Source of the DNA: Eunapius fragilis
Taxonomy: Eukaryota > Porifera > Demospongiae > Spongillida > Spongillidae
Assembly: GCA_963681505.1 (NCBI GenBank)
Contig: OY811972.1
Coordinates: forward strand, 1,663,432 to 1,727,431
Direction of reading: 5' to 3'
DNA length: 64,000 nt
The notes under the pieces were generated by a model. That model searched no databases. It was not told the origin of the DNA and saw only the letters and a list, made by a program, of their open reading frames with translations. This document shows positions 1-64,000 of the stretch, piece by piece. The position numbers and the translations under genes are program-made. Each line of letters opens with the position of its first letter. Position 1 is the stretch's first letter.

Positions 1-130
1 AGTGCAAACATAATGTGCGAAATATAGGACTATTACATTTCCCCTTCTTATTAGACTCTAGTTTACTTCCTTTTTACACCACTATTGCCTTCCAATTCTA
101 TATAATGTTTTTTATTACTTGTTTCATCTG
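1..130. repeat. Foldback MITE, right half cut by the window edge
   Basis: This is the right arm of the palindromic MITE family also present at 2336, 3335, 8018, 13196, 13541, 17384, 23043 and 46124. The stretch from about 10 to 125 matches 46244-46360 almost base for base. The left arm lies outside the window. No coding content. Confidence 0.75.
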
Positions 131-1446
131 TTTTTAATTTCTTCATCAGATGAGATTTAGTAACTAGATAAGACCATTTAATTTACATCAGTGACAAGAC
201 AATACAACAAAACAATAGGTTTGTCTGACATTGCTATGCTGTGTCATGTCTTTGGCCACTCGCCCTTGAGGGCTGTCCAAATAGAAATAAGTGACCCAGT
301 TGCAGACCAACAGGGCAATGGACTGTGGGGGGAACAACACTGCGTGAGAACACCTCCCCCTTGTCTATCACAGACTGAACAACTATACAAGTGACCCTAA
401 AAATAACTAGTGAGACAACATCATCTCTAGGTCTGCCTGCTGTACAGAGCATGCCATTTGCAGTGTACAACAATAACTTCTACTAATTTGGTATTACAGA
501 ATAAATTAATTAAAAACATAAGCACTATAAATAACTAAAAGTCACAGCAAGTGTTTGGTGAGACACATCTGGCCAAAATTGCCCTGGCATTCTGCCTCAT
601 GAGGGTGAGGCTGAGGCGACTGTAGATGCCCGACATCAGAGGTCGACAAAGTTGAGTGGCTACCTTTTTGGATATGGCCAAAAGTACATTGATGGCTTCA
701 TTGCCCCATCCCCCATATATATCTTATAATTTGGCCTCCACATATATAAAGTGCTCTTATTCTGTGTGGGAGGGCATTATATAGTTTCCATTCTTATACT
801 GATATAGCTAGGTAGTAAATGTTACAACGTCTGATCACACACAGGGCCATAGCCAGACGGGGGTCATAACCAAAGGAACCCGTCAAATTGGTATTAAAAT
901 CTGATTTTACTAGTTATTTTACTTGGTCCTTGTCACAAATGTAGGGAACTAGCTCTGCATGTTCAATTTCAGTAATGAGCAACTTCTCTGGACAGTTATT
1001 CCATGTGTGCACATTTATTATAGCAAAACATGTAACACATGCATTTTGCCACTGTCCTGGACAAGCAATGCTTTCATTTATATCCATGGCTAATTCACTT
1101 ATAAGGTTTTTATTTTTAACTCCGTGATAAATAGTTTAATTGAATTCTCTGTGCGCAATGAGAGGGCATGTCAGAATTTAAAATTTGCAATCTTGAAAAA
1201 AAGTTAGATCCCTTTCTGCTGCAAAATCTGGATAATCTAAACGTTACGCATTTCAATGCACATCACCACTATCAAACCATTATCATATCTTAAAGCAAAT
1301 TTGAGGCATTAAAAGTTGTTCTGAAGAATGCAATAGCTGGGGAAATGTATGTGTATTAACAGAGAATTTTTGGTGTCATAACAGATAGAAGAGCAACCTT
1401 GATGTCAAGGTTTTCAATCCTTTTGCAAAATTTTATATAAAAGAAT

Positions 1447-1715
1447 CATTGTCAAGGAACGTGCCTATGAAGCCGGAGTTCGTGAAGTAGAACTTGGATG
1501 TTTCACAACACTGGTGTTTTCAACTTCTGGTGGATTAGGTCCTGCTGCTAAACCACTTATACAGCCTAACCCTCTTGTGGCTTCATACCAGTTTGAGCTT
1601 TTTGTTCCTATGTTGTCTTCGTCGCTCAAGTATCATTGCTGCATGACCGCTTTGTTGCCATGCATGACAACCAGCAGTGGTTACCAGAAGTGGTTAATGC
1701 GAGGGTTAAGGATAT
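1447..1715 (+). pseudogene. LINE-like ORF fragment
   Basis: The plus strand reads as a short piece resembling the C-terminal part of reverse-transcriptase ORFs common in sponge and cnidarian genomes (key stretch AYEAGVREVELGCFTTLVFS, then STSGG). It is truncated on both sides. The same fragment occurs in the duplicate at 47480-47750. The family call rests on memory of the motif only, so it is tentative; it could also be an unrelated host exon relic. Confidence 0.35.
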
Positions 1716-1782
1716 GGTTAATTTGTATACTTTGATTTGTATTCATGATATGCTGGAAGGGGGGTGTCCGGATACCATGGAC

Positions 1783-1801
1783 CCCCCCCCCCCCCCCCCC
1801 A
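1783..1801. repeat. Poly-C tract
   Basis: An uninterrupted C run beside a 'tccgga...tatccgcc' context. The same arrangement recurs at 47838-47858 in the duplicated segment. The length is likely polymorphic and assembly-sensitive. Confidence 0.8.
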
Positions 1802-1980
1802 CCTAGGGCCAGTATCCGCCTTGGAACAACCAACCTAGCTGATTCGATGTCAAAAGGTTTCCTATTTTCTGGCTATCACTAACCACTTCGATTCTAATTG
1901 GATGCATTGGTGAATTGTCAAAGTTGCATGTCAATCTTTACAACTACATACAAACCTTTGCACATCAATTTCAGTTACAT

Positions 1981-2243
1981 TCACACACAAGAAAGATTAA
2001 TTAAAATCTTTTTTAAGACATCCACCAGAGTTGACCAAGTTACTGGGACCAAACCCTTTCCCTGAAGCCATCGACTTAGTATTGCCATAATGATATCATC
2101 AGCATTCCGTCCGTATTCTTTCTCCAGTGCTGGAACAATAGCTCCAGTTTTATCCTCCAGCAGATAAATACCAAAGATGGAATACTTTGCTCCAACGTGA
2201 GTAACAACCTTCAGTTCTAACAGTTTGGGCAATGTTGGTATTT
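1981..2243 (-). CDS. Death-domain terminal exon (copy 1)
   Basis: The exon starts after a pyrimidine-rich acceptor ending CTAACAG and reads EIPTLPKLLELKVVTHVGAK, then SIFGIYLLEDKTGAI, to a stop after the helix TWSTLVDVLKKI. The pattern of a tryptophan within A-I-L-x-x-W-L, then a conserved T-W-x-x-L-V-x-x-L helix, is typical of Death domains. It is about 86 residues and fully open. The first two bases complete a Glu codon left by the 3738-3780 exon. The exon is almost the same as 48066-48313 and is a relative of 20753-21000 and 23446-23623. It is a likely last exon of the NHR-Roc-COR gene, judged from strand, order and phase. Confidence 0.7.
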
Positions 2244-5200
2244 CTGTTAGGGGAAAGGGGTGAGGGGTGGGGGTGGGGGTGGGAGGTACAATTTATAATG
2301 GTTAAACAATCAGTTCACTACATGTATATACAAGTAAATAAAAAACATTCTCGATGAGAAAGTTGGTGGCATATAGGATTTGAAGGCAATGGTGGTGTAA
2401 AAAAGGGTCTAATAATAAGGGAAAATGGAATAGTCCTATATTTAGCACACAAACAACATACTATATCCTACATATAGAAATGTGCTAAATATAGGACTAT
2501 TCAATTTTCCCATATTATTAGACCTCTGTTTCCTTCATTTTTACCTCAATTCATTCAATGCAACAGTACAAGACACTCACTGCCAGACAACTACAAAAAT
2601 GTATGGTTTTAGAGAAGGGTCCCAATGTATACAAAATATGGGTCCATGCCCTTTTACTTCTAATGACCCCATTTTATCTTCACTGGTCAGCAGTGGACAT
2701 GGTGCTGAATGGATACGTGAAATTCCTTATTTTCGTAGTGCAAGCTGATAATTCATACAGTTGGTTGTTACTATGACTACTGGTGCCATGTTGAAATGCT
2801 TAACATAACCATCACATTGCATAAAATAACAATTTGGATTTACAATCGCCAGAGATGGGAGCTCTCACCCTCCTAACTGCTATTCGCTTGTGCTTTGTGA
2901 ATATATACAATGTACTAAATGTGTTAGTAAATATGGTGTGACATCAACACTGTGGTAAATATAAAGCTTTCAATTACTATGGCGGAAATGACAAACATTT
3001 GCACTGCATTATGATTAAGAGTGAAAATCTTAATTATTATCAGGTAAGCTATTTGTCGATATAGGTACTCTTTTTGTGCAGTTGTTAATGTCAAAATGAA
3101 ACAAAACAACAGAACCGAAAACAAGATCGTCGGTTATCAGAAGCATGAAAAGAAAAAGCCTGTATACTCTTTATGTAGGAAACACCGAAATATACAACAG
3201 CGATGGTGCCGATCAAGAAACATAATAGGCTTCAAACAGGCTACGTTATCAGATACTTAATCTAACTCTCACTTGTCAACATTTACCAGTATTTTTTTAA
3301 GATGTACATTGTTATCATCGATAATTGTAAAAAATAGAGTTAACAAGTAAAGAAAAATGTTCTCCAATGGGATATAGGAATTGGAGGCAAAGGTGGTGTA
3401 AAAAGGAAGGGAACAAGGTTTTGGGAATAGGAATCCTATGTTTACATGTATAGGAGAAACAAAAACAGCCTCATATACCTCTAACCAAAACCTTGTTCCC
3501 TTCCTTTTTACACCACAATTGACTCCAATCGCTATATCCCACCAAATTTTTCATTGGGAGATTGGTTTTCTTTACTTGTAAATAGACAGTTCTGTTTGGA
3601 GAGTACAAGATAACTATCAGTGTTTATAGGAACAGACTAGACTGTAGGTAGTAAAAAGCTTTGGGTGCCCCTCAAAATATAGTTAAATGATCTCTCAGAG
3701 TCCCTCATTCAATGCACTGTACAAGACACTCACTGACCTGACAACTGTGGCAATTCTTTGGTTATGTGTTCTAACAAGAACTGGATAGAAGAGGGACAGT
3801 GTTCTGTAAGGAGAGACCAAACAAAGGGAACTGACTAACTTCATTCCACATTTTCTCAATGAGCTGGCAATTCAATGTATACAAAATAGAAGGCTAATAT
3901 TTAATCATTCTGGCATCTTGATTTTGCATGTAATTTGAATGGGAAAGAGTGTCTGTAAATAGCGGAACTAGGCTGCACTGGGGGCTCTAGACATAGAAGA
4001 AGTATATTTATTTCAAGCAGAACTGTTAACCAACTGCTGCTCAGTTGGTAAGGCTTTGTGACAGCATCATTTAATAATAAATTAATCACCAGTTTATGAT
4101 CTATGGAAGTGCTATATAACATTACCTGCTCTGCTTCTCTTTGAGGAAGACGAAAGTTCTTCAGATGCTAGAATAAACAAAATGGAGGTATTTGCATGCA
4201 GCAAAGCAAATGACACTATACACTGTACAAAATTGTACATTACATAGATCTTCTAAATAAACTTTTCATAGATATAAATCAACTTTGCTGCCATATAATG
4301 CTTTTCTATTAATAGGATGTGGTTTGCTTAATCCATTGGTGTGAATTGAGCAGGGAAGAGTTTATAGACTTTGCACACCAATGACCAATAACATTGAAGT
4401 CATGAGATGCAAAATAGAAGCTACAGCACTCCTATATATTCATGTACACTTACACAATTGGAGATTTCCCCCCACCCCCTCCCCCCCAAAAAAAATTGTT
4501 CGTGTTTAAATGTCTCTGCAAATTTGTTTATTCATCAGGAAATAAAATGGCACGTACATGATTATGAAAACATACGTGAAAGCGTTAGCAGTTAAAGATA
4601 TGGGCATTTAAATTTTTTTCCATGGGGGCGGAGGGGGGGGGGGGGGGGGGCTTGGCTTTTTAGTGATATTCATACTCATGGCAGCAAAAGTAATAGATTG
4701 AGAACCAAAATAGATTCCCATGGAAAGAAATGGTGTGAGAGCAAGCAAGAATACGAAAGGTAGCAAAGATATGTAGTGTCCCAGGCTGGCACCTGAAAAC
4801 ATGTGACTGTCTGACGGACTCTGATCTATATGTTGTGTGCAGGTGCATATGTGTGTATAAATGCTGTAACTTTTGTACTATCATTGTCTTTCTTACATGT
4901 ACCTGGTCACTACTTGCTGAGTCAGCGGTCACTACATTGGTGTCAGGAATGGAATCGAGGAACAGAGTAGTGAGGTGCAGGCACCCACAACTACCAGCAA
5001 CTCGCGCACTCCATCGGGACAGGCACAAGTAGTAAGAATGAGGTTACGACCCCCTTCCCATTTTTCAGCAGGAGCGGATCTTGTATGGTGGCGCAAGAGA
5101 TTTGAGCTCTATGCCCGTCAGGCAAGACCCGTGTACTTCCTCTTTTGGATGACGAACCATTTCGTTTAGTGACACAGCAAGGATTTGACGGAAGCTCTGA

Positions 5201-8200
5201 ATATAGCACGGTATTAAAGTGCTTAATGGATCAATACAACCAGGAGGGTAACGACCTGGAATGATTTCAGCAGTGTACTCAAAAACCTGAAGAGCGCCTG
5301 CCAGAGTACGCGGGGACACTTCAAGCCTTGGCTGACAAAGCCTATCCAAAGTGGCCGGCAGAACAGTTGAACGAACTCGTAAGGGATCAATTTATTCGTT
5401 GTATCCGTTCCTCTACTGTTCAGATAAGACTAATGCGTGAAAGACCAAAGACACTAAACGAAGCATTGCAGCTGGCTTGCCAATATCAGGGAGTGTAAGA
5501 ATCGCAAAAAAAACTACAAGGTGTTTCAGCTAAGGTGGAGACGATGGCGGTTGGTAAAGATGACTCCGAGAGCGAGAGTGAGGCTGTTGCTGCTATAACT
5601 AATGCTACAAGACCAAGTTGTCTGGCAACCCAAGTGGAACAGCTTGGTAAGCAGATTGAAACGTTGAATTACAGCTGGTAGCCACGGAAGAACGTATCCG
5701 AGATCAAGCCCGAATGACGCTATAGCACGGAAAAGAAACGATGGCGTTGTGTGCTGGTACTGTAGCAAGCGTGGTCCTTTTAAACAAAATTGTGCGAAAC
5801 TAAAGACCTCAGTCGAAACTGCAGCCGTAGGGTCTTGATTGAAAGTTGAGGGAAAGCTTGGCAAGCTTGTTGTAAAGATATTAATAGATATAGGGTCGGC
5901 TGTCACTTTGGTTCATGAAGACATGTGGATAAAGGTGCAACAATCTCCAAAGACAATCAAAGCCCTGGTTCACTCTGTTGTGGCAGCCAATGGAGAAAAG
6001 TTAGAGTTGGTGGGGCAAGTTGAAGTAAGTATAACCATAGGAGGGGTGACTAGAAGACACATGGTGCTTGTTACGAAGCATCTCACGCAAGAGTGTATAC
6101 TAGGGGTTGATTTTTTGACTAAACACGCGTGTGTAGTAGATCTACAACAACATACCTTTGTCATTGATGGGAAAATAGTGCAGTTTAATCATACAAGGGT
6201 TGAGAAGATGTGTTTTTTGTGAGTATTTCGAAAACGGCGACTGTACCAGCTTGCTGTCAGATGTACATTTCAGCCTCTGCCCTTGACAAAAGGGAAGCAG
6301 GTGCTGCGTTGTTGGAGCCACTGGATACATTCATAGAAAATCATGGGCTTTTGGTGGCACGGTCATTGTCGCAAGTGAGTTGCAATCATCTGATAGTTCA
6401 AATTCTCAACCCTGGTCCGGCTCCTGTGGTTTTTAACAAGGATGTTAGAGTGGGCATGATCAAGCCAGTCACAGATTCTGATATTGTCTGTAGTATTGAA
6501 TCCCCCAAGTCCAACAGACATGTAGGCAACAACGAGTGTGCACATCTCATTGAGCTGATGTTGCAGAATACAGAACACCTTTCCAGCTACCACAGATCAC
6601 AGGGGTGGCATTGCTGCAGGAGTTTGAGGATGTCATTGCAAAATTGAACAATGACCTTGGACAAACGTCATTGCAAAATCGGACGATGACCTTGGACAAA
6701 CGTCATTATCGTTCCACACAATTGACACTGGAGATAACCAATTGATTCGTCAACGTGCAAGAAGGTTCCCATTTCATCAGCACAATGAAGTGAGTGAGTT
6801 AGTTAATGCATGTTATCCAGGGGGATAATTAGAATGTAGCAACAGTCCTTGGGCATCACCTGTGGTTCTTGTAAGGAAAATAGATGAAAAGACGAGGTTT
6901 TGTGTAGACTTTCGTAAACTTAATAACCGCACACACAAGGATGCCCAGCCACTGCCCAGCATTGATGAATCTTTGGATGCTTTGGGTGGTGCATGTTTTT
7001 TCTCAACTCTAGACTTGGCCTGCATGCTTTAATGCACAAAGGAAAATCTTAGCAGTGGTCAACTGAATGTACAGAAGCCTTCTTTGAGCTAAAAAAATGC
7101 TCATTTCTGCCCCTGTCCTCATGTTGCCTGACTTCAGTAAGTCTTTTGTCCTTGATACTGATGCTAGTGGAGAGGGTTTGGGGGCAGTCCTTTCAAAAAA
7201 CATCAAGGGTAAGGAGCGTGTAATTGCTTATGCAAGTAGAACACTCACACACACTGAAAAAAGATACTGGATACTGTGCTACTCGGAGGGAGATGCTTGA
7301 TTGGTGTGGGGATCTCGTCATTTTAGGCCTTACCTATATGGCAGGAAGTTTCTTTTGAGAACAGACCATAACTCTCTAACTCCAGAAAGTCCCCTCCAAG
7401 GAATAAAGCACCTCTTGAAGTCAGCCATGCAAGTCGACCTTTGGAGAGGATAGCGATGGAAATAATGGGTCCCCTACCTGAAACACCTCGAGGTAATCGC
7501 TGTATACTTGTGGTTGGAGACTATTTCACAAAATGGAAAGAGGCATACCCATTACCAGATATGGAGGCATTGTCTATGGTTAGTGAATTTATCTGCCAGT
7601 TTGGTGTGCCTGATTCAATTCATACAGATCAAGGAAAGAACTAAGTGATACAAGAGATATGTCACCTTCTTAGAGTCACAAAGACAAGAACAATACCCTA
7701 TCATTGGCAGTCTGATGGACTTGTGGAGAGATTTAATAGGACCCTACTGGAGATGCTCAGCACTACAGTGGCTGATGAACATGACTGGGACCTTTCTCTC
7801 CCAACGATACTTCTGGCATATAGAACAAGTGTCCAGGAAACTACTGGAACCACACCATTTCAGCTCATGTTTGGGCGCAACTCCCGTCTCCCTGAGGACG
7901 TTCTGTATCCACTGCCCGTAGCATCACATGAATTCAGTTACTCAGTATACCAAAGTTCTCAAGGGTAGTCATCAAAGATCTTACCAGGCTGTGATTAAGC
8001 ATGATCAGCAAAAAAATTGGAGGCAAAGGTGGTGTAAGAAGGGAACAAGGTATTGGGGAAAGGAAACCTATGTTCACATGTAAGAGAAACAAAAACAGCC
8101 TCATATACCTCTCCCCAAAACCTTGTTTCCTTCCTTTTTACATCACATTTGCCTCCAATTGCTATATCCAACCAAATTTTTCATTGGGAGAATGTATTTC

Positions 8201-11200
8201 TTTACTTGTAAATAGACAGTTCTGTTTGGGGAGTACAAGATAACTATCAGTATTTATAGGAACAGACTAGACTGTAGGTAGTAAAAAGCTTTGGATGCCC
8301 CTCAAAATATAGTTAAATGATCTCTCAGAGTCCCTCATTCAATGCACTGTACAAGACACTCACTGACCTGACAACTGTGGCAATTCTTTGGTTATGTGTT
8401 CTAACAAGAACTGGATAGAAGAGGGACAGTGTTCTGTAAGGAGAGACCAAACAAAGGGAACTGACTAACTTCATTTCGCATTTTCTCAATGAGCTGGCAG
8501 TACAATGTATGCTAAATAAAAGGCTAATATTTAATCATTCTGGCATCTTGATTTTGCATGTAGTTTGAATGGGAAAGAGTGTCTGTAAATAGCGGAACTA
8601 GGCTGCACTGGGGGCTCTAGACATAGAAGAAGTATATTTATTTCAAGCAGAACTGTTAACCAACTGCTGCTCAGTTGGCAAGGCTTTGTGACAGCATCAT
8701 TTAATAATACATTAATCACCAGTTTATGATCTATGGAAGTGTTATAGAACATTACCTGCTCTGCTTCTCTTTGAGGAAGACGAAAGTTCTTCAGATGATA
8801 GAATAAACAAAATGGTGGTATTTGCATGGCAGAAAGCAAATGAGACTAGTCCATCATAATCAGGTGCCTTATAATTTTATCCCTATAAAACATTGTACAT
8901 TGCATAGATCTAAATCAACATTATATCGCAGTTTGCCTAATTTGCCTAATTGACTTTGCACAGCAATAATCAAGTACATTCAAGTAATGAGATGAAAAAA
9001 AGCTACAGCCCTTCTCTAATCACGTAAACTTACAAAATTGGAGATACCGTAAGGTATCGTTCCCCTCCGGCCCCAAGGGGGAAAAACAGGCTCGTGTTTA
9101 AACAGGTGCACCTCCGTAACCGTGAATGTCTCCGCTAATTTGTTTAGCGTGTCAGGATGTAAAATGGTTCACATACATGATTATAAAAAAAAGTTACACG
9201 GAAGCATTTTGCGGTTACAAACCATTATTTTTTAATGGGGGGCGAATAAGTGATACTTTAACCTGATAGGTTGGTAAACATCGTACTCATGGCAGCAAAA
9301 ATAATATATTGAGCACCAAAATGGATTCCCATGGAGAGAAATGGTGTGAGAGCAAGCAAGAATAAGAAAAGTGGTATGGTTGCACAGAAATATTGATTTA
9401 TGTAACATGCAATTCTATAGTACACAAGGGTGATTTGCTGTACACTGTCCCATATAGTGTTTAGCAACCATTACCTGAACTTTTTCTATTTGTTGTTGAA
9501 GATTTTGTGTCTGTATATTAAAAAAAAGTTTAATTATAACAGAAACTTCACGAAAAAAAAAGAGCTGATCTGATCAAGTTATACTTATAGCCTTAATCAT
9601 CATTATAGCTACGATGTGAGGGCCACTGGTGATTGGCATCCTTGTCAGAGTGACACTAACATATCAAATATAATCAGTGGATATTTCAGGAGCAAGTCAT
9701 TATTATCTGATCATGTTATATTGTGTTATCCACAAATTGATCATGCAACTGACACACAAAGAATAATGAGAACAAAACTTTTAAAACTAAGCAGAATTGC
9801 ATGCAGAGACATTAAGTGAATATCTAATACATTGCAATACAACTGTCTCACAACCATGGCTTCACTACACCATACCAACTGCCTGGTCAGGTAATTTAAT
9901 TGAAGCATGTAAAATATATGCCTTCCAACACATACCTTGCTCTTCTTCCTTTGCAAGCCAAACAGTATGTCTGGTGGTAAGGGCCATATCACATGAACAG
10001 AGTTTACAAATTGCGGATCTTCTTCATAAGGTATGGCTACACCATTGCAAGACTGTGTTGTGCAGATAAAACCATCTTTTAAGTCCCAACTGTTGAAATG
10101 AAGAAGCTTTGCACTATGCTGTATACCATCATGGATAAGCTTTTTAATTCTAGGGCATGCTTTGGTGCTGTTTCCTTCAGTAAGGTGCACCTTTATGCCG
10201 TAGGTTACTGAGTCAACTATGGTGAATTTAGCAGGAAACCTGCTATACATAAACGAAACACAATTTCTATACAGACACGTTGGGACTTTATCATTCTCAA
10301 CCAAAGTGCAGGTACCCTTCTGCTGTAGGAACGCTACCAAGAAACTGAATACCCCATATGGTACACATTCATTCGGAAAACAGACAAGAAATGGATCAAC
10401 CTTGCCATGTTCTATAGACATTTTATCAAGACTCAGTGGACTCAAAAGAGCTGGCATCAAGAAGTCACCATTTTCCAAGGAAACCATAATACAGTGATAA
10501 CACATCAGTTCTGTAAACTGCTCAACAGTAAAAATTCCACCATCACAATGCTCTTTAAAACACTCACGAGACAGAAATTCATGGCTAACTAAAGCATGAT
10601 CCCTAAACCTAGAGCACCATCCAGCATTCACACCTGTACAATTAGATGATGCCTTTTCGTCATCCTTACCAACAAGCTCATGTTTGTACTGGACTATGGC
10701 TGTGATGATCCTCAGGATGACCTGGGGATCAGAAAATACTACCTCCCTAAGACCTGGTACATTATGGTACCAAAGGAAAAGGTTATATTTGACCATGTGG
10801 AGGAGAGCTGCCTCCAAGCCTTCCTCGTCTATACCCAAGCTCTTTGCCAACTCCAGGCACCTTTTCAGGCTCAAAACACCTTTTGTAGCAGACACCTTTA
10901 TCTGCATCTCGAGAGCAAACCATTTTAAAGGAAGTAGAGGTGGAGTGCTTTTGCTTTTCCTGCATTTTGCCTCAATGTCATTACTGCACTCTTTCACGAT
11001 TGACTCCCTTAGTGTTTTGGCAATTTTGTGATCCATCTCATTAGGAGCATTACCATCCACCTCCCAAATTATCTCACTCCCACTTTTGCCAATAAGAATA
11101 TCTACATTTACCACTTTTCTCATGATCTCATCCTTGATGTTCTTCTTCTCAGAGCACAACTCCTCCTTATCTCTGTGCGTGCCCACTACAAAGAGGTGAG

Positions 11201-14200
11201 GATGGACATCTCTGGCATGAGCTGCCCTCACACACTGCTCCAGCACCTGCTTGTGGGAGGATGGAGATGTGTATGGTTTGCCTACTGGTTTGCAATCTTG
11301 TCCATAGAAGTGGATCTCTGGGCGGTGATCTAGGCTTTCTGAAAGGTTTACAGCAAAGAGAATGGCAGACACATCTTGGACAAAGGCTGGCAAGAGCTCA
11401 AGGAACTGGGGCTGACCACCACTGTCAATGAAATGAACCAAGGTCATTTTCAAATTCAACTTTTTATCTATTGCATTTTTGAATGCCTTAATAAATCGGC
11501 TATTAACACTCTCAGTAGCATGCTTATCATGCAGCCTATCCTCCCTAGGAGGCTCTAATGGTGCTCGCTGCTCAACAGGTTGAGATGATGGGAGCTCAGT
11601 AGATGGAGTTGATGATACATTGACATCTGGGTTTGAAACCAGATTTTCTACAGAGCGAGATGGTTGCTGATGTTCAGTTGGTTGTGGAGATGCCTGTGTT
11701 ACTGTGGGAGCTGTTGGAGGCAGTGGTGAATGCTCCGTAATTTTATAGGCATTAGCAAGAAGATATATTAGCTTGGCCTCATCCAAAACTTCCCAAATAC
11801 TACTATCCTTATCCACCCTTGTTAGTATGGACTCGACAGAACCCACAAATGCCTGCACAGGGTTATCCGCTAGTCCAGTGCTAACACGACCAGTGTGTTT
11901 GTCAGTGCTCTCTGACAGGAGTAGCCTCTTCAGGTGAGTCTTCCCTACACCTGCTATCCCAAGCACCAGACATTTGATAATTGACATTTCAACTGAACCT
12001 TGCTTTATGGCTTCTTCAAACAACTGCTTTGCCCCTAGAGGAAAAATCTATTTACAGTTTTACTTTTAGGCACTGTTTCACTTATTATTGTAATGTCACA
12101 TATATACAAAGGCACAGAACAGAGAGTACCTAAAATGAATCTAGTGTGGTGCCTGTTTACAATAATAGCATTTATTTTTTAATTTGTAAGCAATATATTT
12201 CTTGGTAACTGTTTGCAAACCAATGCCTGCATACCTACATGGTCAGCAGATAGTTTCATCCTGAAAATCCACAATATGACATTCTGCTTTCATACAGTTC
12301 ATTAGTTACAGTTATGATTATTTTAAAAGTTTTATTCCATTCTGTAAGGCAAGCCATAATTTTTTTAAAAGCCCAACCCAATTAATGGAACAGCAGCTAT
12401 TATGCAATGCACTTAATCAACACTGGTGATTACCCACATATGCATATGCTACTGAATATATGCATGTGTGCTTTACAAAACGAGCAATTAACAGCACAGT
12501 GGCGGGAAGGGGAGGTTGACCACGATCAATTTTGACCATATATGGGAGTCCATAAAAATTGATTGTGAATTTCATTGCAAACCCCCCTCCTCTGTATCCG
12601 CCACTGCAGCATAATCACACTTTTAAAACTGCTTCTGTTACTTTAGACAAGTATAACTGTACACCTAATCACAGAATAGGCTGTCACTAGCAGGAAGATA
12701 AGGAACCCATTGATATAAGGTTAAGTCATCACATCAGTGGCATGAATGAAAGCAACATGTGTGTGTGGGTCACTCACTCTCCCAATCAAGAGCGTCTTTG
12801 TTGTCCTCCATCACATGAAGTGGCTCATCCTTTTCCCAAGGTATCAGTGGTCTCAGGGATACCTTTACACACTGGCCATACAGGTCCACCAAGCCATACA
12901 CATCCTTGGGGACAGTGCAGGGAAGTCTGACCATGTGGACACCATTGAGGAAGAAGTGCAAGGTCCCAGAGCTGGTGTGGAGCAGGCCAACTGTGTCCCC
13001 AGCCTTCAGACCATGGAGACCAATGTCACCAGGCAGTTGGCCCATGTTCTAAGAAATAGGGCTGAGTAAATATTGCAGGATGCATTCAACTTGACATGCC
13101 AATATTAATGCATGCAATAATTCTAATTACATAATTTTATGATGTACTTTGGATGGTCAGCAAGTATAGCTGCTAGTCATGTTAGCTGAACGAGTAATGA
13201 AAACATTCTCTATGAAAAAGTTGGTGGCAAATAAGGCAATATTGGTGTAAAAAGGAAGGAAACAAGGGTCTATTATACGAAGGGGAAATGCCTATATTTC
13301 GCACACAAATGTAATGTCCTACAAACGGGCGAAATATAGGACTATTATTCATTTTCCCTTCCTATTAGACCCTCTTGTTTCCTTCCTTTTACACCAATAT
13401 TGCCTTATTCAAATCCTATATGCCACCAACTTTCTATGTTTTTACTACTTGTTTCATTTTCTGATAATAACACGGTGTCCAATCGGGCTGAAAGAATTAT
13501 TTAGTTGCAGCAGACCCTCCCCAGATATGAAGATGGTGTATTAGGTGGTGTGAAAGGAAAGAAACAATACTCTAATAAGAAGGGGAAATGTATTGTTTGC
13601 ACGCAATTACATTTCCCCGTCTTATTATACCCTTGTTTCCTTCCTTTTCTTCCAATCCTGTATGCCATAAAAAAAGTTTCTATTATTTGTTCCATGAGTT
13701 TTTTTCTTCATGAGATGAAGATAATAGCTAGGCTATTTACATTAGTGGTGCTGTACATCATTCTCACACACTCCCCCACCTGTAACACTTGACCTGCCTC
13801 AGTTTCAACACATTTTGAAAAAAAGTAATTTTAACTAACTACTAGCTTTTACTAACACCCATATTAATATCCTGTGGACATGGTGTCCAATTGGCCTGCA
13901 ACAACACATAGTTCCAGCAGACCCCCTTCCCAGGGTGGTATATCCGGATCGATCCTCCAAATGGTGTCTACTTGTGGAGGTGGAAGTGGGGATTGCATCT
14001 GTCACGGCTGATTTTGTCCTATCCTGAAACGGTCATAGGACCGTTTCAAGCAGCCTATTTTGGTCTCACAGACTGGTCCTAAGACCATTTTATGCTGTTA
14101 TGTTGGCCCCAGTCTGCTCATTTTGGTCCTATATACCGCCAGACAGCCTGAAACAGTCTCAGGACGAAAACTGGCTGTCTACACGATCATGTATAGACCA

Positions 14201-14685
14201 AGAATAAACCTGCCTGCTCTAAAATGGTTAAAGTAGTTAATATTGATTAGCTATTGGGTACCATAGATATTAGAGTCTAGCTATGTACCACTGTCAGGGA
14301 TCAAGGTGCACCCAGAGTTAAATGAATGGAAGGACAAGAGATGTGAAACGTTATGAAAGGTGGTGACAGAGAACCTTTGGCCCACACCGGATCAGGTTAA
14401 TCTTTTGTTACAGGTTTCACATGTATACATAAATGGGCATGGTATGGCTAACTCGAGATACAGTATTTATAATGAGGCTTGTACGCATATTTTCAAGCCA
14501 TTTACAGTATAGTTCTAATTGTAAACCTAATGCCTGGACACAACTGCTATGACCAAAGTATGACGAGGGATGTTAATGAAAAAACGTGAATGACATAAAT
14601 AGACGATATGTGATACTGCACAGTCACACATCAATGTACAACAAACTATAAAATGCACATTTTCCCCTAGGCTGGCTTAAAAGCA

Positions 14686-14734
<49 letters not shown>

Positions 14735-15479
14735 TCATACATGATTTATATCCCCCTGATAGTAAGAATCTATTCATAATATGACATGCCCCTCCAGCCC
14801 CCCCCCCCCCCCCCACCCACACACACACACAATTACACCAATGTTTAAAAGCATACCTTTCCTCCAACACAGAGAGCTGCAAACTTCTTGCTGGTGGATG
14901 ATGTAATGACAAAACTCTGCCCTGACAACTCATCTGCCTTGTCCACAGATACCACCTCATAAGGGGGTAGTGTGGTGACCCCAATAGACAGAGAGCCACT
15001 CCTTTTAGAGTCCATCTCCACTACTTCGCCCTGTAAAATGGAACAATCAGTAACTTAAGAAAACATCCCTACTAAATGGATATCTATATGTACCCTGCAT
15101 TATTACATGATATATTCCATCCATTAAACTCTAGCTAGGTCACAAACTGCTATTATTTAAATGTACCTATGGGTGCATAGGTCATGAAATGTGGAGGTAA
15201 GGTTTATATAAGGTAAGTAAGTGTTTCATTATACGGGTGATGGTAAAAGAGATTTTGTTACATGAAATTTACAAACACATGTAGATGGCCACGAGTGTAA
15301 GCCAGTTATGTACATTGTTCAAGGACTCTACATACTACTTCACCTGGAAGAGCATGTCACAAGGAATAGGAGTAGATGTGACCACAATCCCTTTGGAGCT
15401 GCCATTAACCCTGTGGGCTGATAGTCCATCAAGATCAAGTCTGATGTTATCTCCATGGGAGGAGGAAAAGGTCACCACT
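1981..15479 (-). CDS. NHR - Roc/COR GTPase - Death protein (multi-exon gene)
   Basis: The proposed minus-strand gene has exons 15479-15344, 15030-14857 and 13048-12778 (NHR domain), 12034-9936 (Roc GTPase and COR-like region), 9510-9475 (coiled-coil piece), 4167-4126 and 3780-3738 (short helical exons), and 2243-1981 (Death domain and stop). All have AG/GT borders and compatible phases: NHR exon 3 ends in phase 1 and completes an Arg codon with the GTPase exon, and the tail exons run phase 0, 0, 0, 1 into the Death exon. About 1000 residues are covered. The true N-terminus is not found; the first NHR exon needs a preceding exon ending in phase 2. By family, NHR binds proteins or ligases, Roc-COR is a dimerising GTPase and Death recruits partners, so a cytoplasmic signalling scaffold is likely. 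The tail exons are duplicated and a fossil retroelement lies in the intron after 9475, so which tail is used is uncertain. Confidence 0.65.
2336..2550. repeat. Foldback MITE copy
   Basis: Long inverted arms (left from 'acattctcgatgagaaag', right ending near 'tttttacctcaatt') around a short core with the mirrored motif 'cctatattt'...'aaatatagg'. The right arm is truncated and fused to unrelated sequence at about 2548. Confidence 0.7.
3335..4800. repeat. Duplicated gene tail, copy 1 (with MITE at 3335-3600)
   Basis: Collinear with 8018-9480 and, in decayed form, 45660-46120. It starts with a foldback MITE subfamily copy at 3335-3600 (arms 'aacaagtaaagaaaaatg'...'ttctttacttgtaaat'). On the minus strand it carries exon 3738-3780 (FLLEHITKELPQLS, acceptor 'cttctatccag') and exon 4126-4167 (HLKNFRLPQREAEQ, acceptor 'tttattctag', donor GTAATG). 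The copy stops at about 4800, where the fossil retroelement begins. Confidence 0.75.
4803..7990 (+). mobile_element. Broken Ty3/gypsy-type LTR retrotransposon fossil
   Basis: A degraded plus-strand retroelement. A primer-binding-site-like stretch (tggtgtcaggaatgg) begins at 4938, next to a possible short 5' LTR remnant. The parts follow in gypsy order: a gag-like region from about 5040, a CCHC zinc knuckle near 5750-5800, an aspartic protease at 5839-6222, reverse transcriptase pieces at about 6740-7020, RNase H at about 7090-7300, and an integrase core at about 7440-7960. Integrase lying after RNase H supports Ty3/gypsy rather than copia. The element is clearly broken, with at least half a dozen breaks, and no 3' LTR is recognised. 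It lies between two direct copies of the host gene tail. Decay suggests an old insertion; the age cannot be set without paired LTRs. Confidence 0.85.
8018..9480. repeat. Duplicated gene tail, copy 2
   Basis: Direct repeat of 3335-4800, including a MITE (8018-8215, left arm truncated) and both short minus-strand exons. These are 8368-8410 (same FLLEHITKELPQLS reading) and 8756-8797, or 8756-8788 if the inner acceptor is used. In this copy the acceptor AG before CATCTGAAG is changed to AT, so splicing would have to use the AG nine bases further in, giving NFRLPQREAEQ. The segment 9280-9420, 'LALTPFLSMGI', resembles 4650-4790. Confidence 0.75.
9936..12034 (-). CDS. Roc GTPase + COR-like exon of the NHR-Roc-COR-Death gene
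   Basis: This is a single 2.1-kb exon of about 699 codons, with acceptor 'ttttcctctag' and donor GTATGTG. Near the start is a P-loop (GIAGVGKT) after a beta strand (IIKCLVLG). About 190 residues on is the switch II/G3 motif DSGGQPQFLELLPAF, and then a G4 motif of the THxD type (VVGTHRDKE). The spacer between P-loop and G3 is long and rich in Pro/Ser/Gln, which is unusual for Roc. After G4 comes a COR-like region (LPLKWFALEMQ, then LVVFSDPQVI-like beta segments) as in Roco proteins and related NTPases. The protein should bind GTP and act in the cytoplasm. There are no leucine-rich repeats or kinase domain in view, so this is not LRRK itself. The exon joins the upstream NHR exon at an Arg codon (phase 1). 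Confidence 0.8.
12497..12606. repeat. Short hAT-like MITE
   Basis: About 110 bp with ends cagtggcgg ... ccgccactg, a common terminal motif of hAT-type MITEs. A clean 8-bp target duplication is not visible, so the mobile origin rests on the inverted ends alone. It lies in the intron between the NHR and GTPase exons. Confidence 0.5.
12778..15479 (-). CDS. NHR (neuralized homology repeat) domain in three exons
   Basis: Exon 15479-15344 reads VVTFSSSHGDNIRLDLDG, then AHRVNGSSKGIVVTSTPIP; exon 15030-14857 reads GEVVEMDSKRSGSLSIGVTT, then FVITSSTSKKFAALCVGG; exon 13048-12778 reads NMGQLPGDIGLHGLKAGDTV, then GTLHFFLNGVHM and VYGLVDLYGQCVKVSL. These match the NHR fold seen in Neuralized: the starting F-x-x-x-H-G-x-N block, the S-x-x-IGVTT block, and the D-x-VGL...FxxNG...VYxxxDLYGQC block. 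Phases are 0/0 between the three exons and phase 1 into the GTPase exon. Neuralized NHR domains bind Delta or other partners; here there is no RING, so a protein-binding module on a GTPase is the better reading. The splice into the exon before 15479 is not identified. Confidence 0.8.
13196..13465. repeat. Foldback MITE copy with flank shared with 22970-23340
   Basis: A near-perfect long palindrome: left arm with 'aaaacattctctatgaaaaa', right arm with 'ccaactttctatgtttttac', core 'gggcgaaatatagg'. This copy and its right flank (to about 13550) are the reverse complement of 22970-23340, so the repeat unit is larger than the palindrome. Confidence 0.75.
13541..13700. repeat. Foldback MITE copy, shortened
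   Basis: Same arms as the 13196 copy but with a reduced core and a missing outer left arm. The flank at 13860-14010 again resembles the flank of the 13196 and 22970 copies. Between 14010 and 14650 I see only short hairpins built on 'ggtcctaagaccatttt'-like units and no exon. Confidence 0.65.
14688..14731. repeat. (GT)n microsatellite
   Basis: About 20 GT units in the intron between NHR exons, followed by a C run and a short CA run at 14796-14832. Confidence 0.9.
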
Positions 15480-18060
15480 CTGGTGGAGGAGGGAATGGAG
15501 AGATATAGTGGGGTGGAGATTAACACACACACCCAAGTGATGAAACTATTATAATCACTTTATGCTAACCACTGAGGATAACATACCCTTCAACTTCCAT
15601 TTGCTTATCATTCTGTGGGTAGAGATGCACACATAACGTATATCATCAGACCAACTAAATTTAATAAGAGCTGTATTCTATTTTTTTTTACAGCCTTCTA
15701 AAGAATGACAGCGATTTGAGGCCATTAAAAATTTGGACATTAGGCCTCCTCACAAATAATTATGTAATGTCCTAGCAACAGCATAGCAACCCTAACCATG
15801 CACGAGGCTATATATGAACAGGACTCATTCAATCACCATTTAAAAGCATAGAACAGTAGACACCACCATTGCTCTATTAAAGGCCTAAATCACATGGCTT
15901 TGTTCTTTTCTTTACTATTGCATATATCATTTGAAAACGGCCACCTTTCTAAGGGTGTCTTCACTAAGGTGAGCTCTTTCTAGCCCAAAAGCCGTTTTAG
16001 AAACCAAAATAAAAGCAGAAAGCTGAAGGAGACAAGTGGATAACTCACTACTTATATTGCTCCTTTGACTAGCGTTTTGGTACCGGTAGATGTGAATGAA
16101 GTACATGAGTATGGCGCATGAGTGGCTATTAGGTTATGTATAGAGTTTAGTAATATGTATAACTAATGTCATCACAATTTGGCACCTGTACTCTACATGG
16201 AGTATCCAAGCATTAAGGTATCCAAGCAGAGTGTACACTGAAGTTGGTCAATAGTGAGCCAATGAGCAGTTTGTGGAGCTTACTGTAGCCTAATGGAACG
16301 GCAAAAAGTACCCACACATTTGTACATGTATACATGTAAGTGCAGACATCATGCTTTGTCATTTGCCTCCCACCTGAACATGACGGTGGAAGCATACAGA
16401 TATTTCAATCAAATTTGCAATAACTAGGACATATGAGATGGAAGGCCTGCTGTCCCATAGATCCCTCACAATCTACAGTTTCTGGACCTTCACAGTCTCA
16501 ATTGTTATCCATTGAAAGTACTTGGCCGACTACAACAAACTGCACTGCACTACTGTACTGCATTGTAACTAGTGTCAATTACACATTTTAGATGGTTCTC
16601 CATGATGATGTGTGCTGACCTCTTTGAAAAACTGCAGGGCATTTGTGAAACCAACTCAAAGTACACTCTTCAAAAATCATGGCTCGATATCGGTACAAAA
16701 AAAGGACGTGTACTATTAAGAAACATAATGTAGAGCGGGAGGAGGGGGTGTGGCATTCCACTGTCCTTGCACTGGTATGATATTTCGGCCATTTATAAAT
16801 TGCCTAAAAATTATTGGTCTTGAGACTTACACCAATTGCAAATCACCAGTTAGTTAAAATCAATTATTCTGGCTCCGCCAAATAATAGCCTCCACCACTA
16901 TGTCTTAGTACAATATACTACAATTGCGCCATCTATATTCATATAGTAGTAAGCCTGACCACTTGTATATTACATCAGCTCTGGGTACTGCTCTAACTGT
17001 ATACCAGCCGGGATGAAATGAGGAGCACATATTCATGTGGAACCCTTCCAGAAAGGTCAAAACAGATGAGAACAAAAGAACCATAACAACCATGGGGCCC
17101 TGCTCTGTAGTAGATCTCTTATCTACCTCAGGATATAGTATTCATATATGCTGCTTATATCTATTCATGAAGGGGTACAGTGCTACATGTGCATGTCAAT
17201 CTGCACTTAAAAGATCTGTTTCACACAAGAGAATACAATGTGACTACTTTTAAAACATGTGCCATCAATATTAAGGATACTTCAATAGTTCATTCCAATA
17301 TATTGGTGCCGATCGAGAAACACAACGAACGTCACAGTTGTTAATGTTATCATTGACAATTATTTTTAAAATAGAGGAAACAAGTAAAAAAAACATTGTC
17401 TAATGAGAAAGTGGGTGGGATGTAGGAATTGGAGGCAAAGGCAAAGGTAGTATTAAAAAGGAAGGAAACAAGGTTTTTGGCAAGGGAAAATGAGACAAAA
17501 GCCTATATTTGTAAATGGCACAGAACCAAAAATGCAGCATTATGTCTCTTTTTCCTTTCTCCCAAAACCAACATTCTAGGAGAATGTTTTTCTTGTATTA
17601 CAGCTATATATGTGGATTGGCTTCATCTTGGACCAGCCACAGTAGCCAGTTTGGTTGGTAGCAGAACCCAAGCCATTGGACTATGGTGGCCAGTAGGTGT
17701 ATGATTGTGCATTTACCCTCAAGTCCTATCTGCACCACAGTCATGAGCCATGACCAATGCATCATGCCTTGGTTACAGGGCATTTTCATAAGGTTCAGAA
17801 GACCTATTTTTAGCCATTTTTACACCGGTGCGAATTGAAACTGGAAGAGGAGGTGAAGAGTTCATGCTGTGCCTATATGTTTAGAGAAATTAGGCAGCAT
17901 TATATGAGAGTGAAAGCTTTGGCTTCAACCTATGTTCTGTAAAATAAGTCTATTTATTATAAACTGCAATGCTATGCAACGTGGCAAGTGATACATGTAC
18001 ATGTATGTGGATACCTTAGACAATGCAGTACCTTTAACTTCATATATACATATACATATA
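15480..18060. other. Intron-like stretch without an assigned exon
   Basis: No convincing exon was found on either strand. A small exon that moves the reading phase from 0 to 2 should lie here if the 18724-18912 exon belongs to the NHR-Roc-COR gene. It contains a foldback MITE fragment at about 17384-17600 ('aacaagtaaaaaaaacattg', left arm only). Confidence 0.5.
17384..17600. repeat. Foldback MITE copy, right arm lost
   Basis: The left arm (ttggaggcaaaggcaaagg, then 'aaggaaggaaacaaggtttt') is recognisable; the right arm is only partly kept ('tctttttcctttctcccaaa') before it fades. Confidence 0.55.
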
Positions 18061-18061
18061 C

Positions 18062-18333
18062 TCATACATACATACATACATACATACATACATACATACA
18101 TACATACATACATACATACATACATACATACATACATACATACATACATACATACATACATACATACATACATACATACATACATACATACATACATACA
18201 TACATACATACATACATACATACATACATACATACATACATACATACATACATACATACATACATACATACATACATACATACATACATACATACATACA
18301 TACATACATACATACATACATACATACATACAT
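18062..18333. repeat. (CATA)n microsatellite, about 270 bp
   Basis: An almost perfect tetranucleotide array of about 67 units. It gives open frames in several phases on both strands (HTYI / MYVC repeats); these are artefacts and not genes. Confidence 0.97.
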
Positions 18334-18723
18334 AACATGCATGCAACATACACACATACACACACATACACACACACACATACAAACATACATACATGCA
18401 TAAACTTTCTCGCCACTATTATTTGGTTGCTGTAGGCCACAAACATAACCAACTCCAATAAGAGCCCACCATTCAAAACAAGACCTCTCCAGTTAAGCTC
18501 ATATAGATTGTAGGCGGGGTTAGCAAATCAGAAGCTTAAACACAATAGCAGGGCTAGTGTCAAGTACAAGGATAGATATCCAAACATTGGGCCGCCCATC
18601 AAATGCACCACACAGATGTACGTACATGCATAATACATACAGAAGTATTTGCTTATACGCCTTATACACCAACCATTAGACTCAGTACACCACTCCACAA
18701 TAGCAAAGCTTCACATCACTTAC

Positions 18724-18912
18724 ATCAGATGTCATTTCCAGTGGTACAGGTGTCGAAGGTCTTGAACTTTTATAGGTGGGAGGTACTGGTACATACTGTA
18801 AAGAACTATGTGGCTGGTGAGGGGTTAAAGAGGATGAACTATGTGGCTGGTAAGGGGTTAAAGAGGATGAACTATGTGGCTGGTGAGGGGTTAAAGAGGA
18901 TGAACTATGTGG
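18724..18912 (-). CDS. Possible exon encoding 11-residue Ser/Pro/His repeats
   Basis: On the minus strand a 33-bp minisatellite (unit HSSSSLTPHQP) repeats about three and a half times, then continues as LQYVPVPPTYKSSRPSTPVP and EMTSD to a donor GTAAGTG. An acceptor in front of the first full unit (cccctcaccag) gives a 63-codon phase-0 exon that would follow the zinc-ribbon exon at 19069 in frame. It is low-complexity and probably disordered. It may belong to the NHR-Roc-COR gene, but a further exon is needed to reach the phase of 15479. The repeat array could also be intronic. Confidence 0.4.
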
Positions 18913-19068
18913 CTGGTGAGGGGATAAAGAGGATGAACACAAAATACCAGTACCACTGAGAATTCCATGTATTCATAACAGCGGGACATCTAAACACAAG
19001 GACATTATGCCCCACACGTACGCTGGATACATCCTTCTGTAAATTACCACACTTACCACATAACATAC

Positions 19069-19308
19069 CTTATATTCTGGGAGAACTTTACGATGGCAGT
19101 CCTTGCATTTCATTCCTTCGTCATATCTAAGCCCACGCCATTCGTTGCCATATTCACACTTGTAACCTACGCGTTTTGACTCAGCTCTAGATCCACACCT
19201 GATGCACTCCGCATACAACACCGCGGTGTAGTAGGGGGTAAGGATCTTCAATTGATGCTCATCTGCATGTCATGCGATGTTGCATTGTTTACATTCATAA
19301 GTTAACAT
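19069..19308 (-). pseudogene. Zinc-ribbon first exon with an internal stop (paralogue A)
   Basis: Homologous over its full 240 bp to the intact zinc-ribbon exon at 49547-49786 and to 56911-57148, with the same phase-0 donor position (EYK|GTATGT). It starts MLTYECKQCNIA, but the next codon, Trp in paralogue C, is TGA. One zinc-ligand cysteine is also changed (KCEYGNEW instead of CQCGREW). Upstream sequence to about 19440 still resembles the promoter side of the 57148 copy. Either the exon is dead, or translation starts later, or the base is a sequencing or allelic variant. It lies on the strand and side expected for the first exon of the NHR-Roc-COR gene. Confidence 0.6.
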
Positions 19309-19599
19309 TTCAGATTGCTGCTAACTAGAAAACTGCATATACTCATACTCTTCTCGGCCTCATATTGTACGCGAGCGGAAATTAAGCCGGCCCAGAAATT
19401 TTGAAATCAGGACGTCGCTTGGCAACGTACGACCTTGTTGAAATAATAATTATGTAAGCTTATGTGAAGTGAATAAAATCTCCACTCCAGTCTTATGCCA
19501 GGATTGAGTTCATCCTTGGAATGCATACACTCAAAAATACCCATTAGATAGTCATAAAATTTTCATTGATGATACAGGTATATTTTAAAAGATTAAAAG

Positions 19600-21060
19600 C
19601 GATGGGGTTGTGAGACAATACAACAAAAAAATAGGTTTAATTTGTCTGACATTGCTATGCTGTGCCATGTCTGTGGACATTCCCCCTTAAGGGCTATTGC
19701 TATAACAAAATATGGAGTCACGAAGTGACTCAGTTGCAAAGCAATGGGCAACACTGCATTAGAACCCCCCCCCCCCCTTTAAGTCTCATACAGTGAAAAG
19801 CTACACAAGTGACCCGGTTAACCAACTAGTGAGACTACACCACAGAGGCATCTCACTACGTCTGCCTGACATTTGCTGTGTACATGATCGAGTCATGAGC
19901 ATGGCTACTCCCACCTAGAGGGGCATATGGCTATTTTGCACAGTTTACAACTATGTAAGTGACAAAGGCCCAATAAATGCATCAAGGCTTCATATCTAAT
20001 TAAGTGACAACAATTTTGGCTTTCCGGCATACACAAAGTGCTCTTCTCTCTCTCTGTTTGTGCATTTATTATTTGTAATGTCTGAATAGTGTGATGTGCA
20101 AAAGTCTAACACGTCGGTGGTTGGACATGCAGAATTTTGTTAGCCCACTATTAATTATGGACTAAATTATCACAGGCACCTGAAAATGTAATCAAGGATA
20201 TTCAGGTTGTTGCAGCAAATAGGGATTAACTTTTTTTTTAAGACTGCAAATGTTAAAGTCCCCAATGTCACAACAAAATGACTCTTTGCGCACAGAGAAT
20301 AATATACTGCGGAGTTTATTTTATTTTTAAGTGAATTAGCCATAGACTTGAATGAAAGCATTACTTGTTCAGGAAAGTGGCATAATGTAAATGTATGTGT
20401 TAGAAATGCATGGACTAACTGTCCAGACGCTAGTCCCCTGTATTTGTGTGATCAAATAAAGGGGATGAATTCGTTAGGTGGGAACCACATGCATGTCCCA
20501 TTAAAACCTCCCAGAAATAACCAACCTAGCTGATTGCCAGAAAGTTTCCTATATTCTGTGACTGTACCTATTGCACCAACCACTTCTGACTGGATGCACT
20601 GGTGAAGAGACCACGATGTGTCTAAATTAAATTTCGCCTGTCTGCTGTTCTGTCTTTACAACTATATACAAACCTTTGCACATCAATTTCAGTTACATTC
20701 ACACATGAATTAAAATATAGTCTGTTTTCCATGTACAGATTTTAAGTCACATTCAATTCTTCTTTAGGATATCCACCAGAGTTAACGAATTCATTGGCAT
20801 CAAACCCTCTCCGTGAAGACATTGTCTTAGTATGGCCATATTGATATCTTCACCATTCTCTCTGTGCTCTTTCTCCAGTGCATTGACAATGGCTCTAGTA
20901 TTATTCTCCAGCAGATAATAGTACCAAAGATGGAAGAAATACCTAGCTCCAATAGGAGTAAAAACCTTCAGGTCTAAAGGCTTGGGCAAAGCTTGTATTT
21001 CTGTTGAGGAAGTGGTGGGATTGGGATGGGGGGGGAGGGGATGCACGCGCAGTGGAAGGC
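19600..21060. repeat. Segmental duplication, copy C (diverged)
   Basis: Follows the same order as 190-2240 and 46425-48390 (for example 'aataggtttaatttgtctga' near 19631 against 'caataggtttgtctgacatt' near 213) with many more differences, ending with a Death-domain exon. It is the oldest of the three copies by divergence. Confidence 0.75.
20753..21000 (-). CDS. Death-domain exon (paralogue D, probably part of a decaying gene)
   Basis: Open from an acceptor (gttgag side, ...CAACAG) to a stop. Reads EIQALPKPLDLKVFTPIGAR, then LLENNTRAIVNALEKEHREN, and ends LTLVDILKKN. Compared with 48066-48313 it has an insertion in the FG/WYYYLL stretch and has lost both conserved tryptophans (RQCLHGEG for RRWLQGKG; MNSLTLVD for TWSTLVD). 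The frame is intact, but loss of core residues and the broken exon upstream suggest relaxed constraint. Confidence 0.5.
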
Positions 21061-21284
21061 GCAGTTCATGATGATAAAACCATCAGTCCATTCGATGTAT
21101 ATATGTGCGGAAGTGGCCACCATCACCTGTAAAATAAACAAAGCTAGCTGGTGTGCTTATTGGAACAGACAGGACTGTACATAGGTAGTACGGTCCTCAT
21201 AATACAGCTAAATGATGTCAGTGGGTGGGGTCTACGCACTGTCCCTCGTTCAATGTACAGTACAAGACACTCTCTGACCTGACC

Positions 21285-21460
21285 CTGGGCACTGCTCACC
21301 TCGATCAGGCTCCCGCGATTTACTATCAACTGCTCCTTGGACGTTAACTTTGCATCACTGCCATATGGACCGATTCATTCCTCACGGACTCAGCCCAAAG
21401 CTTAGTGGTCGGCTTAGCCAATAGAGCAAAATAACAAAGGAGAGATCAAACAAATTAAAG
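21285..21460 (-). pseudogene. Relic of the helical linker exon (paralogue D)
   Basis: Matches the intact exon 48586-48766 (LAKPTTKLWAESVRNE against LAKPAARLWAEPVRNE), but an insertion introduces an in-frame TAA after MQS and the 3' part is cut short (SLIEVSSAQGQVR). It lies in the right order before the Death exon at 20753. Confidence 0.6.
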
Positions 21461-21469
21461 GTAAATCCT

Positions 21470-21830
21470 TCTCATTGAGTAACCTGAAATTGGTGATGTA
21501 ATAATTACCTGCGTATGCGAACCTTTATGTAGCCTTTTCATTATTTTGTAGGTATATTCTGGGAATGTCCTGATACAAAACTATTCTTAATTATTGTCAC
21601 AAAGTTCGAAAAGGCATTGAATTTTATTATAATACCACAGTTTTGCCAATATCAGCCCTGCAATCGCCAGGCCTATTCACATTATGCTTTGCTTTAGTAC
21701 ATCAGAGTATTTGGTCAGGAGATTGTACCACGCTCAATAAATATTGAGCTGCATTGCTATGGGATGGAGGCGTTGAGACATGCACAAATCTAATGCATAA
21801 ACTCATCATTGTACTTGGGCTGATGCTGGG
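21470..21830. repeat. Paralogous intron sequence
   Basis: Resembles 48775-49210 and 59240-59600 (shared 'aaggtaaatccttctcatt' and 'atcagagtatttggtcagga'). This is the intron between the zinc-ribbon and linker exons of the family. No zinc-ribbon exon was found upstream of it here. Confidence 0.6.
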
Positions 21831-22262
21831 AGGATAATGTTCAGAAATTTGAATGAGAGGAGAGAATTGAGGAGATATGGGAATGAGGAAGAGAGTTGTG
21901 GGAGGTGAGATGAGATATACATTCCCTTTTAAGAGACAGGTACATTACAAGCCCTCTTCCTCAGTTCAACTAGTAAGCTGTATCACATTGTCTCCAGAAC
22001 ATTCTTCCGGCTCGTAACTGCACCATATTTACGCAATTACGAAAGAATTGCATATATTTAAACTGTCCGATTTTCTAAGCGAATTCAATACGAGACCCGG
22101 ACGTCAGTCGCAAAGCTTGCTCCAACGATGACGCATTGCCGTAGGATCGTTAGAACTACCAATAGAACTACCATCAAAAAAGCAATATCAGTGGCATACA
22201 TGCACCTCTCTTTTATCAATACGTGCGTGGGTTCGCGTTGTAGATTGGATTGGAAGCACGTC

Positions 22263-22445
22263 ATAGTGGCACTCCATGATATAGTAAGAAATATCCTTGA
22301 TCTCTGCCATCCTATGTGACAATTTAAAAAGCATGTTCGTGTAGCTTGGTCTGCGCTGCATCCCACAGTGTAATTCGTTTCAAGCCCACGTATATGTGAT
22401 TGCGTTCTTGATCAAAGGACCATATCACGGAGTGCCACTATAGAA
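22263..22445. repeat. Small TA-type MITE
   Basis: Inverted ends 'tagtggcactccatgatat' near 22265 and 'atatcacggagtgccacta' near 22427, with TA at both borders, as in Tc1/mariner-type MITEs. Open frames across it on both strands are not supported as genes. Confidence 0.55.
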
Positions 22446-22639
22446 GTATGCTCTCACGTGACGTGCCATCTTAAATAAGCTATGGTTGTGAGGTACATTA
22501 TCTGATGTATGTGTGTAAGGCTTCACATGCCTTGTTAGCACCTGTGTGCATGCTGGGGGAATTAATTACACTGCTATTTGAGTTGCATATACCTGGTGGT
22601 ATAATGTAACATTTTTTAATGACTGCGGCAATCATTTCC

Positions 22640-23340
22640 TATAGCTACTCCCTGTATGAACCCAGAAGTATAATGTGGTGCTTGAAAACGCTGTAATGTA
22701 GTAGTGTCCATTGGACTTCCACCAGTGGACACCCTTTTAGATTCATCAATTTTCCATCATGTTGGGACATCCACACCACTACAAGGCCCCTTGCTCCTCC
22801 TCCCCATTTCCTTAGATGCTGCACTTCCACATCGGGACACTGCCTCCCTAGGACCATTCCATCCAGTAGATACCCCCTCCACACAGTATACCCCTCCTGC
22901 CCCACCACTACATGCAACCCCCACTTCCACCTCCACAATTACCCACCATTTGGGGATACTAATACACCATCTTCATATCTGGGGAGGGTCTGCTGCAACT
23001 AAATAATTCTTTCAGCCCGATTGGACACCGCGTTATTATCAGAAAATGAAACAAGTAATAATAACATTCTCTATGAGAACGTTGGTGGCATATAGGATTG
23101 GAATAAGGCAATATTGGTGTAAAAAAGGAAGGAAACAAGGGTCTAATAAGAAGGGGAGATGCCTATTTTTCGCACACAAATGTAATGTCCTACAAACGGG
23201 CGAAATATAGGACTATTATACATTTCCCCTTCTTATTAGACCCTCTTGTTTCCTTCCCTTTTACACCAATATTGCCTTATTCCAATCCTATATGCCACCA
23301 ACTTTCTCATCAGTAGAGAATGTTTTTATTACTTATACAC
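22640..23340. repeat. Repeat unit with foldback MITE (23043-23340)
   Basis: A full foldback MITE copy (arms 'acattctctatgagaacg' and 'gtagagaatgtttttatt') plus a left flank that is the reverse complement of 13465-13550 (shared 'tattagacaccgcg'-type junction and 'cttcatatctggggagggtc'). The CT/CA-rich flank 22700-23000 gives open frames in both directions without any recognised domain. Confidence 0.65.
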
Positions 23341-23445
23341 AAATTGTGTCAATGTATGTTGATACAGCTTGTAGTTTTGCATCCACACCTGAATACTTTG
23401 TAAAGTATCTATGAGGGTTTGCCAAGCCACTGATCATGACCTTAC

Positions 23446-23623
23446 CTTAGGAGTATGGCCATAATGATTCGGTCAGCATTCCTCATATGTTCCATTTCCA
23501 ATGCTTGCATTCTGACTTCATTAACATCCCTTAGTAGAAACATTCCAAATCTAATATAATTCACTCCAATGGCTGCAGAATTATTCAATTCACAACTCAA
23601 CAGTTGTAGAGGAGTGGGTGGAT
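23446..23623 (-). CDS. Divergent Death-domain exon split by an intron (paralogue F)
   Basis: After an acceptor (tttctcatcag) it reads PLQLLSCELNNSAAIGVNYI, then RFGMFLLRDVNEVRMQALEM, EHMRNADRIIMAILLR, to a donor GTAAGG. It aligns with the first two thirds of the other Death exons and keeps their entry phase (1), but ends in phase 2 where they continue uninterrupted. The rest of the domain is not found; a MITE occupies the expected place. This may be an older exon arrangement of the family or a fragment. Confidence 0.5.
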
Positions 23624-23739
23624 CTGATGAGAAAGGTCAAGCTGACAATTCATTGTATGTATGCATCATTGTGTTATTTATTTAACCGCATCATCCCAGC
23701 TATCATTGTTTGTATCAATTATTAAAGAACTTTATTATT

Positions 23740-24570
23740 TATACAGATAACCCTCCCCCTCCCTTCCCCTTCTTCACATCCCCTCCCCCACCCCCACCCC
23801 ACCACCAACCCCCCCCCCCCCCCCCCCTCAAATAATAATACTAATCCAACTCACATGACAATGTAAAAAGTGTCCAGCGAGGAAGCCAACGGCCTCCTTA
23901 TGCATGAGGTAAAATAAACGATGCGAGTAGTGCAGGAGTATTTAATTCTGGCTGCCAATCAACTGACCATCCACACGTAATTATAAGTAGCTGGCGTCGC
24001 AGCAACAGTAAGAGATCTGAAAAACCGCCCTTTAGGGTTGCGCCTGAAGTGGTTAAAAACAAGGGAACCTTACTGTTCCTCATCATAAGCGCCGTCGCAG
24101 ACAAGTGCTCTAAACTACGCCCTTACGCAGCTTCTTATGACGAATGCATTACATTGGTAAATCAACGCCTACTATTTTGTACTTGATATTTTTCATCGCT
24201 GTGGCACTGCATTTTTTGTATCTATTCAGTCAATGTTGACGAGTGATCAAGTTAAAAGACGTTTCTAATTATTTACAATTATAGTGTAATTATCTTGCAT
24301 TTCAAAGTGATAGGGTGAGCTTGCTTTGTTTAAGGTTCATGTACATGTGCAATTAATAATGCACGAGTTAATAATACATGCATCTATAAATCGAAAGTTT
24401 CAGATCGTTTTACATTGGACCGGAGCTCATTCCTTCAGGTCAGGATCACTTATCTGCGAGCTGCATGAAAACAACTCAGTCGCACACGCGTATCGCTTCT
24501 TCTGTACTTTTGCTAAGTTTACAATGCAATTCAGCAATCACATGTAGTGGATGGCAAATTAATATTCTTG
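23740..24570 (+). pseudogene. Broken copy of the SLC15-type transporter 5' region
   Basis: From 23740 the sequence parallels 60620 onward: a CT-rich leader, then the coding start with ATG changed to GTG (23875), the stretch for 'ysgYQSTDHPH', a deletion, then VVKNKG...LL(F)LIISAV and QLLMTNA. Homology to the exon ends near 24200. At 24505-24560 it resumes with the intron sequence of the parent at about 62880-62930 (shared 'cagcaatcacatgtagtgga'). Retained intron sequence means this arose by DNA duplication, not by retrocopying. Frameshifts and stops make it non-functional. Confidence 0.8.
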
Positions 24571-24599
24571 TGCTCTGTCTAAGCAACATTGGCGTCTTG

Positions 24600-25270
24600 A
24601 TTGTCTTACAAATATCCATAGGTATGCTATAAGCTATAAGTATTATTATTCGATCTGTATACGAGAGTACTTCTGTATAGCCACTAATTGGGTCAAACTA
24701 GAGGAGTAGGGATAGAACTGTCAGGCATAGATATGCATTTTTAGTACTAAACTAAGACCACAGTATCTACTAAACTATAAGGAGAATGTATTAATTTTAT
24801 ATCGTATATGTGAAATGGCATGTGTTAATGAAATTGCGATTGACTATGATGGGATTGAAGTTACAATTTCAACTAACCGATGTCCATACTTAAAGTTGTC
24901 ATTAAACTATTGCCAGAAATAACTTGATCTGAATAATGCAAGTACATCTGGTTAATAAAAACTAAGTGCAGTTGTAAAGACATTCATTAAAATCCTAGCA
25001 AAATAATAATTTTACACTTATACAATACTTCAACTGAATAGTTTTTTAAATGTTAAATAATATAATACCTTAATAATTTGATGAACAGATAAACAACACA
25101 TATACACAATATCAGTTCTATACTCTTCTGAGGATGGCTCTGGCATTTGCTCGCAAATGCTTAAATTAGAAAACAGGTTAAAAGATGACTTGTGTATTGC
25201 AAGCTTGTAGCTCCTAAAGCCTCTCTACTCCAAGCCTCATTAGAGTTAACTGCTTAGAGGGGTTGAGACC
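24600..25270. other. No gene seen
   Basis: AT-rich sequence without a recognisable exon or repeat on either strand. Confidence 0.5.
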
Positions 25271-25279
25271 CACCAACCA

Positions 25280-25512
25280 TTGCTCCCACTTCACCTAAAG
25301 TTGAAGGACCGGATTTAGCGGTGAGACAACGGAGATGACCAGGGCAACGGGCCTCCCAAGATTCCAACTCTGCACCAGAATATCAGCAAGTCGAGATGGC
25401 GAATGGTTTGGCAAGAGCCCAACACCAGCTTCAACTTGGAAAGAAGCATGTGCGCGGTGAAGGAAATGCACTAAAGTGTCCCTGAGTGCATTTTTGGTGA
25501 GCATGAGACAGC
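25280..25512 (-). pseudogene. LINE-like C-terminal fragment
   Basis: Minus-strand stretch HFLHRAHASFQVEAGVG, SRLADILVQSWNLGRPVALV and SVVSPLN. The pattern P-x-R-x-ADIL-x-x-W-x-x-G-x-P-A-A resembles the nuclease-like C-terminal region of reverse-transcriptase ORFs. Its natural continuation in that family is like the 40880-41227 fragment. Truncated on both sides. The family name is from memory. Confidence 0.45.
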
Positions 25513-25519
25513 ACTACCT

Positions 25520-26080
25520 CCACATTTGCATGTTAACTAGAGAGGAGACAACAGAATTGACAAATTAATGTTTGACAAAATTACACGATCTAATAACGCA
25601 CGTACACATATACTAAACCAGACAAATTGGAGACGAATAACAGTGATCTGTGAATGAGGAGGGATCAATAGAGTTTATGAATAAATGGGTATACGATTGA
25701 ATGCAGGATATGATGCAAATGTAGACATAACAGACTAAGTTATTACGTATGTGTTTATAGCTGTGCAAGTGTGTGCGATCAAAAAATAAGAACTGCTCAT
25801 TTGGGGTTATAATTCCTATAGTAGCAATCTCTTTAGGCTGCCTGTGGTATCTTCTCACATACCAATTTGAGCTTGACCAAATTAGATACAAATGTCTGGC
25901 GAAGATTGTGTCTACTTCACACAAAGGAATTCATGATATATATAATTGCTCAACTCGAATGCAAAATATAGCAAACGGGGATGAATGATTACAGTGGTCA
26001 GCAGGTCAATACATAAGATATATGTTATCGCATCAGCATACATACATTGTAGAATGAGCATAGTTCAGTTGGTGATCAGA
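25520..26080. other. No gene seen
   Basis: Short open frames on both strands without a recognised domain; probably the 3' flank of the oxygenase gene. Confidence 0.4.
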
Positions 26081-26087
26081 TTCTAGA

Positions 26088-29000
26088 CTACCTCAATTCG
26101 GGTTCCAGTTCCCTTTTCATACGTTTGGAGGACGGTACTTCATTGCTAGAATTAAAATAATGAGCAGAGGTAACATCTGAAACTGCATTCATGCACCTTG
26201 ATGACGATGGTGGGGTAGAAATGTTTATTACAGAAAGAGGTGTCTCAACTTTCTTTGAAGCTTCGAGGGAAGGCACCCGTGCAGGCACCAAAGCACACAG
26301 CTCTTTCAATTCGGCCTCCAGCAACAACCGTGTTTCACGGTGCAACATGTCTGTCTTCAGTTGGGGTGTCTTTGAGATGTTGACATAAGCACGAGGACCA
26401 GAGCCTCCTTCTTGCATCTTAACTGGCAGCTGAGACTGATGCCTCTTGACAAACTTTCGAGCTTCTGTGATGTTAGAAAAGCCACAAATACGCTTTTGTT
26501 CTGCATTGCTCTGAAGAAAGGCTACAATCTCCGCATGATACAGGGGCATAGTGACAGCATCTGGAAGCTTCCAGGATGGATAAGGGGTACTTTGCAGGGT
26601 TGTTACAATTTGTGCTGTTCGCTTTGCAATTAGTGATGACAGTGGTAGTGCATTCAAACGAGTGGGTGATACACCAGCACACAGCCCAGTTACAATATCT
26701 GAGATGGTCTTCAAATCATTGCACTGAAGAACGCATGATATAAGAGTTGTCAATACAGCAATGTCCCCTAAAGGAAGAAACACCTCAATGATTAGAAACA
26801 CCATGTCTTTGGCTGGAAGAGGACTTGACATAGCTGCTAAGATTGCCTTCTGTGCTAACATGCTACAACAGGTATGGCCAAGCTCTACATCTTCCTTCAA
26901 GATCGATGACAGCAATGACTGATAAGCTTCCCGACAGAAGCTTATTGGTTGCTGGAAAAATGAAGGCAAGGTGTCCCTTATAGCAGACCAGCCAATGACA
27001 GGTGTGATAGAATTGACTGCATCTGCAACAATGGAATTATCTGGGCCAAGACCAATGGGCAAAAGCACATCAATAAGCAACTGCCAACACAGATTGGGAT
27101 CTTTAGTCTTGCAAATGGCAGACACAAGGCCGCTAGCATACTCCTTTCCTTTTTCAGACATTTTTACGAGGTGTGTCAGTAACTTTCGAACAATGGAAAT
27201 TAGCAGTCCTGAATGTGTGCAATGCTCCAACAACAAAGTGGCAAGCAGATTACTAGCTCCTTCCTCAGACCCTGAAAGAGTGGAAAATGCCTTGGGAATA
27301 AGACCTATGAAAGCCTCAATACCAAAATGGTGAATTATATTTGCAACTGCTTTAGAAATTTCTATTGTGCGAATGCCAAATCCACTGATATAGGAGAGAA
27401 ATTCACAAGATAACAAACAGTCATTCAGTAATAGGCACACCTTGCCAACGTTTGGTATGACTGATGTTACTGAAAAAGGCATGTCAAGAGACAATGTACG
27501 AATGAGATTTGCTCCTACACTTTTCACATTGTGATCTTCTAAAAGACTTGGACAATCTTCAACCATTTTCACAAATAACTCAACACCAAAGCCAATTTGT
27601 TGATTATTGAGACCAGAAAAGAAAGGTAGTACAAGAGAAATGATACTAACCCATCCAAATTTACTACCAATAGAAACAATAGCGGATGTGATGGATTCAT
27701 AGCCTAATCCGTAGTTGCATATCAACTGAGACAACAACAGATGTGCAGAAGTGACATCTGATACCTGACAGATCAATGATGCAATGGACGGTAGGATACT
27801 AATGACCTCATGTTTAGTACTTTGACGTAAGAGTTGCAATAATTTTTCTGAGAAGAACACCTCAAATTGTTTTACTTCTTTAGACTTTTCTTCAGGTGTA
27901 GAAGCGAGGCTGCACTTGTCAGCAAATGTAGTTAGCATCTTTACACCTAAAGACACCCCACCATTAGATAGAATGAGAGCAGTCTCATGTTCTGCAGGCC
28001 AGAAGGCCACTATGCAGCCGTTATACACAGTGGTCTTGGTTGCACCTTCATTGCCAGTGTATTCCACTTCTGTTTTGGCAGTTTTGTCATCAGCCCAAAA
28101 TTCATTTAGAAAGTCTTTTTCAATATCAACTTCAACAAAGTATTCAGCTTTAATTTCATGACCATTTACATCAAACCAATGGGAGATGTCAAACCGATCA
28201 TCAGACAGCTCCCAATCCTCTGAATTATGACCATACCCCCGGAAGTAATGGTGATCACAAGAACCAGAATACACTATCTCATGCACAGCCAAAGCGACAT
28301 AGATGTTGATCCTTTTGTTTTGATTAAGCATGCTATTGGCATCAAGCAACACATTAACTCTTGTCTTATCATTGCCCTTGAGTGCTGCTACCCCATTCCC
28401 AAAGAGACCCTGATATGTGTATTGGTGTTCAAGACAAAATGCAAACTTACTGTGAGTGGTAAGGTCCCATTCTGCAAGGATGGAAGCAACTTGGAATGAG
28501 CTGGTGTGTGGAGATGCTGCAGAGGGTGCAGGACCTGGTTTTACCCAGCAAATGTTGTATACAACAGCAACACGAATGCCACTCTGGACTTCCTCTATCT
28601 TATGCTCCAAATCAGCAAAGTGTGCTGCAAAGTGCACCATGAATGGAGCTCGGCCACTTGTACAACCGAAATCATACACACGTGTCTTCTGTTGGTGCTT
28701 GACCACGAGACGCCCCCCCGCGAACCTGGATGGCAGTTGAACCACCAGAGTAGCGAACATTCCGGGCTCCTTCTCCGTGTCACGATGAAAAACAAAATGG
28801 CCACCAGCTTCGTAGATGAGAAGCTTGTACGCATGGCACGCTGCCCCTTGGAAGCCCATCTCTTTCCCTACCTTCAATAGTAAACGTTTCAAACTCGTGT
28901 TCCAATCGGGGTGATTGAACGAGAACTGGGATGGTTCGAGCTGCCATGTCTTACGGACGGACGTGTCCACAAGAGTGTCCATCCCACGGCCAAACGGAGC

Positions 29001-29180
29001 GTGTGCACACAGGGCGACAACGCGTCTAAATATCAAATTATCCACAATAGGAAGGGCAACTTCACCTATTCCCTCTATTGTCAATCCTGGTGCCGCGGGA
29101 AGCTCCGTTGCCTCGCCTCCTACAGAGAATTCAGTAGCGGGGGTCTCCTGCAATCGTTGCCATAACTTTTTTGTATCCAT
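26088..29180 (-). CDS. Large intronless 2-oxoglutarate/Fe(II) oxygenase
   Basis: One open frame of 1030 codons from ATG at 29180. Residues about 115-210 form a prolyl-4-hydroxylase-like double-stranded beta-helix: KLLIYEAGGHFVFHRDTEKE gives the HxD iron ligands H132 and D134, GGRLVVKH is the typical mid-strand, H193 (LEHKIEEV) is a candidate distal iron ligand, and R203 in SGIRVAVVYN would bind 2-oxoglutarate. Residues about 215-430 are of unclear fold. From about 430 to 880 the chain is rich in Leu/Ile/Val helices (SLICQVSDVTSAHLLLSQLI style), suggesting a HEAT/ARM-like solenoid. The C-terminus is Ser-rich and basic (SKRMKRE), perhaps a nuclear signal. The substrate is unknown. Its lack of introns, unlike its neighbours, suggests a retrocopy or horizontal acquisition; similar long 2OG proteins are known from fungi. 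All active-site residues are present, so it looks functional. Confidence 0.85.
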   Translation of the reverse strand: MDTKKLWQRLQETPATEFSVGGEATELPAAPGLTIEGIGEVALPIVDNLIFRRVVALCAHAPFGRGMDTLVDTSVRKTWQLEPSQFSFNHPDWNTSLKRLLLKVGKEMGFQGAACHAYKLLIYEAGGHFVFHRDTEKEPGMFATLVVQLPSRFAGGRLVVKHQQKTRVYDFGCTSGRAPFMVHFAAHFADLEHKIEEVQSGIRVAVVYNICWVKPGPAPSAASPHTSSFQVASILAEWDLTTHSKFAFCLEHQYTYQGLFGNGVAALKGNDKTRVNVLLDANSMLNQNKRINIYVALAVHEIVYSGSCDHHYFRGYGHNSEDWELSDDRFDISHWFDVNGHEIKAEYFVEVDIEKDFLNEFWADDKTAKTEVEYTGNEGATKTTVYNGCIVAFWPAEHETALILSNGGVSLGVKMLTTFADKCSLASTPEEKSKEVKQFEVFFSEKLLQLLRQSTKHEVISILPSIASLICQVSDVTSAHLLLSQLICNYGLGYESITSAIVSIGSKFGWVSIISLVLPFFSGLNNQQIGFGVELFVKMVEDCPSLLEDHNVKSVGANLIRTLSLDMPFSVTSVIPNVGKVCLLLNDCLLSCEFLSYISGFGIRTIEISKAVANIIHHFGIEAFIGLIPKAFSTLSGSEEGASNLLATLLLEHCTHSGLLISIVRKLLTHLVKMSEKGKEYASGLVSAICKTKDPNLCWQLLIDVLLPIGLGPDNSIVADAVNSITPVIGWSAIRDTLPSFFQQPISFCREAYQSLLSSILKEDVELGHTCCSMLAQKAILAAMSSPLPAKDMVFLIIEVFLPLGDIAVLTTLISCVLQCNDLKTISDIVTGLCAGVSPTRLNALPLSSLIAKRTAQIVTTLQSTPYPSWKLPDAVTMPLYHAEIVAFLQSNAEQKRICGFSNITEARKFVKRHQSQLPVKMQEGGSGPRAYVNISKTPQLKTDMLHRETRLLLEAELKELCALVPARVPSLEASKKVETPLSVINISTPPSSSRCMNAVSDVTSAHYFNSSNEVPSSKRMKRELEPELR

Positions 29181-29589
29181 AGCATATCACAAGGGTATCG
29201 GAGATTTCACTGGACAATACCCCGTCGGAAGCGAAGCAAATACAAAAAAATGATTTTCAATTGCTGTCACCACGTGCAAGAACAATAATGATTGAAACGG
29301 TTAAACCAATAATTCAATATTCCTAATTGTTGCCCACTGAGTTCCACGTAACACTCAGAAATGAGGAATTTAAAGTTAGTATCCAAACTGTAGTCTTTGT
29401 ATCGTGATAGTATTGAATGTGGTTGAGATCAGACGTGTGTGCCGGAATCAACAGCTAGTTTTCGAATGATCCAAATCAAATGCCACATTCGAACGATCAA
29501 CGAAGGCGACCTATCTGGCGTCGTGAGTTTTTGCTAGTATTGATAGCAATATGAAGCCTCTCGATCGTGCTTAAACCAGTTACCTCTGC

Positions 29590-30170
29590 TTAAATGCCGG
29601 GGGCATTATCCGTAAAAGGGCTCTGTACAAGTTGTCTACAACTGACACGTTGGGGGGGGGGGGCGGCCCCCCCCCCCGCCTTGCCCATTCATATGAAATG
29701 CCGCCCTCTGGCACCAATTGCCGCCCGCTCCACCCACCCCCCCACCCCCCCACCCCCCCCCCCCCCCCCCCCCACGCACTATCACGCACGCACACACAGA
29801 CGAAGATATAAATCATCGTATCATCGTACGGCAAGCAGCACAGTGTACTATTCTTATATGTCAACAGACCACTGCCAATCACACGATGCACACTGATTCA
29901 ATAGCTACCTCCAAAACTATATCACACGCTAGGCAAATCTCTATGTTTTCACGTGATGAGATCACGTGTCACATTATTACACACAGCACTCCCTCCCCCC
30001 GCTTTTCGTATCGGGCCTGACACGGACAGCACCACCACCCCCCCTTCCCTCTTTTCGTATGGCGGGTCTAAACTCCCCCTTTTGGTAAAATCCTGTATCC
30101 GCCCCTGGCTTCGCATGCATTCATGTCAATGTGCCGCCCCTCCCATAAAACCGCCCCCCTCCCCGTAGCC
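29590..30170. repeat. C-rich repeat region
   Basis: Several G/C runs (29652-29680, 29738-29772) and a dispersed repeat segment 'tatgaaatgccgccc' plus 'tctggcaccaattg', also found at 50068-50105. The open frames here are proline/glycine-rich artefacts of the C runs. Confidence 0.6.
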
Positions 30171-30179
30171 AAATCGGGG

Positions 30180-32400
30180 CTGGATCTAAGAAAGGCTTGC
30201 CCGATGAAGAAGGACTGCAGATATGTTGTAAGAGGCATCCAAGTCGATCGTAGCATAGTTACTGCAAACGCTGTGGGTCTGGGTACGAGATTAGACTGAG
30301 TAACAAGCCTGAATGCAACCAAAGATCGTTTTACTGAAACATTTACTTAACAACACTGATTGAACTTTAAAATATCAACTTGATTATCTCGATCTATCAG
30401 TCACTCTCAGTGCATAACTTACAAATTACATAATACATGACAAGCACAGTACATAGATATGCCATACCGGCGGAAGCGATTGGGGAGCTCATCTTAGTGT
30501 CTTACCCATGAATCAGTCAGCACAAGCACGCAAGGCCTGAGAGGTGGAGGGGGCGGGCCTCATGCAACTATTGTTATTTATACAGCGTTCTAAAAACGTC
30601 GTATATAGCATTCAAAAATTTATTTACTGAACAAGATTCGACTTTTGCTCTGAAATGGTATGAAACATATAAATGTCGTGCATAAATAGATTACATTACC
30701 TTACCGAAAGCGTTTGTGTTTCGCATATGCTCATGCCTGTGTGTATACTGAGCTAATCTAGCGTTGATCAGTTTCTCAACTGAAATAGCTTTAAATGGAC
30801 TCACAGTTTAATTCCCACAATTAAGTGAACAGTGTATATCATTATGCTGTATAGCTACATGTATATATAAGTCTAAGAGCTCCACTGCTCCACTCCCTTG
30901 GTATAACCTGCATGCAGGTGCAAGTGCATGGTTCCGCACATGCATAGTTCGCATCCTGGACCAACGAAAGGTACGGAAATGACGTTAAATAAATCGCTCA
31001 ATATAACTCGTCTTTAGTGGTATGAGTTGATAACTGATCGGAAGTGATTGTCCCGCGGCATGCAAAAATAAAATAATATATGCATGCGTAGCTGAAGAAA
31101 TGCCCCATACACATTAATTGGCGGTCGTCTTTTAAACAAAAAATTAAAATTAGACAACTATGCTCTATTTAATGAAATACATTTACAATAAATGCACAAA
31201 GTAAATAAATAAATAAATGCAAAGGACCCCGATATGTTGCTATGCATGCGCCGTAAGCATTCAATGGAGAGAACCACCCGTGCCATTACAAAAGGATACT
31301 CGCGAACCATCCTCATTCGCGTCGTTCAATGACATCCATTGTCCATGCATTTATCATTCGAACGTGCACCGCATAGTGCACACTAACTTCCTCATAACCA
31401 TTGCGGCCGGCCGGGTCCAGAAATAAATACAACGCGTGAGCATAGCAATTAAATGGTTAGTTGCATGGGCGGAGAGGAGGGGTACAGACTGAGAGGGGAC
31501 AGGAACAAGAGCTCAATTATAGGAACTGGGCTGTCAATGAATTTTAAGGCCTGATTAAGATACAGATTATTTCGTGCTACTGTAGTGGTACAATACGCGC
31601 CAAGATGATGAGAGTCACAACAGAGAATTGCCTTCCTACTGTGGTACATGGCTGAAAGGCTTAGCTGATAAATGATATATCGGCTATATCTAAATCTGGT
31701 TTTATTCAGCCTCGCAGTTGTACAGTGCATGTAATCAAGATCGCTGAAAAACTGTTAAGATAACGCAATGTGAGTATTCACGTACAATAAATCTACCCAG
31801 TTTTTACTTTTTGCTGGATAATGATTCTTTGGGACATTGTGAGAAAGCTGGTAAACCATGGCCATCTGCAGAACACTTCGTTTAAGAGTACATGCATGCA
31901 CAGTACCCCGCACCTAAGAATGCAATTTTAACGATTCATTTAACCTGCCATAGTATTCCTAGGACGAGGCATAAAAGACATCCTCCTATAAAGTATCTGC
32001 TGTCGACAGATGAAGTATTATGCTTTCATGAATGCATATTTAGTCATGCATGCTATGTACGCTTTGCTGTAGGTACAAAATTATGTTCTTTTTGCAAAAA
32101 TGCACTCTGGATTATTAGTACAAATTAGACAAGCATTCATTCTAGAAGTTTGTGTTTCTTGCCGGTAACTAAAGTCAAACAGACTCCCTCCAATGCATAT
32201 GTACCTTCATTGATAATTGCAAAACTAGCTATAGGATGATGCACTCATAATGCTATTTATTAGAATGTAGAATTGGTTATAATTGCATGTCTGATACAAA
32301 AATTTGCCTACCAAAGAAACATGGATAAGGATTATTTCTAATATGAATACAACACTTTAATTTTAAAAAAGAAAGTTTATTTCATTGCAGACTCTGATCC
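30180..32400. other. Intergenic stretch, little to report
   Basis: Near 30265-30295 is a single end of the 'gggtctgggtacgaga' repeat also seen at 54452 and 56500. The rest is AT-rich with no supported exon. It separates the tail-to-head minus-strand genes: the oxygenase promoter side and the end of the LGR gene. Confidence 0.5.
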
Positions 32401-32406
32401 AGTGTG

Positions 32407-43911
<11,505 letters not shown>

Positions 43912-43928
43912 CCTGTATATTTTTGCAG

Positions 43929-44054
43929 CGAGAAAGTGCACGTAATCGCTTTCTTCACCGTATTGACAATGACCTACAACATGGCAAGGTCCCGAATGTG
44001 CTTAGGTATCTTTCAGCACCAGAAGCAAGCGAGTTCCAGCAACGCAGTGAACAG
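43929..44054 (+). CDS. Candidate plus-strand exon, head-to-head with the LGR gene
   Basis: Acceptor 'tatatttttgcag' and donor CAG|GTTTAAG bound 42 fully open codons: RESARNRFLHRIDNDLQHGK, then VPNVLRYLSAPEASEFQQRS. The composition looks protein-like, but no family is recognised and no partner exon was found. It starts 17 bp from the LGR start codon on the opposite strand, so it might also be chance within the 5' UTR or promoter. Confidence 0.25.
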
Positions 44055-44059
44055 GTTTA

Positions 44060-45400
44060 AGTTTATTTATTTTTAGTACGCGTATTAGGGTGTTACGTCA
44101 TCTTATTTATACGGTTGGGCATGTTGCTTGCGGCTGGGAAAGCCCCCCAAAGGACATATAGGGAGTTAGTGGGTGATTTGACAGGCTAATCGGATTATTG
44201 CGGTGCGCATTTGACCGTACACGGGGATTTGACCTCGACCGCGGAAAATGAATTTTAATCGCATAACAGCTTGTGACCTCCCCCTATCGGCGTGTTTTGC
44301 AGCTCAAAACTTGTGACGACCTTGTGACGACCTTGGCACGTTCTTCACGGTAGGTACGCAACATCATACCTAGCCTGTACCTCACCGGAAACAAGAACAT
44401 GCACTTTAATACCAAACTATTAGTACAATTATAACTACAACTCTTATAGCGGCACAATATCAGCTGTATACCTACAAAGGCTAACGCGCGGTCGTTTTGA
44501 ATAGCAGGAACGAAACCGTAGGTTATAAAAGGTATCAAACATGTAACGGGACGTGTGCTACATAACCATGCAAACTTCTAAAGGTATACCACTGTTTTGT
44601 CAGAAAGCTAAATATTATATGAGAATTGCTTGGAAACCCTGAACTTCTCATGCCATCCCTTCTGAAAGAGTCTGACACAGTAACAAGAGCTGGCCATCTT
44701 TCAACCTCAACACCCCTATAGTAAAGAGCAGTACCTTCACCAGACCTGTGCCTCAAGTTTAATTTCCTTAGAACCTGAGGACCTTAAGCCTTGTGCAAAT
44801 GGGTGCATAGCCAGGCTTGCCACTCTTTGATACTAACAGTGCTTGTCCTAGTTGCTCTTCTTCATAGGATGCAGCTGGCCATCATGCTCTAACATGCCAT
44901 TTCCACATATTCAGGAGACTTAATGACATGCCACAGTGGTCTCGTAGCCTTACCAAAATCCACACCTGTCTAGTACAACAGGGATGTGGTTTGGCTTTAC
45001 TAAAGGTTGCTCTGCCCAGCTGACATAGTTGCCCCAAACTGGTCTCCCTCTGTCTCACTTTGCCAATTTTGAATGAATGAGGTATTGAATTGCATGATGA
45101 CTTGCTACTTATCTCAGTCTATGAAACAATCAATGATTCCACATTTCACTGAGCATTGGCTGATGCAACAAACATATACAATAGTTATATGCATATACGT
45201 ACAGTGCCGGACTCTACATACCTGTAACCATTTCCTTTCCAATTCATTATTTTAATCTCAGTTACATTCACATACATATGCAGTACATATGCAAGTAATA
45301 ATATAACAGTGCCGGTCCTTACACAAGTTTACTATGTGGTGATTTGTTTTACACATTAATCTGTTATATATTCACACACATGATGTAGACTGTTTTCCAT
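44060..45400. repeat. Dispersed repeat (44560-44830) in an otherwise empty stretch
   Basis: The segment 44560-44830 is shared with 53870-54060 and partly with 50205-50250 and 54390-54450 (for example 'acctgaggaccttaagcctt'). On the minus strand it reads openly as SGEGTALYYRGVEVERWPAL, then VTVSDSFRRDGM, which looks like part of a protein, but the other copies do not keep the frame. The remaining sequence shows no exon; 44060-44540 may be the LGR promoter side. Confidence 0.5.
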
Positions 45401-45414
45401 GTATAAATGCAATA

Positions 45415-46075
45415 TTTTTTAGGACATCCACCAGAGTTAACCAAGTCACTAGCGTCAAACTCTTTCCCTGAATCCATCATTCAATATGGCCGTTTTGATA
45501 TCTTCAGCATTCCATCTGTGTTCTTTCTCCAATGTGTCAATAATGGCTCCAGTATCATCCTCCAACAGTATGTACCAAAGTCAAGTTGAAATACTTCACT
45601 CCAACATGTGTAACAATCTTCAAGTCTAACAGGTTGCACAATGTTGGTGGTTCTGTTCGGGGAGTACAAGATAACTATCAACATTTATTGGAACAGACTG
45701 GACTAGCTTAGGATGTCCCTCATATTATGCACCAGTGAGTGGGGATCTCATGCACTGTTCCTCATGCAATGCAGGTACAAGACACACACTGACCTGCCAA
45801 CTGTGGCAATTCTTAAGTTAGACATTCTAACAAGGGCTGGATAGAAGACGGGCGTAAGGAGAGACCAAAGAATGAGAACTGCCTAACTTCATTTCCCATT
45901 TTCTCAATGACCAGGCATAGATGAAGTATATTTGTTTCATGCAGGGCTATTAAAACCAACAGCTGCAAAGCTCTGTAACAGCATCAGCTTATGATCTATA
46001 GAAGTACTATACCACATTACCTGCTCTGTTAGGAAGACAAAAGTTCTTCAGATGTTAGAGTAAACAAAATGGTGG
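45415..46075 (-). pseudogene. Decayed Death-domain gene tail
   Basis: Contains, in order on the minus strand, a relic of the LKNF exon (46020-46065), of the LLEHITKELPQL exon (45795-45838, now with a stop), and of the Death exon (45415-45660). The Death relic starts EPPTLCNLLDLKIVTHVGVK, then loses frame after a few more residues; its second half is in another frame. The arrangement matches 1981-4167. Confidence 0.75.
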
Positions 46076-46123
46076 TATTTGCATGGCAGAAAGCAAATAA
46101 GAGTAATTTAACCCCTATATTTA

Positions 46124-48390
46124 ATAAAAACATTCTCTATAAGAAAGGTGATAGGCATATAGCAATAGTGATGTAAAAAGGAAAGAAACAAGGGTCTAAT
46201 AAGGAGAAATGTAATAGTCCTGTATTTCGCATGCAAACATAATGTGCGAAATATAGGACTATTACATTTCCCCTTCTTATTAGACTCTAGTTTACTTCCT
46301 TTTTACACCACTATTGCCTTCCAATTCTATATAAGGTTTTTTATTACTTGTTTCATCTGTTTTTAATTTCATCATGTAATGAGATATAGTAACTAGATAA
46401 GATCATTTAATTTACATCAGTGAAAAGACAATACAACAAAACAATAGGTTTGTCTGACATTGCTATGCTGTGTCATGTCTTTGGCCACTTGCCCTTGAGG
46501 GCTGTCAAAATAGAAATAAGTGAGCCAATTGCAGACCAACAGGGCAATGGGCTGTGGGGAGACAACACTGCATGAGAACACCTCCCCCTTGTCAACCACA
46601 GACTAAACAATTATACAAGTGACCCAGTTCATCTAAAAATAACTAGTGAGACAACATCATCTCTAGGTCTGCCTGTACAGAGCACGCCATTTTGCAGTGT
46701 ACAACTATATATCTTATAATTTGGCCTCCACATATATAAAGTGCTCTTATTCTGTGTGGGAGGGCATTATATAGTTTCCATTCTTATACTGATATAGCTA
46801 GGTAGTAAATGTTACAAAGTCTGATCACACACAGGGCCATAGCCAGACGGGGGTCATAACCAAAATAAACCCGTAAAATTGGTGTTAAAATCTGATTTTA
46901 CTAGCTATATTACAGGTTCCCTTGGTCCCTGACACAAATGTAGGGAACTAGCTCTGTATGTTCAATTTCAGTAATGAGCAACTTCTCTGCACAGTTAGTC
47001 CATGTGTGCACATTTATTATAGCAAAAAAAATGTAACATGCATTTTGCCACTGTCCTGGACAAGCAATGCTTTCATTTATATTCATGGCTAATTCACTTA
47101 TAAAGTTTTTATTTTTAACTCTGTGATAAATAGTTTAATTGAATTCTCTGTGCGCAATGAGAGGGCATGTCAGAATTTAAAATTTGCAATCTTGAAAAAA
47201 GTTAGATCCCTTTCTGCTGCAACAAACCAAATAACATTTTCAGGCGCCAGTGCTGCAGTGATAATTTAGTTTGGATAATCTAAATGTTAAGCATTTCAGT
47301 GCACATCACCACTATCAAACCATTATCATGTCCTAAAGCAAATTTGAGGCATTAAAAGTTGTTCTGAAGAATGCAATAGCTGTTAAATGTATGTGTATTA
47401 GCAGAGAATTTTTGGTGTCGTAACGGACAGAAGAGCGACCTTGATGTCAAGGTTTTCAATCCTTTTGCTAAATTTTATATAAAAGAATCATTGACAAGAA
47501 ACATGCCTATGAAGCCGGAGTTTGTGAAGTAGAACTTGGATGTTTCACAACACTGGTGTTTTCAACTTCTGGTGGGTTAGATCCTGCTGCTAAACCACTT
47601 ATTGCAGAAAAGCACGATCACCATACAGCCAACCCTCATTTGGCTTCGTACCAAATTGAGCTTTTTGTTCCTACGTTGTCTTCATCGCTCAAGTATCGTT
47701 GCTGCATGACCGCTTTGTCACCATGCATGATAACCAGAAGTGGTTAATTCGAGGATTAAAGATATAGGTAATTTATATACTTTTATTTGCGTTAATTTAT
47801 TCATGATATGCTGGAAGGGGGGTGTCCGGACACCATGGACCCCCCCCCCCCCCCCCCCGTATCCGCCTCAGGACAACCAAATTAGCTGATTCGATGTTAA
47901 AAGGCTTCCTATTTTCTGGCTATCACTAACCACTTCGATTCTAATTGGATGCATTGGTGAATTGTCAAAGTTGCATGTCGAACATACAAACCTTTGCACA
48001 TCAATTTCAGTTACACTCACACACAAGAAAGAGTCTGTGTCCATGTACATAGAGGTGTTTCAAATTCACATTAAAATCTTTTTTAGGACATCCACCAGAG
48101 TTGACCAAGTTACTGGGACCAAACCCTTTCCCTGAAGCCATCGTCTTAGAATTGCCATATTGATATCATCAGCATTCCCTCTGTGTTCTTTCTCCAATGC
48201 TTCAACAATGGTTCCAGTATTATCCATCAGCAGATAAGTACCAAAGATGGAATACTTTGCTCCAACATGAGTAACAACCTTCAGGTCTAACAGCTTGGGC
48301 AATGTTGGTATATCTGTTGGGAAAAAGGGGTGAGGAGTGGGGGTGGGGTGGTGGGAGGTATAATTCATACTGATTAAACCATCAGTTCAC
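46124..48390. repeat. Segmental duplication, copy B (with MITE at 46124-46354)
   Basis: Collinear with 1-2330. It carries a complete foldback MITE (arms 'acattctctataagaaagg' and 'ataaggttttttattacttg'), the LINE-like fragment, a poly-C tract at 47838-47858 and the Death exon of the intact zinc ribbon-Death gene. Differences from copy A are a few percent plus several indels. Confidence 0.82.
47480..47755 (+). pseudogene. LINE-like ORF fragment (duplicate)
   Basis: Duplicate of 1447-1715; reads HAYEAGVCEVELGCFTTLVF, STSGGLDPAAKPLI, then drifts. Same comments on family as for the first copy. Confidence 0.35.
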
Positions 48391-49786
48391 TACATGTAAC
48401 AGTGCAACCATTAAAATAAACAGAGCTGGTGTGTTTATTGAAACAGACTGGATTGTTTGTAATACTGCTTTGGTTGTTCTCATAATACAGTTAAAGTTAA
48501 ATTATGTCAGTGGGTGCCGCCTACATGTAACTATGATTTCATGCACTGTTCTTCATTCAATGCACAGTAAAGGACACTCACTCACCTGCCAACTGTGGCA
48601 ATTCTTGGGTTATGCGTTCTAACAAGACCTGACTGCTCCCCTCAATCAGGCTCATGCGATTTGCTATCAACTGCTCCTTGGACCTCTGAGAGACCAATTC
48701 ATTCCTCACGGGCTCAGCCCAAAGCCTAGCAGCCGGCTTAGCCAAATTGAATTGTGCAGGAGTAATCTACACAAAAAACAAAGGTAAATCCTTCTCATTA
48801 AATTGGTGGCACGTAATAATTGTCTGTAAATAATACAGACCTACATTGTGTATATGCAGCCTTTTCACTATATTCTGTGAATGTCCTTATTGTCAAACAG
48901 TTCTAAAGGGCATTAATTTTTATTCCTAATATAGTACCAAATGGTTTGGCAATGTAAGTGCTGCAATTACCCTTTTACATTATGCTTGTCTTTAGTACTG
49001 ACATCAGAGTATATGGTCAGGAGATTGTGCCAATGTTCTATTTATATTGTAAATCTATTAGCGTTATTACTATAATATAGTTGCAAATCAAATACGAGGG
49101 CATCATCAATAAAGTTGAGCACGCTTACATGTCACATGTCTCAAAAATTAATGCTGCACTGCTATAGAATGGAACCATTGAGACATACACAAATCTAATG
49201 CTGATTCTGGAAAGACGCGGTTATAAAGTTCAAGTCAGAGATTTGAATGAGAGGATGGAGGGAATGGGTATACCAATACTACATGAACTAAGAAAGTGGT
49301 GTGGTGGTGATGATATCATGGGGATGGTGATGATATGGAGATGGTGATGTGATAATGGCAATGTGATGTGGTGATATGTTGATGGCATTATATCATAATA
49401 TGGTATACACCACTGCTGCACCTTTTATGCAATGGGTAAACACTTGCGCACAGGAGTTAATGGTACGCATGATGGTACACATGATGAAGATTGACCATCT
49501 GGTTGAGGGTTAAGGGGAAAAACAACACTTCAGTGCAAGCCCCTACCTTATCTTTCGGCCACACTGGAAAACCACAACCATAACAAGCTAATCCTTCGTC
49601 ATTTCTTAAGGCCTCCCAGTTGCGGCCACAACGAAAGCACTCGTAGCCTACTTTCACTGACACTGCTGTAGATCCACAGTTGTAGCACTCTCTCGTAATT
49701 GCGCCATATTCACGCCCGTCTAAGTTATAAACATCCATAGTCCATATGCGGTCGCAGGTTCTGCATTCAAAAGTACACCGTGTCAT
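48066..49786 (-). CDS. Zinc ribbon - helical linker - Death protein (three exons, intact)
   Basis: Minus-strand exons 49786-49547, 48766-48586 and 48313-48066 give 222 residues with perfect phases (0, then 1) and AG/GT borders. Residues 1-80 have four CxxC-type pairs: CRTC near 6-9, CYNCG, CFRCGRNW and CYGCGF, as in tandem zinc ribbons; WEALRNDEGLACYGC is the best conserved block of the family. Residues 81-140 form a charged, probably helical linker (NLAKPAARLWAEPVRNELVS, then LLERITQELPQLA). Residues 141-222 form the Death domain (THVGAKYSIFGTYLL, AILRRWLQGKGLVPVTWSTL, VDVLKKILM). The ATG at 49786 is chosen because it aligns with the start of the 57148 paralogue. The fusion suggests an adaptor that senses or binds through zinc and assembles through Death; the function is inference. 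Confidence 0.78.
48775..49540. repeat. Intron with family-wide homology
   Basis: The intron between the zinc-ribbon and linker exons. About 48775-49090 is shared with 59240-59600 and 21470-21830. The part 49280-49400 is a TG/GATG-rich simple repeat. No extra exon is seen. Confidence 0.65.
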
Positions 49787-49809
49787 TTTGTGATTCAAAT
49801 ACAATGTAG

Positions 49810-50309
49810 GACCATATGTCTAGTCCCCAGTCTGACAGTGCCGTAATACCGTATAAAATGAGCACGATAAGATATTAATATTAACTTAAACTGTAGAAAC
49901 CATACGTATAATGTTTAACCATATTTTATGATACGTATTATATGGCCCAAAAATGAATATGTCTAGCATTATGACACCCACAATGGCTCAAACTAAATGG
50001 CGCCAGTACGAATCCCAGGCCATGCGATTCACCACAGCCCCGGATCCAACATAGGTTACCCCCACTCATATGAAATTGAAATGCCGCCCCTCTGGCACCA
50101 ATTGCCTCCACGCACCATACTATCATGCAAACACACTTGCGGCTGCCTCAGCCTGACCAGCTACATACCCATGCACTCTCACACACGACACTTAAAGAGG
50201 TAAATGAAACCCTAAACCTGAAACCCTAAACTTCTCATGCCATCCAGGCGCGGACGTAAGAAGGGAGCGTGGCAGTTAAAGAGAGGGTGGGGGGGGGGGG
50301 GGGGGGAAG
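49810..50309. repeat. Upstream region with dispersed repeats and a poly-G run
   Basis: Holds the promoter side of the zinc ribbon-Death gene (to about 49950), a copy of the 'tatgaaattgaaatgccgcc' repeat also at 29690, and a G run at 50289-50306 into whose end the hAT element inserted. Confidence 0.55.
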
Positions 50310-50499
50310 CAGTGCCGGTTTAACCATTTAATGGGCCTGGCGCAGGGTAAATTTAATGGGCCCCCTTAGTAATAAAAAGTCTCCCAACACACAGCGTTGA
50401 ATTAACAATTGTGGAACGCTGCTATCAGCAAGCGTCACATTTGAATTTACTACCACAGATGTAATTATAACTAATCCTTCACACAATCATCATGGTGTT

Positions 50500-50560
50500 T
50501 TCTTATAGTGGACAGCATTTCATGTGCCGGCCTTCTCAATGCATCTTTTGGATACTCTAA
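50500..50560. repeat. Internal duplication inside the hAT element
   Basis: About 50 bp near 50510-50560 (gtggacagcatttcatgtgc...) repeat 50902-50950 of the transposase gene with one or two changes. The 50902 copy is coding (ArgArgProAla...); the 50510 copy lies past the stop. It probably arose during gap repair. Confidence 0.75.
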
Positions 50561-50681
50561 CATATAGTAACAATTATACAAATTTATTAGAATGATCTAC
50601 TTTTATAATAATAGTAATGCAACCTTGTACTTTTTAAACAGGTTTACGGCGTAATTTGAGTTCGGCAAAGTTGGCGATTAG

Positions 50682-53158
50682 CTAGGAATAGTCAATTTCT
50701 CGAACAAGTTCAGATTCTATGTTCAATATTGCTAAGCTCGATAATCGTTCTTGATCCATAGTCGAGCGGAGAGCGTTTTTAATTCTCTTCAGGTGGCTAA
50801 ATGACCGCTCTCCAGTACAATTTGATACTGGAAGAGTTAAGTATATACGCAGTGCAATGAATATGTTAGGAAAGGCACTTTCGACACGGTGTTGTCTTAA
50901 AGTGGACAGCATTTCATGTGCCGGCCTTCTCGATGCATCTTTTGGATACAAAGCCTTCTCAAATTCTGTCCACTGCAACCATTCATCAAAAATTTCAGCA
51001 TCAAGATCATCGGAATAGAACGATGTTAATCGAGACAAGGAATCTTTTACGGCATCAAAATTCTCAAGTTCATGGTATCTTAAGAATAGAAAACGAGTGT
51101 CCGTTTCTGAATATGCACGTATTCTGTTGTTGAGATCGGTCACAATACGATCAAGTATAGCGTAGAACGTTTCAATTCTAAATTTCTCTTCTGAAGACAT
51201 CACAACATCAGGCTCACTAGAATCTCCAAAGACGCGCTTTGCTCGTCGCACTCGCACTTCTTTAAAGCATGGAGTCTTGCTAACAGCAACTGCTCTAGTC
51301 TTATAATCATCAAACAAGCTTCTTTGAGCCTCCAGAAATCCCAGAAGAGACTTCAATACAGCAATAGCAGATCCTATTTCTATGGTAGTGGACTGGAGAA
51401 GCTGGCTGCTTTCGTGAATTCTTTGAAGCAGTGCACTCCAAAACACTGTCATAAAAACTGTTTCCAGTGTGTCCATTATATTTGCCATTGCAAGTGCTTC
51501 AGATCGTGTATCACACTTTTGCAAGGGATCGTCAGCAATTTGCTGTAAAACATCATGGTATACCTTATAGTGCAGAGACAAGGACTTCAGCGCGTCCGAT
51601 CTACTAGACCACCTGGTTTCACAAAGCCGTTTTGGTAAAAGTGATCTTTCAACTGCATTGACAGCACTAAGCAATGTTCTCAAAAGATTCCAACGATTTG
51701 TTGAGGCAGAAAAAAATACATACAACTTTTCAACAAATCCAAAAAATGATACAGCGTTGACACAAGATTCTGCTACTGAGACTCTTGATAGATTTAACGA
51801 GTGTGCCATGCAAGGAATGTAAGACGCTTTATTATTTTCTTCCAACACCCTGGCCTGCACACCAGAATACTTTCCCGACATGTTGCTATAGCATTGTCAT
51901 ACGATTGGCCTCGACAATATTTATTATCTTTGAGATCAAGCCTAAAGTCTTTAAGAATGTCGATTAATAGTGTTGAACAAATTTAAACCAGTGTGGGAAT
52001 GTATTTCTTCAAACTTAAAAAAACGCTCAGTTGGTATTCCAGCGTCATGAACGTAGCGAACTGTAAACGTCAGCTGGTCCGTATGTGAGATGTCTGGTGT
52101 TGAGTCAACGCTAAACGAATAGTACTTTGCTGAAGCAATCTCGTTAATGATAACTTGCCTCACTTCCTCTGCCATGAGCAAAACAAACTCTTCACATATT
52201 GTAGATGATAATTAAGATGGATTGCCACGTCCCCTATTACCATATTTCTCTATGTGTTGTGCAAGAAACGGATCATATTCAGAAAGCAACTCTAAGCATC
52301 CAAGGTAATTTCCGTTGTGCTCTGATCCAAAAACCTCATTGCTGCCACGAAGAGCTAGTCCACGAAACGTAACTACTGAAACTTCTCTTCTCAAAACCTC
52401 CTTCCAGTATGAATTTTCCCTTGCATAACTACCTATGATACACTGAGCGGCCTATTGTCTCGTGTTTTGCTAGGCGAATAGCATACTTTGAAAGAGATTC
52501 TCTGTGTTGAACAGAACGTTCATGATCATTAAGCCGACCAATATGATCCCACGAATCAAAACCTGTTGTTGCTAGACTAGAGGAATTGCTTGCACTATTT
52601 ATAGAAAACAGTTTGCAGACAAAGCAAAACACGCATCCTGTTGATGGGGAATACATCAACCAGTTTCTTTCAACCTTTTCTCTATTTGGAGACAGCGTTG
52701 TGAACACTGTATCATTTAGCTTCCTACATGGGCCAGACAGAGTACACAGCATTATATATATTATTTATCTCATAGATTTACATGCATGTATATAATGACA
52801 TGCATGAACTGCATTAATAGTACTATGACGCATAGTTGCCTACATAGCGTGTACATTTACTCGCTCTTCTTTTTATATTACTTTCTTTGCATGGCAAGTG
52901 AGAATTTGACATTGTGTGAATTATATACGGCTGCGGAGCGTGCAAATGCGCAATTTACCTGATTGACTTTCCTTGCCTTGTAGAATTAGTATATACTCCA
53001 TCCCTGTTCCTACATAGCTCTGGACCGACTCGTAGCCAATACTGTATCATGCTCTCACTAATAGACCACAGAGCAGGATCAGTTTCCATCTGATGGAGGA
53101 ATACTGCACCATCTTGATGAACTGTTTCAGTGACATCTTCGCATTGGGAATTATCCAT
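50682..53158 (-). pseudogene. hAT transposase (TTF-zinc-finger type), broken
   Basis: Start ATG near 53158; exon 1 reads DPALWSISESMIQYWLRVGP, the N-terminal block of ZMYM/TTF-type hAT proteins. An intron of about 230 bp (donor GTAAATTG, acceptor catgtag) leads to the TTF finger (MYSPSTGCVFCFVCKLF, then HERSVQHRESL). Next comes the RNase H-like core with VDSTPDISHTDQLTFTVRYV and CRGQSYDNA, then the long frame 51881-50682 with YIPCMAHSLNLSRV, LCETRWSSRSDAL, and the C-terminal dimerisation block NIFIALRIYLTLPVSNCTGE and SFSHLKRIKNALRSTM. There are a frameshift near 52.4 kb, a stop near 52.21 kb (Tyr position, TAA) and a frameshift near 51.93 kb, so this copy cannot make a full enzyme. Confidence 0.88.
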
Positions 53159-53773
53159 CTGAATAGATTCATCTGATGCAGGAACTTGAAAACTTTATTC
53201 AATGCAAGTAGGTGGTGCCTCTGTTGCAGGCTCTGTATGTACTACAGCTGAAAAAAGATCACCGACATGATGAGTGACAACTGTTACTGTATTGCCGTCG
53301 GCAGTTGATGAAGACCCAAATGGCACGATGGAAACTGGTCTGCAGTGAGCAATGGAGAGCTACCGGTAGCGGTAGTCAGAGTAGATGCAGAAAAAAATGA
53401 ACTGATTTTTGGATGTTGTGAAACAGAGGCTTCTTTCTCCGTCGCTTTTCACAGCCGCTCAAATGTTTCTTTATTGAAGACATCGTGCTACAAGCTCAAA
53501 AACAGTGCGCAATAATTGGCAACTTGAGAATAATAAGACCAGTGATGCTATTCTAATTGTCACTTCACTTGCAGATCATATCATGATCGTCACGTGCGGA
53601 GCTAGTGCTAACTTGCGCAAGTACAGCGCATAATTTATATGCGTACATTACGTCATCTAATTAAATTCATCAATTGTAGGCGTGTACCTATGTAGATAAA
53701 TGGGCCCCTATCTTCGGTGGGCCTGGCGCATTTGCGCCACTCGCGCCCCGGTTAACCCGGCGCTGGGGGGAAG

Positions 53774-54450
<677 letters not shown>

Positions 54451-54593
54451 ATAGTCTCGTCCCCAGACCCAGATTCCCAACAGCTGCGGGTGGATACATC
54501 ACCGCTAACGCGGAAAGTGGGTCTGGGAAATAAGAACGACTCACTTGTTCCAAGCGTACCAAACGGATGTGTACATACGTAATGACGCTGACG

Positions 54594-56139
54594 CAGGGCT
54601 GCCGCGATATATCGTGATATACGATATATGGCGATTTTTTTTATATATCGCGATACTGATGCGATATATCGCGATTTTTTTTTTTGGAGTTTCGCAATAT
54701 TTTTGGGGGGTTTGGGGGGTTTTCATGATAAAAACTTGCGCGGAAATAGACGGAAAAGCACGGTGATTGGCGGAAATTAGAGTAATAACGAAATATCAGC
54801 ATGTGTATTTGAAACGGCGATAAATGTACGCATGCATTCGGTGCATGCAAGCCATTTAATTAAAACAATTTAGCATTATATATGCCTCAGGAATATGCAT
54901 TTCCCCAGTCGTTCTGGCAGAAGACTCCATCGTTTCTTCTGGAGTATATTTTTGGCTGTTGAGAAAACCCTTTCTGCAGGTGCAGTGGAAGCTGGAATTG
55001 ATAGGTACTTCCTTGCCAACATGAGGGAAGTGGACTTCATGCTTTCGCCACCATTCCATTGGGTCATCCTTCCTGAAATTTATTTCAGCTTTCTTAAGAT
55101 ACCTCTGGTACTCCCCTTCAATGTGATCTTCATCTCCAATAGCAATTTCTTCATAAGGAGATTGATCTTTATATGACCAAACGGAAGGTCGAAATCCTCC
55201 TCTGCTGATGTGACTGCCGCTTTCTTTGCTGGAGGCTCATGATCATCTTCATCGTCACTGCCATCCTCATCTGCTTCATCCTTCTGCACAACATTCATCA
55301 CTTCTGTTTTAACTGACTAAAAATGATTTGCCTATTGCATGGAGCGGTTTAGCCACGATAAACTTTTGTGTCCTGGATGAGTTATTACTCCCATTCCCAA
55401 CAGGAGGTCAGTAGGATCCCAACGCTGCCTCATGTCTTGCAATATAAAGCCCCTGACCTCTTGCACAACTTTTGGAAGATTGTTCCAACGGGTCCCTAAT
55501 TGCCAGTGCACTGGCGGTGTTGTTCCTTGGAGTCCATCCAATATACCTTGAAACACCACCTAAAGTAGGGTACTTTTCTCCCTGCAGAAAGTCTGTGACA
55601 ATTTGAAACGGCTTCAACAGCGAACACGACTTCTCTGCAGCCAGCTATTCGCCAGCAGATGGTACTAGATGAGCGTATTTGCTTTCAGCCAAGACATTTG
55701 TAAACCAACAACACCATGCACAGATTTAAGGTGCATGATGTCGCATGTTAGACGTGTTGTTGCCCTTTCTGGACACCCATGCACAGCGCCTGTTGCAAAC
55801 AACCCAGGAGGACCCAATCGCTTTCCTGTGCCACCCAAAATGTTCCCACACATCACTCCTAAACGTTTTGCGGTCAACGGCCACAATATCCTCTTTCCCT
55901 ACAGCATGGTAGGACGGCCTATCAGTCGCTTCTTTTGATCCAGCCATATAACGCGTAACCTCAACAAAGATTATTTGAAATTAATAGCAATGAATACTTT
56001 AATATCACTAATGATCATTAATATTCATCACTTTAATAACCACATATATATATCGCGATACATATCGCGATATTTACTCATATCGCGATATATCGCGATA
56101 TGGACGATATCGGCAGAAGACCATATCGCGGCAGCACTG
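54594..56139 (-). mobile_element. Internally deleted hAT element (BED-finger type)
   Basis: 1546 bp with ends CAGGGCTGCCGCGATAT and, from the right, CAGTGCTGCCGCGATAT, 16 of 17 matching. The flanking 8 bp are cgctgacg (54586-54593) and cgttgacg (56140-56147), one mismatch. Subterminal 'atatatcgcgatat' palindromes are repeated at both ends. The reduced transposase remnants are described separately. Confidence 0.88.
54876..55947 (-). pseudogene. Remnants of a BED-type hAT transposase
   Basis: From the start (55947): a BED-finger-like block FRSDVWEHFGWH, then VVCNRRCAWVSRKGNNTSNM. Next is a middle block WQLGTRWNNLPKVVQEVRGF and PTDLLLGMGVITHPGHKSL (55559-55332), an acidic linker (55301-55080), and the C-terminal dimerisation block ARKYLSIPASTAPAERVFST, then KNILQKKRWSL (55067-54876). 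The pieces are in different frames, and most of the catalytic core is missing, so it is non-autonomous. Confidence 0.82.
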
Positions 56140-56616
56140 CGTTGACGTAACCTTAATAATTCATGCATGTTGCTGATTACCTGATTTCAAGTGGAAGGTG
56201 TGGCTCAATTAGACATCGAAGTGGGAATATGCGAGCAAGATACGCATATTCAGGAGATAGTTTTGCGCGCGGTTCAAAGACTAGGATTTGCTGACCCACG
56301 TCCGAGGCAATTAAGACCTTCGTTCAAGGAAAAGGTAGTGCTTCCATACGCGTAGGACGAATTGCTTGCTGTAGAGGACCCCATTTTTGTGACGACACAA
56401 GGATTGCGTAACACTCAGGATCCACAGAACAAAAAAGCCTATGAGCCAGACCCACTTTCCACGTAGCTGTGATGTAATCCATCCGCAGCTGTTGGGAATC
56501 TAGCGGGGTCTGGGTACGAGACCAGTATATTAGGTGCATGTAGTTTGCCTTGTGGTACACATGCAAGCCTTATCTATAGACAATCTATAGATACAGCTGC
56601 ATTATATATATATGTA

Positions 56617-56868
56617 TGGGACAGTGTCCAGCTAAATCACCCTTATGGAACTTTTTCAAAATTTCCAGAACAAGCAAAAGAAAAGTAACGCTCGCATTGA
56701 AATGTATGGCTAATTATAAATTCAATGCCTAATAACTTTGTGATGGATAGTCCGATTTAGGATGCGTAAGGGCCATTTGACAGTAGCTCATGGGTGTTCA
56801 AGGAAAATCAAAAAATTTGAAAACTTGAAAAACTAGCCAGAAGGGTGATTCTGCTGGACACTGTCCCA
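56617..56868. repeat. TA-flanked MITE
   Basis: 252 bp with ends tgggacagtgtccagc and gctggacactgtccca and TA on each side (56615-56616, 56869-56870). The end at 63860-64000 'tatgggacttttgtgg' may be a distant relative. It lies just downstream of the zinc-ribbon exon at 56911. Confidence 0.8.
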
Positions 56869-56910
56869 TATATATATATATATATATTATATTATATATA
56901 TATATAGTAC

Positions 56911-57148
56911 GCCGAACCGTTCTATTGCAGTCATCGCATTCCAATCCCTTGTCGTACCTAAGGCCTTCCCATTCTCTGCCACATTGGCATTTGTAATCTA
57001 CTAGTTTTGACACTGCTGGAGATCCACACTTGATGCACTCTACCCACATCCCTCCGTGGACCCAGGAGGGGCCATAATATTTTTTAACCATTTGATGCTG
57101 TTCCGCATGCCATGCGATGTTGCATTGGCTGCATTCAAACGTAAACAT
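56911..57148 (-). CDS. Zinc-ribbon first exon (paralogue C)
   Basis: ATG near 57148, then MFTFECSQCNIAWHAEQHQM, then MWVECIKCGSPAVSKLVDYK, CQCGREWEGLRYDKGLECDD and CNRTVRR. All eight cysteines are present and the frame is intact to a possible donor GTACTATAT in an AT microsatellite. No linker or Death exon follows in order: a MITE, the hAT insertions and the complete paralogue B come next. It is probably a stranded first exon, or it could splice to something not recognised. Upstream bases to about 57260 resemble those of the 19308 copy. Confidence 0.5.
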
Positions 57149-57394
57149 TTCTGATAGCCGCCAACTAAAAAACTACCTAGTCATACATGTAAATTAATAC
57201 AATCCCGCCCTCCTACCAAATTGTACGCAGGAAAATCTATCCCAAAATTAGCGACGTCACGCGTCATGCCTTAATTGTCCATGCCGTACGTCTATGGAAA
57301 CAGGACCTGCATCACACAGCTTCAATTTGGATTAGTATAAGTTATTATGTAGCCAGAGCATCCTTTGGATTGCTGCAATGGGGTAATGGTAAAC

Positions 57395-57460
57395 AGTGGC
57401 GGCGGAGCAGGATGGGGGGGGGGGGGGGGGGGGGGGGATAGCCCCCCCCTCTCTTGCTAG
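57395..57460. repeat. MITE end plus poly-G run
   Basis: Starts cagtggcggcggagcagg, as in hAT-like MITEs (compare 12497), followed by a G run of more than 20 and a C run. Confidence 0.55.
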
Positions 57461-57473
57461 GTAATGAATACAT

Positions 57474-57904
57474 TTAATCTCCTATTCTTATTACGAGCAG
57501 GTATACCGTACGAATGAAAAGAAGGCAGGTTTGTTGAACGAACATGGAATCAATATCGCTAAAGTCAGCTTGCAGAGAAAAATGTAACAATGAGTTAAAA
57601 ATCAGTCTTTCAGGCCGATTTTTCCATTCCACAGCTGGATAACAAGTAGCTATACTCGTTGATGTGATTCGTTTGGAGCTACCAGATGTATAACGGCGCG
57701 GGTCACAAACATTCCGGCGCACAATATGCATGGCAATGAAATCTCATAGAAATCGAAGCATGCATGCTTTCTGAAGGACACAAAATATTTTTTAACCATT
57801 CCAGTAACATCCAGTTCGTCAGAAAGGAGCTTTTCGGCGATGAGACGACTTTTAACGTATTTAAGATCCCCCATGACAGAAAGTCGATTTAACAACTGTT
57901 TCAT
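57474..57904 (-). CDS. Hypothetical minus-strand exon
   Basis: From ATG at 57904 an open frame reads MKQLLNRLSVMGDLKYVKSR, LIAEKLLSDELDVTGMVKKY and FVSFRK, a helical, protein-like stretch. Beyond about 57785 the reading looks less protein-like. No family is recognised and no clear donor is chosen. It may be the first exon of a gene sharing a bidirectional promoter with the exon at 58177. Confidence 0.25.
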
Positions 57905-58176
57905 TTTGTACGTGCATAAAGAGCTAGGGAGCGCATTAATCTGGAGGATGTAGTCATGTAGCCAAGGAATTTATGATGAATGAGTCCAGTATTTCCATAA
58001 TTGTGTATGTGCATGAATCGGAAGTTCCGTAGAAACTTCCATATAGGATTTGACCCCGATTATGAACTCTTTTTTCCTAACCTTTAATTGACGGCCTGGG
58101 AACGAGGCTAGAACTCATTAAAAACACGCGACCCGTCTCTACCAAGACTCCCGACGAACGGATCGTTTACCTTATT

Positions 58177-58316
58177 ATGGCTATCGAACTAGAAGTCAAA
58201 AGTGAGCAGTTTCGTCTTTGTTTTATGTCACAGAACCGCGCGGCTGTTGAGAGCAAAAGGGTACTGCCCGTCCTCGTACCCGGTCCGGAACAATCCTCCA
58301 CCTTCTTGCAGCACAG
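58177..58316 (+). CDS. Hypothetical plus-strand first exon
   Basis: ATG at about 58177 begins MAIELEVKSEQFRLCFMSQN, then RAAVESKRVLPVLVPGPEQS and STFLQH, to a possible donor CACAG|GTACTT. No family is recognised. It may instead be the 5' part of the Ulp1/PHD relic that follows, but the frames do not obviously connect. Confidence 0.22.
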
Positions 58317-58329
58317 GTACTTTTAGCTA

Positions 58330-58965
58330 CACAATTCAAGAGGATTTTTGGATTTCAAAGTGTAGATGTGGATTGGCAATGACATTTGCAGTTGAACAGC
58401 GACCATACGTTCAAGTCTTACATGATAACACCCAGAAACATTGATTGATTATTTCCAATATAAGAGCAGAGAATCCTGCATCAATCCTTATATATGACAG
58501 TCTTTTCCATCAGTGCTCTCCATACGTCCAGAAGCAAGAAGCCACTATTACCCGGACCAAATCAAGTGAAATAAATGTTCACTTTGTGGATGTGCAGCGC
58601 GTCAAAGTGGAGGTGGTGATTCTGGACTTTTTGCAATTGCATTTGCCACTCTATCTGTTTTGGAACCCACCCAGAAACAAAGTTTTATTGTCAGGCAAAA
58701 ATGAGGCAACATTTGATGAAGTGCATTGAAGAAGGTGTAATGACAGAATTTCTAGTGCAGCACACAAGATGCTGTACAGCTAAGACAAAGAAAAAACAAG
58801 TCATAAAGGTTTATTGTGTTTGCAGAATGCCTAGGATGGCACTTGAAGCTATGATTGCCTGCAGTCAATGCAAGGAATGGTATCATGGTGACATTTGTAT
58901 TCAAGTCCCAAAAAAGGCATGGAAGCACAGTACCAAATGACTATGTGACAAATGTAGTGTGTAGT
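58330..58965 (+). pseudogene. Ulp1-type cysteine protease + PHD finger relic
   Basis: Reads YVQVLHDNTQKH, then TGA where the catalytic-site Trp of the Ulp1 His-Trp pair belongs, then LIISNIRAENPASILIYDSL. After a one-base shift comes SGGGDSGLFAIAFATLSVLE, matching the Ulp1 D-C-G-x-F-A block with Ser in place of the catalytic Cys. After another shift comes the PHD-like finger VYCVCRMPRMALEAMIACSQ and CKEWYHGD, with its last CxxC (LCDKC) behind another TGA at a Trp position. Ulp1-PHD proteins of this kind are spread widely as transposon-related families in sponges and cnidarians. Two frameshifts, two stops and the missing Cys mean it is dead. Confidence 0.6.
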
Positions 58966-59008
58966 TGCTGTTATTATTTTCTTTGTTTTTAATGTCTTTT
59001 GTTTTTAG

Positions 59009-59121
59009 CCCTTTTGGTTGTAGAAGTGTTTGGGGGATGGAGAATTGAAGCTATCAATGCACTTTCAACCTATGGAAAAGTATCCACACAGCTATGTCGA
59101 CCTCAGAATGAGGTTATAAAG
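59009..59121 (+). pseudogene. Short LINE-like C-terminal fragment
   Basis: Between an acceptor-like 'tgtttttag' and a donor-like GTAAATG it reads LLVVEVFGGWRIEAINALST, then YGKVSTQL. This parallels LVVETYGAWGQETVKSFAQL in the 40880-41227 fragment, so it is more likely a repeat piece than a host exon despite the splice-like borders. Confidence 0.4.
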
Positions 59122-59149
59122 GTAAATGGTACTATATCAGCTTATATTT

Positions 59150-59225
59150 CAACGTATGCGCATTTGTTCCGTGGAATAGTCACGGAACGGAACGGAATAT
59201 TCCGTGGCGTTCCGTTCCGTCCCTT
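59150..59225. repeat. Short palindromic GGAACG-rich block
   Basis: Units 'cacggaacggaacggaat' and 'attccgtggcgttccgttcc' face each other within 75 bp. Possibly the end of a degraded inverted-repeat element; nothing more can be said. Confidence 0.5.
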
Positions 59226-59239
59226 GTTTTAGTAACGCC

Positions 59240-59600
59240 TTGTACAGGGGCAATCTACACAAAAAAAAATTTTAAAAAAACAAAGGAGATCAAACAAAGG
59301 TAAATCCTTCTCATTAATTGGTGACGTAATAATTGTCTGTAAATAAATATGCAGCCTTTTCACTATATTCTGTGAATGCCCTCTCTTAATAAGAACTATT
59401 TTATTGTCTAAAGGGCATTGAATTTTTATTCCTAATTATAATATAGTACCAAATGGTTCGGCAATATAAGTGCTGCAATTACCCTTTTACATTATGCTTG
59501 TCTTTAGTACTGACATCAGAGTATACGGTCAGGCGATTGTGCCAATGTTCTATTTATATTGTAAATCTATTAGCGTTATTAAAGTTAATCTAATATAGCT
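59240..59600. repeat. Paralogous intron of the zinc ribbon-Death family
   Basis: Close match to 48775-49090 (for example 'accaaatggttcggcaatat'). It begins at the edge of where the linker exon should be (gcaatctacac), but the exon itself is absent. It shows that the family duplication reached at least this far. Confidence 0.75.
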
Positions 59601-60690
59601 GCGAAGAAAACAAGAGGGCCTCCCTTCACATGCCTTACATAGTTATTGTTAACACATCCCTCTTGGCCATCAACTTGGTGCCAGCATCTATTCGCATGTC
59701 AGTAGCACACTCCAACATGCCTCGTTCTCTTGAGCGTGAATGTGGGAGTAGACGATCGTGCCCGCGGAAAAGAAATCTCTCCAAGCTATCCTATGGATAA
59801 ATGAACGGTAAGTGTATAACTGAAAAGGAATCGGAACTGGACGTACTATTCACCCCCCCCCCCCCCCCCCCCCCCAAATAAAAAAGGAAAATATTTTTGG
59901 CACGAATTAAGCAGTAACCCCCCCTCCCCCCAAAAAAGTGGGTTAAATAATATTGGCAGCGATAACCCGCCATAATTCTACACCATGTGTGGCCTTTCTG
60001 AGTACCCAAGCTGTTGAAGCTCTTATTTATATGACTGGAAGTTAGTGTGCAGGCAGGTATTAGGTACACATAGCCTCGTATAATGAAGGCAAGCTAGAAG
60101 TAGGCAGGGCGTGGAGAGGCAGGCTAGCAAATAAAAGGGGCGGATTACGAAGCACCACAACGTTTTTAGCAGCCAATGAAATTATAAGTCGGCATGGCTA
60201 TATCAACTGACAGTTATTATAAAGGTGCAATGAATGTTGCGTATCTCCATCTGCGAGGTGCGATAAGTCCATTTGCGAGTCCCCCACTGTGTGGCGCATC
60301 CCCAATCCGGATCGATTCGGATTGCGTTGCCAAGTGAAGAAACGCCTTATACGACGAACATGATCGTTAACAATTAGCGCGTGCAAGCTACTAATTACAT
60401 TCATACGAAAGCATTCACAAGGAACGATCACTGTTGCGGAGGGTTGTTCGGCGCGGTGAATCCTTATCTACAATAAACGCTCAGCAACAGTTAGTTTAGT
60501 GAAGTCAAATAGCCATTAGCACTGCCGGCGCCAACCCATCAAATTAATCAGTATCGATGTTCTCATTACAATTTAACTGGTTGACCACATCATTTAAGGG
60601 TAGATCAGATGCATGTGCTTAAACAAACAGCCTCCCCCTCCTCCTCTCCCCTCCCCAAAAATAAAAATAAATCGAACTCGCGTGACAGTG
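59600..60690. other. Upstream region of the transporter gene
   Basis: Holds a C run at 59853-59875 and, just before the start codon, a CT-rich leader (60630-60660) that is also present before the pseudogene at 23740. No exon is recognised; an open stretch on the minus strand at 59670-59760 is not supported. Confidence 0.45.
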
Positions 60691-60696
60691 TAAAAA

Positions 60697-63655
60697 ATGT
60701 CCAGCGAGGAAGCGAACAGCCTCCTTACCCAAGAAGGTAGAATACACGATGCAGGAGTAGTTAATTCTGGCTACCAATCAACTGACCATCCACACGTAAG
60801 TCGCTGCGGTCGTAAAACATCTGAGGAACCCTTTGGCTCTGCTTCACCTTCTTCACCGGCACAAGATAAGGTCTGCGGACCTAGAGTGGTTAAAAACAAG
60901 GGAGCCTTACTGATCCTCTTCATAAGCGCCGTCGTAGATGCGGGACAGACCAGTGCTCTAAACTACGCCCTTATGCAGCTTCTTATGACGAATGCATACA
61001 TTGGTAAATCAACGTCTAGTATTTTGTACTTGATATTTTTCGTCACCGGTACCGCGGTTCCCCAGTTGTTCTACCCTATGGCCGGGTGGATAGCGGACGT
61101 TCACTTCGGACGTTACAGGGTCATCCGCCTCAGCCTGTGGTGCATGTGGCTAGGTCAGTGCCTGCTGTCTTTCATGCTCCTCCCATACCTGTTGATGCCG
61201 AGCGAAAGTGCCAGCGTCTACATGACAAACGCCATCGAAACGGTTCTGTTTCCCTTGACCTTTGTGATCATGAATATAGGCTTAGCCGGATTCCAGGCGA
61301 ATGCAATGCAGTTTGGGATCGACCAAATGGTAGACTCATCATCGGACGAAGTGAGTACATTCGTCCATTGGTACTACTGGAGCATCCATATTGGAGGCGG
61401 AACGCTAAGCATGATTCTGACGCCAGCTTTAACTGGCTACACACTCAGTACCGTCTTGGCTGGCGTCGACGCCTTATTGCTAGGGGTTGCTCTGTTGTCT
61501 TGGTACAAATTGAAGAAATGGCTTATTGTTGAGCCCAAGGGCAAGAATCCAATCAAAACCATGTATGATATCATCCTGTTTGCTCATAGACACAAGACTC
61601 CATTATATCGAAGTGCTCTAACCTATTGGGATGACAGACCACCCACTCGGCTTGATCTGGGGAAGAGTAAATATGGTGGACCCTTCACTACTGAGGAGGT
61701 GGAAGATGTAAAAACCTTCTTTGCTATAACTGTCGTGTTGGCATCACTTGGTTTGTACATTATTGTCGATTACACAGTAAGTATTAGTCAGGATTGATTG
61801 GGTTTTGGTATAATTTGGTGCGCACACTGGCATGTTAATTTCAACAAATAAAATAGTTGCATAGTATAACATATTCATGTATGATATTTATACTCAGTGT
61901 TAAAGTTATAAATATGTGTAACCATGAAATTTTTGTTATCTAATCAGTCAATGTTAGGTGTAAGATTGTGTATTGCACAAAAATTCTGATGCTTATAAAG
62001 TGATCTCTAAGCAGAAACAAACGTACCAGAAAATTTAATTAATTGGTAGGTCAACAGCTGCCATATATTAATAAATGAAATGTGAAGAGTTGCAATGATA
62101 TCACGCGAGCGTCTTATATCATGTATAAAGGTGCTGTTGTTTGATGTAAGATATATACGTGCTGTACGTATGTTGCTATATAAAATGCATCCGTTTTACA
62201 GAAAGGCAAACTCAAGTTTAAAGTGTTATCTGTAACGTCTGATTTCGTGATATGTAGCATAGTAGAGTTATGCATTATTTCAAAATTAAGTAATGAAGAC
62301 ATGAAAGCATGTAAACCACAAAATAAAACCACACTGTAGGGGTACAAAATAATTTTCTTTAATGATTGAATGCATTTCTAATATTATGTTTTCTAACGCT
62401 CGATCGAAAACCACGCCTACGGAGCCAATGCCAATCTTATACCGTAGGTCCTAATATAAAATTAACAACCTTTTTCTCGCTCGGTATATCATAACGCAGT
62501 GTAGTGTGTCTTTGGTTATTTCTGCAGTCTTATTTAGCACTAAAGACGTATATGCATGCCTGACAGTTCAAACTGAGGTACCTGTATACACCTAGTCTCA
62601 TATCCAGCCCAATTAGTGGCAATACAAAACTAGTCTTGTCTCCAGATCGAATAATTAGCTTCCAATTATTCTGTGTATCTGTGCATATGGATTGTTGTAA
62701 GGCATGCAAGATGCCCATGTTGCTTAGAAAAAGTATAAGGACTTGCCATCCAGATTGCTGAACTTCATTGTACAAAAGGCCAGAAGAAGCTATCTGAAGG
62801 ATACGTGTGTGCGACAGAGTTGTTTTCGTGCAGCTCGCAGATAATTCAGATAAATTTTAAAAGCTTGTTCTAGACTTTTACTAAAGCTTACAAGCAAGTT
62901 CAGCAATCACATGTAGTGGATGGCAAATCTATAAGCAAAATGGTCGTCTTGCATGTCTCAGTTACAACAATCCTCCCTAAATGATCTCTGATGAATTGGC
63001 AATTGGCAATTTTTCAATACATCAAATCGTTTCTGTCAGAAATGTTATATGATTCTAATATATAAAGTGGAACAACTCTGATACAACCATATAGTCAGTT
63101 AAGACATTCCTGCTTTATAAAACATGCATTATATCATTACCATCTGCCCAAATATTTTTTATGCTGTAAAATATACATGGGCATGTATTTCGCAATAAAA
63201 GAACTTGCTCAATTTGTTAATTTTGCAATAGATATGCGGGGATTTTTTTTTTGCAACCCTTACCATTTATATTCCCTTTTTCTTGAAGCTTGAACCCTAC
63301 AACCAGTTGAAACATGAGATCTTGGTGTCGTCAGCTCTCTACACTGATGGTGATTTGACAACGTCTGTGTCAACTAGTGGTCTAATTCTTGTATCAGTTC
63401 CCATTTATGAACTGGTGGTATACCCATTAATGAAACGTTGTCTTAACAAACCAACTATTTTGAGAAGAATTGGCATTGGAATGGTGGTTGGAATAGTTAC
63501 AATTCTAACACAGATAGCAATTTTTGAGGCCATTGACACAAATCAGTGCTTTTTGATCACTTCAACTGCTTTAAGCAATTCTAGTATCTCATCTACTTTC
63601 ACAGCCATACCTTTTACATTCAGTACAGTTTCTGAATTGTTGGTCTACATTGCAG
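60697..63655 (+). CDS. SLC15/POT-type oligopeptide transporter, first two exons
   Basis: Exon 1, 60697-61776 (360 codons, donor GTAAGTATT), and exon 2, 63289-63655 (acceptor ccctttttcttgaag, donor GTAGTG), join in phase 0. The gene continues past the window in phase 1. The 75-residue N-terminus is polar with an acidic/dileucine-like start (EEANSLLTQE), typical of lysosomal sorting. From residue about 75 come membrane segments: KGALLILFISAVVDAGQTSA, then SSILYLIFFVTGTAVPQLFY, MAGWIADVHFGRYRVIRLSL, the conserved TM2-TM3 loop (G-x-x-A-D-x-x-x-G-R/Y), and further helices to IVDYT. Exon 2 has SVPIYELVVYPLMKR and ends at SELLVYIAG, which fits TM10 of the family. Proton-coupled di/tripeptide or histidine transport, as in SLC15A3/A4, is the likely role. 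The ExxER motif of TM1 is not evident, so the substrate is uncertain. Confidence 0.8.
61777..63288. other. Intron 1 of the transporter gene
   Basis: No exon seen. The part near 62880-62930 (tcagcaatcacatgtagtgg) is also present next to the broken copy at 24505-24560. Confidence 0.7.
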
Positions 63656-64000
63656 GTAGTGTATTTGTCCTCATGTACTGAGTATTGATTAAATTATTAG
63701 GTCTATACATTAATAGATGAAACTGATACAAATTACACACTTGGCTTTTATCATTACTTAGTATTGAAGTATTTATTATACATTGTAATTATCCTGAGGT
63801 GTATGAATTCGTTTTAAATGAAATAGTTAAATCTAAACATAATTATAAATATATGGGACTTTTGTGGCAAAAAAATATGAAGCAGTTTGTTAAAATTTTC
63901 AAAAGAAGTTAGCCATTGCCATTGAAATTTATGCCTAATAAAACATTAAGCACTGTATAACTCCACAATGAATAGTTTGTAAGAGCCATTTCATAGTGGA
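63656..64000. other. Start of transporter intron 2
   Basis: AT-rich; from about 63860 it resembles the MITE at 56617 (shared 'cctaataa' and 'agagccatttc'-like pieces). It is cut by the window edge. Confidence 0.4.

Follow-up and report, generated by a model that had tools for sequence, protein, structure and literature searches.

A zinc ribbon (ZnR) and a divergent Death domain are joined by a phase-matched, three-exon gene on the minus strand of a 64,000-nt stretch of Eunapius fragilis DNA (GCA_963681505.1, contig OY811972.1, 1,663,432 to 1,727,431 of the forward strand; hereafter the window). As this small gene has none of the Neuralized (NHR) and GTPase middle that accompanies five of the seven ZnR loci of the genome, it may best be seen as a paralogue shortened from a locally clustered group of genes with the layout ZnR-NHR-ROCO-linker-Death, a reading to which, from sequence comparison, we give an even chance of being right.

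Structure of the small gene

The minus-strand exons 49786-49547, 48766-48586 and 48313-48066 join in phase into 669 nt of coding sequence, that is 222 codons and a TGA. Exon 1 has 240 nt (phase 0), exon 2 has 181 nt (phase 0 to 1) and exon 3 has 248 nt, and both introns have a GT donor and an AG acceptor. An earlier, sequence-only reading had proposed three in-phase exons encoding 222 residues; its coordinates and phases were correct, and its four cysteine pairs and its zinc ribbon-linker-Death frame were borne out. Its description of an intact gene holds at the level of the DNA (open frames and splice signals) and does not extend beyond it.

49547..49786 (-), exon 1: start codon (ATG) and zinc ribbon in 80 aa, with four CxxC pairs; donor in phase 0, AAG/GTAGGG
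48586..48766 (-), exon 2: linker, 60 codons and 1 nt; its final ~17 codons are common to the 'K-tail' exons of other copies
48066..48313 (-), exon 3: the divergent Death domain, closed by the stop codon
47796..47801 (-), candidate polyadenylation signal, the first AATAAA past the stop

Eight of the nine cysteines of exon 1 form the pairs C8/11, C34/37, C50/53 and C68/71. Exon 2 is open in one frame of three, the frame that fits. When overlapping stretches were counted across the whole window, genes included, 1471 of 18234 stretches of 181 nt were open in a given frame, as were 893 of 18218 of the length of exon 1 (240 nt) and 851 of 18216 of 246 nt, two bases shorter than exon 3. The open, phase-matched join of three exons is more than chance. 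By eye, other copies have the identical phase at the exon 2/3 junction in their K-tail exons, and genome searches with both exons found the exon 1/2 junction at this locus alone. What the data show is how the exons are laid out in the DNA, which genes surround them and to which family each exon is related.

Mobile and repeated DNA adjoins the gene on its upstream side, where a match to Dimer_Tnp_hAT (E 1.6e-10) was obtained on 50685-51896, the single piece scanned:

49879..50287 (-), repeat that stops 93 nt short of the ATG on its upstream side; over 422 columns it shares 92% identity with sequence at C2:1.42 Mb
50685..52764 (-), hAT-type transposase pieces, on the basis of open frames

Copies of the zinc-ribbon and Death exons

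Seven ZnR matches, exon 1 itself included, were found in the 219-Mb genome, all inside one 0.4-Mb stretch. Within the window there are three ZnR exons (49547-49786, 56915-57148 and 19069-19308) and five Death exons (48069-48314, 1999-2244, 20759-21001, 23445-23624 and 45411-45647), the numbers correctly counted when a local family was first proposed. The following belong to neither the small gene nor the body of the long paralogue described below:

56915..57148 (-), second ZnR exon, open, with a microsatellite at the would-be donor (by eye)
45411..45647 (-), Death exon with four in-frame TGA
23445..23624 (-), partial Death exon, one reading of which has TAA
20759..21001 (-), Death exon accompanied by a linker copy, itself broken, at 21291-21421
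19069..19308 (-), third ZnR exon, with an in-frame TGA; the decayed long paralogue would begin with it

After the second ZnR exon, the window search found no NHR and no GTPase exon. The ZnR copy at 1582 kb is split, and in three divergent copies CxC replaces the third CxxC pair. Of 64 pattern matches to the ZnR in viral contigs, 0 were confirmed as relatives. A PDB search with the ZnR profile returned no sensible match, and a model of the ZnR exon alone, from single-sequence input, was of low confidence (mean pLDDT 43.8).

On sequence comparison, exon 3 is a divergent Death domain. It matched no Pfam family at E<=1, and the 222-aa protein gave no Death match in a Pfam scan to E<=10 whose filters remove most matches above ~0.1. 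Weak matches to Pfam Death (PF00531) were obtained for 3 of 28 relatives of the exon (best E 0.0035), and hhalign aligned the 28-member alignment with 20 Pfam-Death exons of the same genome over 67 columns at a probability of 95%; the original label 'Death' is thus apt only in the sense of a divergent relative. PDB searches with the exon and with the 28-member profile found no Death chain (E<=10 for the profile), and a model of the exon, built with three window copies, was of low confidence (mean pLDDT 50.6), with three helices in the C-terminal half. The linker and this Death subtype form a C-terminus common to the small gene and the NHR-ROCO-Death genes; elsewhere, linker and Death exons lie behind a GTPase exon or alone. 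In the genome search exon 2 had one other long copy, which carries a TAG.

Long paralogues of the local group

At five of the seven ZnR loci, NHR exon 3 and a Roc/COR-like GTPase exon lie on the same strand within 12 kb downstream, and at some of these loci Death exons lie further downstream. The family is therefore local, as had been proposed, but its members are mostly long, with the ZnR 5′ of NHR and Roc/COR-like exons, and not small adaptors. The long paralogue in the window comprises the following exons:

15587..15612 (-), small exon, phase 0 in and 2 out, fitting a phase-0 ZnR donor (by eye)
15344..15479 (-), Neuralized exon 1
14857..15030 (-), Neuralized exon 2
12773..13048 (-), Neuralized exon 3, an open stretch whose exact donor is not fixed
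9744..12047 (-), Roc/COR-like GTPase open frame, 768 aa; its last part looks frame-shifted relative to its relatives
8369..8434 (-), K-tail linker exon
3739..3804 (-), second K-tail exon copy, closer to the Death exon
1999..2244 (-), Death exon at the 3′ end

Joined, its NHR exons encode a full Neuralized domain (E 1.1e-27), and its GTPase exon matched COR-A (3e-4) and Roc (0.013), both below the cut-offs. Read by eye, the ZnR donor phase is compatible with the first NHR exon in three units, and a 26-nt exon entered in phase 0 and left in phase 2 into NHR is present at 15.6 kb of the window, at 1439.8 kb and at 1334.8 kb. At 1336 kb, ~1.8 kb separate the ZnR from NHR exon 1; inspection of the 280 nt preceding NHR exon 1 at 1743.7 kb did not reveal the small exon. 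At some long loci a Death exon is not cleanly placed, the nearest one at 1745 kb being truncated. The likely parent layout of the local group is ZnR-NHR-ROCO-linker-Death, where we infer the splicing of the long genes. GTPase matches in the family number 144 genome-wide, with some exons counted as two pieces; the ZnR head, found in one subcluster only, would be an addition made locally to a family of cell-death receptors.

At the small gene, a search of 47-64 kb of the window gave nothing for the GTPase at E<=1, and for NHR nothing better than E 0.18. On this search, the idea of an NHR or GTPase exon hidden in intron 1 or just upstream of the gene was rejected.

Selection and age of the exons

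Compared with its nearest copy, the ZnR exon has an omega of 0.17 at a dS of ~1.9. The linker exon has an omega of 1.04 against the other long copy, and five comparisons of the Death exon gave 0.47, 0.74, 1.13, 1.13 and 1.41, at dS values of 0.07-0.14. These sequence comparisons support constraint on the ZnR exon, and the evidence for selection looks split, the linker and Death exons being close to neutral. The disparity in dS between ZnR and Death exons indicates that the two ends of the gene differ in age. An open ZnR frame arising by chance was also considered and rejected, since the copies of the exon and its omega speak against it.

The Death exon of the small gene has 0 private codon changes, against 17, 15, 6 and 4 in four other copies, and its branch is short (0.014), while the ZnR branch is longer than that of the nearest copy (0.324 against 0.215). 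Intron 2 adjoining exon 3 diverges faster than the exon (0.165 and 0.129 against 0.074 and 0.082), and the introns flanking exon 2 diverge by 0.302 and 0.207 against 0.088 for exon 2, in alignments that may be partly non-homologous. For the two closest copies, the Death exon values of 0.074 and 0.082 are similar to those of its 3′ flank (0.069 and 0.067), and an indel lies at the end of the exon by the stop.

Origin of the locus

If the small gene is a shortened paralogue, an old ZnR first exon would now stand directly before a younger linker-Death cassette, with neither Neuralized nor GTPase exons present. Its product, if transcribed, would be a protein of 222 aa that carries a Death domain and two likely zinc sites but lacks a GTPase switch; its most likely action would be that of a pared-down adaptor or decoy. 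In it, the ZnR would keep the binding surface that it had as the leading domain of the long receptor-like proteins. Its Death domain would pair with the Death partner of those proteins, promoting or blocking their signal; the gene may have an immune or signalling role. Were the gene expressed, a single 0.4-Mb stretch would show a small Death protein arising from long receptor-like genes, with the decayed long copy in the same window as a comparison; were it not, the locus would be an ordinary fragment of a decaying gene array.

We consider it somewhat unlikely that the locus is a young remnant, in which the ZnR exon of a lost long gene came to lie by chance before a duplicated linker-Death cassette, with no selection and no working protein. 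Near-neutral linker and Death exons are consistent with such an origin, as are the repeat and transposon directly upstream, a pairing of exons 1 and 2 found once in genome searches, and the decay all round (the TGA in one ZnR copy, the split ZnR at 1582 kb, the Death copies with stops and the TAG in the other long linker). However, the locus has three open exons with matching phases and good splice signals, its exon 2 is open in the fitting frame only, its Death exon is without private change, and its ZnR has kept a low omega since the split from the nearest copy. That the ZnR and linker-Death exons go into separate transcripts, the former starting one gene (maybe with unrecognised exons) and the latter being a separate or dead 3′ end, appears quite improbable, as exons 1 and 2 lie just 780 nt apart and the acceptor of exon 2 is good and its phase fits. 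Separate transcripts would nevertheless accord with the linker-Death cassette at 20.8-21.4 kb of the window, which has a broken linker and no ZnR directly upstream, with a linker at 917 kb, where a 10-kb stretch of sequence gave no match to ZnR or Death, and with the 57-kb ZnR copy, which also has no obvious partner.

Likeness of the zinc ribbon to Shiftless

The ZnR shares with Shiftless (SHFL, C19orf66, UPF0515, PDB 9kbo) four CxxC pairs in the same order, an aromatic residue after the first pair, and an end that reads CYGCGFPVWP, against CYGCGFPVYP in Shiftless; in this comparison, exon residues 5-77 were aligned on residues 109-183 of the 9kbo chain, with the pairs matched by hand. This partial likeness offers a concrete binding hypothesis for the ZnR. 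We nonetheless doubt that the ZnR is a true Shiftless-type domain and that the protein binds RNA as Shiftless does, coupling RNA binding to a Death signal, a reading that can be combined with other explanations of the locus. Profile searches against Pfam, such as the sequence-only reading had proposed for the zinc-ribbon part, matched UPF0515 (PF15135), in every case below the Pfam cut-off of 29.8 bits; the 222-aa protein reached E 0.001 and 19.0 bits, and the match spans only profile positions 108-191 of 271, without the N- and C-terminal remainder.

Shiftless had been chosen as the best match before shuffle tests were made. The small-gene ZnR exon scored 85, where the highest of 2000 cysteine-preserving shuffles scored 71, but without its last motif its score was reached by 53 of 2000. 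The score of the 1745-kb copy was reached by 18 of 2000 shuffles, and a five-copy ZnR profile scored 42 by hhalign (null maximum 25 in 100 shuffles). The three divergent copies do not beat shuffles (481, 627 and 698 of 2000; 6 of 100 by hhalign). Other families compete with UPF0515: HypA is nearly equal on the small-gene exon (0.0026 against 0.0021), Zn_ribbon_8 and TackOD1 outrank it on the 1745-kb copy, and the best match among the five ZnR copies is DUF7129 (3.8e-6). Searched against the PDB, the five-copy profile found no Shiftless chain at E<=10. A whole-genome UPF0515 search listed one match, which is a ZnR copy (E 0.021; best score 20.5 bits); since the gene's own exon was missing from its list, this search is not exhaustive. 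Among 14 control genomes, one, that of an archaeon, gave a match as well. Finally, the RNA-binding arginines of Shiftless, given as 131, 133 and 136 in PMC9604422, face E33, Y35 and G38 in exon 1, and the small-gene ZnR further differs from Shiftless in being joined to a Death domain.

It is likewise unlikely that a Shiftless-like ZnR was added ahead of ROCO-Death receptors as a sensing head, with the small gene a two-domain short form coupling or blocking the sensor at the Death step. Were this true, an antiviral-type zinc ribbon would be linked to programmed cell death in an early-branching animal; to our knowledge, sponges have no interferon.

Relation to known proteins

Invertebrate proteins of the NHR/ROCO/Death type, often with TIR, are described from oyster and centipede (PMC5094078) and from Aplysia (PMC9334734), and Neuralized, Roc, COR, Death and TIR are named together for them. 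The available portions of these accounts make no claim of NHR, Roc, COR and Death all in one protein and contain no zinc ribbon. In the long paralogues of the present genome, exons for NHR, Roc/COR-like and Death follow one another in a single order. On the text available, similar NHR/ROCO/Death combinations are already known in other invertebrates, and the addition of the ZnR and the short form are without report: in open-access literature, outside which most subscription papers lie, no description was found of a zinc ribbon that precedes NHR/ROCO/Death or is fused to Death only (available portions of PMC9230503, PMC8195603, PMC9604422, PMC5094078 and PMC9334734 included). Differing from the NHR-ROCO-Death genes in having neither Neuralized nor Roc/COR, the small gene looks like a cut-down relative of large cell-death receptor-like genes and not a wholly new kind of protein.

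ROCO kinases of the DAPK1 type carry Roc-COR with a Death domain on its C-terminal side; the long paralogues differ from them in their NHR and ZnR exons, and no kinase or ankyrin match was found in the exons scanned. Small adaptors and decoys of the Death-fold class, such as FADD and the CARD-only or pyrin-only proteins, are short and have one Death-fold domain, some being shortened relatives of longer receptors, whereas the small gene has a zinc ribbon as a second domain.

Exon structure of the short gene

The predicted gene consists of three minus-strand exons:

49786-49547 (-), exon 1, zinc ribbon (ZnR)
48766-48586 (-), exon 2, linker
48313-48066 (-), exon 3, Death

These are the positions proposed in the sequence-only reading. 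The phases match there, both introns have a GT donor and an AG acceptor, and the joined product has 222 residues. Of the nine cysteines encoded by exon 1, eight form four CxxC pairs, in agreement with the proposed eight-cysteine zinc ribbon, and the window holds the three ZnR and five Death exons claimed for it. The fitting frame of exon 2 is its only open frame; 1471 of 18234 overlapping window stretches of this length are open in a given frame. The phase of the exon 2/3 junction is that seen by eye in the short linker exons of other copies (K-tails, similar to the last ~17 codons of exon 2), and no second example of the exon 1/2 junction was found among the genome copies examined.

Assignment of the last exon as a Death domain was upheld in a divergent form: alone, it gave no Pfam match (E<=1), and an hhalign comparison of an alignment of 28 related exons with 20 exons of the same genome above the Pfam-Death cut-off gave a probability of 95% over 67 columns (E 3.7e-8 as a single-comparison value). 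PF00531 was matched weakly by 3 of the 28 members, and a PDB search with their profile gave no Death chain. On this profile comparison, the exon is accepted as a putative divergent Death domain.

Copies across the genome

The search covered 218.9 Mb in 24 contigs. The ZnR exon gave seven matches including itself (all 12 candidates scored), every one within 1.33-1.75 Mb of the same contig, OY811972.1 (C2), on which the window occupies 1663432-1727431. The linker gave two, including itself, of which the other carries TAG; further linker copies, in the regions retrieved, are short tails. At least 150 matches were obtained for the Death exon (150 of 175 candidates scored), 44 for Neuralized (NHR) exon 3 and 144 for the first 297 residues of a Roc/COR-like GTPase exon (132 of 193 candidates scored; some exons counted as two pieces). 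Two large Death expansions are suggested genome-wide, one with at least 150 exons of the short gene's subtype and the other with at least 150 Pfam-Death exons, at apparently different sites when compared by eye.

Long paralogues

At five of the seven ZnR loci, NHR exon 3 and the GTPase exon lie no more than 12 kb downstream, in the same orientation; the others are the short gene and a neighbouring ZnR at 57 kb. The window contains one decayed long paralogue:

19.3 kb, ZnR, carries TGA
15.6-12.8 kb, NHR
12.0-9.7 kb, GTPase
8.4 kb, K-tail
2.2 kb, Death

Once joined, the NHR exons align to Neuralized over positions 1-147 of 149 (E 1.1e-27), and the GTPase exon matches COR-A (3e-4), AAA_16 (7.7e-4) and Roc (0.013), all below cut-offs. 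By eye, a 26-nt exon (phase 0 in, phase 2 out) precedes NHR in three units and, since it starts in phase 0, fits the phase-0 donor of the ZnR exon; in the unit at 1743.7 kb on C2 it was not seen in the 280 nt upstream of NHR exon 1. From phase, order and homology, we infer that the long genes would be spliced in the order ZnR-NHR-GTPase. The nearest Death exon at the 1745-kb locus is truncated.

A segmental duplication joins C2:1558828-1585005 and 1662130-1684432 (window 1-21000), ~100 kb apart, with ZnR, NHR, GTPase, K-tail and Death exons in identical order in both copies; identity is 96-98% for the main GTPase pieces and 69% for the last. Frames at window 5839-7965 (+), where they separate the long paralogue's two K-tail copies, are presumably of a retroelement, judging from their motifs; Pfam gave no match for the single stretch scanned. 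In relatives (L037 2-604 (+), L038 1195-1452 (-)), a Cys-rich stretch (CxxxxC ... CxxC) lies at the end of the GTPase part, ahead of the Death exon, and is perhaps a further metal site.

Identity of the zinc ribbon

The whole 222-aa protein matched UPF0515 (Shiftless) with E 0.001 and 19 bits (cut-off 29.8), and the Shiftless structure 9kbo with E 0.0064 (0.051 for exon 1 alone). No cysteine-preserving shuffle of 2000 reached the short gene's ZnR exon, and 18 reached the 1745-kb copy; the other three copies do not exceed shuffles (481, 627 and 698 of 2000), and removal of the last motif from the short gene's exon raised its count to 53. In agreement, hhalign gave 0/100 shuffles for one, two or all five ZnR sequences and 6/100 for the three divergent ones, in which the third cysteine pair is CxC. 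HypA nearly equals UPF0515 on the short gene's exon, and other zinc-ribbon families score ahead on its paralogues. A non-exhaustive genome search with UPF0515 listed one match, the 1745-kb ZnR (E 0.021), and not the short gene's own exon; among 14 control genomes, a single one, that of an archaeon, matched as well, below cut-off. Shiftless was not listed when the five-copy profile was run against the PDB. With cysteine pairs matched by hand, the Shiftless RNA-binding residues Arg131, 133 and 136, as named in the available part of PMC9604422, face E33, Y35 and G38. The likeness is a lead and does not amount to family membership.

Age and selection

Against its nearest copy, the ZnR exon has dS 1.87 (near saturation), dN 0.32 and omega 0.17; its five other pairs, decayed copies included, gave omega 0.40 to 0.83, and in a tree it sits on a longer branch than its neighbour (0.324 vs 0.215). 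Omega is 1.04 for the linker against its sole long copy and 0.47, 0.74, 1.13, 1.13 and 1.41 for the Death exon against five copies. Exon 2 has no indel relative to the 917-kb copy and changed less than its adjoining introns (0.088 vs 0.302 and 0.207), whose alignments may be partly non-homologous. Against its two closest copies, the Death exon changed about as much as its own 3' flank (0.074, 0.082 vs 0.069, 0.067) and less than intron 2 beside it (0.165, 0.129). At the codons compared, those where at least 3/4 other copies agree, the short gene's Death exon has no private change, and its branch is short in a tree whose support is mostly weak. These values suggest an old, constrained ZnR exon next to a younger linker-Death cassette. 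Another possible source of the cassette's apparent youth is gene conversion between Death exons.

Relation to known systems

In their available parts, PMC5094078 and PMC9334734 name Neuralized, Roc/COR, Death and TIR domains together and do not state a single protein with all of them, and PMC8195603 describes Neuralized as SPRY-like and as coupled with effectors of the Death-like type. Our literature search found no description of a zinc ribbon preceding Neuralized/Roc/COR/Death domains. Judged by its sequence, the predicted short gene is a shortened form of an already known multi-domain gene type, and the N-terminal domain of the local family is unusual. The original observation (exons, phases, copy numbers) held, and its interpretation did so only in part.

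Other features of the window are:

26091-29186 (-), 1032-aa open frame, weakly matching 2OG-Fe(II) oxygenase (5.8e-5, under the cut-off)
32410-35181 (-), long open frame, leucine-rich repeats and rhodopsin-type seven-helix domain (LRR_8 5e-43, 7tm_1 6e-17)
58620-58937 (+), PHD finger, marginally over the Pfam cut-off
60694-63678 (+), exons of a POT/PTR2 peptide transporter
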